This document shows positions 1-64,000 of a DNA stretch of 64,000 nt, piece by piece. Source of the stretch: Neorhizobium galegae (GTDB taxonomy: Bacteria > Pseudomonadota > Alphaproteobacteria > Rhizobiales > Rhizobiaceae); the NCBI RefSeq assembly GCF_017877135.1, contig NZ_JAGIPH010000002.1:310001-374000 (forward strand), given 5' to 3'. The number at the start of each line of letters is the position of its first letter. Position 1 is the stretch's first letter. Under the pieces are notes generated by a model. It had not been told where the DNA came from. It was given only the letters and a program-made list of their open reading frames with translations, and did no database searches. A program made the position numbers and the translations under genes.

Positions 1-579
<579 letters not shown>

Positions 580-606
580 GCGCGGCTTTTCACGACTTTC
601 AATGGA

Positions 607-634
607 GGGCTTGCCAGTGATGGCAGGCCCTTTT
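607..634 (+). terminator. Rho-independent terminator after aatA
   Basis: A ten-base-pair stem (GGGCTTGCCA with TGGCAGGCCC, one G-U pair) with a GTGA loop is followed directly by TTTT. It ends the aatA transcript before the toxin-antitoxin pair. Confidence 0.8.
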
Positions 635-687
635 GTCGTTATGGGGGGATCGTTGACGCTATCCCGGTCCGGGCGTATCTTTTGCCC

Positions 688-960
688 ATGAAAACCGTCA
701 GCATTCGTGAAGCTCAGGATCGTTTTGACGAACTCGCCCAGGATGTCGAGAGGGGCGAGACCGTGACCGTGACGCGCGACGGTAAGCCGGTGTTCGATCT
801 GGTGCCACGGGAAGGGGCTGCGCAGAAGAAGGGCGGGATTGATTGGGAGGCAGGGCAGGCCTATCTGCGGTCCAAAGGCATCGTTCGCACGAAGGGCTTC
901 ATCTCGGACGACTTCGACGATCCCCTGCCGGAAGATTTTCTGCTTAGACCGCTGCCCTGA
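688..960 (+). CDS. Type II antitoxin, Phd/YefM family
   Basis: A 90-residue protein starting MKTVSIREAQDRFDEL, the usual Phd/YefM N-terminal fold in which the first half dimerises and binds operator DNA. The C-terminal tail (SDDFDDPLPEDFLLRPLP) is acidic and proline-rich, as expected for the part that wraps the toxin. The stop codon overlaps the start of the PIN toxin by one base (TGATG), so the two are translationally coupled. The family normally represses its own promoter, which would lie between the aatA terminator and 688. An in-frame TTG at 682 is a less likely start. Confidence 0.85.
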   Translation: MKTVSIREAQDRFDELAQDVERGETVTVTRDGKPVFDLVPREGAAQKKGGIDWEAGQAYLRSKGIVRTKGFISDDFDDPLPEDFLLRPLP

Positions 961-1349
961 TGGCAAGATTGCTGCTCGACACACATTTTGTGCTGGCGGC
1001 AGCGGACGGCGTGATGGCCGAGAAATTCCCTCGGTTTTACGCAAGGGTTGCCAGCAGTGTCGGAGAGGTTTTCGTCAGTACCGCCAGTCTTTGGGAAATG
1101 GCCATCAAGACACGGATTGGAAAACTGGTGCCCTCTTTGCCCATCAACGAAATTCCGGCCTATCTCGAAGCGGCGGGTTTTATCCTTATGGGTATAGAGG
1201 TCGAACGCGTTCTGACCGCCGCCCATCCCGAACCGCCCACCCGCGATCCCTTTGATCGGCTTCTCTTGGCGCAATGCCAGGTCGAAGGGCTGCAACTCGT
1301 CACCATCGACCGCGCGCTTGTGGGGCATCCGCTGGCGTTCCGGCTCTGA
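960..1349 (+). CDS. PIN-domain ribonuclease toxin (VapC-like)
   Basis: A 129-residue PIN-domain protein and probable toxin of the upstream Phd-type antitoxin. Acidic metal-site candidates are present: D7 in LLLDTH, E46 in SLWEMAIK, D99 in DPFDRLLLAQ and D117 in VTIDRAL. These proteins cut RNA using Mg2+ or Mn2+. The pairing with a Phd-type rather than a VapB-type antitoxin is common in alphaproteobacteria. The target RNA cannot be deduced from sequence. The gene appears intact. Confidence 0.85.
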   Translation: MARLLLDTHFVLAAADGVMAEKFPRFYARVASSVGEVFVSTASLWEMAIKTRIGKLVPSLPINEIPAYLEAAGFILMGIEVERVLTAAHPEPPTRDPFDRLLLAQCQVEGLQLVTIDRALVGHPLAFRL

Positions 1350-1379
1350 GCCATTGCCGAAACGCCGAGGGTTGAGTTT

Positions 1380-2594
1380 TTACGCCTTGGTCAGCTTGAT
1401 GATGGTCGATTGGCCGCCGCCGCGCTGTTCGGTCACGGCATAGACGGCGCCGTCGGGGCCGACTTTGACGTCGCGGATGCGGGCATTGAGCGGCACGCGC
1501 TCCTCGTGGCTTACCTTGTCGTTTTCCATGTGAAGAATGACGACACCCTGGCTCACCAGCCCGCCGACGAGAAAGGCGCCTTTCCATTCCGGAATGGCGT
1601 TTGCGTCGTAAAAGGCCATGCCGGAGGGGGCAATGACAGGGTCCCAGTAATAGACCGGCTGCTCCGTCTCAGCCATCTGCGTGAGGCCCTTGCCGACGGG
1701 GGCGCCGCTGTATTCGACGCCGTAGGTCACCTCCGGCCAGCCGTAATTCTTGCCCGCTTCCGGTCGGTTCAACTCGTCGCCGCCCTTCGGCCCGTGTTCA
1801 ACCAGCCAGAAGCGGCCCTCTCCATCCACGGTGGCGGATTGCACGTTGCGGTGTCCGAGCGACCAGATTTCGGGAAGCGCATTCTCCTGGCCCACGAAAG
1901 GATTGTCCGGCAGGGGCTTGCCGTCCTGCGTGATGCGGAACACCTTGCCGAGACCGCTGTTCAGATCCTGCGCCTGCACGCGCGGTTCAGTGTCGGAGCG
2001 CTCGCCGACGGTGACATAGAGTTCGCCGGCCGGCCCGAAGGCGAGGCGGGAGCCAAAGTGCTTGTTGCCGTCATAGCTTGGCATCTGGCGGAAGATCACG
2101 GAGACGTCCTGCAGTTGCCCACCGCCCTGATCGTTCGGCACAAGGCGCGCGGAGGCAACCGAGGTGCCGTTGCCGTCCTCGCGCTCCTCGGAAAACGAGA
2201 AGAAGATCCGGCCGGAGGTGGCATAGTCGGGCGCAAGTGCCACATCGAGCAGGCCGCCCTGGCCGCCGGACAGGACTTTTGGCACGCCGCTAATTGCAGG
2301 GCCGGCCTTGCCGTCGCGGACGATATGCATGGCGCCGGCTTTGGCCGTTACCAGCATGCGCCCGTCGGGGAGAAATTCCATCGCCCAGAGATGCGGCAGG
2401 CCCTTTGCCACCACCTCGGTCTTGATGTTGACCGGGGCAGCGGGTTGCGGGGCGCGCGTCTGGTTTTCAAACTGCGGCTGCTGGTTCGGCGCGTTGGGCG
2501 GACTCGTCTCGGCCGGCTTTTCCTGCGCATGGGCGGTGAGGGCGGCCGTGCCGGCAAGGATTGTTCCGGCGATCAGAAGCTTCAAGGAATTCAT
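1380..2594 (-). CDS. PQQ-dependent sugar dehydrogenase (soluble aldose dehydrogenase, YliI-like)
   Basis: A 404-residue secreted six-bladed beta-propeller protein of the GSDH/YliI family that oxidises aldose sugars in the periplasm with PQQ. The start at 2594 gives a clean signal peptide (MNSLKLLIAGTILAGTAALTAHA) and a GGGAGAAG ribosome site; the reading frame extends upstream to 2717 but without these. Family motifs seen include LPHLWAMEFLPDGRMLVT, SLGHRNVQS, HGPKGGDELN and the C-terminal RDVKVGPDGAVYAVTE. A proline/glutamine-rich linker follows the signal peptide. No PQQ synthesis genes are in the window, so the cofactor would come from elsewhere. Confidence 0.88.
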   Translation of the reverse strand: MNSLKLLIAGTILAGTAALTAHAQEKPAETSPPNAPNQQPQFENQTRAPQPAAPVNIKTEVVAKGLPHLWAMEFLPDGRMLVTAKAGAMHIVRDGKAGPAISGVPKVLSGGQGGLLDVALAPDYATSGRIFFSFSEEREDGNGTSVASARLVPNDQGGGQLQDVSVIFRQMPSYDGNKHFGSRLAFGPAGELYVTVGERSDTEPRVQAQDLNSGLGKVFRITQDGKPLPDNPFVGQENALPEIWSLGHRNVQSATVDGEGRFWLVEHGPKGGDELNRPEAGKNYGWPEVTYGVEYSGAPVGKGLTQMAETEQPVYYWDPVIAPSGMAFYDANAIPEWKGAFLVGGLVSQGVVILHMENDKVSHEERVPLNARIRDVKVGPDGAVYAVTEQRGGGQSTIIKLTKA

Positions 2595-2609
2595 CGTCTT
2601 CTCCCAGTT

Positions 2610-2646
2610 TCCCAAGTTTCGGTGTCCCAAGTCTCGGTGTTTCAAG
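2610..2646. repeat. 15-bp tandem repeat upstream of the sugar dehydrogenase
   Basis: Two copies of a 15-base unit (TCCCAAGTTTCGGTG and TCCCAAGTCTCGGTG, one difference) followed by a half copy (TTTCAAG). The array lies 16 bases upstream of the dehydrogenase start codon, inside its probable leader. Confidence 0.7.
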
Positions 2647-2827
2647 CGCGCGCCGGCGGTCGTTCGGACGCGGCGGGCCTGGAGACCATGTAGGGTAGCC
2701 TGTGATGAAGACCGCACGCGCCGCGTTCAAGTTTGCTTTATCACCCGGTGAAGTCCCGCTTTGCAGGTTGAATCAAGTGCTTGCCGGGTTGAGTCCGGTG
2801 GTGCGGGCAAGTGATTGATATGAAACT

Positions 2828-3931
2828 TTAAAGCCCGAGAATGGTGAGCATCAGGAAGGTGGCGAACAGCACGAAATGGGTCATGCCCTCGATGGCGTTC
2901 GTTTCCCCGTCATTGAGGTTGATGGCCGCGGCAATCAGCGTGATCGTCACCATCACGGTTTGAACCGGTGTCATGGCCATGATGAAGGGTTGGCCCGTAT
3001 AGAGCGCAATTGCCTCCATCACCGGCACGGTGAGAATGACGGTGGAGAGCGAGGCGCCCATGGCGATATTCACCACCGCCTGCATGCGGTTGCGAAGGGC
3101 GGCCCGAAGCGCCGTCAGGATCTCCGGTGCTGCCGAAATGGAGGCGACGATCACGGCCATCAGGGCCGGCGGTGCGCCGCTACCCTCAAGGCCGGTATTG
3201 ATGAAGGCCGACATGAACTCCGCGAGCGCCCCGATAAGGACGACACCGATCAGAATGGTCACGATGGACAAGGCAGTGGAGCCTTCGCCTTCCTGTTCCT
3301 GCGCGCCGGCCTGGGCGGCACCGGCTGCGGGTTTGGCGCGCGGATAGCTGTAGCTGAAGAAATAGCTGTGCGGCCCCACCTGCATGCGCAGGAACAGCCC
3401 GTAGAGCGCAATCATCGCGCAGATGGTGAAGGCGGAATAATAGTGCCAGCGATCCGATGGCACGAATTCCGGCACGATCATCGAGATGCCCATGGCCGTC
3501 AGGATCATCACGCCGTAGGTCTTGCCGGAATTGTCGTTATAGGGCTGCTCGCCGTGCCGCAGACCACCGAGCAGGGCCGCAAGCCCCAGAATGCCGTTGA
3601 TGTCGATCATCACGGCAGAATAGATCGTGTCGCGCACCAGCGTCGGCGAGGCGCTGCTGTTCATCAGGATTGCGAGGATGATGACCTCGACGGCGACGGC
3701 AGACAGCGTCAGGATCATCGTGCCATAGGGATCGCCCACCTTGTGGGCAAGGATTTCCGCATGGTGCGCGACGCGGGTGGACACCAGCACGATGACGCCG
3801 ATCAGGGCTGCCGCGGCAACCAGTGACCCGATCTTTCCCGCCTCCAGCACCGCATGTTCGCCAAGATAGGCAGCGATTGCCACCACAAGCGCGACCAGAA
3901 GGAATTTTTCCTGCCTTATCAGTGATGTCAT
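2828..3931 (-). CDS. Calcium/proton antiporter, ChaA family inner-membrane protein
   Basis: A 367-residue polytopic membrane protein of the Ca2+:cation antiporter (CaCA/ChaA) family, which exports Ca2+ (sometimes Na+ or K+) in exchange for H+. It has about ten hydrophobic segments arranged as two homologous halves. Each half carries the alpha-repeat acidic signature: near TMILTLSAVAVEVIILAILM in the first and SISAAPEILTALRAALRNRM in the second. A short hydrophilic loop (PAAGAAQAGAQEQEGEG) joins the halves. The start at 3931 (MTSLIRQEKF) begins just before the first membrane segment; an upstream in-frame ATG at 3991 would add 20 non-hydrophobic residues. Confidence 0.85.
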   Translation of the reverse strand: MTSLIRQEKFLLVALVVAIAAYLGEHAVLEAGKIGSLVAAAALIGVIVLVSTRVAHHAEILAHKVGDPYGTMILTLSAVAVEVIILAILMNSSASPTLVRDTIYSAVMIDINGILGLAALLGGLRHGEQPYNDNSGKTYGVMILTAMGISMIVPEFVPSDRWHYYSAFTICAMIALYGLFLRMQVGPHSYFFSYSYPRAKPAAGAAQAGAQEQEGEGSTALSIVTILIGVVLIGALAEFMSAFINTGLEGSGAPPALMAVIVASISAAPEILTALRAALRNRMQAVVNIAMGASLSTVILTVPVMEAIALYTGQPFIMAMTPVQTVMVTITLIAAAINLNDGETNAIEGMTHFVLFATFLMLTILGL

Positions 3932-4101
3932 ACGCGTGCTTGTGCTCCCGGCTGCTCGGGAGCAATCTATGGCAGTGGCTGCAGGCTTCAAGCAGATCCG
4001 CAGCCAGGAGGGGCGCCTTCAGACGTTTTTGTGGGAACCCCGCAAGCCCCCGGACATTTGGTGTTTGGTTATCGTCAAAAGAACACATCAGGAGGAAAGC
4101 C

Positions 4102-4368
4102 ATGACGAAGGTCGTATACAAGGTCGTTCAACATGATGGCGGCTGGGCCTACCGGCTGGGCGACGTCTATTCCGAAACATTTGCCAGCCATGCCGACGCG
4201 CTGCAGGCAGCACGGATCGTTGCGGCCGAGCAGCAGGTGGGTGGCGATGCAGAAGAAATCAGCTGGCAGGATGCAGCCGGCATATGGCACGTCGAATATA
4301 GCGACGGCGGCGACCGGCCGGAGGCCGAAGTGGAAGACACCGAGCCGCAGGCAAATCAGGCGCCCTGA
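4102..4368 (+). CDS. DUF2188-type small protein
   Basis: An 88-residue cytoplasmic protein with a very strong ribosome site (AGGAGGAAA, 7 bases before ATG). The pattern VVYKVVQHDGGWAYRLGDVYSETFASHADALQAA followed by an EISWQDAAGIWHVEY strand is typical of DUF2188, a small beta-rich domain of unknown function widespread in rhizobia. The tail is acidic and probably disordered. It stands alone between the antiporter (divergent) and a LysR gene (convergent). Confidence 0.75.
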   Translation: MTKVVYKVVQHDGGWAYRLGDVYSETFASHADALQAARIVAAEQQVGGDAEEISWQDAAGIWHVEYSDGGDRPEAEVEDTEPQANQAP

Positions 4369-4382
4369 CGCCCGTCAGGCGC
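4360..4382. terminator. Hairpin between convergent genes
   Basis: GCGCCCTGAC and GTCAGGCGC form a stem with one bulged C around a GCCC loop. It overlaps the stop codons of both the DUF2188 gene and the facing LysR gene, so it could end both transcripts. No long T run is present. Confidence 0.5.
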
Positions 4383-5277
4383 TTCGCACATAATCGATCA
4401 ATCCGTCGCAGAGCGCATCGAATGTCGCCCTGCAGCGGGGGGATTGCCGCAGATTCTCGTGCATGGCGACCCAGGTATCAAGCGACAGGGAGAACTCCGG
4501 CAGCAACCGCACCATGTTCGGATCGCGTTGCGCCAGCTTGACCTGGCATATGCCGATGCCGGCTCCGGCCCGGATCGCCGAAAGTTGGGCAAGATTGCTG
4601 TCGGTGCGATAGGTCCAATGAAGATTGTCCGGGAAATCCGGAGCCTGTTGCCGGATGCTTTCGATGCTTGCCCGGATGAAGGCCGTTTCCCGGTCGAAAC
4701 CGACCATGTGGTGCAGCGTCAAGGCCTGCAGGTCCGCCGGACTGCCCTTCCGGTCCAGATAGCTTCGGGCGGCGTGAAGCCCAAGTTCAATCGTTCCGAT
4801 ATGGCGCGCCACCAGGGCATCCTGCCGGGGCCTCGTCATGCGCACGGCAATGTCTGCCTCGCGCCGCAAAAGATCATGCAGCGTATCGGACAGGGACAGC
4901 TCCACGTCGAGCCGCGGATGGGCCGCCTGCAATTTTGACAGGATCGGGGGCAGGACCTCGACACCGATGACATCACTGGCGCTGATGCGCACGACGCCTT
5001 CCACAGCGCCGATGGCGCTCGATGCCTCGCGCAACAGGGCCGCAGCCGTGGTGGCGAGGTTTTCCGTATAGGGCCGCAAGGCCTCAGCCGCATCGGTCGG
5101 CAGCAGACCCTGCTGCGAGCGCGTGAACAGCGCATGCCCCAGCGCCTGCTCCAGCTCATCGATATGGCGCCCGACAGTCGGCTGCGTCAGCCCGAGCGTC
5201 CTTGCTGCCGCCGAGAGGGAGCCGGTTTCTAAAACAGCCAAAAGCGTTCGGTAGAGATTCCAGTCTGGCTCATTCAT
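4375..5277 (-). CDS. LysR-family transcriptional regulator
   Basis: A 300-residue LysR-type regulator. The N-terminal winged helix-turn-helix is clear (LLAVLETGSLSAAARTLGLTQPTVGRHIDELEQALG), followed by the substrate-binding domain. The start at 5277 (MNEPDWNLYRTLL) matches the usual position just before the HTH, although the frame stays open to 5631. It is divergent from the short-chain dehydrogenase gene at 5366 with 88 bases between, so it very probably controls that gene and itself. The effector is unknown. Confidence 0.9.
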   Translation of the reverse strand: MNEPDWNLYRTLLAVLETGSLSAAARTLGLTQPTVGRHIDELEQALGHALFTRSQQGLLPTDAAEALRPYTENLATTAAALLREASSAIGAVEGVVRISASDVIGVEVLPPILSKLQAAHPRLDVELSLSDTLHDLLRREADIAVRMTRPRQDALVARHIGTIELGLHAARSYLDRKGSPADLQALTLHHMVGFDRETAFIRASIESIRQQAPDFPDNLHWTYRTDSNLAQLSAIRAGAGIGICQVKLAQRDPNMVRLLPEFSLSLDTWVAMHENLRQSPRCRATFDALCDGLIDYVRSA

Positions 5278-5365
5278 TTTTGAATAGACACCATAAGATT
5301 TCCGAGAATTTCCTATAACTGCAGAACGCGGGATACTCCAGTCCGTCAGACAGAAGGAGTTTCCG

Positions 5366-6436
5366 ATGACCGTCCCCCACGCCGCAGACAATGCCTCCAC
5401 CACTCCTGCCACGAAACCCATCGCTCTTATCCTTGGCGCCACCGGAGGCGTTGGCGGAACCGTTGGCCGCCGTCTGGTCGCGGAAGGATGGCATGTCCGC
5501 GCTCTGCATCGCAGGGCGCTCGCCGTTGCCGCGAGCGAACCGTCGTTCGAATGGGTGACGGGCGATGCCATGAACGGTTCCGACGTGCTGAACGCCTCTG
5601 AAGGGGCGCAGCTTATCGTGCATGCGGTCAATCCCCCCGGCTACCGCGACTGGGGCAAGCTGGTTCTGCCGATGATCGACAATACCATTTCTGCTGCGAG
5701 AGCCTGCGGTGCGCGCATTCTTCTGCCCGGCACGGTCTACAATTTCGGCCCGGACGCCTTTCCAATCCTTGAGGAGGACAGCCCGCAGAACCCGTTGACC
5801 GCCAAGGGGGCGATCCGCGTCGAGCTTGAGCGGCGGTTGCGCTTTGCAGTGCAGGACGGCGTGCCGGTGCTGATCGTGCGGGCGGGAGATTTTTTCGGGC
5901 CGGGTGCGGCAAACAGCTGGTTTTCGCAAGGTTTGGTCCGGCCCGGCCGGCCGGTCACCCGTGTCATGCGACCGGCGGCGCGCGGCATTGGCCACCAGTG
6001 GGCCTATCTGCCGGACGTGGCCGAAACCATGGTGCGGCTCCTGGGGCAGGCCAGTCGGCTGCCGACCTTCGCTGTCTTTCATATGGAGGGCGTCTGGGAC
6101 GAGGATGGCGAACGGATGATCGGCGCCATTGCGCGCGTCACCAAACGCAAGCTGCGCCAGCATCGGTTCCCCTGGTGGCTTGTCGGGTTGGCGCCCCCCG
6201 TCGTGCCGCTTTTCCGGGAGCTGTGGGAAATGCGATACCTCTGGAGAGAGCCGATCCGCATGTCGAACGGCAAGCTGCGCGCGTTCCTGGGGTTCGAGCC
6301 ACAGACGCCGCTCGACACGGCCATTCGCGAAACGCTGGTTTCGCTGAAATGCCTGGAGCCGCCGACCGAACCGGCGCTCGGTCCTCGTGGCGACAGGCTG
6401 ACGAAGAACGCCTTGCCCCTGTCCTCCAGGCCATAG
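5366..6436 (+). CDS. NAD(P)-dependent epimerase/dehydratase (extended SDR)
   Basis: A 356-residue extended short-chain dehydrogenase with the N-terminal Rossmann motif LILGATGGVGGTVG that binds NAD(P). The lack of a standard YxxxK pair at the expected place leaves the chemistry open; family members act on sugars, steroids or quinones. The ribosome site AAGGAG lies 7 bases before the ATG. It is divergently paired with the LysR gene, its probable regulator, and is followed by a strong bidirectional hairpin. Confidence 0.82.
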   Translation: MTVPHAADNASTTPATKPIALILGATGGVGGTVGRRLVAEGWHVRALHRRALAVAASEPSFEWVTGDAMNGSDVLNASEGAQLIVHAVNPPGYRDWGKLVLPMIDNTISAARACGARILLPGTVYNFGPDAFPILEEDSPQNPLTAKGAIRVELERRLRFAVQDGVPVLIVRAGDFFGPGAANSWFSQGLVRPGRPVTRVMRPAARGIGHQWAYLPDVAETMVRLLGQASRLPTFAVFHMEGVWDEDGERMIGAIARVTKRKLRQHRFPWWLVGLAPPVVPLFRELWEMRYLWREPIRMSNGKLRAFLGFEPQTPLDTAIRETLVSLKCLEPPTEPALGPRGDRLTKNALPLSSRP

Positions 6437-6466
6437 GTCGCCAACGTGCTCATGCGCTCCAAAAAG

Positions 6467-6494
6467 ACGAGGCCCGCAGCTGTGCGGGCCTCGT
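6467..6494. terminator. Bidirectional terminator between SDR and Old Yellow Enzyme genes
   Basis: A perfect 12-bp stem (ACGAGGCCCGCA with TGCGGGCCTCGT) around a GCTG loop, flanked by an A run on the left (a T run on the minus strand). It best serves the minus-strand Old Yellow Enzyme gene and also lies at the end of the SDR gene. Confidence 0.8.
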
Positions 6495-6505
6495 TGGAAA
6501 TCGGA

Positions 6506-7627
6506 TTACTCGGCTGCTTCCAGCGTCGGGTAGTCGGTATAGCCTTCCGCGCCGCCGCCATAGAGGGTCTGCGGGTTGATGTCGTTCCAGGCAGCGCCGT
6601 CCTTGATGCGGCGAACCAGGTCCGGATTGGCGATGAACGGCTTGCCGAAGGAGATCAGGTCGGCCTTGCCGCTTTCGACGGCCTCGGCTGCCGTCTCGGC
6701 CGAGTAGCCGTTGTTGAGCATCCAGGCGCCCTTGCCGCCGGCATTGACATAGGCTGCCTTGAAGGCGGCGTAGTCGAAGCGGCTGCCGTCGTATTGATGG
6801 TCGCGCGCACCGCCGGTTGCCCCTTCGATCACATGGATGAAGGCGAGGTTACGTGTGGCAAGTTCCGCGACCAGCGCGTTGAACAGGGCCTGCGGGTTGC
6901 TGTCGCTCACGTCATTGGCGGGCGTGGTCGGGGACAGGCGAATGCCGGTCCTGCCGGCGCCAATGGCCGCAGCCACGGCATCGACCACCTCAAGCGTCAG
7001 GCGCAGGCGGTTTTCGATCGAGCCGCCATAGCCGTCCGTGCGCTTATTGGCGCCGTCCTTCAGGAACTGGTCGAGCAGGTAGCCATTGGCGCCGTGAATT
7101 TCCACGCCGTCGAAACCGGCATCGACGGCAGCACGGGCAGCCCGGGCAAAATCAGCCGCGATGCCCGGCAGTTCGGAGAGTTCGAGCGCACGCGGGGCAG
7201 AGGTTTCGGCAAAACCGCCGCTGCCATCTTCGTTCAGGATATAGGTCTTCGACTTAGCGGTGATGGCAGACGGTGCAACGGGGGCGCCGCCGCCCGGCTG
7301 CAGCGAAACATGCGAGACGCGGCCGACATGCCAGAGCTGGGCTACGATCTTGCCGCCGCGCGAATGCACGCCATCGGTGACCTTCTTCCAGCCTTCCAGC
7401 GCTTCGGGAAGATAAAGACCGGGCACATCGGCATAGCCCTGACCCTGCTGGGTGACGGCCGTGCCTTCGGAGACGATGAGGCCCGCCGTGGCGCGCTGCT
7501 CGTAATAGACGACGTTGAGATCGTTCGGGATGGCCTTCGGCGAGCGGTTGCGCGTAAGCGGCGCCATGACGATGCGGTTGTTGAGGGTGAGGTCCCCGAA
7601 GGTGACGGTATCAAACAATGACGACAT
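6506..7627 (-). CDS. Alkene reductase, Old Yellow Enzyme family (NemA-like)
   Basis: A 373-residue FMN-dependent NAD(P)H:alkene reductase that reduces activated C=C bonds and often nitro compounds. Diagnostic stretches are LNNRIVMAPLTRNRS at the N-terminus, EIHGANGYLLDQFLKDG (substrate and flavin side) and GYSAETAAEAVESGKADLISFGKPFIANPDLV near the C-terminus. The start at 7627 (MSSLFDTV) has the ribosome site AAGGAACG. The adjacent upstream ArsR gene on the same strand, 44 bases away, suggests a stress-inducible reductase unit, as seen with nemRA-type pairs. Confidence 0.92.
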   Translation of the reverse strand: MSSLFDTVTFGDLTLNNRIVMAPLTRNRSPKAIPNDLNVVYYEQRATAGLIVSEGTAVTQQGQGYADVPGLYLPEALEGWKKVTDGVHSRGGKIVAQLWHVGRVSHVSLQPGGGAPVAPSAITAKSKTYILNEDGSGGFAETSAPRALELSELPGIAADFARAARAAVDAGFDGVEIHGANGYLLDQFLKDGANKRTDGYGGSIENRLRLTLEVVDAVAAAIGAGRTGIRLSPTTPANDVSDSNPQALFNALVAELATRNLAFIHVIEGATGGARDHQYDGSRFDYAAFKAAYVNAGGKGAWMLNNGYSAETAAEAVESGKADLISFGKPFIANPDLVRRIKDGAAWNDINPQTLYGGGAEGYTDYPTLEAAE

Positions 7628-7671
7628 GAACGTTCCTTTTTTGACTGTGCGGAGGAGGGAAGCGCTACGGC

Positions 7672-7992
7672 TCAGAGCGTAGCGCCAAGATGCGCGACGA
7701 AGGCACGGATCATGTCTTCGTCGCGTTGATAGAAGGTCCACTGGCCGACCTTGGTGATCTTGACGAGACCTGCCTTTTCAAGCGTTGCCAGATGGGCGGA
7801 TACGGTGGACTGCGACAGGCCGCAGCGCTTTTCGAACTGGTTGGCGCAGATGCCCATGTCGAGCGGGTGTGCCTGCGATGAAAAATGTGTTTCGGGCTCG
7901 CGCATCCATTCGAGAAATTCGACGCGCGCCGGATGCGACAGGGCTTTGAGGATTTCGCTGCGGTCCATGGCCTGATCTCTTATATCGTCCAT
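7672..7992 (-). CDS. ArsR-family winged-helix repressor
   Basis: A 106-residue ArsR/SmtB-type repressor: DRSEILKALSHPARVEFLEWM, then a recognition helix in CGLSQSTVSAHLATLEKAGLVKITKVGQWTFYQRDE. Cysteines in the DMGICANQFEKRCGLS segment could sense electrophiles or metals. It lies directly upstream of the Old Yellow Enzyme gene on the same strand, so both are probably repressed together. The first ATG (7992) sits inside the palindromic operator; an alternative in-frame ATG at 7968 (MDRSEILKAL) fits the family start equally well. Confidence 0.85.
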   Translation of the reverse strand: MDDIRDQAMDRSEILKALSHPARVEFLEWMREPETHFSSQAHPLDMGICANQFEKRCGLSQSTVSAHLATLEKAGLVKITKVGQWTFYQRDEDMIRAFVAHLGATL

Positions 7993-8014
7993 GAACGATA
8001 TATGGATCGTTCAT
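7982..8014. promoter_or_regulatory. Probable ArsR operator, three alternating half-sites
   Basis: ATGAACGAT (7991-7999) and ATCGTTCAT (8006-8014) form a perfect inverted repeat with a 6-base spacer. ATCGTCCAT (7984-7992) is a third half-site, making ATATCGTCCATGAACGATAT an almost perfect 20-bp palindrome. The position over the ArsR start codon fits autorepression. Confidence 0.7.
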
Positions 8015-8035
8015 TCCCGATTTAAAGGTGGTTCG

Positions 8036-8155
8036 GCCAAAAAAATGGGCCTCCGGATTGCTCCGAGGCCCAAAGGTGTGAAGGTTGAAAAAACCTCCAG
8101 AGGGGAACAGCCGGCGCGGGCAACGAGGGGATGTCACCAAGGGGCGCCAGCTGAC
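8036..8155 (-). ncRNA. AbcR-like trans-acting sRNA (alpha-r15 family), distal copy
   Basis: Read on the minus strand, an RNA of roughly 120 nt is predicted. A 5' stem (CAGCTGGCGC with GCGCCGGCTG) has a loop containing ATCCCCTC. The conserved single-stranded core GTTCCCCTCTGGAGGTT follows, then a terminator stem (GGGCCTCGGA with TCCGGAGGCCC) and seven Ts. The core and terminator are nearly identical to the second copy 200 bases away. AbcR RNAs act with Hfq and pair with ribosome sites of ABC-transporter binding-protein mRNAs; the CCCCTC core is anti-Shine-Dalgarno. The 5' end is estimated. Confidence 0.72.
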
Positions 8156-8240
8156 ATCAATATGGGGAGGAGGAATGGTGCAGGCAAGTGCCGTGCCGTG
8201 TTTCCGGCGGATATTTCCGCTGACATGGGCAATGCGCAGT

Positions 8241-8352
8241 TAAAAAAAGAGGGCCACCGGATTTCTCCAGGGCCCTTTAAAGTGTGAAGGTCAAATAACC
8301 TCCAGAGGGGAACAGCTGCTGCGGTGGAACTGGGAGGAAAAGCCACCATGTG
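8241..8352 (-). ncRNA. AbcR-like trans-acting sRNA (alpha-r15 family), proximal copy
   Basis: Read on the minus strand, a 5' stem GGTGG/CCACC holds a loop with CCTCCCAG, the CUCCCA pairing motif typical of AbcR RNAs. Then come GTTCCCCTCTGGAGGTT and a terminator stem (GGGCCCTGGA, loop, TCCGGTGGCCC) with a seven-T tail. Length is about 112 nt, close to the usual 115-120. It lies just downstream of the lsrB/vtlR gene, whose product activates abcR genes in related bacteria, and a LysR-type box precedes it. The 5' end is estimated from the stem. Confidence 0.78.
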
Positions 8353-8379
8353 CATCAGCTGTGTGCGATATGGTGCTTT

Positions 8380-8396
8380 ATTGTGCAGTGAACAAT
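8380..8396 (-). promoter_or_regulatory. LysR-type box upstream of the proximal AbcR sRNA
   Basis: ATTGT-N7-ACAAT, a perfect inverted repeat containing the T-N11-A core of LysR sites, lies about 30 bases upstream of the predicted sRNA start. It is a natural binding site for the adjacent LsrB/VtlR protein. The distal copy has no equally clear box. Confidence 0.55.
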
Positions 8397-8538
8397 CCAT
8401 TTTTGTGCAGGACAGCCATGCGCTCCTCGCACAGGTGCGGCTTCGAGCTGCCGTCAATTGTAGGAACTGCCTGCAAATCCTTGAAGAAAATGGCTTTTGT
8501 CATTCGGTTGCAACGGACTCTGTTTGCCCGCGTCCTCG

Positions 8539-9441
8539 TCAGAAGTTCCAGTTTCGCGCTTTTGCGACGATGAAATCACGAAAAACCTTGAGCTTCGCGG
8601 CGTTCTTCATCTCGTCCGGATAGCAGAAATAGGTGTCGAACGAGGGGATATCGGCGTTGATCGCCAGCTGAATCAGTCCCGGGTCGCGCCCGACGATGTA
8701 ATCTGGGAGCACCGCAATGCCGATTCCGAGCAGGCAGGCGCGTTTGATCGAGGTCTGGCTGTTGATCTGCAGGTGCGGCAGGCGCGGATTGTCGGAATTG
8801 CGCCCGGCATATTCCAGCCAGTTCACATCGAGCAGGTAATTCGGCGCCGGCTCACCGAAGGTGATGATCCGGTGTTCGTCGAGGTCCTCGATCGTCTGCG
8901 GCTCCCCGAACCGGTTGATGTAGGAGGGGGCTGCGTAGACATGCATATGCACGGTGAACAGCTTGCGCTGGATGAGGTCGGATTGCTGCGGCTGGCGCAG
9001 GCGGATCGCGCAGTCGGCATGGCGCATGTTGACGTCCAGCTCCTCGTTGTCGAGGATGAGCTGGATGGCCATTTCCGGATAAAGCTGCAGGAATTCCTGC
9101 ACCTTGTCGGTGAGCCAGCCCTGGCCGAGGCCGACCGTGGTGGTGACGCGCAGCTTGCCGCTCGGCTTCTCCGTCGTCTCCGTCAGCTGCATTTTCACCG
9201 TTTCGAGCTTCAGCAGCACGTCATGGGCGGTCCGGTAGAGAAGTTCGCCCTGTTCGGTGAGAATCAGGCCGCGGGCGTGGCGGTGAAACAGCTTTACCCC
9301 CACGTCCTGTTCGAGGGCGCTCACCTGACGGCTGATCGCCGACTGCGACAGATGCAGCTTGTCGGCGGCATGGGTGAACGATCCGGCTTCCGCTGCCGCG
9401 TGAAAAATGCGCAATTTGTCCCAGTCGAGAGGCACCACCAT
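8539..9441 (-). CDS. lsrB: LysR-family regulator LsrB/VtlR
   Basis: A 300-residue LysR-type regulator with the HTH in FHAAAEAGSFTHAADKLHLSQSAISRQVSALEQ. Its place directly after trxB (stop and start 2 bases apart) and beside tandem AbcR-like sRNAs matches the rhizobial lsrB / brucella vtlR gene. In those organisms it controls abcR sRNAs, oxidative stress and host interaction. Three cysteines are present (C144, C236, C273); the first two fall close to cysteines reported as redox-active in S. meliloti LsrB, by memory of that work. Co-transcription with trxB fits a redox-linked role. Confidence 0.85.
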   Translation of the reverse strand: MVVPLDWDKLRIFHAAAEAGSFTHAADKLHLSQSAISRQVSALEQDVGVKLFHRHARGLILTEQGELLYRTAHDVLLKLETVKMQLTETTEKPSGKLRVTTTVGLGQGWLTDKVQEFLQLYPEMAIQLILDNEELDVNMRHADCAIRLRQPQQSDLIQRKLFTVHMHVYAAPSYINRFGEPQTIEDLDEHRIITFGEPAPNYLLDVNWLEYAGRNSDNPRLPHLQINSQTSIKRACLLGIGIAVLPDYIVGRDPGLIQLAINADIPSFDTYFCYPDEMKNAAKLKVFRDFIVAKARNWNF

Positions 9442-9443
9442 GA

Positions 9444-10418
9444 TTATTCCGCCGCTTCGGCAAGCGGCAGGATGCCGGCAAGATAACGCTCGGCTTCAAG
9501 CGCTGCCATGCAGCCCATGCCGGCGGCCGTGATCGCCTGCCGGAAAGTGTCGTCCGTGACGTCACCGGCGGCAAAGACGCCCGGAACGTCGGTGGCGGTC
9601 GAATCCGGCGCGGTCCACATATAGCCGTTGTCCTTCAGCCTGACCTTGCCCTTGAACAGCTCCGTTGCCGGCGCATGGCCGATGGCCACGAAGACGCCGT
9701 GGATCGGCCGTTCGGTGATGGCGCCGGTCAGCGTGTTGCGCAGCTTCACGCCGGTGACCGATGGCGGCATCGGCGGCTTTGCAGCCTCGCCGGTGATTTC
9801 CGCCACTTCCGTGTTCCACAGCACCTCGACATTCGGGCGCTGCATGAGGCGCTCACGCAGGATCTTTTCCGAACGGAAACTGTCGCGGCGATGCACGACG
9901 GTCACTGACTTTGCAATATTCGACAGGTAGAGCGCCTCTTCGACGGCCGAATTGCCGCCGCCGACCACGATCACATCACGGTTGCGATAGAAGAAGCCAT
10001 CGCAGGTGGCGCAGGCCGAGACGCCAAACCCCTGGAAATGCTGTTCGCTGTCGATGCCGAGCCATTTCGCCTTGGCGCCGGTTGCAATGATCAGCGTATC
10101 GGCGGTCCACACCTGGCCGGAATCGGTTCTGACCACGAAGGGACGGGTGGACAAGTCCACCTCGGTCACGAGATCGTTGACGATCTCGGTGCCGACATGC
10201 TGCGCCTGCTTCAGCATCTGCTCCATCAGGAACGGGCCCTGGATCGGATCGGCAAAGCCCGGATAGTTTTCCACGTCCGTGGTGATCATCAGCTGGCCGC
10301 CCTGCTCCATGCCGGCAATCAGCACCGGCTTCAGCATGGCGCGTGCCGCATAAATGGCTGCCGTATAGCCGGCAGGCCCGGAGCCGATGATGAGAACCTG
10401 CGTGTGACGGGCAGACAT
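9444..10418 (-). CDS. trxB: Thioredoxin-disulfide reductase
   Basis: A 324-residue low-molecular-weight FAD/NADPH thioredoxin reductase that keeps thioredoxin reduced in the cytoplasm. The FAD motif LIIGSGPAGYTAAIYAARA is at the N-terminus, the redox-active CATC is at C136 and C139, and the NADPH motif VVGGGNSAVEEALYL follows. The C-terminal FAVGAGDVTD-type motif appears as VFAAGDVTDDTFRQA. The start at 10418 has GAAAGGAAAACGTCC upstream; the open frame continues to 10505 without support. It forms an operon with lsrB and is divergent from lrp. Confidence 0.96.
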   Translation of the reverse strand: MSARHTQVLIIGSGPAGYTAAIYAARAMLKPVLIAGMEQGGQLMITTDVENYPGFADPIQGPFLMEQMLKQAQHVGTEIVNDLVTEVDLSTRPFVVRTDSGQVWTADTLIIATGAKAKWLGIDSEQHFQGFGVSACATCDGFFYRNRDVIVVGGGNSAVEEALYLSNIAKSVTVVHRRDSFRSEKILRERLMQRPNVEVLWNTEVAEITGEAAKPPMPPSVTGVKLRNTLTGAITERPIHGVFVAIGHAPATELFKGKVRLKDNGYMWTAPDSTATDVPGVFAAGDVTDDTFRQAITAAGMGCMAALEAERYLAGILPLAEAAE

Positions 10419-10666
10419 GGACGTTTTCCTTTCGAGGTCGCTGTCGGCAAACGGCGGAACGCAACCCCTGCGGGGGTTCCCGGGCCATTCGCCTTTGGCT
10501 CCCATTTATGAACGTTCCCTGCCTCAATTCAAGGGCAGCAGGGCGGGAGGAGGCGCAAGCGGGCATTTACGCACACTATTCATGCGCGCTTGCGACATAA
10601 TCTTGCGCCAGATCCTTGCGTTCGCCGGGTCTTGGGCTAAAACCAACCCGAAACAAGGGGTTCTCC

Positions 10667-11134
10667 GTGCTTAAAGCCGAACTTGATGCCATCGATATCA
10701 AAATCCTTCGCGAGTTGCAGCGCGACGGTCGCATGACCAATGTCGAGCTTGCCGAGCGCGTCGGCATTTCGGCGCCGCCCTGCCTGCGGCGCGTACGCAA
10801 GCTGGAAGAGGCGGGCATCATCGAAGGCTATGCGGCGATCCTCAACGGTCCGCGCCTCGGCTACGATCTCGTCGCCTTCTGCCTTGTCGGGCTGAAGCAC
10901 CAGTCGGAAAGCAACCTGAAGGCCTTTGCCGCGCTCGCGCAGGGCTGGACCATCGTGCGCGAAGCCTGGATGGTGTCCGGCGACAGCGACTTCCTCTTGC
11001 GCTGTACGGCCGAAAACCTCACCAATTTCCAGGATTTCGTCATCGAAGTGCTGGCCGCCAACGAGCATGTCGACACCGTGCGCACCATGCTCACCATCCG
11101 GCAGGTGAAGAAGCTGGGGCTGGTGGAGGTTTAA
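10667..11134 (+). CDS. lrp: Leucine-responsive regulatory protein, Lrp/AsnC family
   Basis: A 155-residue Lrp/AsnC regulator: N-terminal HTH in DIKILRELQRDGRMTNVELAERVGISAPPCLRRVRKLEEAG and a C-terminal RAM domain for effector binding and oligomerisation. The GTG start at 10667 is preceded by AAGGGG at good spacing; the open frame upstream to 10616 lacks a ribosome site. In S. meliloti lrp also lies near trxB and the lps core cluster. It is followed by glycosyltransferase genes facing it. Confidence 0.9.
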   Translation: MLKAELDAIDIKILRELQRDGRMTNVELAERVGISAPPCLRRVRKLEEAGIIEGYAAILNGPRLGYDLVAFCLVGLKHQSESNLKAFAALAQGWTIVREAWMVSGDSDFLLRCTAENLTNFQDFVIEVLAANEHVDTVRTMLTIRQVKKLGLVEV

Positions 11135-11159
11135 GCGGCGTCAAACGCCTTCAGGGCAA

Positions 11160-11969
11160 TCACGGTTGTGTGGGTGAAAAGGCGATCCTGACATTGCGAA
11201 CCGTGCTCAACGGGTTCAGCCGGGAGCCTGCAATAGCGACCCCTGCCTGGGCGACCAGACGCAGCAATTCACGCTTGAGCTTCTGAACCGGCTTCAGTCT
11301 TGGCTTCCGGATCGCCCAGGATCGGACAATGTCGCCGTCAAGTCCTTCGCGCCCTGTCTTCAGAAACTGGTCCTGAATACAAAGGGCCGGGCTGATCTGG
11401 TAAGTCGCCAGTCGCGAAAACAGCGGCGAGGCTGGATCGAACATCAGATGGTCAATGGCCTGATTTGAACTGCTCACTGCGGCAAGCAGCATTTTGGCAG
11501 CCTTGGGTGTCACGATGTAGGCGCCCGTACCCAGGTGCGCCCCGACGAGCCGCATGAGACAGAAGGCAGATGCAACCGGCTGCTTGGCACGTGAGACGAC
11601 AATTGTCTTTCCCGTCGTCTCAAGCTTCACAAGGTCTGCGTCCGCGGGAAGCCAATCCAAAGAACGTAAAAGTGCGGATGAGGCAGGAGCAACATGCAGA
11701 TCATCCTCCAGTACGACGCCGGGTTCGCCTTTCTCAACGACCTTTTGCCAGACCTGCCTGTGGCTTAGCAGGCAGCCAACCTCGCCCACCGACAAAACCA
11801 GGCTCCCGTCCGCGTGGCTCGGCGACCATGTCTGAAGCGTTTCCGGCGAAAGCGTCTTGCCATCGACCGCTTCGATGCGTTCGAAGGCAAGGCCACGCTC
11901 CGTCAGCAGCGCCTGCATGCGGGCCATGCGGTCTAAGGCGCGATCAAGGTTGATGACGTAGATTGTCAT
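11160..11969 (-). CDS. Glycosyltransferase family 25 (LPS-type)
   Basis: A 269-residue GT25 protein, a family that adds hexoses to LPS or LOS core sugars in the cytoplasm. The start MTIYVINLDRALDRMARM carries the family signature (VINLDR..R), and GVVLEDDLHV is the acidic motif that binds the metal-nucleotide sugar. LPSHRQVW-type helices appear as GCLLSHRQVWQKVVEKGEPG. It lies 12 bases downstream of the GT4 gene on the same strand and is probably co-transcribed from greA. It resembles genes of the rhizobial lps core cluster, but I cannot assign a letter. Confidence 0.85.
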   Translation of the reverse strand: MTIYVINLDRALDRMARMQALLTERGLAFERIEAVDGKTLSPETLQTWSPSHADGSLVLSVGEVGCLLSHRQVWQKVVEKGEPGVVLEDDLHVAPASSALLRSLDWLPADADLVKLETTGKTIVVSRAKQPVASAFCLMRLVGAHLGTGAYIVTPKAAKMLLAAVSSSNQAIDHLMFDPASPLFSRLATYQISPALCIQDQFLKTGREGLDGDIVRSWAIRKPRLKPVQKLKRELLRLVAQAGVAIAGSRLNPLSTVRNVRIAFSPTQP

Positions 11970-11981
11970 GGGAAAACGGCC

Positions 11982-13040
11982 TTATCGAGCATCCAGCAGC
12001 GCCCGGTACACGGCGCCGATGGCCTTTGCCTCGCGTTCGACGGAAAAGTGTTCGGTGACGTGGGCATGGGCGGCGGTGCCGTGTGCGATGCAGAGGGACG
12101 GGGAGGCAAGGTAGGGTTCTATCCCGCCGGCAAAACTGGCAAGTTCCCCGCGTTCCACCATGCGCCCGGTTTCTCCATCGACGATCAGTTCGGCAAAGGC
12201 GCCGACATCGGCGGCCACCACCGGTATGCCGCTTGCCATGGCTTCAAGCGGGGTGAGCCCGAACCCTTCCCAGCGCTGCGGCGCGATGAACAGGTCCAGC
12301 CCGCGATACCACTCGTTGATATTGGTATGCTCGCCGACAAAGAGGATGCGATCGGCAAGGCCGGCGGCGTTGACGCGCGCTTTCAGCTCGTCCTCGAAGG
12401 GGACGTATTTCGGCGTCGCGCGCCCGGCCACCACGGCGGTCCATTGCGGATGGTTCGGCAGGAGCCGGATCATCGCATCGACAAAGAGATCCGTGCCCTT
12501 CTGGTGGCGCACGCGGCCGAAACAGCCGACATGGTGCTTTTGCGGATCTAGCCCGAGCTGCCCCTTGGCGGCAGCCTTGTCAGGCGCCGGGGAAAACCGC
12601 TGAAGATCGATGCCGTGCAGGATGACGGTGCTCTCCCGCTCGAGATAGGAGGCGGTTTTCCGGCATACCGAAATCACCTTGTCCATCCGCGAAATCAGCC
12701 ATTTCGTCCAGGCGGAATGCTTGCGCTGCGAGGCGGAGGTGAAGACGAGCTTCAGCCGCATGCGGCAGACATCGCGCAGCAGAATGCCGGGCAGCATCTC
12801 GATATTGCGCCGCGCATGCCAGACCCGGTAACGGCCGCCCTCAGGCGGTGCCCACAGGCGCAGGAGGTCGCCTGCCGACATGGACGGCAGGAAGGACGGC
12901 AAGCCCGGCCCGAAGGTGATGACCTTCTGGCCGAGACGGTTCTGAACCGGAACGAGCTGGATGATGGTGGAGGTGACGCCCGACAGCCTTCGTTTGAAGT
13001 GCGGGGCAATCACCTCGACCTGATGCAGGGAAGGGGGCAC
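11982..13040 (-). CDS. lpsB: LPS core glycosyltransferase, GT4 family (LpsB-like)
   Basis: A 352-residue retaining GT4 glycosyltransferase. The catalytic E-x7-E motif is seen in EGFGLTPLEAMASGIPVVAADVGAFAELI, and VGCFGRVRHQKGTDLFVDAM is the nucleotide-sugar domain start. The N-terminus (QVEVIAPHFKRRLSGVTSTI) and its position beside greA match rhizobial LpsB/LpcC, a core sugar transferase needed for full LPS. The name rests on synteny and recall of the family, so the exact sugar (mannose in R. leguminosarum LpcC) is an inference. It is separated from greA by 22 bases and probably shares its promoter. Confidence 0.75.
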   Translation of the reverse strand: MPPSLHQVEVIAPHFKRRLSGVTSTIIQLVPVQNRLGQKVITFGPGLPSFLPSMSAGDLLRLWAPPEGGRYRVWHARRNIEMLPGILLRDVCRMRLKLVFTSASQRKHSAWTKWLISRMDKVISVCRKTASYLERESTVILHGIDLQRFSPAPDKAAAKGQLGLDPQKHHVGCFGRVRHQKGTDLFVDAMIRLLPNHPQWTAVVAGRATPKYVPFEDELKARVNAAGLADRILFVGEHTNINEWYRGLDLFIAPQRWEGFGLTPLEAMASGIPVVAADVGAFAELIVDGETGRMVERGELASFAGGIEPYLASPSLCIAHGTAAHAHVTEHFSVEREAKAIGAVYRALLDAR

Positions 13041-13062
13041 GATCGACGCCTGCTTGACGGTT

Positions 13063-13539
13063 TCAGCCCCAGTTGACGGCGATGATCTCGTAGGCCTTGG
13101 AGCCGCCGGGTGCCACCACTTCGATGCTGTCGCCAGCTTCCTTGCCGATCATGGCGCGAGCAATCGGCGAGGAAATTGAAATGCGGCCTTCCTTCACGTC
13201 GGCTTCCTGGTCGCCGACGATCTGGTAGATCTTTTCCTCGTCGGTGTCTTCATCCACCAGCTTGACCGTGGCGCCGAACTTGATCTTGGAACCGGACATC
13301 TTGCTGAGGTCGATCACTTCGGCGCGCGCCGTCAGGTCTTCCAGTTCCGTCACGCGGCCTTCGTTGTGGCTCTGCGCTTCTTTGGCCGCGTGGTATTCGG
13401 CATTTTCCGAAAGGTCGCCATGCGCGCGCGCTTCCGAAATGGCCTCGATGATGCGAGGACGTTCCTCCTGCTGGCGCCAGCGCAGTTCTTCCTGCAGCTT
13501 GGCGAAACCGGACGGAGTCATCGGGACCTTATCAACCAT
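13063..13539 (-). CDS. greA: Transcription elongation factor GreA
   Basis: A 158-residue GreA that rescues backtracked RNA polymerase by stimulating transcript cleavage. The N-terminal coiled coil carries the tip acids in [22 protein letters not shown], and the C-terminal FKBP-like domain ends [22 protein letters not shown]. Length is the standard 158. The ribosome site AAGGAAA is just before ATG. It is the first gene of a probable greA-lpsB-GT25 unit. Confidence 0.96.
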
Positions 13540-13560
13540 TTTCCTTAACCCTCAGTCTCA

Positions 13561-13579
13561 TGGCCGCCACGGGCGGCCA
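13561..13579 (-). promoter_or_regulatory. Hairpin in the greA leader
   Basis: TGGCCGCC-acg-GGCGGCCA is a perfect 8-bp stem 21 bases upstream of the greA start. It is not followed by Ts on the greA strand, so it is not a simple terminator; it may tune translation or early elongation. Confidence 0.4.
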
Positions 13580-13745
13580 CAAAAAGAAACAGGTCCCGGA
13601 GGGTGTCCCCGGAACCGTGTGAAAGCTCTAATTTGGGCAACCATAGCAGAATCACCAGGTCAATTGCCAGTAAATTCGAAATAGGGCGCCGGGCGGGCTT
13701 TGACAGGGGGCGCACTTTCACAGCTCGGCTTGACGGCGGCGACCA

Positions 13746-13760
13746 GAACATATAGTGAAC
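13746..13760 (+). promoter_or_regulatory. LexA (SOS) box with overlapping promoter
   Basis: GAAC-ATATAGT-GAAC is an exact match to the alphaproteobacterial LexA site (GTTC-N7-GTTC on the other strand). A -35 TTGACG (13730-13735) and a -10 TATAGT (13751-13756), 15 bases apart, place the box over the -10 element, so LexA would block polymerase. The first ATG after it is only a few bases downstream. Confidence 0.75.
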
Positions 13761-13766
13761 ATGCTT

Positions 13767-14999
13767 ATGAAGAAGTCGCTGAAAGAACGTCTCGCCATTC
13801 TCTCCGACGCTGCCAAATACGATGCGTCCTGTGCCTCGAGTGGTACCACGAAACGCGATTCGGGCGGCAGTGGCGGTCTAGGCTCGACGGAAGGGTCCGG
13901 CATATGTCATGCCTATGCGCCGGATGGGCGCTGCATTTCTCTCCTCAAGATCCTGCTCACGAATTTCTGCATCTTCGACTGCGCCTATTGCATCAATCGC
14001 TCGTCGAGCAATGTCGAGCGTGCGCGCTTCACGCCCGACGAGGTGATCTGGCTGACGCTCGAATTCTACCGGCGCAATTATATCGAGGGTCTGTTTCTCT
14101 CCTCCGGCATCATCCGCTCCTCCGATCACACCATGGAGGAGATGGTGCGGGTGGCGCGTGAGCTGCGCACCACCCACCAGTTCCGCGGCTATATTCACCT
14201 GAAGACCATTCCGGATGCCTCTCCGGCCCTTATTGCCGAGGCAGGGCTTTATGCGGACCGGCTGTCGATCAACATCGAATTGCCGACCGACCAGGGGATT
14301 GGTCAGTTTGCACCGGAAAAGAAGCCCGCCGGCATCCGGCGCGCCATGGGCGATCTGCGGTTGAAGATCGAGGAGGCGTCCGAGCCGACGCTGCAGACGA
14401 AGCGCCGGCGCACCTTCGTTCCCGCCGGCCAGAGCACGCAGATGATCGTCGGGGCCGATGGCGCAAGCGATGCGACCATATTGGGCACCAGCGCCCGGCT
14501 TTACGGCAGCTACGGCCTCAAGCGTGTCTATTACTCCGCCTTCAGCCCGATCCCGGACGCCTCTTCGAAACTGCCGCTGATCAAGCCGCCGCTGATGCGC
14601 GAGCATCGGCTGTACCAGGCGGACTGGCTCTATCGCTTCTACGGGTTCGATATCGGCGAAATCACCGCTTCGGCACCCGACGGCAATCTCGATCTCGATC
14701 TCGATCCGAAACTGGCCTGGGCTTTGGGCAATCGCGAAAAATTTCCCGTCGACGTCAACAAGGCTCCCAAGGAAATGCTGCTGCGTGTCCCGGGGTTCGG
14801 CACAAAGACGGTGCGCGCGATCCTGTCTTCGCGCCGGCAGCGGCGGTTGCGGCTGGAGGATCTCGGGCGCCTCTCGGTGTCGCTGCGCAAGGTGCAGGCC
14901 TTCATCGTCGCAGACGGCTGGACGCCGCACCGGCTGATCGATCGCACGGATCTGCGCGGCATGTTTGCGCCGCAGCCGCAGCAACTGGCCCTGTTCTGA
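13767..14999 (+). CDS. Putative DNA modification/repair radical SAM protein (UDG-linked)
   Basis: A 410-residue radical SAM enzyme. CxxxCxxC at C68, C72 and C75 (NFCIFDCAYC) binds the 4Fe-4S cluster. A C-terminal helix-hairpin-helix (DVNKAPKEMLLRVPGFGTKTVRAILS) suggests DNA binding. It belongs to the family found beside UDG-like proteins, thought to act in DNA repair; the reaction is unknown. The start at 13767 (MKKSLKERLAIL) matches the family. GTG 13755 and ATG 13761 are possible but overlap or touch the LexA box. The stop overlaps the next start by one base (TGATG). Confidence 0.88.
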   Translation: MKKSLKERLAILSDAAKYDASCASSGTTKRDSGGSGGLGSTEGSGICHAYAPDGRCISLLKILLTNFCIFDCAYCINRSSSNVERARFTPDEVIWLTLEFYRRNYIEGLFLSSGIIRSSDHTMEEMVRVARELRTTHQFRGYIHLKTIPDASPALIAEAGLYADRLSINIELPTDQGIGQFAPEKKPAGIRRAMGDLRLKIEEASEPTLQTKRRRTFVPAGQSTQMIVGADGASDATILGTSARLYGSYGLKRVYYSAFSPIPDASSKLPLIKPPLMREHRLYQADWLYRFYGFDIGEITASAPDGNLDLDLDPKLAWALGNREKFPVDVNKAPKEMLLRVPGFGTKTVRAILSSRRQRRLRLEDLGRLSVSLRKVQAFIVADGWTPHRLIDRTDLRGMFAPQPQQLALF

Positions 15000-16459
15000 T
15001 GCGCACGGTTTTCCTGAAAGGGCGCGGCGATTTTACCGAATGGCGGGACGCCGCGCGCGCGCTCCTGCAGGCCGATATCGAGCCGCAGGCCGTCGACTGG
15101 CGGCTTGCAGGCGAGGCAACGCTTCTGGAGGGGGCGGGTGAACCGCAGCCGATGCCGGAGCCTTTGGCGGCAGCGGGGAAGGCCGTTGCGGTACCGGCAG
15201 CCTTTCTGGCGCTTGCGCAATCGGTCGTCTGTCACACGCAGCCGGCGCGCTTTGCGCTGCTTTACCGCCTGCTCTTTCGACTGCGCCATGAGCGGCAGCT
15301 TCTGGAAATCGTTTCCGATGCCGATGTGATCGAGGCGCTCAGACTTGAAAAATCGGTGCGCCGCGACAGCCACAAGATGAAGGCCTTCGTTCGCTTCAAG
15401 GAAGTGCCGGGAGAGAAGGGGCCGCGCCGCTCTTTCGTCGCCTGGTTCGAACCGGATCATTTCATCGTGGCGCGCACGGCCCCCTTCTTTGCCCGCCGCT
15501 TTGCCGACATGGACTGGCTGATTGCCACCCCGAAAGGATCGGCTACCTTCAATGGTGAAGGCCTGGTCGTATCCGATCAGCCGGCAGAAAAGCTTGACCG
15601 GCAGGATGTCGCCGATGACCTCTGGCGGGTCTATTACGCCAATATCTTCAATCCCGCCCGGTTGAAGGTGAAGGCGATGACGGCGGAAATGCCGAAGAAA
15701 TACTGGAAAAACCTGCCGGAAGCCTCGCTCATTCCGGGCCTCATCGCGCAGGCCGAGGAAAAGGTGAAGGAGATGGCTGAAAAGGCCGCCTCCCAGCCGC
15801 CGCTGTTTCACGCGCGGTTGCGCGAGCGTGCCGCCACGGCTTTGCTGGCGGACCCGCCACACGATGCGCCGTCGCCCACGCTTGCCGGGCTTCGCCGGCA
15901 GGCGGAAGGCTGTACGCGCTGCCCGCTGCATTGCAACGCCACGCAGACGGTGTTCGGGGAAGGGCCGGAGCGGGCCGATATCATGGTGGTTGGCGAGCAG
16001 CCGGGCGATCAGGAGGATCTGGCGGGTCGTGCCTTCGTCGGCCCGGCCGGGAAGCTGTTCGACGGGGTTCTGTCTGAAATCGGCATCGATCGGCAGGCGC
16101 TCTATGTCACCAATGCGGTCAAGCACTTCAAATATGAGCCGCGCGGCAAGCGGCGCATCCACCAGAAGCCGAACCAGGGCGAGATCGAGGCCTGCCGCTG
16201 GTGGCTGGGCCAGGAGGTTGACCTGGTCCAGCCGAAGCTGGTCGTGGCGATGGGGGCCAGTGCCTATTTCTCGCTGACGGGCGAAAAGCGACCTCTTTCG
16301 GAGGTGCGCGGAAAGATGATGAGCATCGGCGAAGACCGCCGGTTGCTCGTCACCGTCCATCCCTCCTATCTGCTGCGCTTGCAAGAAGGGGAGGTCCAGA
16401 GGCGGGAAAGGCAGCTTTTTCAGAATGATCTGCGCGGCATGAAAGAATACTTTATGTAG
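14999..16459 (+). CDS. udgX: DUF4130-UdgX fusion, uracil-DNA cross-linking protein
   Basis: A 486-residue two-domain protein. Residues about 1-270 are a DUF4130 (putative DNA metabolism) domain. Residues about 295-486 are a family-4-like UDG fold with CTRCPLHC iron-sulfur cysteines, motif A GEQPGDQED (from G332), the UdgX-specific loop KRRIH (K384-H388) and motif B VHPSYLLR (from V453). In mycobacterial UdgX the histidine of this loop forms a covalent bond with the sugar after uracil removal, so the protein stays on the lesion. It is coupled to the radical SAM gene and under the same LexA box. Confidence 0.88.
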   Translation: MRTVFLKGRGDFTEWRDAARALLQADIEPQAVDWRLAGEATLLEGAGEPQPMPEPLAAAGKAVAVPAAFLALAQSVVCHTQPARFALLYRLLFRLRHERQLLEIVSDADVIEALRLEKSVRRDSHKMKAFVRFKEVPGEKGPRRSFVAWFEPDHFIVARTAPFFARRFADMDWLIATPKGSATFNGEGLVVSDQPAEKLDRQDVADDLWRVYYANIFNPARLKVKAMTAEMPKKYWKNLPEASLIPGLIAQAEEKVKEMAEKAASQPPLFHARLRERAATALLADPPHDAPSPTLAGLRRQAEGCTRCPLHCNATQTVFGEGPERADIMVVGEQPGDQEDLAGRAFVGPAGKLFDGVLSEIGIDRQALYVTNAVKHFKYEPRGKRRIHQKPNQGEIEACRWWLGQEVDLVQPKLVVAMGASAYFSLTGEKRPLSEVRGKMMSIGEDRRLLVTVHPSYLLRLQEGEVQRRERQLFQNDLRGMKEYFM

Positions 16460-16652
16460 GCGCAAAAAAATATTGCCGGAGAGCCTAGTATTATTGGCGT
16501 CGTCGGCAAAAATTTACTTTTTTTGCGAAAAGTCCGTGAAATCTTACGGTTGCATCCTATGCAGGTGATGACATTATGTTTGCGTCCGAAGGTTGATTTT
16601 TAAGGAGATCAATGGTCGGGTTCATCAATCACCGCAAACGGGAGGACGTTTC

Positions 16653-17105
16653 ATGGCTATCGAAAGTGTTCAGAAGGTCGGGCTGTTCTATTTGCCGCTG
16701 CGCTCGGAAGGCGCGCCGGGCGCCCCGATCAATACGCTCAATCTGACGGTTTACACGCCGAAGAGCCTCGTGACGGGGCATTCGGAGGTAACGCAGGCCG
16801 TCAACCCGCCCCTCAGCGTGTCGTCGCATGTCTCCGGCCCGCTCATCTACGAAACCGTGATGGGACCGGGATCGAAGATCCGGATCGACCTCAAAGGCTG
16901 GCCGGAGATTGTGTGGCCGCCCGAGGCCGGAATCGGACCGGTCATTCCGGAGAACTATTCGGCAATCCTTCTTCTCGAACCCGATTTTTCGGGCGGTGAG
17001 ATCATCTACCAGTATCGCACGGGGCTCACAGGCGAATGGCACCAGGTGCGCCAGCCGATCTCCAAGACGGTGGCCGGCCATGACCCGCTCAGCAAGGCAG
17101 CATGA
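16653..17105 (+). CDS. DUF1842-like protein of unknown function
   Basis: A 150-residue protein without signal peptide or membrane segment; beta-strand-rich (NTLNLTVYTPKSLVTGHSEV, LIYETVMGPGSKIRIDLKGWP). It resembles DUF1842, a domain of unknown function, but I assign it from memory only. The start at 16653 has GGGAGGA upstream. The preceding 190 bases are AT-rich and probably carry its promoter. A perfect AAGGAG lies further upstream before an out-of-frame ATG at 16612. Confidence 0.6.
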   Translation: MAIESVQKVGLFYLPLRSEGAPGAPINTLNLTVYTPKSLVTGHSEVTQAVNPPLSVSSHVSGPLIYETVMGPGSKIRIDLKGWPEIVWPPEAGIGPVIPENYSAILLLEPDFSGGEIIYQYRTGLTGEWHQVRQPISKTVAGHDPLSKAA

Positions 17106-17262
17106 AGGCTGATCAGCCGGGCGGACCAATGACGAGGTAAAGCTATCTTGTCTTCGGCGCATCCCGACCGCCGATTACGAAGGTCCGCGTCACGCAACGT
17201 GACGGGCCCGATAGAGGCGAGCGAAGCGGGCCGTTGTGCTGGAAAAAGATCCCGAAAACGCG

Positions 17263-17286
17263 GAAGGGCGGCCAAGGCCGCCCTTC
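17263..17286 (-). terminator. Palindromic terminator downstream of carB
   Basis: GAAGGGCGGCC and GGCCGCCCTTC form a perfect stem; on the minus strand a short T run (CGCGTTTTC) follows. It lies 46 bases past the carB stop. Confidence 0.55.
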
Positions 17287-17331
17287 GTCAATTTGCTGCT
17301 TGTTTGCAGATGCGTGTCAGGCGTGACGTCC

Positions 17332-20300
17332 TCAGAAATAGCTCTGCAGCGGGCGCACTTCCAGCTGGCCCTTCTTCAGCGCCTGGATGGCTTCTGCCGC
17401 AGCAAGGGCGCCGGCCATGGTGGTGTAATAGGGCACCTTCTGCATCAGCGTTGCGCGGCGCAGCGACTTGGAATCCGAGATCGCCTTGTTCGAATCCGTC
17501 GTGTTGATGACGAGCTGAACCTGGCGGTTGCGGATGGCATCCTCGATATGCGGACGTCCCTCCAGAACCTTGTTGATCTTCGTTGCCTCGATACCCTTTT
17601 CGGCCAGGAAGCGCGCCGTGCCGCCGGTGGCCAGAACCTTGAAGCCGATCTCGACCAAGAGCTTGATGGCCGGCAGAACACGTTCCTTGTCCTCGTCGCG
17701 CACGGAGACGAACACGGTTCCATCGCGCGGCAACTCGACGCTGGCGCCGAGCTGGCTCTTGGCAAAGGCGAGCGCAAAGTTGCTGTCGAGGCCGATGACT
17801 TCGCCGGTCGAACGCATTTCAGGACCCAGCAGCGTGTCGACGCCGGGGAAGCGGGCAAACGGGAAGACGGCTTCCTTGACGGCGATGTGCTTCAGATTGC
17901 GCGGATCTGGCTTTGTGCCATAGGCCGCAATCGCCGCATCCAGCTTTTCGCCGGTCATGATGCGGGCAGCGATCTTTGCAATCGGCGCGCCGATGGTCTT
18001 TGCGACGAAGGGCACCGTGCGCGAGGCGCGCGGGTTGACTTCGAGCACGTAGATTACGCCGTCCTTGATGGCATACTGCACATTCATCAGGCCGCCGACG
18101 TTGAGCGCACGCGCCATGGCCGCCGTCTGGCGCTCCAGTTCGTCCAGCGTTTCTTTCGACAGCGAGCGCGACGGCAGCGAGCAGGCGGAGTCACCGGAGT
18201 GGATGCCGGCTTCTTCGATATGCTCCATGATGCCCGAGACAAAGACGTTTTCGCCGTCGCAAAGGGCATCGACGTCCACTTCCACGGCATTCGTCAGGTA
18301 GCTGTCGAACAGAAGAGGGTTCTTGCCGAGCAGCGTGTTGATCTGGCCCGTCTTGTCGTTCGGATAGCGCTGCTTGATGTCTTCCGGCACCAGGCCCGGC
18401 ACCGTATCGAGCAGGTAGCTCTGCAGCTGGCCTTCCGAATGGATGATCTGCATGGCGCGGCCACCCAGAACATAGGAGGGGCGCACGACGAGCGGGAAGC
18501 CGATTTCCGAGGCGACAAGGCGGGCCTGCTCGACGGAGTAGGCGATGCCGTTGTTCGGCTGGTTGAGGTCCAGCTTCATCAAGAGCTTCTGGAAGCGGTC
18601 GCGGTCCTCGGCAAGATCGATCATGTCGGGCGCGGTGCCAAGAATCGGGATGCCCTTCTTTTCGAGCGCTTCGGCAAGCTTCAGCGGCGTCTGGCCGCCG
18701 AACTGCACGATGACGCCGACCACTTCGCCGTTTTCCTGCTCGGCGCGCAGGATCTCGATCACGTCTTCGGCCGTCAGCGGCTCGAAATAGAGGCGGTCGG
18801 AGGTGTCGTAGTCGGTCGAGACGGTTTCCGGGTTGCAGTTGATCATGATTGCTTCAAAGCCGGCATCCTTCAGCGCGAAGGCGGCATGGCAGCAGCAATA
18901 GTCGAACTCGATGCCCTGGCCGATACGGTTTGGGCCACCGCCAAGGATGACCACCTTCTTGCGGTCAGAAATTTCGGCTTCCGAACGCAGCGCGCCGACA
19001 AAGGGCGTCTCGTAGGTCGAATACATGTAGGCGGTCGGCGAGGCGAATTCGGCCGCGCAGGTGTCGATGCGCTTGAAGACCGGGCGGACGGACAGGCTGT
19101 TGCGCAGTTCGGCCACTTCCTTCGGGCGCTTTCCGGAGAGCGAGGCAAGACGGGCATCCGAAAAGCCCATGGCCTTCAAGGCGCGCAGGTTTTCCGCATC
19201 CGTCGGCAGGCCATGTTCGCGCACGCGCGCTTCCATGTCGACGATCGCCTTGAACTGGGCGATGAACCAGGGGTCGATCTTGCAGCCTTCATGCACTTCG
19301 GCTTCCGACATGCCGAGACGCAGGGCCTGGGCCACCATGCGCAGGCGATCAGGCGTCGGCGTGCCGATCGCGGCACGAATGGCGTTCTTCGATCCTTCGC
19401 CGGCTTCCATGCCGGGGATCTCGATTTCGTCGAGGCCGGTGAGGCCGGTTTCGAGGCCGCGCAGCGCCTTCTGGAGCGATTCGGCAAAGGTGCGGCCGAT
19501 GGCCATGACTTCGCCGACCGACTTCATGGCGGTGGTCAGGGTCGGTTCGGCGCCGGGGAATTTTTCGAAGGCAAAGCGCGGGATCTTCGTCACGACGTAG
19601 TCGATCGACGGTTCGAACGAGGCGGGCGTCGCACCGCCGGTGATGTCGTTGTCCAGCTCGTCCAGTGTATAGCCGACGGCAAGCTTTGCCGCGACCTTGG
19701 CAATCGGGAAGCCGGTGGCTTTCGATGCGAGCGCCGACGAGCGCGACACGCGCGGGTTCATCTCGATGACGACGAGGCGGCCATCGGCCGGATTGACGGC
19801 GAACTGCACGTTCGAGCCGCCGGTTTCAACGCCGATCTCGCGCAGCACCGCAATCGAGGCGTTGCGCATCATCTGGTATTCCTTGTCCGTCAGCGTCAGC
19901 GCCGGGGCCACGGTGATGGAATCGCCGGTGTGGACGCCCATCGGATCGATGTTCTCGATGGAGCAGATGATGATGCAGTTGTCCGCCTTGTCGCGGACGA
20001 CCTCCATTTCATACTCCTTCCAGCCGAGCACAGATTCCTCGATCAGCACTTCGGTGGTCGGCGAGGCATCGAGGCCCGAGCCGATGATTTCGAAGAATTC
20101 CGAGCGGTTATAGGCAATGCCACCGCCAGTGCCGCCCATGGTGAAGGAGGGGCGGATGATGGCGGGGAGGCCAACGACATCGAGCGCCTGGGCTGCCACC
20201 GCCATGGCATGGCTCATGTAGCGCTGCTTGCGGTCGGTTTCGCCGAGGTTCCACTGGTTTTCCAGCTCGTCCAGCGCCTTGTCGAGTTCGGCGCCCGAGA

Positions 20301-20817
20301 GCGTCTCGCGCAGCTTGGCGCGCTCGGCCTCGTGGCTCTTGCGGTCGGTATCCTTGATGTCGGTGGCGTTGGCCAGCATCGATTTCGGCGTTTCAAGGCC
20401 GATGCGCGCCATGGCTTCGCGGAAGAGGGCGCGGTCTTCGGCCATGTCGATGGCCGCCGGCTTTGCACCGATCATCTCGACATTGTAGCGGTCGAGAACG
20501 CCCATGCGCTTCAAGGACAGCGCCGTGTTGAGCGCCGTCTGCCCGCCCATGGTGGGCAGAAGCGCGTCCGGGCGTTCCTTGGCAATGATTTTCGCGACGA
20601 CTTCCGGGGTGATCGGCTCGACATAGGTCGCGTCGGCAAGGCCCGGATCGGTCATGATCGTTGCCGGGTTGGAGTTGACCAGGATAACCCGATAACCCTC
20701 TTCCTTCAGCGCCTTGACGGCCTGTGTGCCGGAATAGTCGAATTCGCACGCCTGGCCGATGACGATTGGCCCCGCGCCAATGATGAGGATGGACTTGATG
20801 TCTTGGCGCTTGGGCAT
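17332..20817 (-). CDS. carB: Carbamoyl-phosphate synthase large chain
   Basis: A 1161-residue synthetase subunit that makes carbamoyl phosphate from bicarbonate, ammonia (from CarA) and two ATP for pyrimidine and arginine synthesis. Two homologous ATP-grasp halves are seen: [22 protein letters not shown] opens the first and [21 protein letters not shown] the second. The C-terminal MGS-like allosteric domain ends in [17 protein letters not shown]. An insertion-bearing length of 1161 (E. coli 1073) is normal for rhizobia. A GGAAAGAC ribosome site precedes ATG. carA is 6 kb away on the same strand rather than adjacent. Confidence 0.98.
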
Positions 20818-21164
20818 ATCGTCTTTCCGCTTATTTTTCCTGCGCGAAAAACCGGCCGGATGAGTGGATCACCGGTCGGGCACAAGAATGGTTTTTTCAG
20901 GCTAGAAGCGGCTTATAGGGAAATGTTGAGGCGGAAGGAACCCCCAATCTTTGAAATCTACAGAAGTCGCCGCAACGGCGCATGACGGTCTATTGGCTGA
21001 GCCTGGCGGGCCTCTATAATTCGTCCGTCTGACATTGGAGGCGGGCCCGCGCGGTGCGGTTGTGCGGAATATCCGAGGCCCGCTCGGTTGCGTGTGCACA
21101 GCAAAGGAACCTGCGTCCCTGCAATTGCGTTCTGGCGGCAGAGACACAGGCAGGGGACAAAGCC
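20818..21164. other. Intergenic region between carB and the metallopeptidase gene
   Basis: This 347-base gap separates divergent genes. It holds a good sigma70-type promoter for the rightward gene: TTGGCT (20993-20998), 16 bases, TATAAT (21015-21020), which would give a leader of about 140 bases. The carB promoter must lie in the left part, where I see no clear elements. Confidence 0.5.
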
Positions 21165-22073
21165 ATGCAATGGCGGGGACGTCGTCAATCGGACAATATC
21201 GAGGATCAACGCGGCGCGGGCGGCAGTTCCCTGGGCGGGAGGGGGATTCGAATTCCCATCGGCGGCGGGCGCGGCGGCGGCATCGGGATCGGTGGTCTCA
21301 TCTTCATCGTCATCGTCTGCTTCATGCTCGGCATCAATCCGCTGACCTTGCTGTCCGGCGGGGATATCGGCATGGACGGCGGATCCTCGGGGACCCGGCA
21401 GCAGACTGAGCCCCGGTCCGCGCAAAATGATGAAATGACGGCTTTCGTGCGCACGGTTCTGGCCGAGACGGAAGACACATGGAACGGGATCTTCCAGAGA
21501 GCCGGGCAGACCTATGAGGAACCGACCATGGTGCTGTTTTCCGGCGGCGTCCGCTCCGCCTGCGGGTCGGCGTCCTCGGCGACGGGACCCTTCTACTGCC
21601 CGAACGATCGCAAGGTCTATCTCGATACGGGCTTTTTCCGACAGCTGTCCGGTCAGTACGGTGCGTCCGGCGATTTCGCCGAAGCCTATGTCATCGCCCA
21701 TGAGGTCGGTCATCACGTGCAGAACCTGACCGGCGTGCTGCCGAAGTTCAACCAGATGCGCGGTTCGATGAGCGAGGTCGATGCCAACCGGATGTCGGTG
21801 CGGGTGGAGCTTCAGGCAGACTGCTTTGCCGGCGTCTGGGGAAAATCAACACAGCAGCGTGGCATTCTGGAAGCGGGCGATCTGGAGGAGGCGTTGAATG
21901 CCGCACAACAGATCGGCGACGATACGTTGCAGAAGCGCTCCCAGGGTTATGTCGTGCCCGATGCCTTCAATCACGGCACTTCCGCCCAGCGTGTGACCTG
22001 GTTCCGCAAAGGCTTTGTCAGCGGCGACATAAAGGCGTGCGATACGTTCGCACCACGCTACGATCAGTTGTAA
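21165..22073 (+). CDS. Neutral zinc metallopeptidase, YpfJ family
   Basis: A 302-residue membrane-anchored protein. A glycine-rich N-terminus (IPIGGGRGGGIGIGG) leads into one transmembrane helix (GLIFIVIVCFMLGINPL), then an extracytoplasmic domain with the zinc motif HEVGHH and a later ELQADCFAGVW segment that supplies the third ligand. Substrates are unknown for the family. The start at 21165 has AGGGGACAAAGCC upstream, and the open frame extends further back without support. Monocistronic by appearance. Confidence 0.88.
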   Translation: MQWRGRRQSDNIEDQRGAGGSSLGGRGIRIPIGGGRGGGIGIGGLIFIVIVCFMLGINPLTLLSGGDIGMDGGSSGTRQQTEPRSAQNDEMTAFVRTVLAETEDTWNGIFQRAGQTYEEPTMVLFSGGVRSACGSASSATGPFYCPNDRKVYLDTGFFRQLSGQYGASGDFAEAYVIAHEVGHHVQNLTGVLPKFNQMRGSMSEVDANRMSVRVELQADCFAGVWGKSTQQRGILEAGDLEEALNAAQQIGDDTLQKRSQGYVVPDAFNHGTSAQRVTWFRKGFVSGDIKACDTFAPRYDQL

Positions 22074-22361
22074 CGGCGGTTTGCTGCGCGCGGTCTAAAT
22101 GGGCAAGGGCGGAGGTTGTTCTGCCCTGCCTTGTGCGGTCTCAAATCAGTTGCTCGGCAAGCGTTGCGCTTGCAGTACGTCGCATATCGATCTCCTCGGC
22201 CTGCCGTGCGACATCCTCACTCCGGTACTGCTCGCTTCCCATCACCGCACCATCAGGCGGACGGTCCTTCCGCTGTCGCGGCTGCTTTTTCCTTTCCGGG
22301 CGGGATGCGCTAGGTTCGCGGCCGTGCTGACAACGCAGCAGTCCTGATTCCGAGGTTCACG

Positions 22362-23033
22362 ATGATCATCCTGCACTATCTCGACAATTCCCGTGCCCAT
22401 CGCATTCTCTGGCTGCTGGAGGAGCTTGGGCTCGACTACACCGTCAAGACCTATCACCGCGCAGCCGACATGCGGGCGCCGGAAAGCCTGAAGGCGGTGC
22501 ATCCGCTCGGCAAGTCGCCGGTGATTGAGGATAGTGGCCGCGTGGTGGCCGAAAGCGGCGCGATCATCGAGTATCTCGTCGAAACCTATGGGGCGGGCAA
22601 ACAGCTCAAACCGCTGGCCGGTACCGACGAGGCGCTTCGCTATACCTACTGGCTGCATTACGCGGAGGGCTCTGCCATGCCGCTTCTGCTTTTGAAGCTG
22701 ATCTTCCTGCGGCTGCCGGGTCAGTTGCCGCTTTTCCTGCGCCCGGTTGCTTCGCTCATTGCCAAGGGTGTGCAGAAGAAACTGGTCGATCCGCAGTTGG
22801 CCGATCATCTGGCCTTCTGGAACCGCGAGCTATTGCGTGGCGGCTGGTTTGCCGGCGCTGAATTTTCTGCCGCCGATATTGCCATGAGCTTTCCCGTTGA
22901 AGCGGGCATGACGCGCATGGACGCCCATGGCGATGTGTCTGGCGTGCGCCGCTACATGGAGGCCATCCGCGCCCGTCCCGCCTACCAGCGGGCGCTGATG
23001 AAGGGCGGCCAGTATGATTATGCCCGCAGCTGA
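22362..23033 (+). CDS. Glutathione S-transferase family protein
   Basis: A 223-residue GST with an N-terminal thioredoxin fold (MIILHYLDNSRAHRILWLLEELGLDYTVKTY), the conserved cis-proline and glutathione-contact segment HPLGKSPVIEDSGRVVAESGAIIEYL, and an all-helical C-terminal domain. The catalytic residue would be S10 or a neighbour in LDNSRAHR. Substrate unknown. It ends at a strong palindromic hairpin shared with the facing aldo/keto reductase gene. Confidence 0.88.
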   Translation: MIILHYLDNSRAHRILWLLEELGLDYTVKTYHRAADMRAPESLKAVHPLGKSPVIEDSGRVVAESGAIIEYLVETYGAGKQLKPLAGTDEALRYTYWLHYAEGSAMPLLLLKLIFLRLPGQLPLFLRPVASLIAKGVQKKLVDPQLADHLAFWNRELLRGGWFAGAEFSAADIAMSFPVEAGMTRMDAHGDVSGVRRYMEAIRARPAYQRALMKGGQYDYARS

Positions 23034-23036
23034 CGG

Positions 23037-23063
23037 TTGAGGCCGCGCAGAGCGCGGCCTCAA
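23037..23063. terminator. Bidirectional hairpin between GST and aldo/keto reductase genes
   Basis: TTGAGGCCGCGC-aga-GCGCGGCCTCAA is a perfect 12-bp palindromic stem located between two convergent stop codons. Confidence 0.7.
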
Positions 23064-23073
23064 GGCCAAAAGC

Positions 23074-24069
23074 TCAATGCTCGCTGTCGAGATGCGCCAT
23101 CTGCGCCTCGGCATAGCGCGAACCGGCGGCGGCATCCTTGGGCACCGCCTGTTCGATGGCGGCGAGATCCTCCCCGGTAAGTACCAGATCAAGCGCGCCG
23201 AGCGATTCGCTCAACCGGTCGCGGCGGCGAGCGCCGACGAGCGGCACGATGTCATCGCCTTGCTGCGCCACCCAGGCGATGGCGATCTGTGCCACCGAAA
23301 CGCCGCGTGCCTCGGCAATGGCGCGCAGCGCGTCGACCAGCGCCAGGTTCTGCTCAAGATTGCCCTTCTGGAAGCGCGGGCTCATGGCGCGGAAATCACG
23401 GCCCTGGGTATCCCGTGTCTTTTGCCAGTGGCCGCTGATCAGGCCCCGCGACAGGACCCCGTAGGCGGTGATGCCGATGCCCAGTTCCCGCGTCACCGGC
23501 AGGATCTTGTCTTCGAGGCTGCGGGAAATCAGCGAATATTCGATCTGCAGGTCAACGATCGGATGGACGGCGGCGGCGCGTCTGATCGTCTCTGCTCCCA
23601 TCTCCGACAGGCCGATATGTCGTACATAGCCCGCCGTCACCATGTCGCCGATGGCGCCGATCGTGTCTTCGATCGGCACGTTCGGGTCGAGGCGGGAGGG
23701 GCGATAGATATCGATATAATCGACGCCGAGTCGCTTCAGCGTATAGGCGAGGGCGGTCTTCACCGCGGACGGGCGGGCATCATAGCCGAGCCAGCCGCCA
23801 TCCGGCCCGCGCTGCGCGCCGAACTTGACGCTGAGCTGAACCTTGTCGCGCAGGCCGCCCGAAAGCGCCTCGCCGATCAGCATCTCGTTATGGCCCATGC
23901 CGTAGAAATCACCGGTGTCGAGAAGCGTGACGCCGGCATCGAGGGCGGCATGAATGGTGGCGATGCTTTCGCTGCGGTCGCTCGGACCATACATGTCGGA
24001 CATGCCCATGCAGCCAAGGCCAAGGGTGGATACCTGCGGACCGGTTTTTCCAAGCTGTCGTGTTTTCAT
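23074..24069 (-). CDS. Aldo/keto reductase
   Basis: A 331-residue NADPH-dependent aldo/keto reductase of the AKR13-like type (TIM barrel). Catalytic context: [19 protein letters not shown] (Asp, Tyr), VKFG and the [12 protein letters not shown] strand; the usual lysine of the tetrad sits in LSVKFGAQ. The C-terminal cofactor segment is [20 protein letters not shown]. It is divergent from a LysR gene 111 bases away, the usual arrangement for a regulator and its target. Confidence 0.9.
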
Positions 24070-24180
24070 CTCGCATTCCTTTTCTCAGTACCGTGAATGA
24101 TCGGCTGGTTGTCTTTTACTCGAAGAGAGGCTGTGCGATAATCCGGTGCAACGCGCACGACCTGTTCGGAAAGATGGACA

Positions 24181-25086
24181 ATGGCTGATCTCCCCCTTGC
24201 CGAACTCGATGCCTTTGCAGCGGTTGCGCAGAGCCAGAGTTTTCGCGCCGCCGCCAAGCTGCGCGGCGTGTCTGCCTCATCGCTGTCGGATGCGCTCCGG
24301 CGGCTGGAGGCGCGGCTCGGCGTACGCCTGCTCAACCGCACCACCCGCAGCGTCAGCCTGACGGAAGCGGGCGAGCGGTTGCTGCAACGGCTGAAACCCG
24401 GGCTCCTGGAAATCGAGGCGGCGCTCGATGCGATCAACAGCGTGCGCGACACGCCGGTCGGGCGATTGAGGCTCAACGTGCCGGGCATCGTGGCCCATGC
24501 GATCCTGCCGGATATCGCCGCACGGTTTCTGGCGCTTTACCCCGGCATCACGCTGGAGGTTGCCACCAATGACGCGCTCATCGACATCAACGGCGAAGGC
24601 TTCGATGCCGGCGTGCGCTATGAGGAGGCCTTGCAGGCGGACATGATCGCCGTGCCGATCGGCCCGCGCGTACAGCGCTATGTCGGCGCGGCAGCGCCTG
24701 CCTATCTTGCCGAACACGGGGCGCCGAAGCATCCGCGGGATCTGCTGGCGCATCACTGTATCCTGCACCGGTTTGCGAGCGGGCGCGTGCTGTCCTGGAG
24801 TTTCGAGGAGGAGGGACGTGAATTCACCATCCTGCCGCCGGCCCGGGTGGTTGCCGAAACCACGGCCCTGGAAGTGGCGCTCGCAATCCGTGGCCTCGGC
24901 GTCATCTTCACCTTCGAGGAGTTTCTGGCGCCGGGCCTTGCTTCCGGTGCGCTGGTTCCGGTGATGGAGGACTGGACGCAGAGCTTTTCCGGGCCATTTC
25001 TCTATTATAACAGCCGCCGCCATATGCCGCAGCCGCTCAAGACCTTCGTGGAGTTCCTGAAGGCCGAGCACCGCCGCGGCCCCTGA
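24181..25086 (+). CDS. LysR-family transcriptional regulator
   Basis: A 301-residue LysR regulator with HTH in DAFAAVAQSQSFRAAAKLRGVSASSLSDALRRLEARLG and a C-terminal effector domain typical of the CrgA/AaeR-like subgroup. The divergent aldo/keto reductase is the likely target. The start at 24181 is the first ATG before the HTH. Confidence 0.9.
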   Translation: MADLPLAELDAFAAVAQSQSFRAAAKLRGVSASSLSDALRRLEARLGVRLLNRTTRSVSLTEAGERLLQRLKPGLLEIEAALDAINSVRDTPVGRLRLNVPGIVAHAILPDIAARFLALYPGITLEVATNDALIDINGEGFDAGVRYEEALQADMIAVPIGPRVQRYVGAAAPAYLAEHGAPKHPRDLLAHHCILHRFASGRVLSWSFEEEGREFTILPPARVVAETTALEVALAIRGLGVIFTFEEFLAPGLASGALVPVMEDWTQSFSGPFLYYNSRRHMPQPLKTFVEFLKAEHRRGP

Positions 25087-25260
25087 GGCGGACACTGGGC
25101 GGGACACGCGGCGATCCATCACGGTCTCTGATGGGATGCCACAATTGTTCTGCTGCGTGGTGTATTCGCCTTGCCTCAAGGACGGGCAGTGGCTAGATCG
25201 TTTTGATGCCGTCTGCCCGAAAATGGGGCAGCGGCTTTTTTCGTTATGGAGTTTGGTGAC

Positions 25261-26649
25261 ATGGTGACCCTTTCAGCCGCGCCCGAAGCGCAGGCCTCGG
25301 ACAATTCCTGGTCCGGCCATGTGCGGGCGACCGTGGCCCTTGGGCTTCCCTTCGTGGGCGCGCAACTGGCGCAAATGGCGATCAACACCACCGATGTGGT
25401 GATGGTCGGCTGGCTTGGCACGACCGAGCTTGCGGCCGTGGTGCTGTCCAGCCAGGTGTTCTTCATCGTGTTCATTTTCGGCAGCGGCTTTGCCAGTGCC
25501 GTCGTGCCGCTGGTGGCCCAGGCGATCGGGCGCGGCGATGCCGTCAGGGCGCGTCGATCGGTGCGCATGGGCATGTGGGTGGTAATCGCCTATGGTGCGC
25601 TGACGGCGCCGATCCTGTGGTTTTCCGAACCGATCCTGCTGCGGCTTGGACAGGAGCCGGATATTGCGGCGCTGGCACAGAGCTATCTGCGCATCCTGCA
25701 ATGGGGCATGTTTCCGGCGCTGCTGCTCATGGTCATGCGCTCCTTCGTCGGCGCGCTGGAGCGGGGAAGCGTGCTGCTTTACGTGACGCTTGGCATGTTC
25801 TTCCTCAACATGTTTCTCGATTACGGCCTGATCTTTGGACATTTCAGCCTGCCGACGCTCGGCTTGCATGGGGCGGCCATCGCATCGGTCACCGCCAATC
25901 TCGCCGGTTTCGGGCTGATGGTCGCCTATGTCCAGAGCCGTCCCCAGACGCAGGCCTACGAGATCTTCGTACGCTTCTGGCGTCCGGACTGGGCGGCCTT
26001 CCGGGAAATTCTGGGACTTGGCCTGCCGATCAGCTTTACCATCCTGGCCGAGGCCGGGCTGTTCACGGCTGCCTCCCTGCTGATGGGGCTGCTTGGCAAG
26101 GCAGAGCTTGCCGCCCACGGCATTGCGCTGCAACTGGCTTCCATCGCCTTCATGATCCCGCTCGGGCTTGCCCAGGTGGCAACGGTGCGTGTCGGCGTCG
26201 CCTACGGGCGCGGCGATCAGCTTGGCGTGCGCCGGGCAGCGCTGTCCGTGCTTCTGATCGGTCTTGCGATTTCCGCCATGGGAGGCCTGCTGTTTGCTGT
26301 TGCGCCTGCCGCGTTGGGTGGGCTGTTTCTCGATACGACCCAGCCGGATGCGCGCGAGGTGCTGATGCTGGCGGTGCCGCTGATCGTGGCGGCCGGCGCC
26401 TTCCAGATGTTCGACGGCTTGCAGGCGGTGGCGGCCGGCCTGTTGCGCAGCCACAAGGATACGACCATTCCGATGATTCTGGCGCTGATCGCCTACTGGC
26501 CGATCGGCTTCTTCTGCGCCTGGCTGTTCGGCTTCGTCTTCGAATGGCGGGGCATCGGCATCTGGATGGGCTTCGTGCTCGGTCTTGCGGCAGCCGCCAT
26601 CATGCTCTGCGTACGGTTCTGGTTTCTGGTGCGCCGCCACCAGCATTGA
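25261..26649 (+). CDS. MATE-family multidrug efflux transporter (NorM-like)
   Basis: A 462-residue, twelve-helix MATE exporter that moves cationic drugs or metabolites out in exchange for Na+ or H+. Family motifs include GLPFVGAQLAQMAINTTDVVMVGWLG in helix 1 and VVPLVAQAIGRGD in the cytoplasmic loop, repeated in the second half as GLPISFTILAEAGLF and VRVGVAYGRGD. The start at 25261 is favoured by GGAG 8 bases upstream; an in-frame ATG at 25246 has no ribosome site. Stands alone. Confidence 0.92.
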   Translation: MVTLSAAPEAQASDNSWSGHVRATVALGLPFVGAQLAQMAINTTDVVMVGWLGTTELAAVVLSSQVFFIVFIFGSGFASAVVPLVAQAIGRGDAVRARRSVRMGMWVVIAYGALTAPILWFSEPILLRLGQEPDIAALAQSYLRILQWGMFPALLLMVMRSFVGALERGSVLLYVTLGMFFLNMFLDYGLIFGHFSLPTLGLHGAAIASVTANLAGFGLMVAYVQSRPQTQAYEIFVRFWRPDWAAFREILGLGLPISFTILAEAGLFTAASLLMGLLGKAELAAHGIALQLASIAFMIPLGLAQVATVRVGVAYGRGDQLGVRRAALSVLLIGLAISAMGGLLFAVAPAALGGLFLDTTQPDAREVLMLAVPLIVAAGAFQMFDGLQAVAAGLLRSHKDTTIPMILALIAYWPIGFFCAWLFGFVFEWRGIGIWMGFVLGLAAAAIMLCVRFWFLVRRHQH

Positions 26650-26656
26650 CAGAAAA

Positions 26657-26687
26657 AAGACGGCCCGCGGGTGAGGCGGGCCGTCTT
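26657..26687 (-). terminator. Terminator downstream of carA
   Basis: A 12-bp stem (AAGACGGCCCGC with GCGGGCCGTCTT) is followed on the minus strand by a run of six Ts. It can also stop the facing MATE transcript. Confidence 0.85.
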
Positions 26688-26714
26688 CCTAACTTGTGAT
26701 CCAACTCTAGCGGA

Positions 26715-27920
26715 TCAGCGTTCGGCAAGCGCCGGCTCGCCCTTCTTATCGCGCACCATGTTGAGGAAACGGCGGAAGAGATAGTGGCTGTCCTGCGGGC
26801 CAGGCGAGGCTTCCGGGTGATGCTGCACGGAAAACACCGGCTTGTCGGTGAGCCGCAGGCCGCAATTGCTGCCGTCAAACAGCGAGACATGGGTTTCCTC
26901 GACGCCCGCCGGCAGCGAGTTCGACGAAACGGCAAAGCCGTGGTTCATCGAGACGATTTCCACCTTGCCGGTCGTGTGGTCCTTCACCGGATGGTTGCCG
27001 CCGTGATGGCCCTGGTGCATCTTTTCGGTCGTCGCACCGAGCGCCAGGCCCAGCATCTGGTGGCCGAGGCAGATGCCGAAGGTCGGTGTGTCGGTCTTGA
27101 TGATCTCGCGGATGACCGGCACGGCATATTCGCCCGTGGCTGCCGGGTCGCCGGGACCGTTCGACAGGAAGACGCCATCCGGATTGAGCGCCATGATGTC
27201 TTCGGCCGACGTTGCAGCCGGAACCACCGTCACCTTGCAGTCGAGACCGGCAAACAGGCGCAGGATGTTGCGCTTCACGCCATAATCGACGCAGACGATG
27301 TGGTACTTGGCATCGTCCGGCGAGGTCTCGCCATAGCCTTCGTTCCACACCCAGGGCGTCTCGGTCCACTGCGAGGACTGGCCGGAGGTTGCTTCCTTGG
27401 CAAGGTCAAGTCCGACAAGACCGCTCCAAGCGCGGGCTTCCGCCTTCAGCGCCTCGATGTCGAAGACACCGTTCGGATCATGGGCGATGACCGCGTTCGG
27501 GGCACCGTTCTCGCGAATCCAGGCCGTCAGTGCGCGCGTATCGATGCCGGAGAGGCCGATGATGCCGCGCGAGGACAGCCAGTCGTTCAGATGGCGCGAG
27601 GCGCGGTAATTCGATGGCTCGGTAATGTCGGCCTTGAAGATGACGCCGACCGCACCGCGGCGGGCCGCCGGCGTCAGGTCCTCGATGTCTTCCTCATTGG
27701 TGCCGATATTGCCGATGTGCGGAAAGGTGAAGGTGACGATCTGGCCGAGATAGGAGGGGTCCGTCAGGATTTCCTCATAGCCGGTGAGCGCCGTGTTGAA
27801 GCAGACTTCTGCCGTTACCTTGCCCGTGGCGCCGACGCCATGCCCCTCGATCACCGTCCCGTCGGCGAGGACGAGGAGGGCCGTGGGCTTGCGGGAGGTC
27901 CAGGGTGCTGTCTCTGTCAT
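26715..27920 (-). CDS. carA: Carbamoyl-phosphate synthase small chain
   Basis: A 401-residue glutaminase subunit that feeds ammonia to CarB. The N-terminal CPSase_sm_chain domain (LVLADGTVIEGHGVGATGKVTAEVCFNTALTGYEEILTDPSY) is followed by a class I amidotransferase domain with the catalytic cysteine in TFGICLGHQ and the His-Glu pair in SVQHHPEASPGP. The start at 27920 (MTETAPWTSRKP) is preferred over the frame opening at 27977. A terminator-like hairpin lies about 80 bases upstream in the leader. Confidence 0.97.
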   Translation of the reverse strand: MTETAPWTSRKPTALLVLADGTVIEGHGVGATGKVTAEVCFNTALTGYEEILTDPSYLGQIVTFTFPHIGNIGTNEEDIEDLTPAARRGAVGVIFKADITEPSNYRASRHLNDWLSSRGIIGLSGIDTRALTAWIRENGAPNAVIAHDPNGVFDIEALKAEARAWSGLVGLDLAKEATSGQSSQWTETPWVWNEGYGETSPDDAKYHIVCVDYGVKRNILRLFAGLDCKVTVVPAATSAEDIMALNPDGVFLSNGPGDPAATGEYAVPVIREIIKTDTPTFGICLGHQMLGLALGATTEKMHQGHHGGNHPVKDHTTGKVEIVSMNHGFAVSSNSLPAGVEETHVSLFDGSNCGLRLTDKPVFSVQHHPEASPGPQDSHYLFRRFLNMVRDKKGEPALAER

Positions 27921-28244
27921 GTCGGTTCGTCTCCGCCCGTTGCCCGGCCACTTGAAGCAGCTGGGCACTAGGGCCATCTATGGTCGCGGTAAAAGGGCGC
28001 GCGAAATGTTTTCGCGCTTGGGCTCTGGTTTTTAATCTCGTGCAGGTGCCGGAAAATAACGGAAGCGGTCGAGGTGGTCAATTGCGCGACCTTGCGTCAG
28101 GTGGATTTATCCCGTTCTGATGTCAAGGTTCAAAAGGCGCTGATTGATCCTCTTGCCCGTCTCGTCTATGACGGCGGCGCGAAAGACACGGAAAAGCGGC
28201 CGGTTTGAAAGTCAAACACAGCTTTTCCCAAGGAGAAGAACAAG
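27921..28244. promoter_or_regulatory. carA/yqeY divergent intergenic region with hairpin at 27999-28017
   Basis: GCGCGAAA (27999-28006), loop TGT, TTTCGCGC (28010-28017) is a perfect stem. Read toward carA it is followed by GCCC and TTTT, the layout of a transcription attenuator. The rest of the 324 bases shows no gene; the yqeY ribosome site AAGGAGAAG is at its right end. Confidence 0.45.
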
Positions 28245-28697
28245 ATGATGCGCGACAAGCTTTCCAATGCAATGAAAGACGCGATGAAGGCGAAGGAAGC
28301 CCGCCGGCTGTCCACCGTCCGTCTGATCCAGACGGCGATCAAGGATCGCGACATTGCCAATCGCGGCCTCGGCAAGGATCCGGTGAGCGACGACGACATT
28401 CTGCAGATCCTGCAGAAGATGATCAAGCAGCGCGAGGAATCGGCCAAGATCTATTCCGAAGGCGGCCGCGAGGAACTGGCTGAGCAGGAGCGCGAGGAAA
28501 TCGCCATCATCCGCAGCTTCATGCCCGAACAGATGTCCGATGACCAGGTTCTGGAAGCCTGCAAGGGCGTGATTGCCGAGATCGGTGCGCAAGGCCTGCG
28601 CGACATGGGCAAGTGCATCAGCGTTCTGAAGGAGCGCTATGCCGGCCAGATGGATTTCGCCAAGGCTTCCGCCATGGTGAAGGACCTGCTGAAATAG
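28245..28697 (+). CDS. yqeY: GatB/YqeY domain protein
   Basis: A 150-residue YqeY protein, an all-helical domain also found at the C-terminus of GatB, where it contacts tRNA. The free-standing form has no proven function. Motifs: KDAMKAKEARRLSTVRLIQTAIKDRDI, EEIAIIRSFMPEQMSDDQ and GAQGLRDMGKCISVLKERYAGQMD. The AAGGAGAAG ribosome site is strong. In rhizobia it normally sits between carA and dnaG; here a BrnTA module is inserted before dnaG. Confidence 0.92.
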   Translation: MMRDKLSNAMKDAMKAKEARRLSTVRLIQTAIKDRDIANRGLGKDPVSDDDILQILQKMIKQREESAKIYSEGGREELAEQEREEIAIIRSFMPEQMSDDQVLEACKGVIAEIGAQGLRDMGKCISVLKERYAGQMDFAKASAMVKDLLK

Positions 28698-28747
28698 GCA
28701 TTGCTTCAATCGCCGAGATGGACGGGCGGCTGCGGCAGATGATGTCG

Positions 28748-29080
28748 TCAGCCGCCTTTGCGTTTCTGCTCCGACACGAAATGGCGCAGCACCGCGTTGA
28801 TCCGCGTCTGGTACCCGCTACCCGTCGCCTGGAAGAAATCGACGATATCGGCATCGAGCCGGATAGATATCGCCTTCTTCTTCTCCGGCACCACCCACTC
28901 AGCCTTCGACCAGTCGACATCGAGAAGATCCTGCCAGTCGGGATCGTCGCGCATGGCCGCCTCGATGTCTTCATCGGTGAGGGCATCGACGCGGGCCCAG
29001 TCGGTCTGGCTCTTTTCTCCACGGCGCCGCCGTTCACGAATCTCCTCGGCTGTGATGCGCGTGATACCGTCTTCGCTCAT
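28748..29080 (-). CDS. brnA: BrnA-family antitoxin
   Basis: A 110-residue antitoxin. The C-terminal ribbon-helix-helix (KKAISIRLDADIVDFFQATGSGYQTRINAVLRHFV) is the DNA-binding BrnA signature; the N-terminal part (DALTDEDIEAAMRDDPDWQDLL) neutralises BrnT. The start at 29080 has GAGGCAAA upstream and lies 47 bases inside the toxin gene, so the two are translationally coupled. BrnA with BrnT normally represses the brnTA promoter. Confidence 0.9.
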   Translation of the reverse strand: MSEDGITRITAEEIRERRRRGEKSQTDWARVDALTDEDIEAAMRDDPDWQDLLDVDWSKAEWVVPEKKKAISIRLDADIVDFFQATGSGYQTRINAVLRHFVSEQKRKGG

Positions 29081-29333
29081 TTTGCCTCGCAATGCGCGCC
29101 GAAATAATCCGGCAGGCGCTTCCTCTCTTCGTAAACACCACGGCGATAAGCCTGCCGCTTTCCAGACAGATGGCAATCCATCGTTCTTCGCGGTCATAGG
29201 CGGAGCGGTAGATATAGGCTGCATCATCCATCGCCAGCACGACATCCTCGAAGTCGATCCCATGCTTGGCAATGTTCGCCTGCCGCTTTGCCTCGTCCCA
29301 TTCGAAATTTTCAAACCCACGTTCAGCGTGCAA
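29034..29333 (-). CDS. brnT: BrnT-family ribonuclease toxin
   Basis: A 99-residue BrnT toxin with a RelE-like fold that blocks translation by RNA cleavage. Family motifs FEWDEAKRQANIAKHGIDFEDV, then RWIAICLESGRLIAVVFTKRG and IISARIARQNERRRY, are intact. The only start that gives the full domain is TTG at 29333, with GGAG 9 bases upstream; an ATG four bases earlier is out of frame and meets a stop after four codons. A rare start may keep toxin levels low. Confidence 0.88.
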   Translation of the reverse strand: MHAERGFENFEWDEAKRQANIAKHGIDFEDVVLAMDDAAYIYRSAYDREERWIAICLESGRLIAVVFTKRGSACRIISARIARQNERRRYHAHHSRGDS

Positions 29334-29419
29334 GCATATGCTCCGCTGTCAGTCTGGACGTGGGTGCCGGTAGCCGCCGCCGCAAGCAGTCATGGCGACT
29401 TCGCGCCCAAAAGCCCGCT

Positions 29420-29454
29420 GTATGTATCATTGTATATACACACCCCCTCGTCAA
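29420..29454 (-). promoter_or_regulatory. Probable brnTA promoter with palindromic operator
   Basis: On the minus strand TTGACG (29449-29454 on the plus strand as CGTCAA) is followed by an AT-rich stretch containing TGTATATACA (29431-29440, a perfect palindrome) and GATACATACA. The palindrome would suit the BrnA ribbon-helix-helix repressor. The -10 hexamer is not unambiguous. Confidence 0.4.
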
Positions 29455-29923
29455 TGCCGTCTGCGGCAAGGTTAGAGTGTCATGGATCAAGGGGCGTGAA
29501 ACCGGGGAAATCGGCGGGTGTTTCTTCTTGCGGGAAAAAGAATTAATCCGGCAAGCGAGGCAGGACTGGGGAAGTCCTGCCTCTGACGCCTGGAATGCAT
29601 CGCTTCCGGGGGAAGGATTGCGATGCCAAAGGTGTGCGTTATGGGGGAATACACACCCTTGTTGCGTGGCTCTTCCTGTTGAGAGAGTGGGACGTCAGGA
29701 AGTCACGGGGACACTAAGAGCCCCGGGAGGAGCAAATTCAAATTAAAAAAACGTAATTTTTGCAGCGCGGAAACTGCCTTAAAATTGACGCAACGGAACC
29801 TGCAATTGAGCGGTTTATTTATTGGTACCTGTAAGTACCCTGTGAATTGCGGGTGCAAGCGCAGCCAGCTGTGGCGCAGGGCCTGCGACATGCCTATATG
29901 AAGGCTGGTCCTTGAGGGTAGCG
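29455..29923. other. Gene-free stretch before dnaG with several hairpins
   Basis: No convincing gene is present. GAGGCAGGACT-ggGGA-AGTCCTGCCTC (29557-29583) is an 11-bp perfect stem; AAGGTGTG and ACACACC lie in a looser hairpin near 29628-29660; GGTAC...GTACC (29824-29840) precedes dnaG. None has a T tail. The right half is AT-rich and should contain the dnaG promoter, which I cannot place exactly. Confidence 0.35.
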
Positions 29924-31954
29924 ATGCGCTTTTCCAATACATTTCTCGACGAAATACGTGATCGCGTGCCGATTTCGGCCGTGATCGGCCGTCGGGTCAC
30001 GTGGGATCGCAAGAAGACCAATGTGCCGCGCGGCGATTACTGGGCCTGCTGCCCCTTCCACGGCGAAAAGAGCCCGAGCTTCCATTGCGAGGATCGCAAG
30101 GGCCGCTACCATTGTTTCGGCTGCGGCGTCTCCGGCGACCATTTCCGCTTCATGCAGGAAATCGAGGGCTTGAGCTTTCCCGAAGCGGTGCAGCAACTGG
30201 CAGACATGGCAGGCGTTGCTATGCCGCAGCCGGACGTGCAGGCCGAACGACGCGAGAAGGAGCGCTCGACGCTTCTCGACGTGATGGAACTTGCAACGGT
30301 GTTCTTCCAGGACCAGTTGCAGACCGCCGGGGGCGCAAAGGCCCGCGCTTATCTGCGCGATCGTGGCCTGACCGGGCGCACCATCGAGACCTTTCGCCTT
30401 GGCTATGCACCGGAAAGCCGCAGCGCACTGAAAGAATATCTCGCGGGAAAGGGCATCCCGAAGGATCAGATCGAGGCCTGCGGCCTTGTGGTGCATGGTG
30501 AAGGCATCGCCGTGTCCTATGACCGCTTCCGCGACCGCATTATGTTTCCGATTCTGTCGTCGCGGGAAAAGGTGATTGCCTTTGGCGGGCGCGCCATGGC
30601 GCCGGATGCGCCGGCGAAATATCTGAATTCCAACGAGACGGAACTCTTTCACAAGGGCAACGTGCTCTACAATTTCACCCGTGCGCGAAAAGCCTCTCAG
30701 GCGCTCTCCAAGGGCCGCGACGACGAAAGCGCCACCATTATTGCCGTCGAAGGCTATATGGACGTCATCGCGCTGCATCAGGCAGGCGTGGAGAATGCCG
30801 TTGCACCGCTTGGCACGGCGCTCACCGAAAACCAGCTGGAACTGTTGTGGCGCATGACGCCGCAGCCGGTCCTCTGCTTCGATGGAGATGGTGCCGGCCT
30901 TCGCGCTGCAAGCCGCGCGGCAGACCTTGCGCTTCCGCACATCAAACCCGGCCGCACGGTGCGCTTTGCGCTTCTGCCCGATGGCAAGGATCCGGATGAT
31001 CTGGTGCGCCATGAGGGGCGAGCGCCGTTCGACGCGGTCCTGCAGCAGGCCCGTCCGCTCGCCGAGATGATCTGGATGCGCGAAGCGGGCAATGGTCAGT
31101 TCGACACGCCCGAAAAGCGCGCCGAACTGGAGGCGCGGCTGAAGCAGATCGTTGCCGTCATTGCCGATGAAAACGTGCGCCGCCATTACCAGCAGGACAT
31201 GCGCGACCGGCTGAACACGTTTTTTGCGCCGGTGAGAGCCGGACGCGATAATCGCCAGGGCGGCTTTTCCGGCCGCTCGAACCAGCAGGGACGCGGGCAG
31301 GGTGGTTCCGGCGGACGCGGCGGCCAGGGGCAGAACTTTGGCGGCGCCGGCCGCAGCCTCGGCGTGTCGGATCGGCTGGCGCGCTCGGGCCTCGTGCGCG
31401 GCTATCAGGATCTGCCGGCGCTGCGCGAAGTGGTGCTGGCGATTACCATCGTCAATCATCCGCAGCTTCTGCTCGACGAGTATGACGAGATCGCCGCCAT
31501 CGATTTCGAAAACCGCGACCTGCAGCGCTTCTGGTCGGCCATGCTGCCAGCAGCGGCAACCGCTGGTGCGAACCTTTCGCGCGAATACCTGATGGAGCGG
31601 TTGGCGGCTCAAGGCTTCGAGCCGCTTGTCACCGCGCTTGATCTTCAGGTGCGCAATGCACGGCTCTGGATCGCCACCCAGCAGGCGGCCCCCGAGGATG
31701 CGCGCGAAGGCTACCGGCAGGCCCTGTCGCTCCACAAGCGCACCAAGGCGCTGCGTTTCCAGAAGATGGAACTGGAGCGGGAGATTTCGGCCGCCACCGA
31801 AGCCGGTGACGAGGACAATATCGAACCGCTGCTGCGCGCGCTTTCCGAGGTGCAACTGGAAATCGTGCGCATGGAAAACCAGGAGGCGATCATCGACGGC
31901 TTTGGGGTGATGTCGGGCCGCGTGAAGGGCGCTGCCGTCGGGCACGGCAATTGA
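29924..31954 (+). CDS. dnaG: DNA primase
   Basis: A 676-residue primase that lays RNA primers for replication. The N-terminal CHC2 zinc finger (CCPFHGEKSPSFHCEDRKGRYHCFGCG) is followed by the TOPRIM catalytic core with EGYMD (residues about 275-280) and CFDGDGAGLRAA, then a glycine/arginine-rich linker (SGRSNQQGRGQGGSGGRGGQ) and the C-terminal helicase-binding domain. The ATG at 29924 has AGGG 6 bases upstream and begins at MRFSNTFLDEIRDRV, the normal family start. It is followed by rpoD, the standard macromolecular-synthesis order. Confidence 0.97.
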   Translation: MRFSNTFLDEIRDRVPISAVIGRRVTWDRKKTNVPRGDYWACCPFHGEKSPSFHCEDRKGRYHCFGCGVSGDHFRFMQEIEGLSFPEAVQQLADMAGVAMPQPDVQAERREKERSTLLDVMELATVFFQDQLQTAGGAKARAYLRDRGLTGRTIETFRLGYAPESRSALKEYLAGKGIPKDQIEACGLVVHGEGIAVSYDRFRDRIMFPILSSREKVIAFGGRAMAPDAPAKYLNSNETELFHKGNVLYNFTRARKASQALSKGRDDESATIIAVEGYMDVIALHQAGVENAVAPLGTALTENQLELLWRMTPQPVLCFDGDGAGLRAASRAADLALPHIKPGRTVRFALLPDGKDPDDLVRHEGRAPFDAVLQQARPLAEMIWMREAGNGQFDTPEKRAELEARLKQIVAVIADENVRRHYQQDMRDRLNTFFAPVRAGRDNRQGGFSGRSNQQGRGQGGSGGRGGQGQNFGGAGRSLGVSDRLARSGLVRGYQDLPALREVVLAITIVNHPQLLLDEYDEIAAIDFENRDLQRFWSAMLPAAATAGANLSREYLMERLAAQGFEPLVTALDLQVRNARLWIATQQAAPEDAREGYRQALSLHKRTKALRFQKMELEREISAATEAGDEDNIEPLLRALSEVQLEIVRMENQEAIIDGFGVMSGRVKGAAVGHGN

Positions 31955-32374
31955 TCGCCGTCTGGTTGTGCTGTGTGATCGTTGCTGTTTTATTCGCCGG
32001 CCGGGGACTTGTCTTTGGTCGGCGCATCACTAGATATCTTGCGAACCAGTGACAACAGTGCGGGGAGCCCGCCACAATTCCGCTTTTTACACTTTTAACT
32101 GCGCTTTGCCTCTAAGAAGGCTTGACGGGACGTGAATTTGTGGGAATCACCGTTCCAGGCATAAAAGGGCGAACTGAGGCGTGCGGGCCGCAAATGCAGG
32201 GATCGTTGGCGTGAACGCAAAGCGATGCTTGAGGGGTCGGAACACGATCTCGGTTAAGCGGGAATTAAATGTCCACCCGGTACGTGATTGATTGCGATTC
32301 GCATCGCGGCATTTGCTGTGTTGCGAACGGCGATGTGTAAGCGCCGCGAATGACGTCCAAGGAAAGACGAATAC
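31955..32374. other. dnaG-rpoD intergenic region
   Basis: 420 bases without a supported gene. CTTGACGGG at 32130 is a possible rhizobial -35 element but no matching -10 (CTATAT-like) follows at 16-18 bases. GCCGGCC and GGTCGGC near 31997-32024 can form a weak stem after dnaG. The rpoD ribosome site AAGGAAAGA is at the right end. The long distance suggests rpoD has its own promoter. Confidence 0.4.
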
Positions 32375-34423
32375 ATGGCAACAAAAGTCAAAGAAAACGA
32401 AGAAGCTGAAAACGAACGCGACGGCGCCACCGACGGTCCGCTTCTCGATCTTTCCGACGACGCGGTCAAAAAGATGATCAAGCTCGCCAAGAAGCGTGGC
32501 TATGTCACGATGGACGAGCTGAATGCCGTGCTGCCCTCCGAAGAGGTGACGTCCGAGCAGATCGAAGACACCATGGCGATGCTCTCCGACATGGGCATCA
32601 ATGTCGTGGAAGACGAGGAAGCCGAAGAACCGGCGGCCAGTGACGACGACAGCAATGACGAAGAGGCCGAAAGCGAAGGCGGAGAGCTTGCTCCCACCGG
32701 CGGCACGGCCGTGGCCACGACGAAGAAGAAAGAGCCGACCGACCGCACCGACGACCCCGTGCGCATGTATCTGCGCGAAATGGGCTCCGTCGAGCTTCTG
32801 TCGCGCGAAGGCGAAATCGCCATCGCCAAGCGCATCGAGGCTGGCCGCGAGACGATGATCGCCGGTCTCTGCGAGAGCCCGCTCACCTTCCAGGCGCTGA
32901 TCATCTGGCGCGACGAGTTGAACGAAGGCACGACGCTGCTGCGCGAGATCATCGATCTCGAAACGACCTATTCCGGTCCGGAAGCCAAGGCCGCGCCGCA
33001 GTTCCAGAGCCCGGAAAAGATCGAGGCTGACCGCAAGGCCGCCGAGGAAAAGGAAAAGACCCGCCGTCCGCGGTCCTCCGACGACGACATCACCAATGTC
33101 GGCGGCGACCTGCCGCCCATGGAAGAGGAAGAGGAGGACGACGACGAGTCGAGCCTGTCTCTCGCCGCCATGGAAGCGGAACTGCGCCCGCAGGTGATGG
33201 AAACCCTCGACACCATTGCCGATACCTACAAGAAGCTGCGCAAGCTTCAGGACCAGCAGGTCGAGGCACGCCTGTCGTGCACCGGCACGCTGTCCACCGG
33301 TCAGGAGCGCCGCTACAAGGAACTGAAGGATCAGTTGATCACGGCGGTGAAGTCGCTGTCGCTCAACCAGAACCGCATCGACAGCCTTGTCGAGCAGCTC
33401 TACGACATCAACAAGCGTCTCGTGCAGAACGAGGGCCGCCTGCTGCGTCTGGCCGAATCCTACGGCGTCAAGCGCGATTCGTTCCTTGAACAGTATCAGG
33501 GTGCCGAGCTTGATCCGCACTGGATGAAGTCGGTCTCCAACCTGTCCGCCCGCGGCTGGAAGGAATTCGCCCGCGCCGAGAACCAGACGATTCGCGATAT
33601 CCGCCAGGAAATCCAGAATCTTGCGACGGAAACCGGGATCTCGGTCACCGAATTCCGCCGCATCGTGCACATGGTCCAGAAGGGCGAGCGCGAAGCGCGT
33701 ATTGCCAAGAAGGAAATGGTCGAGGCCAACCTGCGTCTCGTCATCTCGATTGCCAAGAAGTACACGAACCGCGGCCTGCAGTTCCTCGACCTCATCCAGG
33801 AAGGCAATATCGGCCTGATGAAGGCGGTCGACAAGTTCGAGTATCGTCGCGGCTACAAGTTCTCGACCTATGCCACCTGGTGGATCCGGCAGGCGATCAC
33901 CCGTTCGATCGCCGACCAGGCCCGCACGATCCGTATTCCGGTGCACATGATCGAGACGATCAACAAGATCGTTCGTACCTCGCGCCAGATGCTGCACGAA
34001 ATCGGCCGCGAGCCGACGCCGGAAGAACTGGCCGAAAAGCTTGCCATGCCGCTCGAAAAGGTCCGCAAGGTCCTGAAGATCGCCAAGGAGCCGATCTCCC
34101 TCGAAACCCCCGTGGGTGACGAAGAAGACAGCCACCTCGGCGATTTCATCGAGGACAAGAACGCGCTGCTGCCGATCGACGCCGCCATCCAGGCGAACCT
34201 GCGCGAAACGACGACCCGCGTGCTTGCCTCGCTGACGCCGCGCGAAGAACGTGTTCTTCGCATGCGCTTCGGCATCGGCATGAACACCGACCATACGCTG
34301 GAAGAAGTCGGCCAACAGTTCTCGGTTACCCGCGAACGTATCCGTCAGATCGAGGCAAAGGCGCTGAGAAAGCTGAAGCACCCGAGCCGCAGCCGCAAGC
34401 TGCGTTCGTTCCTGGATAGCTGA
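32375..34423 (+). CDS. rpoD: RNA polymerase primary sigma factor (sigma70)
   Basis: A 682-residue housekeeping sigma factor. Region 1.1 ([23 protein letters not shown]) opens the protein, region 1.2 is [22 protein letters not shown], the acidic non-conserved insert ([11 protein letters not shown]) follows, then region 2 ([27 protein letters not shown] and [25 protein letters not shown]) and region 4.2 ([32 protein letters not shown]). All core motifs are intact and the length is usual for Rhizobiales. Confidence 0.98.
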
Positions 34424-34424
34424 G

Positions 34425-34655
34425 ATGGCGCTGGTTCGTAGCTTCGAACAAAAGGAGATGTCGCGAAATTCTCTTCACAAAGAGATTTCCGCGACGTATT
34501 CGGTGTTTGGAGACGGCGATATAAAAGTCCTCCAGATTGACACCTATGGATCGGAGGATAGGCAGATACCTGGTAAGAAGAGCCAGACACTGCAGTTGGA
34601 TAGGCAGGGCGCAGAGCGCTTGTATTCAATTTTAAAAAGAGAGTTTTCTCTTTAG
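34425..34655 (+). CDS. Small conserved-looking hypothetical protein after rpoD
   Basis: A 76-residue reading frame starting one base after the rpoD stop. The part from MSRNSLHKEISATYSVFGDG to LQIDTYGSEDRQIPGKKSQT and DRQGAERLYSILKREF has good secondary-structure pattern and a phage or accessory-gene look (lower GC than rpoD). A second ATG at 34458 directly follows AAAAGGAG, with too little spacing. I recognise similar short proteins annotated only as hypothetical; function unknown. Confidence 0.55.
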   Translation: MALVRSFEQKEMSRNSLHKEISATYSVFGDGDIKVLQIDTYGSEDRQIPGKKSQTLQLDRQGAERLYSILKREFSL

Positions 34656-34766
34656 CCTTTACAGGATGAGCCGGCTGGAGAGATCTTGCCGGCTTTTCAT
34701 CTTGGGTGGCGTTTGAGTTTTTGCACACGCTGCCCGGTGTTCCATGGTCTTGAACTGAGTAAACCC

Positions 34767-35027
34767 ATGATCCCGCTCATAGTGACACCCTTCGGACAAT
34801 TGACCTTATTCAAGGAGGTCTTGCGGCATCTTGGCATTCAGCCGGGCGAGAAGATCGAAATCGACCTCCTTCCGGATGGGAGGGCACAGTTGAGGGCAGC
34901 CGTCGGCAAACGGACTTTTCGCGACCTCCACGGTCTTCTGAAGGATCAGACGAATGGCCGGGTTCTGACGCTTGAGGCGTTGAATGATGCAATTGCCGAG
35001 GCCGGTGCCGAGGCGGGCAGGGGATGA
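34767..35027 (+). CDS. AbrB/MazE-type antitoxin
   Basis: An 86-residue protein with an N-terminal swapped-hairpin AbrB/SpoVT DNA-binding domain (TPFGQLTLFKEVLRHLGIQPGEKIEIDLLPDGRAQLRA) and a C-terminal tail (LTLEALNDAIAEAGAEAG) that would bind the toxin. It overlaps the PIN toxin by four bases (ATGA). The first ATG without an added basic leader is 34767; the open frame goes back to 34686. Confidence 0.85.
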   Translation: MIPLIVTPFGQLTLFKEVLRHLGIQPGEKIEIDLLPDGRAQLRAAVGKRTFRDLHGLLKDQTNGRVLTLEALNDAIAEAGAEAGRG

Positions 35028-35422
35028 AGATCACCGCCGACACCAATCTTCTGGTCCGCATCGTGGTGGCGGATGATCCGGCGCAGGCGAAAGCCGCTGT
35101 CGAACTTCTGGCATCGGCTGAACTTGTGGCCATCACACTCCAGTCTTTCTGCGAACTGGCCTGGGTTTTATCGCGCGCCTACAATGTGCCGCGCCCCAGC
35201 ATCGTGGCGGCCATTCGTGCTTTTCTGGAAACCGAAAATGTTATCGCCAACCTGCCTGCGGTGGAAGCTGGCTTGGCATTCCTCCAGACAGGGGGCGACT
35301 TCGCCGACGGTGTGATTGTCCATGAAGGGCGGTGGCTGGGTGGCGAGACCTTTGCGTCGTTCTACAGGGATGCGGTGAGCTTGTCGAAGGCACAAGGGCA
35401 GGACGCTATTCTGTTGTCCTGA
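35024..35422 (+). CDS. PIN-domain ribonuclease toxin (VapC-like)
   Basis: A 132-residue PIN-domain RNase, the toxin partner of the overlapping AbrB-type antitoxin. Metal-binding acids are visible: D6 in ITADTNLLVR, E44 in FCELAWVLSR and the DFADGVIV pair near residues 90-93. The gene is intact and ends 47 bases before a facing membrane-protein gene. It is the third toxin-antitoxin module in the window and unrelated in sequence to the PIN protein at 960. Confidence 0.86.
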   Translation: MKITADTNLLVRIVVADDPAQAKAAVELLASAELVAITLQSFCELAWVLSRAYNVPRPSIVAAIRAFLETENVIANLPAVEAGLAFLQTGGDFADGVIVHEGRWLGGETFASFYRDAVSLSKAQGQDAILLS

Positions 35423-35469
35423 CAGGTCCCTTTATCCTGATAGAATCACATTCGCCCGCAGTCAAAAAA

Positions 35470-36414
35470 CTAGGCCTCCCGCATCCGCCGCCGCTCGAAC
35501 ACCAGCACCACCGCAATCGACAGGGCAAGCGGAATGAGCAGGTAGAGCAGGCGGAACACCAGGAGGGCCGCCAGCACGTCGGCATCGCGCATTTCCGAAA
35601 GACCGTTGACGAAGAGCAGTTCCAGCACGCCGAGCCCGCCAGGCGCACTGGAGAGAAGTGCCGCGGAAAACGACAGGAGAAAAATGCCGAGCACGACGAA
35701 ATAGCCGGGATTGCCTGCCTCCGGCAGCGCGAAATAGATGATGGCGGCCGCGCCCATAATTTCCAGCGGCCCGATGAGAAGCTGCAGGGCGACGGTTCTG
35801 AGCTGCGGGTAATAGATCTTGAGGGGACCGATGGTAAGCGGGCGGAACTGTTTCCAGCTGCCATAGACATAGGCCGCGATGCCCACCAGCAGCAGAATGC
35901 CGACCCAGCGCAGCGTATCCGTTGCCGGCAGGTTGATGAAGCGTTCTCCTACCGACGGCTCGAAGGTCAGCACAAGACCGGTCAGCAGGATCGTGCCGAG
36001 CGCAAAGGTGAACGAACAGAACGCAATCAGCTGGCCGATTTCAAGGCCCGACATGCCCTTTGACGAATAGGCCCGATAGCGGATGATCGACCCGGACAGA
36101 ACCGATGCGCCGAGATTATGCGACAAGGCGTAGGTGGTGAACGAGGTGAGCGTGATGAAGAGGAAATTGACGCGATGCTTCAGATAGCTCAGCGCCAGTG
36201 CATCATATCCCGCAAGGGCCAGATAGGCGAGAACCGCGCTGGCGGCGCATAGAAGCCAATGGGTGTGCGAGATGGCAGCCAGGCTTTCACCCAGCTGATC
36301 GATCGACAGCCCGCGCAGTTCCTTGAACAGAAGCCAGATGGAAACGGCAACTGCGGCGATGCCGATGGCCGGCCATGCATATTTACCGATAATGGGCTCC
36401 CCCCTTCGAGACAC
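35470..36414 (-). CDS. Lysylphosphatidylglycerol synthase TM-region-like (YbhN/UPF0104) membrane protein
   Basis: A 314-residue polytopic inner-membrane protein of the LPG-synthase transmembrane (MprF flippase-like) superfamily, with about eight hydrophobic helices. Motifs: LSHNLGASVLSGSIIRYRAYSSKGMS, GLEIGQLIAFCSFTFALG and LLSSAPGGLGVLELLFVNGL. The aminoacyl-transfer domain of MprF is absent, so it is probably a lipid-handling flippase-like protein rather than a lysyl transferase. The start is GTG at 36414 with no strong ribosome site, so the N-terminus is uncertain. Confidence 0.78.
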   Translation of the reverse strand: MSRRGEPIIGKYAWPAIGIAAVAVSIWLLFKELRGLSIDQLGESLAAISHTHWLLCAASAVLAYLALAGYDALALSYLKHRVNFLFITLTSFTTYALSHNLGASVLSGSIIRYRAYSSKGMSGLEIGQLIAFCSFTFALGTILLTGLVLTFEPSVGERFINLPATDTLRWVGILLLVGIAAYVYGSWKQFRPLTIGPLKIYYPQLRTVALQLLIGPLEIMGAAAIIYFALPEAGNPGYFVVLGIFLLSFSAALLSSAPGGLGVLELLFVNGLSEMRDADVLAALLVFRLLYLLIPLALSIAVVLVFERRRMREA

Positions 36415-36792
36415 TGTTTTCTTTACCCGCGCGGCCTTGTCTGTCGGCGGACCCGGTGTGCTTCGTTGTCGTGTAAACAGACGGCCTGCCGCAGTGGCGC
36501 GACGGTCGTCCGTGATGCGGCCGATATGAAACCGCGTCCTCCAACATGCATGACCCGCGCCCGCCTTCCAAGGTATTTTTCGGTTAAAATTGATGGGTTT
36601 TGACGTTCATTCTGCTTCAGCGGCGCCAGATGACCGTACATCGTGGGCTTGCGAGAGTGTTGGCAGAGGTGAGGGACGATCTGTGCGGCCTCTGCAATTA
36701 TTTGTGACGCGCTGCAACTTATCCCCTCGATACTCCGGCCATTCCGGCTTACATGGCAGAAGATGCAGGATGTTTCGGATATAGGCTCGCCC
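36415..36792. other. Divergent intergenic region
   Basis: The stretch between the YbhN-like gene and the DUF930 gene holds no gene that I can support. It must contain both promoters. No clear operator, terminator or repeat stands out. Confidence 0.4.
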
Positions 36793-37872
36793 ATGGCGAA
36801 GCCCACGCGGCGGCTGCGCAGCGGCTGGGGTCTCGGCGCGACCTCCGCCCTGTTGCACCTGTTGGTCCTTGCCGTCTTTCTCATCCCGTTCCCGTCCGTT
36901 GTTCCGGATGTGGCGCAGGAAGAAGCCGTTTCGGTGGAAATCGTTCCGCCGGCCGAAGAACCGGACAGTGCAAAAGACGCCCCCCCGCCTGCCGCCCCGC
37001 AACCGCAAGAAAAGCCGCAGGAACAGGCGCCGCCACCGCCGCAGGCCACGATGATTGCGGCACCGCCTCCGCCGCCGTCCGACCAGCCGGAGCGCAATGA
37101 TCAGTCGGGCCAGACGCAGGCCAAGGATGAGCCGGCGCCGGTGGAGGCGGCACCGCTTGCAAAGGATGACCCGGACAAGGCACCGCCTGCCGCGCCCGAT
37201 CCGGCCGCGCAGCCCGGCACCTCGCCGGCATCACCGCCACAGGAGACGGCTAAACCGTCCGTTCCGCCGCCCGTCGAGACGCAAGCGGCCGCTGAGCCGC
37301 ACCCGGAACAACAGCCGGCAGAGGCTGGCGCTCCGCTTCCCGACGATGTATCGCCGCCGCAGGCCGATTTTGCGCCGGGCCTTGCCGACGGCAAACCTTC
37401 CGTGCAACCGACCGATGCCGTTCAGGCCGTGCCCGTGCCGACGCCCCGCCTGCAGCCCGTGTCTCCCACCCCGGAGCCTCAGGCAAATCCGGGCGGCGCC
37501 ATGACAAAGGCGGATACGCTTCTGTCTGACGCGCGCCTCCAAAACCCGGCCCTGAAAGCGGCGCTGGGGCAACTGCCTCCCAAGCGGCGCCTGACACAGA
37601 TCTGCAGCTTCGAAGTGGCAGAGCAGGTGGCGCGTGCGCGCCCGGAAACGACGCCGGACTTCATCATGCCCTATGGCCCCTCCGGCGGGTTTATCCGCAA
37701 CAGCACGCTGGATGCCGATGGCGGCGCCTTTCGCAGCGGCGGCCGCTGGTTCGATGTGAGCTTTCAGTGCACTGTCGATATGAAGACGATGAAGGTCACC
37801 TCGTTCAGCTATCGCCTGGGAGGCGAGGTGCCGCAAAAGGATTGGCAGCGCCGCCGCCTGCCGGGCGCCTGA
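36793..37872 (+). CDS. DUF930 protein with TonB-like architecture
   Basis: A 359-residue protein. A short basic N-terminus (MAKPTRRLRSGWGLG) precedes one membrane helix (SALLHLLVLAVFLIPF), then a roughly 200-residue proline/alanine/glutamate-rich linker, and a C-terminal DUF930 domain (TLLSDARLQNPALKAALGQLPPKRRLTQICSFEVAEQV through the YRLGG end) facing the periplasm. This is the layout of TonB: anchor, spanning Pro-rich rod, C-terminal domain, although DUF930 is not a known TonB domain. An upstream ATG at 36763 would add ten residues before the basic segment. Confidence 0.8.
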   Translation: MAKPTRRLRSGWGLGATSALLHLLVLAVFLIPFPSVVPDVAQEEAVSVEIVPPAEEPDSAKDAPPPAAPQPQEKPQEQAPPPPQATMIAAPPPPPSDQPERNDQSGQTQAKDEPAPVEAAPLAKDDPDKAPPAAPDPAAQPGTSPASPPQETAKPSVPPPVETQAAAEPHPEQQPAEAGAPLPDDVSPPQADFAPGLADGKPSVQPTDAVQAVPVPTPRLQPVSPTPEPQANPGGAMTKADTLLSDARLQNPALKAALGQLPPKRRLTQICSFEVAEQVARARPETTPDFIMPYGPSGGFIRNSTLDADGGAFRSGGRWFDVSFQCTVDMKTMKVTSFSYRLGGEVPQKDWQRRRLPGA

Positions 37873-37899
37873 TGGCACCACAATCGTCAAGGAGAGACC

Positions 37900-38322
37900 A
37901 TGCCGCAGACCATACTTCGCCTTGAAACCCGCGGGCAGGGGCTGACCGAATTTACCCGCGAGGCCGAGGCCTTCGTCCGCGGCGCCGGGCTTGATGAGGG
38001 GCTTCTGACGCTCTTCGTGCGCCACACCTCCTGTTCGCTGCTGGTGCAGGAAAATGCCGATCCGGATGTCCGCCGCGATCTGCTTGCGTTTTTCCAGCGC
38101 CTTGTGCCACCGAGCGACGACCCCTCCATGCGCTTTATGGTTCACACCACGGAAGGGCCCGACGACATGCCCGCGCATGTGAAATCGGCGCTCACCACGG
38201 TGTCGCTCGGCATCCCGGTTGTCGGCGGAAGACTGGCGCTCGGCACCTGGCAGGGGATCTATCTGTTTGAACATCGCGACCGGCCGCACCGTCGCGAGGT
38301 GGTGCTGCATCTGTCGCCTTGA
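37900..38322 (+). CDS. YjbQ/UPF0047 family protein
   Basis: A 140-residue YjbQ-family protein. The conserved patch is RHTSCSLLVQENADPDVRRD with HTTEGPDDMPAHVKSAL and GTWQGIYLFEHRDRPHRREV; the histidines and acids line a pocket. E. coli YjbQ has secondary thiamine-phosphate synthase activity, which may not be the main role. It has AAGGAGAG 4-8 bases before ATG and follows the DUF930 gene by 27 bases, so it may be co-transcribed. Confidence 0.9.
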   Translation: MPQTILRLETRGQGLTEFTREAEAFVRGAGLDEGLLTLFVRHTSCSLLVQENADPDVRRDLLAFFQRLVPPSDDPSMRFMVHTTEGPDDMPAHVKSALTTVSLGIPVVGGRLALGTWQGIYLFEHRDRPHRREVVLHLSP

Positions 38323-38437
38323 GCGGTGATTATACTGAATGGTGAATGAACGAGCGGTTCGGAAGGCGTTCAGATCCGGTCCACTAGATTGCCTCCAGTG
38401 CCCGCCGTGGCGCAATGCAATACTGGAGGAATACCCA

Positions 38438-38779
38438 ATGAGACAGCTTCTTGCCAAGGCCGGTCTTGCCGCCCTGATGGTCGTATCCGGGCTTGTCGCG
38501 CCGCTTGCCAGCGCCTCTGCGGCCGATAATGGCCTGCGGGTCGAGGTGCAATGGCGCGGTGACGACCGCGGTGGCCCGCGCCACTACGATCGTGGTCCCG
38601 ATCGCCGCGCCGGCTGCGCCCCCTGGCATGCCGAGGACAAGGCTGCCCGCATGGGCCTTCGCCGTGCCCGCGTTGTGGATATGAACCGGCGCGTGGTGGT
38701 GGTGGCCGGTTTTGACCGTCGCGGCCGCGACCGCGTTGTGTTTGCCAATGAACGCGGCTGCCCGGTCATCCGTCGCTAA
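38438..38779 (+). CDS. Small secreted basic protein, unknown function
   Basis: A 113-residue exported protein: signal peptide MRQLLAKAGLAALMVVSGLVAPLASASA with a clean AxA cleavage site, then an Arg/Asp/Gly-rich mature part with HYDRGPDRRAGCAPWHAEDKAARMGLRRARV and a C-terminal RGCPVIRR. The two cysteines may form a disulfide. A similar layout is common in short rhizobial periplasmic proteins of unknown role. The ribosome site is GGAGGA. Confidence 0.8.
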   Translation: MRQLLAKAGLAALMVVSGLVAPLASASAADNGLRVEVQWRGDDRGGPRHYDRGPDRRAGCAPWHAEDKAARMGLRRARVVDMNRRVVVVAGFDRRGRDRVVFANERGCPVIRR

Positions 38780-39284
38780 CCTCGACCTTTCTCACTTGCC
38801 GAAATCCGCTCCATAGCCCAATGGACGGATGAAGCCGTCGCTCACGCCCCCTAGCATCTGAGCGGCGGCTTTCCGCGTCTTGTTGCACGTCCGCTATGCG
38901 ATTTGCGGTATGGGGCCTCCCGTGCCTGAAGGGTAACGACGAGACCGTCATTGCGGGAAGCCTCAGGCGCCGCCGGCGACCAGTCCCAAGCCGAGGTTAT
39001 GCCGGGCGCGTGCCGCACGCTCTGCCCATTCCGATGGTCCCTCAGACCTTTTTGCGGGATCCGCCGACCTTCGTCGGACTTCTCGGCTCTGCCGTGTTCG
39101 CCATTGACCCGATCGGGTCGCAGCCTGAGTTCCTCGGCCGCGAAAACTCTCTGAACGCCTCACGCGGCAGCACAAGCGCGACGGGCTGCTGTCTGCAATC
39201 CTGTTCCGCTGAAACGGAAGGCCCGAATGTCACGGCAGTGCGCGGCTGCAGGCACCTGTCGATGCCTGCAGCAATGATAAAAGG
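38780..39284. other. Intergenic region between convergent genes
   Basis: 505 bases between convergent genes. CTGCAGGCA (39246-39254) and TGCCTGCAG (39263-39271) form a perfect 9-bp hairpin about 14 bases past the SIMPL gene stop and could end that transcript, though there is no T run. An open frame at 38896-39327 has no ribosome site and no recognisable sequence, so I do not call it. Confidence 0.45.
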
Positions 39285-40052
39285 TCAGCGCGCGATTTCA
39301 AACCGCATGTCGACCGTCACGGTATAGCTGTTCTCGCCCCCGGAGACCGGAACCGAATCGGCCTCCTTCGCCATGGCCATGCGCATCATCGGCGCCGACA
39401 CCGGGCGCGTGCCGTTTTCGGTGATGGAGACCACGGGGCCAAGCTTGGTGCCGGCGGCGTCGGCGAGTGTCTTCGCCTTGGTCATGGCATCGGCCACGGC
39501 GTTGCGTCTTGCCTCTTCCATGGCACCTTTCGGATCATCATTGGTGAAGCTGATCTGGCCGCCCTGGTTGACGCCGAGTTTTACGGAGTGATCAATGAGG
39601 CCGCCGAGCTTTGCAAGGTCGCGCACCCGCACGGAAAGACCGTTGCTGACCTGATAGCCGATGATGCGCGGCGCTTCGTTCGTCTGGCCTGCGCCATTCT
39701 GGCCGGAGCTTTCCTGTTGGCTGTACTGCGGAAAGATCGAGAAATCACTGGTCTGGATCTCCCGCTCGGCAATACCGTCGGCCTTCAGCGCCGCCAGAAC
39801 ATCGCGCATGGCGGCATTGTTGGCGGCAAGCGCGGCATCGGCCGTTTCGCCCGTGCGTGTCACCGTCAGCGACACGACCGCCATGTCCGGCGCAATGGCC
39901 GCGCGGCCTTCGCCGGTGACGCTGATCATCGCCTGATGCGGCGGTGGCGGCGGCGGCATTTGCGCCCAGACGGCCGGCGCCCCGGCAAGACCTGCCGAGA
40001 CACCAAGGATTAGAAGTGAAAGCCGTCTGGAACGCGTCAACAAGCCCGGCAT
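39285..40052 (-). CDS. SIMPL-domain (DUF541) periplasmic protein
   Basis: A 255-residue exported protein with a signal peptide (SRRLSLLILGVSAGLAGAPAVWAQ) and a SIMPL/DUF541 domain: ISVTGEGRAAIAPDMAVVSLTVTRTGETADAAL, DFSIFPQYSQQ and AVADAMTKAKTLADAAG. In Brucella the BP26 homolog is a periplasmic or outer-membrane-associated antigen forming channel-like oligomers. It stands alone, upstream of the tRNA gene and in the opposite orientation. Confidence 0.9.
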   Translation of the reverse strand: MPGLLTRSRRLSLLILGVSAGLAGAPAVWAQMPPPPPPHQAMISVTGEGRAAIAPDMAVVSLTVTRTGETADAALAANNAAMRDVLAALKADGIAEREIQTSDFSIFPQYSQQESSGQNGAGQTNEAPRIIGYQVSNGLSVRVRDLAKLGGLIDHSVKLGVNQGGQISFTNDDPKGAMEEARRNAVADAMTKAKTLADAAGTKLGPVVSITENGTRPVSAPMMRMAMAKEADSVPVSGGENSYTVTVDMRFEIAR

Positions 40053-40249
40053 GAATATCCTCCGCTATGATCTTTGCAAGGTTGCCCCACTTCTGCGTGA
40101 CACTCTTGCGGTTGAAGACGATAGGTGCCTTGAGAATGTGAAGCCAATACGGCAACGGCTTGTCGCCCGTAGCTTTTTGCGTTAGAGCCGAACCTCAAGC
40201 GGCCCGCATGAACCATTGCACGCAGGCCCACCTTTTTGCAGAAGGTTGA

Positions 40250-40325
40250 GGGCCTGTAGCTCAATGGTTAGAGCCGGCGGCTCATAACCGCTTGGTTGGG
40301 GGTTCGAGTCCCTCCGGGCCCACCA
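40250..40325 (+). tRNA. tRNA with CAU anticodon, tRNA-Ile2 type
   Basis: A complete 76-base tRNA including the encoded CCA. Acceptor arms GGGCCTG and CGGGCCC pair, the anticodon loop is CTCATAA and the T arm is GGGGGTTCGAGTCCCTC. The stem-loop GGCGGCTCATAACCGC with the following CTTGGTT resembles bacterial tRNA-Ile2, whose C34 is changed to lysidine to read AUA, rather than initiator or elongator Met. Distinguishing the three by eye is not certain. Confidence 0.9.
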
Positions 40326-40480
40326 AATTTATTTAAAATCAATGATTGTAGCTTGACGCGGATTTCCGGAATTTTGACGGCAGGTTCCGGAAAAATGAAT
40401 TTCCAATTCCCCCGGAAACTTCGCCCGCGCCCAGCGATTTTTGACGCACAGTAACAGCCGAGATGGGTTTGCCTCAGATT

Positions 40481-40738
40481 TCAGTTCTGAGACGAGTAGC
40501 TCTCGAAACCACCCAGCTTGATTGTCCTGTTGAGCATAGCTCCCACATCTTCAGCGTTGACAAGCTTCAGATTGTTGAGTTGCTCCGTGACCTCCCTGGC
40601 GGAAATTACCTGCAGGGCGAGTCCGAGATGCAAGACGAGCTGGGCGTCCTTGCACTCAAACGCGATGAGGTAGGCTTGTTCCGTCAGCTTTCGAATGTGC
40701 TTCATGGGAAGCCGTGGCATTGCCGCCCGCCCGTTCAC
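40481..40738 (-). CDS. Small CinS-like protein coupled to the AHL synthase
   Basis: An 85-residue protein starting with GTG that overlaps the AHL synthase stop (GTGA), so it is translationally coupled. The pattern HIRKLTEQAYLIAFECKDAQLVLHLGLALQVISAREVTEQ is helical. In R. leguminosarum cinI is followed and translationally coupled to cinS, a small anti-repressor that binds PraR; size, position and coupling match. I have not confirmed sequence similarity, so no symbol is assigned. Confidence 0.7.
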   Translation of the reverse strand: MNGRAAMPRLPMKHIRKLTEQAYLIAFECKDAQLVLHLGLALQVISAREVTEQLNNLKLVNAEDVGAMLNRTIKLGGFESYSSQN

Positions 40739-41394
40739 GCTGCCAATCCAATCGCTCTGGGTTGTTCGATGGACAACGATTTGGAATAAAGAGGGTCGGT
40801 AATCCCGGTTGCTTCGCGCATTCGGTCCAACACAACCGGCGAGACCTCAAACAATCCACAGCACACGGGCAATCGACCGTAGCCATCGGCGCGGCCAAGC
40901 TCATCAACATCCACCCCTGCTCTTCGATACACGCGACGCATGTGCGGCTCGTAGTTGGAGAGCATCATATCGATCCCGTGATGGAGTGCACATTCGCACA
41001 GCGCGACCAGAAGGCGACTGAATGCGTCCAGAGGCGTAAGCTCTGGAAAGTCGAGTGAGACTGCTTTCTCATCGACACACATGCGCGTTCCTTCCCAGAT
41101 GCCCGGCGCCACGAGATCGATGTCTGCAGGGAATGTCCCGCGGAAGACATCATAGAGGAGCGTGGGACCGGTGGTCGGCATAAGCCGCATGGATCCATAC
41201 AATCGTTGTCCGTCGTCGTCGCACCATAACAAGTATACCGGGCCGAGGTCGTCGTAACGGTCTTTTTCGCTGCCGTTGGTGACGGTCACTGACCAACCAA
41301 GATGGTCTGAGAATACCTCCTTGCGCAGCTTGAACATGCGGTCCAGCAGCCCCGGATATCGTGCATATTGATGCGCTTCTAGCGTGATAAACAT
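40735..41394 (-). CDS. cinI: Acyl-homoserine-lactone synthase (CinI-like)
   Basis: A 219-residue LuxI-family synthase that makes an AHL signal from S-adenosylmethionine and acyl-ACP. The invariant residues are present: R24, F28 and W34 in RKEVFSDHLGWSV, the DRYDDLGPVYLL acids, R in GSMRLMPTTGP and the E-x2-R pair in WEGTRMCVDEKA. The order regulator-synthase-small coupled gene matches cinR-cinI-cinS of Rhizobium, where the product is a long-chain 3-hydroxy AHL; the acyl chain here cannot be read. The GC content is lower than its surroundings. Confidence 0.85.
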   Translation of the reverse strand: MFITLEAHQYARYPGLLDRMFKLRKEVFSDHLGWSVTVTNGSEKDRYDDLGPVYLLWCDDDGQRLYGSMRLMPTTGPTLLYDVFRGTFPADIDLVAPGIWEGTRMCVDEKAVSLDFPELTPLDAFSRLLVALCECALHHGIDMMLSNYEPHMRRVYRRAGVDVDELGRADGYGRLPVCCGLFEVSPVVLDRMREATGITDPLYSKSLSIEQPRAIGLAA

Positions 41395-41431
41395 GAGTTC
41401 CCCCTTTTGGATATTGCAGAGGCATCATGCA

Positions 41432-41455
41432 GAGTTGCAGTTCCAGTTGAAACTC
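41432..41455. promoter_or_regulatory. Candidate lux-type box upstream of the AHL synthase
   Basis: GAGTT...AACTC bounds an imperfect 24-bp dyad (eight of twelve pairs match) 38-61 bases upstream of the synthase start, in the right place for LuxR-type activation. Confidence 0.35.
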
Positions 41456-41483
41456 CCCCGCTTGCGCCGCCCCATTTGGGGGG

Positions 41484-42215
41484 TCAGACTGGATTGATCA
41501 GGCGCAGGCTTATCGCTTTGGCGATGGCTTGGGGAATGTTCGCACAGGACAGCTTAAAGCGTGCAGACTTCAGATATCCTCTGGCTGTGTGGTCTGAGAT
41601 GCCCAGGATGCAGGAAATGTCTTTGTATTCCTTGCCCAAGGCTGCCCAATGAAGGCATTCCCTCTCGCGCCGGCCAAGTGGTGGTGCCGGATCTTCCTTG
41701 CCATAGAGTTCAACTAACGCCTTTGTGTGCAAGCCGTGTGCGAGTTCAAGCCAGTGAGCTCTGTAGTGCACGACGAGGGCTGACCACTGATCTTGCGGCA
41801 TGTCAGTATTGAGCGATACGAGGGCTCGGCGGCCACACCTATCAATGATTGGTATTGCATAGCCTGAAATTCCGAGACCATGCTGCGTGGCGTCCTCGAA
41901 CAGTCGCTGAGTCGCGGGGGTTACCTCCAGCTCGCTCCAGAGAAATGGCAGGCTCCTTGAAACGCCCTCAATTAGAACGGGATCAATGTTGAAGTAGCCT
42001 TGCTGCAGGTATCTGCTGACCCAGTTCGGCGGGTACGTCGTTCTGACGAATGGTGCGTCTATCCGAGACGCTATGGTTTGTGCCATGTGGTAGGTCACAT
42101 GCGAGAGCTTATAAGCATCTCTCAATAGAATTATCGAAGCTGCGACATCTGTCGCATGCTGAATAGCTACGAAGGTTTGTTCAAATAACTCCCGTGCATA
42201 GGTTTTTTCGTCCAT
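41484..42215 (-). CDS. cinR: LuxR-family quorum-sensing regulator (CinR-like)
   Basis: A 243-residue LuxR protein with an N-terminal autoinducer-binding domain (YPPNWVSRYLQQGYFNIDPVLIEG holds the W-x3-Y...D pocket residues and LPFLWSEL the second Trp) and a C-terminal HTH (LGRRERECLHWAALGKEYKDISCILGISDHTARGYL). It lies 89 bases upstream of the AHL synthase on the same strand. As in the cin system, it would bind the AHL and activate the synthase operon. Confidence 0.85.
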   Translation of the reverse strand: MDEKTYARELFEQTFVAIQHATDVAASIILLRDAYKLSHVTYHMAQTIASRIDAPFVRTTYPPNWVSRYLQQGYFNIDPVLIEGVSRSLPFLWSELEVTPATQRLFEDATQHGLGISGYAIPIIDRCGRRALVSLNTDMPQDQWSALVVHYRAHWLELAHGLHTKALVELYGKEDPAPPLGRRERECLHWAALGKEYKDISCILGISDHTARGYLKSARFKLSCANIPQAIAKAISLRLINPV

Positions 42216-42651
42216 GGCCGCCCCCTACAACTATGTGCAATCTTAAGAGGGTAGCGAACCTTTGCAAAAATGTCTTATAATACGTGATTAACGTCGATGG
42301 ACGGCTATTAGTCATTTGGCCGCTGTGAACGTTCTATGAAGGGTTTTTGAGTGGGCCACGTTGGCCGAGTTGACCATGCGCACGGAAGCAATCGGCCGAA
42401 CTGATCAGCTTTGGTCAGTGGAGAGCCGAAGGCGGATCGCTTCGACGTGACTGATCGGCGGCCTCCGCGATTGCCACCATGATCAAGTAGACAAGCGTCT
42501 GTTGGTGACCTTGCCCCCGAGCTTAACCAGTTTTAAGTTCGCTCCAGCGGTTTTTGGCTTCGTATCTGCGGCTGTAGCGGCGTGTGGCGGTACGGAGCTG
42601 GGCCGCAACACGGCGGCCTCCCCCTTGACCTGTCCGCCCCGTCTTGGGCCT
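42216..42651. other. Intergenic region between cinR-like gene and the sulfur cluster
   Basis: 436 bases that mark the change from the lower-GC quorum-sensing block to the high-GC sulfur cluster. AT-rich DNA at 42240-42300 should carry the cinR promoter. I see no gene, no insertion-sequence end and no clear terminator; an open minus-strand frame across 42483-42905 overlaps the next gene and is not supported. Confidence 0.4.
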
Positions 42652-43959
42652 TCATTCCGGATAGGGCAGGCGGTAGCGGTCGCGGATGGTGCGGCCTTCG
42701 TAGTCGCGGGGGTAGACGCCGCGATCCTGCAGGATCGGCACGACTTTCTCGACGAATTCCTCGATATCGTCCGGCGCGCGTGGCGGCTGCAGGGTGTAGC
42801 CGTCCACGGTTCCGTCCTCCCAGAGATCGATGATCTGGTCTGCCACCTCTTCCGGCGTGCCGAGGACGAGGCGGTGGTGACCTTCCGAACGGCGTACGGC
42901 CTCACGCGCCGTCAGCCTTTCGTAGGTGAGCAGGTCCGACAGGCCAAGCCCCATGCCGACCGCCCATTGGCGGTTCTGATCCGGCACGAAACGCTCGGCT
43001 TCCAGCACGGCATCGGGATCGAAGGTCGCGGGATCAATGCCGTTTTCCCTGGCGAAACGGGCAAGCAGCCCGTCTTCGGAACCGGTGCCGCTGAACAGTT
43101 CGTGCTTGCGCAGCGCCTCTTCTCGGGTTTCGCCGATGATGGCGACGAGCCCCGGCACGATGCGGATGCCCGACGGGTCGCGGCCAACTTCGACGGCCTT
43201 GTCCTTCACCTTCTTGCCGAAAGCCTGTCCGGCCGGGCGGGAGAGGATGTTGCAATAGATGATTTCGCCGTGGCGTGCGGCAAGTTCGATGCCGCCTTCC
43301 GAGGCGCCCGCCTGCGCGATGACCGGGTGCCCCTGCGGGCTGCGCGGCACGTTGAGCGGCCCCCGCACCTGGAAGAATTGCCCCTCGTGATCGATGGTGT
43401 GCGCGCTCGATGCATCCCAGAAACGATCCGGCGGAACCTCACCTTCACGACGCGGATCCCAGCTTGCCCAGAGCTTTTTCGCCACATCCAGGAATTCGAT
43501 GGCGCGCGGATAGCGCTCGCTGCGCGGCGGTAGGGGCGCGTTGCTGAAATTGGCCGCCACATTCGGGTTAAAGGAGGAGACGACGTTGACGATCAGCCGC
43601 CCGCCGGAGACGATATCCAGCGACTGCACCCGCCGCGCCAGATTATAGGGCGAATTATAGGTGGAGGTGATCGTGGCGACAAAGCCGATATCCGGCACCT
43701 GGGCCGAGAGTGTCGTGCAGAGGATCAGCGGGTCCAGCGTGTGGAACGGGCGGCTCAGTGGGTCCGTCAGCAGGGCCGGGTGATCGGAGAAGAAGACGGC
43801 ATCGAACCGCCCCTTGTGCGCAAGCTCCGTCAGGCGGCGATAGTAGTCAGGGTCGTTGATGTCATGCCGGTCACCGGTGCGGTATTTCCAGGCATTGGCC
43901 AGATAGCCGGTTGTGTTGATGCCGACATTCAGGTTCAGCCGTCTCTTTGTCTCAGTCAT
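42652..43959 (-). CDS. FMN-dependent monooxygenase, NtaA/SnaA/DszA family
   Basis: A 435-residue luciferase-like (TIM-barrel) monooxygenase using FMNH2 from a separate reductase. Family landmarks: LNVGINTTGYLANAWKYR, FDAVFFSDHPALL, TITSTYNSPYNLARRVQSLDIVSGGRLIVNVVSS, PRSPQGHPVIAQAGASEGG and the C-terminal ILQDRGVYPRDYEGRTIRDRY. These enzymes cut sulfones (DszA), nitrilotriacetate (NtaA) or sulfides (DmoA). Its start overlaps the stop of the DszC/SfnB-like gene (ATGA), which points to the sulfone-type step. It is the last gene of the leftward unit. Confidence 0.88.
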   Translation of the reverse strand: MTETKRRLNLNVGINTTGYLANAWKYRTGDRHDINDPDYYRRLTELAHKGRFDAVFFSDHPALLTDPLSRPFHTLDPLILCTTLSAQVPDIGFVATITSTYNSPYNLARRVQSLDIVSGGRLIVNVVSSFNPNVAANFSNAPLPPRSERYPRAIEFLDVAKKLWASWDPRREGEVPPDRFWDASSAHTIDHEGQFFQVRGPLNVPRSPQGHPVIAQAGASEGGIELAARHGEIIYCNILSRPAGQAFGKKVKDKAVEVGRDPSGIRIVPGLVAIIGETREEALRKHELFSGTGSEDGLLARFARENGIDPATFDPDAVLEAERFVPDQNRQWAVGMGLGLSDLLTYERLTAREAVRRSEGHHRLVLGTPEEVADQIIDLWEDGTVDGYTLQPPRAPDDIEEFVEKVVPILQDRGVYPRDYEGRTIRDRYRLPYPE

Positions 43960-45203
43960 GCTTTGGCTTTTTCTCTTTCAGGATGAATGCCGACGCCCAC
44001 TTGCGGGGAGGGCAGTGTGCCGTTGATGGCAAAGTCGCCGACGACACGATCATGGTAGATGCGGGGGTTATGGGAGGTGATGGTGCGGGCATTGCGCCAG
44101 TGGCGGTCGAGACCATGGCTCTTCTTGGCCGCCGACGCGCCAAGCGCATCGAACAATATCGTTGTGGCCTCGAGTATCAGGCTGGAGACGACGGTGACCG
44201 ACTGGCTGACCTCCAGTTCGGCATCGCGGTTGGCGCGCGCAATGGCCTCGGTGTCTCCGGTCAGATTGGCCGCATGCGCGCGCTGCAGCGCGTCGGCGGC
44301 CTTCAGCACGATGGCGCCGGCCGCATAGGCGGCGCTGCGCACGCGACCGACAACCTGCAGGATCTGCGGGTCTTCACCGGGGAGGGTGGCGTTGCTGCGC
44401 GCATAGACGCGCCGCCGCTCCGCCACCAGCCCCGCCACTTCCGTGGCAGCTGCCCGGCCGATGCCTGCCAGCGAGGCGAGATGCACCAACTGGAAGAAGC
44501 CACCGGAATAGGAGAAACGCAGCGCGCTCGGCTTGATCAGGTCATTGCTGATCTCAACATCGGCGAAACGCGCGGTGCCGCTTGCCGTCAGCGACTGGCC
44601 AAACCCATCCCAGTCATCGATGATCTCGACGCCTGCCGCTCTGGTCGGCACGAGTGCGCCGATCGGATGGCCATCGCCGTCCACGGCACCGAGCGTGATC
44701 CAGTCGGCATAGAGCGAGCCGGTCGTGTAGAATTTCTGGCCGTTCAGCAGCCAATGATCGCCGTTGCGGATGAGCTGGGTGGAGTAGCTGCCAAGGGGCG
44801 CATTGCCGATCTCGGAAAAGCCGCTGCCGATGGTTTCGCCCGCCGCAAGCTTCAGAAGCCAGCGATCCCTCCAGTCGCCGGGCGGCGCGTTCAGAAGATC
44901 TTCGGTGAAGCCGAGATGGCTGCGATAGGCATTGGTGAGGTTGGGATCGGCTTCTGCCAGCTCGATCAGCAGGCCGAAGAGTTCCGGCAGCGTCAGCTCC
45001 GCGCCACCGATTTCTTCCGGCAGCCGCAGGACCGAAAAGCCTGCGTCCTTGAGCCGCCGATATTCCGCAAAGGGAAGCGTGCGGGCCAGATCGCGTTCGA
45101 TGGCGCCGGCATGAATATCGGCGAAGATCGGCCGAAACCGGCTCGCAATGGCGTCGAATCGTTCGCTTGGCGCAGCACCCCAGGCGTTGGCAATGTCGGT
45201 CAT
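43956..45203 (-). CDS. DszC/SfnB-like flavin-dependent monooxygenase (acyl-CoA dehydrogenase fold)
   Basis: A 415-residue protein with the acyl-CoA dehydrogenase fold but of the DszC/SfnB group, which oxygenates organosulfur compounds with reduced flavin. RSHLGFTEDLL and the C-terminal HWRNARTITSHNPRIYHDRVVGDF correspond to the DszC catalytic-His region (the H in T-x-H-N-P). There is no catalytic glutamate of true dehydrogenases that I can see. The ribosome site is GGGAGGA. It is coupled to the following DszA-like gene. A paralog is at 55704-56948. Confidence 0.85.
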   Translation of the reverse strand: MTDIANAWGAAPSERFDAIASRFRPIFADIHAGAIERDLARTLPFAEYRRLKDAGFSVLRLPEEIGGAELTLPELFGLLIELAEADPNLTNAYRSHLGFTEDLLNAPPGDWRDRWLLKLAAGETIGSGFSEIGNAPLGSYSTQLIRNGDHWLLNGQKFYTTGSLYADWITLGAVDGDGHPIGALVPTRAAGVEIIDDWDGFGQSLTASGTARFADVEISNDLIKPSALRFSYSGGFFQLVHLASLAGIGRAAATEVAGLVAERRRVYARSNATLPGEDPQILQVVGRVRSAAYAAGAIVLKAADALQRAHAANLTGDTEAIARANRDAELEVSQSVTVVSSLILEATTILFDALGASAAKKSHGLDRHWRNARTITSHNPRIYHDRVVGDFAINGTLPSPQVGVGIHPEREKAKA

Positions 45204-45313
45204 GTCTTAAGAATCCTCCCGCGGACGGTCGGCCACGAGGTCCAAACCTATCAGCTGGCTGAGAGGACGCAGGCGATGAATGTTTGCTCGTGGCGAAAGA
45301 AATTATTGTTTGA

Positions 45314-45367
45314 ACCGGACCCGGACGCGGCATGCCGCCCCTGATCATGCCGCTGTCCGGGTCCGGT
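45314..45367. repeat. Long hairpin between rhodanese and DszC-like genes
   Basis: ACCGGACCCGGACGCGGCATG and its complement CATGCCGC-t-GTCCGGGTCCGGT pair over 21 bp with one bulge around an 11-base loop. No T run follows on either strand. It may protect or attenuate the leftward mRNA. Confidence 0.6.
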
Positions 45368-45385
45368 CCTGCAGGCAGCGACCGG

Positions 45386-46471
45386 TCAGGCCGCCGCCCG
45401 TTTCTCGGCGTTGAAGTCGTGGAGCAGAAGCGCGATCTCAAAACCCCGGCGAGCCAGCCAATGGGCGACAATCCGGGCGCGAGCGCCGAGAGAATCGTCG
45501 ACCAAGATAACCCGCGCTCCGCGCACCGAGAGTGTGCGATAGGCGACACCCAGCAGCTGCCCACCTTCCGACGAGATGGAGTGCGGCAGATGATCCGCCG
45601 CAAATTCCTCCGGCGTGCGCACGTCGAGAAGATAGGTTGTCCGCTCCGGATCGGACGTCCAGGCTTTCGCTGTTTCGAGGTCGATGAAGGTCAGCTGATC
45701 GTCCTTTGACAAGGTGGCGAGATGGTCCTCCGCAAACCGCACCGCCTGATCGCTGGCTTTGCCGAACGTGGCCGTCAGGCCCTGTTCCAGCCCAAAGCCT
45801 GCTTCCGTCCAGCCGCGTGTTCCCTCGTCCAGATAGGCCACGAAGTTCTCCACCCCGGCATCGATCAGCGTCTGGGCGCCGAGGATTGCGCGCGGCAGGC
45901 CGGCGCAGGAAACGACCACTTTCGTCTGCGGGTTCGGCACGCTGTCGCGGAAGCGCAGCAGAAGCTCCGCGCCGGGAATGGCGACCGCGCCCGGCACATG
46001 GCCCTTCTCGAATTCCGGCAAAGTGCGCGTGTCGATGACGATCACATCTTCACCGGCATCGCGCCAGGCCTGAAGTTCGGCTGCGAAAACGACGGGTGTC
46101 TGCTTTTCGTCGCGGATCTTTTTCACGAAAGGCACGCCCGGCACATCGAAGGTGGGCAGGTTGTCGGTTCCCTTCTCGGTCCAGGCGGGAATGCCGCCCT
46201 TCAGGGCATGAAGATCGCCCCAGCCATTCTTCGACAGCGCCTCGGCAGCTGCGACCGCGGCTCCCTTGCCGTCGTCCACGAGCACGGTGCGGATCGAGCG
46301 GCGGGGGATGAAGCGATCGATCTCGGCAAACAGCCGGTCCGCCGGCAGATTGGTGGCAAACAGCGGCGAGGCATAGCCGACCTCATCTGCGGGGCGAATA
46401 TCGAGAACCGCAAGTTCCCGGCGATCCGCCAGCCAGGCGGCGAAAGTCTTCTTGTCGATCTGATGTGTCAT
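45386..46471 (-). CDS. Triple-rhodanese sulfurtransferase-like protein
   Basis: A 361-residue cytoplasmic protein with three tandem rhodanese domains: about 1-110, 125-240 and 255-355. Only the middle domain keeps a catalytic cysteine, in VVVSCAGLPRAILGA; the equivalent loops of the first (VLVDDGKGAA) and third (VILVDDSLGARA) have aspartate. Rhodaneses move sulfane sulfur as a persulfide. It sits 11 bases downstream of the peptide-type binding protein gene on the same strand, so it probably handles sulfur from the imported compounds. Confidence 0.85.
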   Translation of the reverse strand: MTHQIDKKTFAAWLADRRELAVLDIRPADEVGYASPLFATNLPADRLFAEIDRFIPRRSIRTVLVDDGKGAAVAAAEALSKNGWGDLHALKGGIPAWTEKGTDNLPTFDVPGVPFVKKIRDEKQTPVVFAAELQAWRDAGEDVIVIDTRTLPEFEKGHVPGAVAIPGAELLLRFRDSVPNPQTKVVVSCAGLPRAILGAQTLIDAGVENFVAYLDEGTRGWTEAGFGLEQGLTATFGKASDQAVRFAEDHLATLSKDDQLTFIDLETAKAWTSDPERTTYLLDVRTPEEFAADHLPHSISSEGGQLLGVAYRTLSVRGARVILVDDSLGARARIVAHWLARRGFEIALLLHDFNAEKRAAA

Positions 46472-46482
46472 TTCGCTCTCCT

Positions 46483-48093
46483 TCAGACGCCCGGTTCCAG
46501 CCAGATGTCGCCAAAGCTCCAGTTGAGGCCCTGGGCGCCGGTGACGAAATTCTTCACGCGCTTGTTGGCGACGATCTGGCTGCCGGCGGCGACGAGATCG
46601 ACGGAGGCCACCTCGTCATGGATGAGATGCTGGAAGCGGCTCCACAATTCCCAGCGCTTTTGCGGGTCCGACTCGATGGCGGCGGCCTCCAGCAGGGCAT
46701 CCGCCTGCGGATTGTCGTAATGGGCGGCATTCGAGAAGGGCAGGCCGATCTTGAAGTTCTTGCTCCAGTAGGCGCGCTGGATGCCGAGCGTCGGATCAAA
46801 CGTGTTCGACAGCGATTCCACCACGAGATCGAAGGCCCGATCCGTGTAGACCGTCTTCAGGAAGGTCGGCAGGTCGTATTTGCGGATCTCGATGCCGATG
46901 CCGATCTTTTCCAGCTGGCTGCGGATCACATCGGCGTAGCCTGGCACCAGGTAGGAATTGTAGGTCAGCCGCAGTTGAAAGCGCTTGCCATCCGCCTTGC
47001 GCGGAAAGCCCGCCTTGTCGAGCAGCGCTTCTGCCGCCTTGGGATCGTAGGGGTGGGCGGTGATCTTGGAATCATACCAGTTCGGCAGGGCTGTGCTGAC
47101 GGGGCTGGGCGACACCTGCCCATAGCCGTAGAGCGCGACATTGACGATTTCCTGCAGGTTGATCGCCTTGGCGATGGCAAGACGGACATCCTTGTTGCGC
47201 AGCAGCTCGGTATCGTAATTGAAGAAAAGCTGCTGTTGCGGGCCCGCATAGGCATAGGTCGTGGTATCGACCACCAGATTCTTGTTCTGCTTCAGGCGCT
47301 CGATGTCCGCCAGCGGCACCGGGTTGTCGCCAATATCGGCCTCCCCCGTTTCCAGCGCCACGGCACGGGCTGCGGGGTCGGTCACGATGCGCAGCACGAC
47401 GCGGTCGAGATAGGGCTTGCCCTTGTCCCAGTAGTTGGGGTTCTTCTCGAAGATCAGGTGACTGCCCGGTACCCATTCGCTGAGCTTGAACGGACCGGTG
47501 CCGATGGCGGTCTTCAAGGTCTGGCCGTCGCCGGGCGGCAGTTTTTCGAAAATGTGCTTCGGGACGATCGGGGATTCGGAGCTCGACTGGGCCGCCAGCA
47601 GGAAGGGAGCGGGCTTGGAAAGCACGATAACGGCGGTCAGCGGGTCCGGCGTCTCGACGGCCACTACGTTCTGGTAGGTGATGCGGCCGCGCGGATGCGC
47701 CTCCTTCAGGCGGAAGATGGAGAAGGCCACGTCTTCGGAGGTGAAATCCGCGCCGTCATGCCACTTCACGCCGGGCCGGAGCTTGAAGGTGTAGCGTAGG
47801 TTATCCGGGGAGATCGACCATTCGGTCGCCAGAAGCGGCTGCGGCTTCAGATCGAAATCGAAGGTCAGCAGGCCTTCGACGATTTTCGGCCCGATGGCCT
47901 GCCCGGTGCCGGAGGAGGTGTTGATGGCAAACAGCGCATTGCCCGGATCGACGCGGTAGAGAAGCTTCAGCGTTCCGCCGGAGACGGGCTTTGCCGTCTG
48001 CGCCGATGCAAAGGACGGTGACAGCAAGGAGAGGGAGGTTCCGGCCGTGGCAGCCAGCAGCAGGCTGTTGAAGGCGCGTCTTGAAAATGACAT
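46483..48093 (-). CDS. ABC transporter substrate-binding protein, SBP_bac_5 family (Tat-exported)
   Basis: A 536-residue periplasmic binding protein of the DppA/OppA family. The N-terminus MSFSRRAFNSLLLAATAG has a twin-arginine signal. Family landmarks are EGLLTFDFDLKPQPLLATEW, KLRPGVKWHDGADFTSEDVAFS and GTGPFKLSEWVPGSHLIFEKNPNYW. It is a clear paralog of the binding protein at 62235, and no permease gene adjoins it, so it may share the DppBCDF-like importer 12 kb away. First gene of the leftward rhodanese-DszC-DszA unit. Confidence 0.92.
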   Translation of the reverse strand: MSFSRRAFNSLLLAATAGTSLSLLSPSFASAQTAKPVSGGTLKLLYRVDPGNALFAINTSSGTGQAIGPKIVEGLLTFDFDLKPQPLLATEWSISPDNLRYTFKLRPGVKWHDGADFTSEDVAFSIFRLKEAHPRGRITYQNVVAVETPDPLTAVIVLSKPAPFLLAAQSSSESPIVPKHIFEKLPPGDGQTLKTAIGTGPFKLSEWVPGSHLIFEKNPNYWDKGKPYLDRVVLRIVTDPAARAVALETGEADIGDNPVPLADIERLKQNKNLVVDTTTYAYAGPQQQLFFNYDTELLRNKDVRLAIAKAINLQEIVNVALYGYGQVSPSPVSTALPNWYDSKITAHPYDPKAAEALLDKAGFPRKADGKRFQLRLTYNSYLVPGYADVIRSQLEKIGIGIEIRKYDLPTFLKTVYTDRAFDLVVESLSNTFDPTLGIQRAYWSKNFKIGLPFSNAAHYDNPQADALLEAAAIESDPQKRWELWSRFQHLIHDEVASVDLVAAGSQIVANKRVKNFVTGAQGLNWSFGDIWLEPGV

Positions 48094-48491
48094 GGGCGCA
48101 GTCTCCTGTGAACGAGGGGCAATCCGATCGTCAGAGCATCACGAAGCCTCGCCGAATTCAGAAGAATGAATTTCTTTATGGAGCAGTAAAATTTCCTGTG
48201 TCCGGTAGAATTTGCTAGGATCGAGGGTGATCTGGCCCTTTTCAGTTCGTCTGAGGGCTCGCCGCGAGTTTGCCGAACCTCACCATTTGGCGTCCGCGCC
48301 ATTTGAGAAAAATCAGCCGAACCGCCATTGCGCCCGAACGGCCGAAATGATCTTTCATCCAGCCTCATGCTGTTGGGAGGAAATTCCTCGGCAAGGCGGC
48401 AAGTCGGAGTTTTAGTGAGCGTGACAGAGGACGGCAGCCCAAGCGCGCTCGCTGGCCATTGAAGAGAAATCCATTCAGGCGAGGACATTTC
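48094..48491. promoter_or_regulatory. Divergent promoter region of the sulfur cluster
   Basis: 398 bases between two outward-facing units. An AT-rich block at 48155-48220 has several AATTT/GAATTT motifs (GAATTCAGAAG, GAATGAATTTC, TAAAATTTCC, TAGAATTTGC) at roughly 10-20 base intervals, as expected for LysR-type sulfur regulators such as CysB. No exact consensus is assigned. Confidence 0.4.
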
Positions 48492-49352
48492 ATGACATCG
48501 ACAGTTTTACGGCAGATATCCTCGCAGGATGGCGAGGTGGATCGAGAGACACTTTGGCAGGCACGGTATGGTCGGGCACCGGTTCCGGCCCTGCCTTCCG
48601 AGTGGAACGAAACGCTCGAGGTCCTGCTCAGCCACCGAAGCTCGCGCAATTATCGCGCTGATGCCTTGCCAACCGGTACGGTCGAACTGCTGGTGGCCGC
48701 CGCCCAATCGGCGCCGACCTCGTCCAACCTTCAGGCCTGGAGCGTGATTGCCGTGGAAGACCCGGAGCGGAAAGCCCGGCTTGCGGGCTTTACCGGCGGC
48801 AATGCCCATATTCTGGCGGCCCCGCTTTTCCTGGTCTGGCTGGTCGATCTGTCACGCCTGAGGGAGATTGCCCGCCAGCATGGCAACAGTGGCGAAGGGC
48901 TCGATTTCCACGAGAGCTTCCTGATCGGCGCGATCGATGCGGCGCTTGCCGCGCAGAATGCGGTGGTGGCCATCGACTCGCTCGGGCTCGGTTCCTGCTA
49001 TATCGGCGGCATGCGCAACCAGCCGGAAGATGTGGCCCGCGAACTGAAGCTGCCGCCGGAAACGGTTGCCGTCTTCGGCCTGACCGTCGGCTATCCGGAT
49101 CCTGCGGTGGAAACGGATGTGAAGCCGCGCCTGCCGCAATCGGCCGTCCTCTTCCGCGAAGAGTATGGAACAATCCGCCCGGAGGATCTCGCCTCCTATG
49201 ATGACGCCATGAAGGCCTTCCAGCAGAAGCAGAAGCTGCCGCTCTCCGGCTGGACCAGCGTGATTGCCAAGCGCATCGAAAACGCAGCGGCGCTCAAGGG
49301 GCGCTCGCAGCTCACCGCCATTCTGCGGCGGCTTGGATTCCCTCTGAAGTAG
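48492..49352 (+). CDS. Nitroreductase-family flavin oxidoreductase
   Basis: A 286-residue FMN enzyme of the nitroreductase superfamily (NfsA/FRP-like). Landmarks are LSHRSSRNYRADALPTGTVELLVAAAQSAPTSSNLQAW at the FMN site and LGSCYIGGMRNQPEDVARELKLP toward the C-terminus. Enzymes of this group can supply reduced flavin to partner monooxygenases, and no other flavin reductase is in the cluster, so a DszD-like role is plausible. The start at 48492 has GCGAGGA upstream. A strong terminator follows. Confidence 0.85.
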   Translation: MTSTVLRQISSQDGEVDRETLWQARYGRAPVPALPSEWNETLEVLLSHRSSRNYRADALPTGTVELLVAAAQSAPTSSNLQAWSVIAVEDPERKARLAGFTGGNAHILAAPLFLVWLVDLSRLREIARQHGNSGEGLDFHESFLIGAIDAALAAQNAVVAIDSLGLGSCYIGGMRNQPEDVARELKLPPETVAVFGLTVGYPDPAVETDVKPRLPQSAVLFREEYGTIRPEDLASYDDAMKAFQQKQKLPLSGWTSVIAKRIENAAALKGRSQLTAILRRLGFPLK

Positions 49353-49432
49353 CCTTGGCTCGCTTCATGGTGATTGTTTCGGGAAAAGGCTTTCTACTTT
49401 TTCCCGCAAACGCCCAATGGGGTCGGATGTGG

Positions 49433-49458
49433 GGGCCGGATGCGAATCCGGCCCTTTT
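49433..49458 (+). terminator. Rho-independent terminator after the nitroreductase gene
   Basis: GGGCCGGAT-GCGA-ATCCGGCCC followed by TTTT. A further imperfect stem (GGGAAAA...TTTTTCCC) lies just upstream. Confidence 0.82.
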
Positions 49459-49512
49459 CGCGCCAACCGGGACTTGGAAACGATCCGTTCCCGCCCCCGC
49501 GTGATTATAGTA

Positions 49513-49518
49513 TATAAT
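49513..49518 (+). promoter_or_regulatory. Probable -10 element for the DszB-like gene
   Basis: TATAAT within an AT-rich stretch (GATTATAGTATATAATTT) 65 bases before the DszB-like start, right after the terminator. A matching -35 is not obvious, which suits activator-dependent transcription. Confidence 0.45.
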
Positions 49519-49583
49519 TTCTATGGACTTTTCATGAATGTCGTTAGCCTGAGGCATCCTTTTCTCCGACGCAGGATGTCTCG

Positions 49584-50639
49584 ATGGCGCAGGCCGCTCC
49601 CCGTCTTTCCTCTGCACCGTCCTCGGTGTGGTATACGCGCTGCCCGGCGCCGACGCCGCTTTCCATCGCGGCCCAGCTGGGTTGGGTGGACCAGGCGTTT
49701 TCCCGCCACCGGATCGATGTCACGTCTATTCGGGATTCCGCCGATCCAAAAATCCGCCAGAGCCATTTCGACCATCATCTCGACTGGTCGTTCCGTCAGG
49801 GCGGCAATATTCCGCCGATTTGGGCGCGATCCGGCGGGCGCCGCACCCGTCTCGTCGGCTTGACGCGGACCGATGAATTTCAGGCGGTGATCACGTTGCC
49901 GCATCTCGGCATTCGTACTGGCGCAGACCTCAAGGGACGAAAGCTCGGGCTGCCCCGCCGTCCCGGCGATATCATCGACTTCCAGCGGGCAACCTCCTTG
50001 AAGGGCATCGTGTCGGCGCTGGAAATTCATGGTCTGGCGGCTGCCGACGTGGAGCTGGTGGATCTGGTCGCGCAGTCCTCCAGCCCCGGTTCGAGCGCGG
50101 ACGCCTCGACCTTTACGCCGCGCCGCAAGCTTCCCTATGGCGAGGAGATCGCGGCACTGCATCGCGGCGAGATCGACGCCTTCTTCGTCAAGGGGGCGGA
50201 GGGTGTCACCGTCGCCAGCCTGATCTGCGCCCATATCGTGGTCGAGACGGGTTTTCACCCGGACCCCAAGATCCGCATCAACAACGGCACGCCGCGCCCC
50301 CTGACGGTGGATGCGACCTTTGCCGACGAGCGCCCGGATCTCGTGGCGGAATTGATTGCCACGATCCAGCGCGTGGCCGACTGGGCCGAACAGCATCCGT
50401 CGGACGCCGTCCGCTTCATCGCGAATGAAATCGGTGTCAGCGAGGATGCGGTCCGGACCGCCAATGGTCCCGAGGTTCACCGCCATCTGGCGCTGACGCT
50501 CGACAGGGACGAGATCGATGCCATCGCGCATTTCAAGGATTTCCTGCTGGAATGGAAGTTCATTCCGGAAAACTTCAACGTCGAAAACTGGGTGGATCCG
50601 CGCCCGCTGGCGCTGGCGCATCTGCGTCAGCCTTTGTGA
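49584..50639 (+). CDS. DszB-like desulfinase (SBP fold, cytoplasmic)
   Basis: A 351-residue protein of the NitT/TauT binding-protein fold but without a signal peptide. It matches the DszB pattern: YTRCPAPTP (C20) as in the YSNCPVP of DszB, and HFDHHLDWSFRQGGNIPP (H61, R71) as in the HF...R-x-GG-x-IPP of DszB. The His-Arg spacing is ten, identical to H60-R70. DszB cleaves an aryl sulfinate to release sulfite. The C-terminus (ALHRGEIDAFFVKGAEG, FLLEWKFIPE) also aligns. It heads a unit with the NmrA-like and SfnG-like genes. It could be annotated as an ABC binding protein; I consider the enzyme role more likely. Confidence 0.78.
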   Translation: MAQAAPRLSSAPSSVWYTRCPAPTPLSIAAQLGWVDQAFSRHRIDVTSIRDSADPKIRQSHFDHHLDWSFRQGGNIPPIWARSGGRRTRLVGLTRTDEFQAVITLPHLGIRTGADLKGRKLGLPRRPGDIIDFQRATSLKGIVSALEIHGLAAADVELVDLVAQSSSPGSSADASTFTPRRKLPYGEEIAALHRGEIDAFFVKGAEGVTVASLICAHIVVETGFHPDPKIRINNGTPRPLTVDATFADERPDLVAELIATIQRVADWAEQHPSDAVRFIANEIGVSEDAVRTANGPEVHRHLALTLDRDEIDAIAHFKDFLLEWKFIPENFNVENWVDPRPLALAHLRQPL

Positions 50640-50648
50640 GGTCGGATC

Positions 50649-51524
50649 ATGCCATCCTCCATCCTTGTCACGGGTGCCACGGGCCGGCTCGGCCAGCTGG
50701 TGACGCGCCGTTTGATCTACAGCGGTGATCGTGTCCGCGTCCTGACACGCCGCCCCGACGAAGCAAAGCGGCTCTTTAACGGCGCGGTCGATATCGCTCA
50801 AGGAGACTTTGGAGACCGTTCAAGCCTGATGACGGCCTTGAATGGCGTCGAGCGGGTCTTTCTTCTGTCTCCGATCAGCGCCAATCTTGGCGCCCACCAG
50901 ACCGCTCTCATCGATGCGGCAGCCGATGCGGGCGTGCGCCATATCGTGAAGATCTCGGGCTCGACCTGGACGATCGAACATTCCGACCGCTCCACGGCCG
51001 GTGCGCAGCACCGAAAGGTGGAGGCGCATCTTGCCGCGCGCGGTCTTTCTCATGCGATCATCCGTCCCAATGCGTGGATGCAGGTGTCCCTGGCGCCGGT
51101 CATTGCCGCCGCTCTGGCCGGCCGCGATCTGCCGGGTCGCTATGCGGGCGCCGCCGTCTCCTTTATCAACATCAACGACATTGCCGATGTCGCCGCGCGT
51201 GTGTTGCATTCCGGGTTGAACGTCAGCGAACCGCTGGTGCTGACCGGCGCGAAAGCCTTCACCACCTCGGACATCGCAGGCCTCGTCTCCGCCATTCTGC
51301 GCCGCCCCGTCGGCATCGATACGCAAGCGGTCGCTGTCTCCCCCGGACACGACGATACGTTTGCGGCGCAGGCGGTGCGGGAGTTTGGCGCCCTCATTGC
51401 AGAAGGACTGGCCGCGCCGGTGACCGACACCGTCGAGCGTATGTTGGGGCGCAGGCCCATCAGCCTGCGCCATGTGCTCGAACAGGCGCTCATGCCTTCG
51501 AAACGTAATGCCGAAACAGGCTGA
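50649..51524 (+). CDS. NmrA-like NAD(P)-binding oxidoreductase (SDR)
   Basis: A 291-residue atypical short-chain dehydrogenase with the Rossmann motif ILVTGATGRLGQLVTRRLI and the NmrA/quinone-reductase-like body (VKISGSTWTIEHSDRSTAGAQHRKVE, RPNAWMQ). Such proteins reduce quinones or act as NAD(P) sensors. It begins 9 bases after the DszB-like stop and ends 12 bases before the SfnG-like start, so it is clearly part of the operon. The substrate in this pathway is unknown. Confidence 0.85.
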   Translation: MPSSILVTGATGRLGQLVTRRLIYSGDRVRVLTRRPDEAKRLFNGAVDIAQGDFGDRSSLMTALNGVERVFLLSPISANLGAHQTALIDAAADAGVRHIVKISGSTWTIEHSDRSTAGAQHRKVEAHLAARGLSHAIIRPNAWMQVSLAPVIAAALAGRDLPGRYAGAAVSFININDIADVAARVLHSGLNVSEPLVLTGAKAFTTSDIAGLVSAILRRPVGIDTQAVAVSPGHDDTFAAQAVREFGALIAEGLAAPVTDTVERMLGRRPISLRHVLEQALMPSKRNAETG

Positions 51525-51536
51525 GGGAGACAGACA

Positions 51537-52706
51537 ATGGCAGTGACGGCTATTCAGGCCACCGGCGCGGAATTGAGGGCGCCATCGGATTTCGAGGAAA
51601 GTCCGCTCAGCCGGGCGACGCGCCAGCCGCTGATGCTGGGGCTGTTTCTCAATCTGCAGGACATCAACTTCTCCAGCCTGCCGACCAGCAACAGCTGGAC
51701 CTTCGATTACAACGCGGAGCTGGTGAAGCGGGCGGACGAGTTGGGTTTCGAGATCGCCTTCAGCCGCACGCAGTGGCTGCCCAAGGGCGGCTATGACGGC
51801 GAATCCTCGCTCGACAGTTTTATTGCACTCGGCGCCATGGCGGCGATCACCAAGAACATCCTGCTCATCTCGACGATCCATGTGCTGTACGGGCCGCTGC
51901 ACCCGCTGCATCTGGCCAAATATGGTGCAACACTCGATCATATCGCCAAGGGTCGCTGGGGCATCAATATCGTCACCGGCCACCGCGCCATCGAGCATGA
52001 GATGTTCGGCTGGCAGCGCATCGACCACGACAAGCGCTACGAGATGGCCGCTGAACTCTTCGAGGTGCTGCACCATCTCTGGGGCAAAACGGAAAACTAC
52101 TCCTTTGAGGGCAAGCTCAATCCCTGGTCGGTCAACAATGGCTGGATCACGCCGAAGCCGCTGTTCGGGCGTCCCAACCTCGTCACGGCCACCGGTTCGC
52201 CGGCGGGCATTGATTTTGCCGCGCGCCATTCGGATCTCGTCTTCGTCACGTCTCCGGGCGGCGCGCATATCGAGAGCGCCCTGGAGACGCTGCCTGCTCA
52301 TATCCGGACGGTAAAGGATCGCGCCAACGCCTATGGCCGGAGCGTGAAAACCATCATCAACCCGATCATCGTCAGCCGCGATACGCAAGCGGAAGCGATT
52401 GCCTATGCCGATGCGATCGAGGCAGGCCGGCCGCAGCCGGGCACGCGCGCCTTTGCCACCAACAATTACGACAGCGATGCCCATGCCTGGCGCGGCCGCG
52501 GCGATGCCCGCCACAAGCAGGGCCGCAATCTCGGCGGCAATATCGAGATCATCGGCTCGCCGGAACAGGTGGTCGAGCAACTCATCGGTCTCAAGAAGGC
52601 GGGCATCGATGGCGTCCAATTGAATTTCTACGATTTCCGCGAGGACCTTGAATACTTCGCAGAACGCATCTTGCCTTTGATGAAGGAGGCCGGCCTGCGC
52701 CTCTAA
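51537..52706 (+). CDS. LLM-class flavin monooxygenase, SfnG/SsuD-like
   Basis: A 389-residue luciferase-like monooxygenase. Landmarks are WTFDYNAELVKRADELGFEIAFSRTQW, YGPLHPLHLAKYGATLDHIAKGRWGINIVTGHRAIEHEMFGW and EIIGSPEQVVEQLIGLKKAGIDGVQLNFYDF near the end. The layout is closest to SfnG (dimethylsulfone monooxygenase) and SsuD (alkanesulfonate monooxygenase), both of which cut C-S bonds with FMNH2. Third gene of the DszB-like operon; a textbook terminator follows about 80 bases later. Confidence 0.86.
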   Translation: MAVTAIQATGAELRAPSDFEESPLSRATRQPLMLGLFLNLQDINFSSLPTSNSWTFDYNAELVKRADELGFEIAFSRTQWLPKGGYDGESSLDSFIALGAMAAITKNILLISTIHVLYGPLHPLHLAKYGATLDHIAKGRWGINIVTGHRAIEHEMFGWQRIDHDKRYEMAAELFEVLHHLWGKTENYSFEGKLNPWSVNNGWITPKPLFGRPNLVTATGSPAGIDFAARHSDLVFVTSPGGAHIESALETLPAHIRTVKDRANAYGRSVKTIINPIIVSRDTQAEAIAYADAIEAGRPQPGTRAFATNNYDSDAHAWRGRGDARHKQGRNLGGNIEIIGSPEQVVEQLIGLKKAGIDGVQLNFYDFREDLEYFAERILPLMKEAGLRL

Positions 52707-52783
52707 CGCAAACCGCCATTCACGGGCGGCCATGGCAGGACTACACGCTGACACAGTTGAGGTGATGTGGGTCTCCTCCAACT

Positions 52784-52816
52784 CCCCGGCGCTCCTTCGG
52801 GACGCCGGGGCTTTTT
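52784..52816 (+). terminator. Rho-independent terminator after the SfnG-like gene
   Basis: CCCCGGCG, an 11-base loop (CTCCTTCGGGA), CGCCGGGG and a run of five Ts. Ends the DszB-like/NmrA/SfnG-like transcript. Confidence 0.9.
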
Positions 52817-52968
52817 GCGTTTCCGGCCACTTCCTGATGCCATTCAAACGAGGACGGCGTGCGCAATTTTTTTCTTCTTGATGCGCCAATATTGATTGCT
52901 GGACCGAAGCGCAATCCAGCTTCAAGCTGCATGCAGAGTTGAATTTTCCAATATGGATGGCGCATTGC

Positions 52969-53307
52969 ATGGCAAAGGACAGGCTCTTCCTCATCGCTCC
53001 CGGCTTTGAAGATCCGAAGTATCCGGGCACGGTCTTCGTCTGCCCCTACTGCAACCAGGTGGAAGGCCTGCTCGCGAGTTTTCCCGCTCTTGCGCAGAAG
53101 ATCGAGGTCAACCGGGTCGGTTTTCTGCGCCCGAGGGCGGACGTGATTGCCGTGGTCGGCGAGGAAAACCAGTCGCTGCCCTTGCTGGTGCTGGGCGACA
53201 ATCCACCGGAAGACGCGCGTGAGGCTGGCGGTGTTCATTTTGTGCAGGACACGAAGCGCATTCTCGATCTTCTGGCGGAGCGCCACGGCTTTCCCCGCCT
53301 GCATTAA
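52969..53307 (+). CDS. DUF3088 thioredoxin-fold protein with CPYC motif
   Basis: A 112-residue protein: MAKDRLFLIAPGFEDP, then VFVCPYCNQVEGLLASFP, a glutaredoxin-like CPYC placed after the first strand, and NQSLPLLVLG, which resembles the cis-proline loop. The end LLAERHGFPRLH is typical of DUF3088. A redox or thiol-transfer role is inferred from the motif and fold only. The start at 52969 matches the family; in-frame 52957 and TTG 52939 are alternatives. It has its own promoter after the terminator and precedes the DszA-like gene by 27 bases. Confidence 0.75.
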   Translation: MAKDRLFLIAPGFEDPKYPGTVFVCPYCNQVEGLLASFPALAQKIEVNRVGFLRPRADVIAVVGEENQSLPLLVLGDNPPEDAREAGGVHFVQDTKRILDLLAERHGFPRLH

Positions 53308-53334
53308 ATCTCGAACCGCAAAAAGGATGATCGC

Positions 53335-54687
53335 ATGACAGTGCCGTCACGCTCGCTTGTTCTGAACGCTTTCATCTATCCGGCCGGCCATCACGAGGCG
53401 GCCTGGCGCTATCCGGCGTCCGAGCCGCATCGGGTTACCGACATCAAGCTCTATCAGGAGATCGCCCAGAAGGCCGAGGCTGCCAAGCTGGACGCGATCT
53501 TCTTTGCCGACGCGCCGGTTCTCGATGAGAACATCCGTTATGCGGCGCGCCACCGGCTGGAACCGATCACGGCCATCACGGCGCTGGCCGCCGTCACCGA
53601 GCGGATCGGTTTCATCGCCACGGCCTCCACGACCTATTACGATCCGTACAATCTCGCGCGGCTGTTTGCGTCGGTGGACCATATCAGCGGCGGACGCGTG
53701 GGATGGAATATCGTCACCACCTCGGCTGATCGCGCGGCGGCCAATTTCGGGCTGGAGAAACACCCGCCGCATGCCGACCGTTACCGGCAGGCGGCGGAGT
53801 TTGTCGATGTCGTCACCAAGCTCTGGGACAGCTGGGAGGATGACGCGCTGGTGGTCGATCCGGCAAGCGGTCTGTTTGCCGAGACAGATCATATCCATGC
53901 CATTCATCACAAGGGCGAGTTCTACAGCGTGCAGGGCGCGTTGAACCTGCCGCGCTCGCCGCAGGGGCGTCCGGTCTACGTGCAGGCGGGCTCCTCCGAT
54001 GATGGCCGGGCCTTTGCCGCGCGCACTGCGGAAGCGATCTTCACCGCGCATCAGTCGCTCGAAAGCGCGCAGGAGTTCTATGCTGATATCAAGAGCCGCG
54101 CGCGGGGCCAGGGTCGCAATCCCGATCACGTCAAGATCCTGCCGGGCCTCAGCCCGTTTATCGCTTCCACGGAAGCAGAGGCCAAGGCGCTGGAGGACGA
54201 GTTCAACAATCTCATCCAGCCGGCCTTCTCGCTCCAGCAACTGCGCCGCATCATCGGCGTCGATCTCTCCGGCGCGGATCTCGATGCGCCGGTGCCGAAG
54301 GAAGCCGTGGACGCGACACGGGCCCGTGCTGCTGCCAGCCGCCATCAACTGGTGCTGGATGTGATCGACCGGGAGAAGCCGACGTTGCGTCAGTTGTTGC
54401 ACCGGCTTGCGGGCGCGCGTGGCCACAAGGTCATTACCGGCACGCCGGAGCAGGTGGCGGACTGGATCGAGCTTTGGCACCTCAGTGGTGCTGCCGACGG
54501 CTTCAACATCATGCCGCCTTACCTGAAGGGCGGGTTCGAGATCTTTGCCGACGAGGTCGTGCCGATCCTGCAGCGGCGCGGGCTGTTCCGTCTGGATTAC
54601 GAGGGCAAGACGCTGCGCGATCATTATGGGCTGCCGCGGCCGGAGAGTCTCTACACGGCGGGAAGAAACCGCAAGGCGAGCGCATAA
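53335..54687 (+). CDS. FMN-dependent monooxygenase, NtaA/SnaA/DszA family (second copy)
   Basis: A 450-residue luciferase-like monooxygenase. FDAIFF-type strand LDAIFFADAPVLDENI, TASTTYYDPYNLARLFASVDHISGGRVGWNIVTTSA, LPRSPQGRPVYVQAGSSDDGRAFAA and the tail ILQRRGLFRLDYEGKTLRDHYGLPRP mark the DszA/SnaA group. It is paralogous to, not a copy of, the enzyme at 42652. Ribosome site AAGGATG. It is co-transcribed with the DUF3088 gene and faces the LysR gene. Confidence 0.88.
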   Translation: MTVPSRSLVLNAFIYPAGHHEAAWRYPASEPHRVTDIKLYQEIAQKAEAAKLDAIFFADAPVLDENIRYAARHRLEPITAITALAAVTERIGFIATASTTYYDPYNLARLFASVDHISGGRVGWNIVTTSADRAAANFGLEKHPPHADRYRQAAEFVDVVTKLWDSWEDDALVVDPASGLFAETDHIHAIHHKGEFYSVQGALNLPRSPQGRPVYVQAGSSDDGRAFAARTAEAIFTAHQSLESAQEFYADIKSRARGQGRNPDHVKILPGLSPFIASTEAEAKALEDEFNNLIQPAFSLQQLRRIIGVDLSGADLDAPVPKEAVDATRARAAASRHQLVLDVIDREKPTLRQLLHRLAGARGHKVITGTPEQVADWIELWHLSGAADGFNIMPPYLKGGFEIFADEVVPILQRRGLFRLDYEGKTLRDHYGLPRPESLYTAGRNRKASA

Positions 54688-54729
54688 GCAAAAGATCACC
54701 AAGCATGGCTGGCACATGCCCGCCACGTC

Positions 54730-55686
54730 TCAGTGAGCAGAGGAGGGGAAGCCCTTTGCTTCCTGATGCAGAAGTGCAAACAGCGCTTCCACCTGCGGCA
54801 GGCGGCGGCGATCATCGGAGGCGATGAGATAATAGGGCGACGAGACGGGAATGGCGCGACCAAGCGGGCTCACCAGGCGGCCCGTCTGCAACTCGGCCGA
54901 GACGAGCGAATGTCTGGCCAGCGCGATGCCGCTGCCCGCCAACACCGTTTCGATCAATGCCGGAATGCTGGTGAGGCGCGGCCCCTTGCCGGATAGCCGC
55001 ACCGGAAAGCCGCAGGCCCGCAGCCATCGTGGCCAATCGAGTTCGGGCTCCGCCTGCGCGTCGTAGATCACAGGCACGTCCCGCAGACGATGCGCGCCCT
55101 CCTGCAGTTCATGCCGCGCTGCAAAGGCCGGCGTGCAGACGGGCAGAATGCTGTCGGGCAGCAGCAGTTCGCAGTGGTGTCCCGCAAGCGGGTAGCTGAG
55201 CGGCAGGATGGCGCAGTCCGCCTCCAGCCGGGCAAGGTCCGCCTCGCCGGAGATGGATCGTTCGATCACCAGATCGGTGTCCCCGATGCCTTCGTTGAGG
55301 AGATGCAGGCGCGGCGCCAGCCAGCGGCTGGCAAAGGCATCATCCACCATGAGCCGGAGCGTCGTACGCCGGCCCTGCGCATAGAGCGCGCCCAGACTGT
55401 CGACGATGGATTCGAAGGCGGCAGACAGGCCCGGATAGAGCGAGGCGCCGGCGGGCGTCAGCACCAGTTCGCCGCGGTTGCGGCTGAACAGCACTTCGCC
55501 CAAATGGGTTTCCAGCAACCGGATCTGCTGGCCGATCGCAGCCGTCGTGACGTGCAGGTCCTCGGCAGCCTTTGAGAAGCTGGCATAGCGTGCCGTGACC
55601 ACGAAGGCCCTCAGCGCCGTCAGCGGCGGCAGCCGGGAAAGCCCCGGCAAGGGTTGGGTCGCTCGAAGGATGGCTGACTGTCCCAT
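54730..55686 (-). CDS. LysR-family regulator (GcvA-like) of the sulfur cluster
   Basis: A 318-residue LysR regulator. The HTH is in PPLTALRAFVVTARYASFSKAAEDLHVTTAAIGQQIRLLETHLG and the effector domain is of the GcvA/AmpR subgroup (RLMVDDAFASRWLAPRLHLLNE). It lies 17 bases downstream of the DszC-like gene and is the last gene of the leftward importer unit, so it is made together with the genes it may control. Confidence 0.88.
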   Translation of the reverse strand: MGQSAILRATQPLPGLSRLPPLTALRAFVVTARYASFSKAAEDLHVTTAAIGQQIRLLETHLGEVLFSRNRGELVLTPAGASLYPGLSAAFESIVDSLGALYAQGRRTTLRLMVDDAFASRWLAPRLHLLNEGIGDTDLVIERSISGEADLARLEADCAILPLSYPLAGHHCELLLPDSILPVCTPAFAARHELQEGAHRLRDVPVIYDAQAEPELDWPRWLRACGFPVRLSGKGPRLTSIPALIETVLAGSGIALARHSLVSAELQTGRLVSPLGRAIPVSSPYYLIASDDRRRLPQVEALFALLHQEAKGFPSSAH

Positions 55687-55703
55687 GACGATCCTATCGT
55701 TGT

Positions 55704-56948
55704 TTAGAAAACGCGGCCTTCGAGAAGATGCGTCTTGGTGCCGTTGAGGTAGAAATCGCCGACCACGCGCGCCTTGTGCAGCAGCGGATTGTGATTGTAG
55801 ACGGTGCGGATGTTGCGCCAGTAGCGGTCGAGGTTGAGGTCGCGCGAGGTGGCGGAGCCGCCGCCCAGTTCGAACACCTTGGTCGCGGCCGAAAGCGCCA
55901 GCTGCGCGGTCACGATCTGGACGCGTGACGTGGTCAGCGCGCTGTCCGTCAAAGCCTGTTCGATTGCCTCTTCATCGCCCGTGGCGAAGGCTGCGACGGT
56001 TCGATCAAGTGCGCCGGCTCCCTCGCGAATAAGGGTTTGCACGGCAAAGGCTGCCGCACTCAGCTCTCCCACCACATTCTGGACGAACGGATCCTGGGCT
56101 GCGGTATCGGCGGCACTGTGGGCTGCGGCGCGTGCCTGTTTCTGGACATAGCGGATGCCTTCCTCCACCGCGCCCTGAACGGCGCCGGCGGCGGATGCCG
56201 CCAGATGCAGCTGCCGCATCGTGGAGCAATGACGCCCGACCAGCGATCCGAGCGTCCGGTTGGAAATCTCATGCGCATGGACAAGAACGTTGTCCAGGAG
56301 AACGCCGCCGCTGGCCGTCATCCGCTGGCCCATGCCGTCCCAGTCATCCAGAACGGTCACGCCTTCGCGCGTGACGGGCAGGAGACTGTAGGCCGGGTTT
56401 CCGTCATCATCCAGGGCACTGAAGCTGGCGAAATCGGCAAAGGCCGTGCCCGTCGCATACCACTTGCGGCCGTTGAGCCGAAAATTCTCGCCGTCACGCG
56501 TCAGCCGCGTGGTGATCTCGCCGGGCTTGTGCGTGCCCTGTTCGGTATGCGCGCCGCCGAACAGTTTGCCGTCCAGCACATGTGCAAGCAGCGTGCGCTC
56601 GCGTTCGCCCTGGATGCCGCCCAGCACCAGTCCTTCGGTGAAATTGAAGTGGCTGCGCAGGGCATGCGGCACATTGCTGTCGGCCGCACCCAGGATCATC
56701 AGCACCTCGATGTAATCGCGGATGCTGCCGCCGGGACCGCCAAGCGCCTTCGGAATGCGCAGCGTCCCGAGACGGGCCTGCTTGATCTGTTCAAATATGT
56801 CGAAGGGCAGAACCCGCTCGCGCTCACGCCGGGCCGCATCCTTGGCCAGATCGGCAGCGATCCGTCGCGCACTTTCGATCAACTCCTCGCGGGAGAACGG
56901 AGAGGTGGGTACGGGATCGGCAGAGAGGGATCGAAGCGTGCTGGGCAT
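55704..56948 (-). CDS. DszC/SfnB-like flavin-dependent monooxygenase (second copy)
   Basis: A 414-residue protein with the acyl-CoA dehydrogenase fold, paralogous to the one at 43956. RSHFNFTEGLVLGGIQG and the C-terminal YWRNIRTVYNHNPLLHKARVVGDFYLNG again keep the histidine and the W-x-N-x-R frame of the DszC group. It probably carries out S-oxygenation with free reduced flavin. It is 66 bases downstream of an aldo/keto reductase on the same strand; the ribosome site is weak. Confidence 0.84.
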   Translation of the reverse strand: MPSTLRSLSADPVPTSPFSREELIESARRIAADLAKDAARRERERVLPFDIFEQIKQARLGTLRIPKALGGPGGSIRDYIEVLMILGAADSNVPHALRSHFNFTEGLVLGGIQGERERTLLAHVLDGKLFGGAHTEQGTHKPGEITTRLTRDGENFRLNGRKWYATGTAFADFASFSALDDDGNPAYSLLPVTREGVTVLDDWDGMGQRMTASGGVLLDNVLVHAHEISNRTLGSLVGRHCSTMRQLHLAASAAGAVQGAVEEGIRYVQKQARAAAHSAADTAAQDPFVQNVVGELSAAAFAVQTLIREGAGALDRTVAAFATGDEEAIEQALTDSALTTSRVQIVTAQLALSAATKVFELGGGSATSRDLNLDRYWRNIRTVYNHNPLLHKARVVGDFYLNGTKTHLLEGRVF

Positions 56949-57014
56949 GGTTCTGTTCCAGGAGAATAAAGAGGATAGGGCGGCAGCTGATCCCGCCGCC
57001 CGAAGAGGTGTCGG

Positions 57015-58070
57015 TCAGGCGACAGCGCGCGGCGCCGCAGCAACCGGTGCGGTTGCTTTCACAGCACGCGGCACGCGGCCTTCCACCGGATGGCTCGGAT
57101 CGTTGAAGCCGGGCGTGGAGGGGTGGCCGGTCGTCACGAGGCTGTCGATCAAAGCTTCGTCTTCCGCATCGATCTGCACATCAAGCGCGCGGATATAGCC
57201 GTCCCAGTGCTCTTCGGTGCGCGGGCCGGTGATGGCAGCCGTGACCAACTGGTTGTTCAGCACCCAGGCGAGCGCGAAATCGGCGGCCTTGATGCCCTTG
57301 CGGGCGGCATGCGCCCCGATCTTCTGGGCGATCTCGACCGATTCCGGGCGCCATTCCGTCTCCAGAATGCGCTTGTCGCCACGGCCGGCGCGACTATCGG
57401 CGGCCGGTGCTGCGCCCGGCTGATACTTTCCGGTCAGCACGCCGCGCGCCAGCGGCGAATAGGAAACGACGCCGAGGCCATAATGATGCGCTGCCGGCAG
57501 TTGTTCGGCTTCTGCCGTGCGGTTGACGATGTTGTAGAGCGGTTGGCTGGCAACGGGACGATCGATGCCGAGCTGGTCGGCCAGATGTGAGATTTCCGCA
57601 ATGCGCCAGCCACGGAAGTTGGACACGCCGAAATAGCGCAGCTTGCCGGCGCGGATGAGGTCGGCAATGGCGCGCACCGGCTCTTCCAGCGGCGCATCGA
57701 ACACGGCCCGATGGAAATAGAGAATGTCGATGTAGTCGGTGTTCAGGCGCCGCAGCGAGTTTTCCACCGTCTCGATGACCCATTTGCGCGAATGGCCACC
57801 GAGGTTCGGGCCCTTCACATGCGAGTTGACGAATTTCGTCGCCAGCACCCAATGGTCGCGATGCGCCTTGATGCCGCGCCCGACGACCTCTTCGGACTTA
57901 CCGTTGTGGTAAACATCGGCGGTGTCGATGAAGTTGATGCCCTGGTCCTTCGCCTTGTCGATGATGCGGAAGGCCACGTCATCCGGCGTTGGGCCGCCGA
58001 ACATCATGGTGCCGAGGCTCAAGGGTGAAACCTTCAGCGCGCTGCGGCCAAGGTAGCGATAATCGACCAT
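57015..58070 (-). CDS. Aldo/keto reductase
   Basis: A 351-residue NADPH-dependent aldo/keto reductase (AKR). The catalytic tetrad context is complete: NFIDTADVYHNGKSEEVVG (Asp, Tyr), LATKFVNS (Lys) and ILYFHRAVFD (His). The cofactor loop is AAITGPRTEEHWDGYIRAL, and the C-terminus carries an Ala/Pro-rich tail. It is inside the importer-DszC-LysR unit and may reduce carbonyls left after C-S cleavage. Confidence 0.9.
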   Translation of the reverse strand: MVDYRYLGRSALKVSPLSLGTMMFGGPTPDDVAFRIIDKAKDQGINFIDTADVYHNGKSEEVVGRGIKAHRDHWVLATKFVNSHVKGPNLGGHSRKWVIETVENSLRRLNTDYIDILYFHRAVFDAPLEEPVRAIADLIRAGKLRYFGVSNFRGWRIAEISHLADQLGIDRPVASQPLYNIVNRTAEAEQLPAAHHYGLGVVSYSPLARGVLTGKYQPGAAPAADSRAGRGDKRILETEWRPESVEIAQKIGAHAARKGIKAADFALAWVLNNQLVTAAITGPRTEEHWDGYIRALDVQIDAEDEALIDSLVTTGHPSTPGFNDPSHPVEGRVPRAVKATAPVAAAPRAVA

Positions 58071-58090
58071 TTTTGTACTCCAATCGGTCT

Positions 58091-59003
58091 TCAGTTTGTA
58101 TGATGGCAGGCGACCGCATGGGCGGTGCCGAAGAGACGGTAGTCTGGCGCCTCACTGCGACAGAGATCGGTGGCCAGCGGGCAGCGGGTATGAAACCGGC
58201 AGCCGGAGGGCGGATCGTGCGGGCTTGGCAGGTCGCCGGAAATGGGGGCTGCTTCTCTGCGGCGGCTGGGATCCGGCACGGCGGCCAGAAGCGCGCGGGT
58301 ATAGGGATGCTTCGGATCTGCCCAGAGCTCGGCGGTCGGCGCGCTTTCGACGATCTTGCCGAGATACATCACCAGCACCCGGTCGGAGAAATAGCGCACC
58401 ACGGACAGATCGTGCGAGACGAAAAGATAGGAGAGCGACAGCCTGTTCTTCATCTCCACCAGCAGGTTCAGGATCTGCGCCTGGATGGAGAGATCGAGCG
58501 CCGAGACCGGCTCGTCGCACACCACCAGTTCCGGCTGAAGGATCAGGGCGCGGGCGATGCCGATGCGCTGCCGCTGCCCGCCGGAAAACTCGTGCGGATA
58601 GCGATCGAGCGAATCCGCCGGCAGGCCGACCTGAAGAATGATGGACTCGACGATCTGCTGGCGGCGTTTTGTATCGCCGATGCCATGAACCTTCAGCGGC
58701 GCCGTCAGGATCGCCCGGATCGTCTGGCGCGGATTGAGGGACGCAAACGGGTCCTGAAAGATCATCTGGATGCTGCGGCGAAGACTGCGCAACTCGCCGG
58801 ACGTCATGGCGGTCACATCCCGGCCCTTGAATTCCACCTGTCCGGATGTTGGCTCGACCAGGCGCATCAGCGATTTGCCGAGCGAGGATTTGCCGCAGCC
58901 GGATTCGCCCACCAGCGCCACGGTTTCGCCCGGCTCGATGGTGAGCGAGACGTCATCGACGGCGCGCACGGTGCCGCGCCCACCGGCATAATGGGTGGAG
59001 AGA

Positions 59004-59026
<23 letters not shown>
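58091..59026 (-). CDS. Peptide-type ABC transporter ATP-binding protein (DppF/OppF-like)
   Basis: A 311-residue ABC ATPase: Walker A GESGCGKSSLGKSL, signature FSGGQRQRIGIARAL, Walker B LVVCDEPVSALD and the C-terminal oligopeptide-transport domain (SGCRFHTRCPLATDLC), whose cysteines bind an iron-sulfur cluster in some members. It overlaps the preceding ATPase gene by 23 bases, as common in dppDF pairs. Substrate specificity lies with the binding proteins. Confidence 0.93.
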
Positions 59027-59998
<972 letters not shown>

Positions 59999-60002
<4 letters not shown>

Positions 60003-60997
60003 CGACGTTCCTCCGAAAAGCGCGGGTTGAGCGCGTCATTCAGACCATCGCTGATCAGGTTGAGCGAAATGACGGTGAAGACGATGGCAAGACCCGGCAG
60101 CGCCGTCAGGTACCAGGCGGTGCGGATGACATCGCGGCCGGCGCCGATCATCGACCCCCAGGAGACACGGTTCGGATCGCCCAGCCCCATGAAGGAGAGG
60201 GCCGCTTCCATGAGGATCGCGCCGGCGACCATGACGGAGGAGGTGACGATGATGGGCGGCAGCGCATTCGGCAGGATCTCGCGGAACACGATCCGCACAT
60301 GGCCATAGCCGAGGCTGCGGGCGGCCAGCACGTAATCCTTTTCGCGGATGGCGCGGAACTCGGCACGGGTCAGGCGGGCAACCATCGGCCAGGTGATGAT
60401 GCCGATGGCGCAGGTGACGGTCAGCACATTCGGCTGGGCGATGGCGACCAGCACGACCAGCAGCACGAAGCTCGGCAGCGTCTGGAAGATCTCGATGAGC
60501 TTCACCAGCACATCGTCCACAAGGCCGCCGAAATAGCCGGCAATCGCGCCGACCAGAATGCCGATGGTAAGGCCGATCAGCGTTGCGGCGATGCCCACGG
60601 TGAGCGAAATCCGCGCTCCATGAACGATGCCTGCCAGCACGTCACGCCCCATGGAATCGGTGCCCAGCGGATAATCCGGGTTCTGCCCCGGCCACAGGAA
60701 GGGGCGGGCCACCATTTCCAGGGGATCGCCCGGGAAGAGATAGGGGGCAGCCAGCGCCAAGACCACGACCGTCACCAGAAAGGTGAGGCCAATGATGGCG
60801 TTGGGATTGGTGAGGAAAATGCGCAACTCCCGGCGCAGACCGGCCTTCGTCACGGCGGCGGAAGACTGGGTCAGTGCATCCGGCGCATGGAGGAACGGCC
60901 AGTCCTTGGACTGTTCCGGCGTTGCCGCTTCAACTTCATCCGATTGAAGGGCACCGAGGCGCGGGGAACGGGCGATGGAAGACTGCGTGAGGGTCAT
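59999..60997 (-). CDS. Peptide-type ABC transporter permease (DppC/OppC-like)
   Basis: A 332-residue inner-membrane permease. A 70-residue cytoplasmic N-terminal extension precedes the first helix ([20 protein letters not shown]). [25 protein letters not shown] and the EAA loop ([32 protein letters not shown]) are diagnostic of OppC/DppC. It forms the channel with the DppB-like partner and overlaps it by four bases. Confidence 0.93.
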
Positions 60998-61983
60998 CGG
61001 CTTTCTCCGATGCGCGGATCAAGCCAGGCCTGCAGCAGATCGACTGTGGCGTTGACGATGATCACGACAAATGAGGACAGAAGAAGGATGCCGAGCAGGA
61101 CGCTGAAATCGCGCGCCATCACGGCCTCGAAAGCGAGACGGCCAAGCCCCGGCCAGCTGAACACGGTTTCCACCACGACGGCGCCGCCGAGCATGCCGCC
61201 GATATGCATGCCTGCAAGCGTGGTGATCGGTATCAGCGCGTTGCGCAGGATGTGGCGCAGCACGAGGCGCAGCGGCGAAACCCCCTTGGCACGGGCGGTG
61301 CGCACATAATCCTGCGATTTCACCTCCAGCATCGCGGCGCGCGTCAGCCGTGCATAGATTGCGAGATAATAGAGCGAGAGCGACAGCGCCGGCAGCACGA
61401 TATAGCGCGCCCTGTCGGCAAGTGCGGCAAAGCCTGTGAGACTGCTTCCGATCGTGCTGTCGCCGCCGGACGGCAGCCAGCCGAGCTTCACCGAAAAAAG
61501 CAGGATCAGCATCAGGCCGATCCAGAAGCCCGGCACGGAATAGAAAAGCAGCGAACCGACGGAAAGCACGCGATCCGGCAGGCGACCGGAAAACTGCGCC
61601 ATCAGCGAACCAAGGATCACGCCGATGGTGAGCGCAAAGAGCAGTGCTGCGCCCATCAGGATCAGCGTGCCCGGCAGTCTCTGGCCGATCAGTTCGGCAA
61701 CCGGCATGCCGTAGCGTGGCGAATAGCCCAGGCTGAAATGAGCGAGATTGCTCAGATAGTTCAGCAACTGGTGGATGACAGGCAGGTCGAGCCCGAAACG
61801 GGATCGCAGGTCCGCCATGGTTTCCACCGTCGCCGAGCCCGCTTCCGCCGCCATCACATCTGCCGCATCGCCGGGGGCGAACTGCAACAGGAAAAAGTTG
61901 AGGATCACAATTCCCACGACGGTGGGGACCGCCTGGATGGCGGTGCGCCTCAGTCGCTGAAAGAGCCTTCTGGATACAATCAT
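60994..61983 (-). CDS. Peptide-type ABC transporter permease (DppB/OppB-like)
   Basis: A 329-residue inner-membrane permease with six helices. TAIQAVPTVVGIVILNFFLLQFAPGDA opens it, LGYSPRYGMPVAELIGQRLPGTLILMG and the EAA loop SQDYVRTARAKGVSPLRLVLRHILRNALIPI follow. The start at 61983 (MIVSRRLFQRL) is favoured; the frame runs to 62064 without a ribosome site. First gene of the leftward unit. Confidence 0.92.
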   Translation of the reverse strand: MIVSRRLFQRLRRTAIQAVPTVVGIVILNFFLLQFAPGDAADVMAAEAGSATVETMADLRSRFGLDLPVIHQLLNYLSNLAHFSLGYSPRYGMPVAELIGQRLPGTLILMGAALLFALTIGVILGSLMAQFSGRLPDRVLSVGSLLFYSVPGFWIGLMLILLFSVKLGWLPSGGDSTIGSSLTGFAALADRARYIVLPALSLSLYYLAIYARLTRAAMLEVKSQDYVRTARAKGVSPLRLVLRHILRNALIPITTLAGMHIGGMLGGAVVVETVFSWPGLGRLAFEAVMARDFSVLLGILLLSSFVVIIVNATVDLLQAWLDPRIGESR

Positions 61984-62127
61984 ATGGTCAATCCGATGAT
62001 GCGGCAGCCCGCGAAACTCCGACCTTGATAGTTGACTAGTTTTATAGAATTTGTCAAATAACATGAGAAATTTTTTGCGATGAATGGTCGAATTATCTCT
62101 GTTTATTGGGTGTTTATGCCGATTTAC

Positions 62128-62156
62128 GGATTAAATCGGATTGTATTTTCTAATCC
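62128..62156. promoter_or_regulatory. Candidate operator between the importer and the second binding protein
   Basis: GGATTA (62128-62133) and TAATCC (62151-62156) form a perfect six-base inverted repeat with a 17-base spacer inside an AT-rich divergent promoter region. It could bind the LysR protein encoded at 54730. Confidence 0.4.
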
Positions 62157-62234
62157 TGCGAACATTTGCGCAAAAATCCACGACACATCGGCGGCGAAGA
62201 AAGAAATTCTCACCGCCCAAAAAGAGAGGGCCTC

Positions 62235-63842
62235 ATGCACACCAAATTCCACCTCAGCCGCAGACGTCTCCTGCAAGGCTCCGTTGCGCTAGCAAGCCTG
62301 TCGCTCACGCAGGTGTCAGTCCAGGCGGCCGCGCCGGCCAGCGGCGGAACAGCAACGCTCGTGCTTGCCTCCGAGCCGCCTGTTCTGACCACCATCGCGC
62401 ATACGGCGTATAATTCCGTCTATGTCTCCCCCAAGGTCACCGAGGGTCTGCTCACCTATGATTTCGACCTGAACCCGAAGCCGCTTCTGGCACGGGAATG
62501 GGCGATCAGCCCGGATGGTCTGCGTTACACCTTCCGTCTGCGTCCGGGCGTCAAGTGGCACGACGGCAAGCCGTTCACATCGGCGGACGTGGCCTTTTCC
62601 ATCCAGACGATCAGGGAGATTCATCCGCGCGGACGCAACACCTTCCTGAACCTGACGGCGGTGGAGACGCCGGACGAATTGACGGCGGTCCTGGTGCTGT
62701 CCAAGCCGGCGCCTTACCTGATTACCGCCTTGGCCGCCGCCGAGACGCCGATCGTTCCGAAGCATCTTTATGAAGGGACGAAAGCGGCGGAAAATCCGGT
62801 CAATCTGGCGCCGATCGGCACCGGTCCGTTCCGCTTCAAGGAATGGGTGCGCGGCAGCCATCTCGTCTATGAGCGCAATCCCGACTACTGGGACAAGCCG
62901 CGGCCCTATCTTGATCGCCTCATCGTTCGCTTCATTCCCGATTCGGCCGCACGGGCGATTGCCATCGAAACCGGGGAAATCGATCTCGCACCCAGCACGC
63001 CGCTGCCCTACAGCGATCTCGACCGCATCAAGGCCCTGCCGCATATCGGTTTCGAGACGCAGGGGTACCAGTATTCCAACAGTGTCAGCCGCATCGAGTT
63101 CAATCTCGAGAAGGATATTTTCAAGGATGTGCGCGTGCGCCGCGCCTTCGCTCATGTCATCGACAAGAAGGTCATCTTCAACACGGTCAATTACGGCTAT
63201 GGCTCGATCAATCCGGGTCCGATCAATCCCAAGCTGACAAAATGGTATGTGGGTGACCTTAAGACCTATCCGGTCGATCTGAAGGCGGCCGAAGCGCTGC
63301 TCGACGAGGCCGGCTACAAGCGTGGGACCGGCGGTATCCGGGCGAAACTGACGATCGACTACGTGCCGAGCGGCGAAGGTTACGCGCGGGGCGCCGAGTA
63401 TATCCGCCAGGCGCTGTCGAAGGTCGGCATCGAGGTCACGGTGCGGGCGCAGGACTTTGCCACCTACACCAAGCGGATCTACACGGATCGCGACTTCGAC
63501 TTCGCCTATGAGGGCATGAGCAATCTGTTCGATCCGACGGTCGGGGTGCAGCGGCTCTATTGGAGCAAGAATTTCCGAAAGGGTGTCCCGTTCTCCAATG
63601 GTGCTGCCTATTCCAATCCTGTGGTCGATTCGCTTCTGGAAGCCGCTGCCATTGAGATCGATCCGAAAAAACGGTTCGAACAATGGCGCGACATCCAGCG
63701 CCTGCTTGTGGAGGATCTGCCGGCGATCGATATCGCCAGCCCGCCGGAGATCACGATCTACAACAAGCGCATCGCAGACCACACGGTCGGCGCCGAGGGC
63801 GTCTCCGGCAGTCTGGCCTTTGCCTATGTCACCTCAGCCTGA
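62235..63842 (+). CDS. ABC transporter substrate-binding protein, SBP_bac_5 family (Tat-exported)
   Basis: A 535-residue periplasmic binding protein. A twin-arginine signal (LSRRRLLQGSVALASLSL) starts the protein. EGLLTYDFDLNPKPLLAREWAISPDGLRYTFRLRPGVKWHDG and GTGPFRFKEWVRGSHLVYERNPDYWD are nearly the same as in the paralog at 46483. It is divergent from the DppB-like gene, so it is the natural partner of this importer. The DszB-like gene follows after 47 bases. Confidence 0.93.
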   Translation: MHTKFHLSRRRLLQGSVALASLSLTQVSVQAAAPASGGTATLVLASEPPVLTTIAHTAYNSVYVSPKVTEGLLTYDFDLNPKPLLAREWAISPDGLRYTFRLRPGVKWHDGKPFTSADVAFSIQTIREIHPRGRNTFLNLTAVETPDELTAVLVLSKPAPYLITALAAAETPIVPKHLYEGTKAAENPVNLAPIGTGPFRFKEWVRGSHLVYERNPDYWDKPRPYLDRLIVRFIPDSAARAIAIETGEIDLAPSTPLPYSDLDRIKALPHIGFETQGYQYSNSVSRIEFNLEKDIFKDVRVRRAFAHVIDKKVIFNTVNYGYGSINPGPINPKLTKWYVGDLKTYPVDLKAAEALLDEAGYKRGTGGIRAKLTIDYVPSGEGYARGAEYIRQALSKVGIEVTVRAQDFATYTKRIYTDRDFDFAYEGMSNLFDPTVGVQRLYWSKNFRKGVPFSNGAAYSNPVVDSLLEAAAIEIDPKKRFEQWRDIQRLLVEDLPAIDIASPPEITIYNKRIADHTVGAEGVSGSLAFAYVTSA

Positions 63843-63889
63843 GTTTTTCCGGATGCCGGCCACATCCGATGGCCTTGGAGACAATGATC

Positions 63890-64000
63890 ATGACCCTGTC
63901 TGAACTTTGGTACACCCGCTGCCCGGTGCCGACACCCGTCGGCCTTGCCGCGCAACTCGGCCTTCTGGAAAAGACGTTTTCCGATGCGGGCGTGACGCTG
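63890..64000 (+). CDS. DszB-like desulfinase, N-terminal part (runs off window)
   Basis: Only the first 37 codons are visible: MTLSELWYTRCPVPTPVGLA, then QLGLLEKTFSDAGVTL. The WYTRCPVPTP motif (C11) equals the catalytic-cysteine region of the complete DszB-like protein at 49584 (WYTRCPAPTP), and again no signal peptide precedes it. The start at 63890 has GGAG 9 bases upstream; an in-frame ATG at 63884 is too close to it. It is probably co-transcribed with the binding protein gene. Confidence 0.7.
   Translation, partial: MTLSELWYTRCPVPTPVGLAAQLGLLEKTFSDAGVTL

Follow-up and report, generated by a model that had tools for sequence, protein, structure and literature searches.

The gene studied here lies in a 64,000-nt stretch of the Neorhizobium galegae genome (hereafter the window), in which an ORF at positions 49584-50639 of the forward strand encodes a protein of 351 residues. 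The gene belongs to a putative sulfur-scavenging island (42652-63842) that reaches almost to the end of the window. The genes are listed below, with the basis of each assignment in brackets.

42652-43959, reverse strand: NtaA/DmoA-family LLM monooxygenase (NCBIfam)
43956-45203, reverse strand: SfnB/DszC-type acyl-CoA-dehydrogenase-like protein with no cysteine or internal methionine (below model cut-offs)
45386-46471, reverse strand: rhodanese-domain protein (three matched stretches, Pfam)
46483-48093, reverse strand: family-5 (Opp/Dpp) substrate-binding protein (Pfam)
48459-49352, forward strand: NfsA-type nitroreductase, by its presumed role a candidate flavin reductase (below NCBIfam cut-off)
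49584-50639, forward strand: predicted DszB-like sulfinate desulfinase, 351 aa (sequence, alignment, model and profile)
50649-51524, forward strand: NmrA-like NAD(P)-binding protein, 9 bp downstream of the predicted desulfinase gene (Pfam NmrA)
51537-52706, forward strand: SfnG-like FMNH2-dependent monooxygenase of the LLM type, 12 bp downstream of the NmrA-like gene
53335-54687, forward strand: NtaA/DmoA-family LLM monooxygenase (solved relatives YtnJ, the best, and DszA)
54730-55686, reverse strand: LysR-type regulator (domain match)
55704-56948, reverse strand: SfnB/DszC-type acyl-CoA-dehydrogenase-like protein (solved relatives TdsC, MsuC and DszC; below cut-offs)
57015-58070, reverse strand: aldo/keto reductase (domain match)
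58091-62064, reverse strand: Opp/Dpp-type ABC transporter, two ATPases and two permeases (annotated relatives; Pfam only for 60994-62064)
62166-63842, forward strand: second family-5 substrate-binding protein (domain match)
63869-64000, forward strand: start of a second DszB-like gene, a 55% identical paralog that exits the window (complete as L006:7869-8918)

The monooxygenase names used for the island were given by similarity, with scores under the cut-offs of the SfnG, SfnB and DszC models. The closest solved relative of the 51537-52706 product was a dimethylsulfone monooxygenase (8t0u, E 1.2e-42), and its score against NCBIfam SfnG was 184 bits, under the cut-off of 383. The product of the 55704 gene scored 132 bits against the DszC model, for which the cut-off is 850, and two LLM genes exceeded the NtaA/DmoA subfamily cut-off. 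SfnG-type enzymes convert a sulfone to a sulfinate and an aldehyde, and the SfnG-like LLM protein is a candidate for the enzyme that makes the sulfinate. Based on their spacing, we infer that the NmrA-like gene and the DszB-like gene share an operon, and the aldo/keto reductase could reduce the carbonyl left after C-S cleavage. Outside the window, the second DszB-like gene is followed by an SfnB/DszC-type gene. A DUF3088 protein is encoded between two LLM genes inside the island (52939-53307), and genes for a LuxI-type autoinducer synthase (Pfam) and a LuxR-type regulator (40735-42215, reverse strand) lie directly before the island.

The earlier note had held that no SsuB/SsuC-type ATPase or permease was available to serve a binding protein, and no such genes were found in the 64,000-nt window. 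A broader statement that the cluster has no transporter is overstated, as the window contains the Opp/Dpp-type transporter and two family-5 binding proteins. Beyond the window, a Tau/Ssu-type transporter that has a TauA of its own is located approximately 18 kb from the DszB-like gene and approximately 3.9 kb from the second paralog, and this TauA passes its own NCBIfam model (322.8 bits versus 304.25).

C20 and C215 are the only cysteines of the 351-residue protein, which lacks internal methionine. Residues C20, H61, R71 and G73-G74 are in register with C27, H60, R70 and G72-G73 of DszB, and the H-x9-R spacing of H61 and R71 is exactly that of H60 and R70. All three residues named in the earlier note, and the DszB-like spacing of the histidine and arginine, were therefore present in the ORF, although the motif written there as HF-x9-R is in fact HF-x8-R, with eight residues between HF and R. 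The ATG at 49584 is the sole in-frame start codon from the preceding in-frame stop to the motif, and it is 13 residues ahead of the first strand in the predicted structure (residues 14-19). Inspection of the start codon and of hydropathy found no export leader, as had been proposed.

A phmmer comparison with PDB chains returned DszB (2de2) as the top match, with an E-value of 1.6e-14, followed by SsuA at 0.15. Because the match to DszB was full-length (residues 12-340), the likeness extends beyond the motif, with the two proteins sharing only 25% identity. A profile of 26 relatives likewise matched DszB with an E-value of 3.3e-32 (114.8 bits), versus 2.1e-6 for the best SsuA (29.9 bits, over a short stretch). 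At the level of family models, the protein matched the Pfam NMT1/THI5-like domain, a fold-level family, at 25.8 bits versus a gathering score of 20.5. Its score against NCBIfam SsuA_fam was 73.6 bits, below the cut-off of 163.5 and similar to that of an annotated DszB (65.4). Thi5, the HMP synthase, has a CCCFC iron motif, which is missing from the 351-residue protein.

The family set was collected by similarity to the 351-residue protein and includes near-copies. In a tree of 70 rows, 44 relatives and DszB were placed on one side of a branch with an SH-aLRT support of 99; DszB was positioned outside the 44 relatives, and long branches were flagged. Removal of the motif columns (69 rows) gave the same split with a support of 78, which is below significance.

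The AlphaFold2 model of the protein, produced from a 26-sequence alignment, had a mean pLDDT of 89 and a pTM of 0.87. The overlay on DszB suggested in the earlier note was borne out at the level of the fold, as the DszB-sulfinate complex 2de3 was the top VIA-align match to the model (Z 31.4, rmsd 3.1, 311 residues), followed by apo DszB (Z 30.0), versus a Z of 24.8 for the best SsuA. Thi5, MqnD and 4,5-dihydroxyphthalate decarboxylase were lower-ranked matches. DszB was also first by Foldseek E-value (2.4e-21, versus 1.3e-15 for the best SsuA), whereas the Foldseek TM-scores were tied, with 0.73 for SsuA 3uif (rmsd 3.6) and 0.72 for DszB (rmsd 5.3). A helix in the model spans residues 55-63 and includes H61. 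Residues 55-62 of DszB are described as turning helical upon substrate binding, bringing H60 in (PMC6100217).

Residue conservation was determined in an alignment of 46 proteins, comprising the 44 relatives, the annotated DszB of a Mycobacterium plasmid and DszB itself, after rows from L001, L002 and L008 (duplicate loci of the N. galegae genome) had been removed. The cysteine was conserved in 45 of the 46, the histidine in 44 and the arginine and glycine pair in all 46, so that the R-x-G-G motif was kept throughout; for the 44 relatives alone the counts were 43, 42 and 44 for the cysteine, histidine and arginine, respectively. Both losses of the histidine were in relatives, one of which lacks the cysteine too. 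Burkholderia arboris has three family genes, one of which (L056:7231-8304, reverse strand) encodes serine in place of the cysteine and isoleucine in place of the histidine while retaining R-x-G-G, and is possibly a non-catalytic copy.

By contrast, none of 23 binding-protein controls, a non-random sample made up of the weaker matches in the searches that yielded the family (L003 and 22 of L030-L052), had the cysteine, histidine or arginine at the aligned positions; the arginine column was a gap in all 23 and the cysteine column in one. The controls have a hydrophobic leader ahead of the first strand, with the exception of the L037 control, which could not be judged. Members of the family start 6-22 residues upstream of the first-strand point and have no hydrophobic leader, although three of 45 family rows (L006, L023 and L054) overlap the control hydropathy range through stretches that are mostly ahead of the chosen start codon.

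The residues surrounding the catalytic set differ from those of DszB. At the position of Ser25, the DszB residue with its hydroxyl bonded to H60 (PMC6100217), 41 of the 46 proteins have threonine and three have alanine. The DszB N26 position is arginine in 43, Y63 is histidine in 42, Q65 is leucine in 37 and E74 is asparagine in 40. Across 26 proteins, R19, H64 and N75, the equivalents of N26, Y63 and E74, are invariant. Since the positions beside the catalytic residues (N26, Y63 and Q65) are mostly arginine, histidine and leucine, the substrate of the 351-residue protein, judging from sequence, probably differs from that of DszB.

The island proteins, apart from those of the Opp-type transporter, contain little cysteine and methionine. 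Pooled cysteine and methionine contents of 13 island proteins, a set that excludes the four Opp-type transporter proteins, were 0.21% and 0.45%, versus 0.87% and 2.46% for a comparison set of 23 genes picked by hand from the region 1380-42215. The difference was significant by Mann-Whitney test for the 13 proteins (p 1.7e-6) and for all 17 island genes (p 7.1e-5). Two island proteins, a 415-aa monooxygenase-like protein and a 536-aa binding protein, have neither cysteine nor any methionine beyond the start. DszB itself is reported to have one cysteine and no methionine, and a desulfurizing strain to restrict cysteine- and methionine-rich proteins (PMC8557817). Among the 44 relatives, 39 have exactly one cysteine, three have two and two have three, with a cysteine at the DszB C27 position in 43. 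A cysteine kept amid such sulfur economy is likely to be functionally needed, as far as sequence can indicate.

Relatives of the 351-residue protein were surveyed in 32 genomes or records, including N. galegae, with gene types assigned by similarity to a bait set and with several loci only about 4 kb long. Within 4 kb of a family gene, an LLM gene was found in 27 records, an acyl-CoA-dehydrogenase (ACAD)-type gene in 18, either in 30 and both in 15. An SsuB/C-type gene was within 4 kb in five of the 32, one of them the N. galegae genome by way of its second paralog, and an Opp/Dpp-type importer within 10 kb in 15. Two or more family genes were present in 20 of the 32 records; overlapping loci inflate gene counts in four genomes, each of which still has at least two distinct places. 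Pairs of paralogs flank a DszC-type gene in Ensifer, on S. meliloti pSymA, at four Devosia loci and in Chelatococcus, Neorhizobium and a Rhizobiales isolate. These are followed by genes for an FAD monooxygenase, a reductase and an LLM protein, with Opp-type transporter genes upstream. The order LLM, DszB-like, ACAD, which matches dszA, dszB, dszC, was found at L024, L025 and L055. Three DszB-like genes of Sphingobium sp. TomTYG65 (L054:5471-12311) are annotated as monooxygenases, one of them as soxB, and adjoin an ssu transporter that has a separate ssuA.

Monooxygenase neighbors alone were rejected as proof of function, as nine of the 23 loci of control binding proteins (all of L030-L052) also carried such genes when 4-kb loci were compared, versus 11 of 13 family loci (counted without the duplicates or overlaps L057, L058, L064 and L066-L069). 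SsuB/C-type genes were present at two of the 13 family loci and 15 of the 23 control loci, and because monooxygenases are also found near controls, the absent transporter partner distinguishes the two groups better.

The distribution of the family is patchy. Strong matches (best E-value of 1e-45 or lower) were identified in at least seven of 397 genomes of the order, with at least 38 matched at an E-value of 1e-3, the remainder being weak. In a survey of the phylum at least seven of 398 genomes had matches at 1e-30; the N. galegae genome and one other were in both surveys. The expectation that automatic annotation would label the protein an ABC binding protein was confirmed for relatives in Ensifer canadensis, Sinorhizobium meliloti and Rhizobium acidisoli. 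With relatives labelled in this way, a sulfur-scavenging route of this sort would be easily overlooked, and among the matches listed for open-access full text, none that treated the proteobacterial family as desulfinases was found. Chelatococcus asaccharovorans carries the cluster (L020). The DszB peptide of a desulfurizing Chelatococcus is, as printed, identical to Rhodococcus DszB (PMC4839641), and is for that reason uninformative on the DszB-like family; the identity raises the question of whether the identification reflects the organism's own enzyme.

Based on these analyses, we consider it likely that 49584-50639 encodes a cytoplasmic DszB-type sulfinate desulfinase with a type-II periplasmic-binding-protein fold that would end a 4S-like route used in sulfur starvation. 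The preference expressed in the earlier note for a desulfinase over a NitT/TauT binding protein was supported by sequence, profile and residue conservation relative to the controls, and was further favored by cysteine economy, the missing leader and the context of transporter partners. The tree and the fold comparison agreed with it, subject to the reduced support of the tree without motif columns and to the tie with SsuA on TM-score.

In the proposed route, an SfnB/DszC-type flavin monooxygenase would convert an imported organosulfur compound to a sulfone, and an SfnG/DszA-type LLM monooxygenase would cut one C-S bond to produce a sulfinate plus a fragment bearing a carbonyl or hydroxyl group. 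In the DszB-like protein, C20 would then protonate the carbon of the C-S bond while H61 and R71 keep the sulfinate in place, and sulfite would leave. Turnover, cofactor independence, the order of the steps and the choice of sulfinate are the parts of this scheme that we infer. In DszB, the C27S mutant is described as inactive and H60Q as approximately 17-fold reduced, with R-x-G-G conserved among DszB homologs; H60 is assigned a role in stabilizing the thiolate, and R70 and G73 in bonding the sulfinate (PMC6100217). The mechanism proposed there is electrophilic aromatic substitution, and calculations favor a step in which C27 gives its proton to the ring carbon and SO2 is lost; the cysteine sulfur is reported to be about 4 angstrom from the histidine nitrogen when DszB is closed (PMC6100217). 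The economical reading, by analogy, is that C20, H61, R71 and G74 take the roles of C27, H60, R70 and G73. Aromatic substitution fits aryl, and possibly vinyl, sulfinates better than alkyl ones, for which it need not be suitable.

An enzyme of the same fold with other chemistry, for instance with a sulfonate or thiosulfonate as substrate or with a different leaving group, would account for the invariant R19, H64 and N75 where DszB has N26, Y63 and E74, and the fold does include other enzymes (Thi5, MqnD and 4,5-dihydroxyphthalate decarboxylase). We nonetheless consider this unlikely, given that the DszB catalytic set is in register, that threonine mostly substitutes for Ser25 and that a neighboring gene resembles a monooxygenase that produces sulfinate.

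A substrate-binding protein of the NitT/TauT or SsuA type, serving an ABC importer without turnover, appears very unlikely. The conserved cysteine in otherwise nearly cysteine-free proteins and the absent leader are both at odds with such a role, the SsuA_fam score is far under its cut-off and near that of the annotated DszB, and DszB is nearer than SsuA by sequence, profile and VIA-align Z. In addition, the nearby TauA passes its own model where this protein does not pass SsuA_fam, and the window has no SsuB/C. What speaks for a binding protein is the Pfam NMT1 match above its gathering score, the similarity to SsuA_fam, SsuA 3uif being level with DszB on TM-score, the annotation of relatives and the SsuB/C-type genes in five of the 32 records.

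A conventional DszB function, with 2'-hydroxybiphenyl-2-sulfinate as the substrate in the dibenzothiophene 4S pathway, is hardly credible, even with DszB as the closest characterized relative and relatives of DszA and DszC nearby, in view of the 25% identity, the tree position outside the DszB pair, the changes at positions 26, 63 and 65 and the low DszC model score of the 55704 neighbor.

Returning to the desulfinase, we speculate that the family represents a separate branch, proteobacterial as sampled and mostly hidden under binding-protein names, whose often paired paralogs (flanking a DszC-type gene in several genera) carry polar or non-aromatic sulfinates, vinyl or alkyl ones, through the final step of a 4S-like route. 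In this view every paralog would have a sulfinate of its own and the chemistry would go beyond aromatic substitution. This broader proposal is tentative and, as a whole, rather doubtful. Such a branch might also explain the benzothiophene desulfurization of Sinorhizobium sp. KT55, a strain cited in PMC3868597 as a desulfurizer with no genes named in the excerpt; ascribing that activity to the cluster is a guess.

DszB is described as the slow step in biological fuel desulfurization (PMC12168087, PMC6100217, PMC4839641), and a branch at 25% identity that has kept the active site and changed its surroundings would provide fresh starting points for enzymology. It would also be a test of what makes a binding-protein fold catalytic. 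A number of soil and root-nodule bacteria, among them S. meliloti, which has such genes on its symbiotic megaplasmid, may use organosulfur compounds as sulfur sources through a pathway currently annotated as transport.

Several known systems can be compared with the N. galegae locus. A Gordonia strain described as having SfnB-type genes and no DszB analog in the excerpted text of PMC11852219 bears on the neighboring genes only, and a sulfolane-degrading Rhodoferax (PMC6395730), for which the excerpt reports no dszB, was set aside as irrelevant. IGTS8_peg4802, a protein annotated as DszB, is entered as "SsuA/DszB" in a table of the dibenzothiophene proteome, where it is grouped with alkanesulfonate transport genes under sulfur acquisition (PMC8557817). 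Binding proteins of the SsuA/TauA type share the type-II binding-protein fold (SsuA Z 24.8), but differ in having an export leader and no Cys/His/Arg set, and are more often beside SsuB/C-type genes than is the family.

The closest system is DszB itself (PDB 2de2, 2de3 and 2de4), with which the 351-residue protein shares a full-length match, the fold, the Cys/His/Arg/Gly set and the lack of an export leader, and three of its relatives share the dszABC-like gene order. The family differs in having T-R-C-P where DszB has S-N-C-P, in the replacement of Y63 and Q65 by histidine and leucine, and in the frequent presence of two or more paralogs (20 of 32 records) and of Opp/Dpp-type importers nearby. 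The bdsABC genes of Gordonia terrae C-6 encode a desulfinase, BdsA, described as having low similarity to DszB, beside DszC- and DszA-like monooxygenases, and the cloned operon converted benzothiophene to o-hydroxystyrene, an activity described for bdsABC extracts (PMC3868597). BdsA is actinobacterial and is likened to the DszB-like family by this description. A divergent desulfinase is thus already reported in Gordonia terrae, and the 351-residue protein is not a new kind of system.
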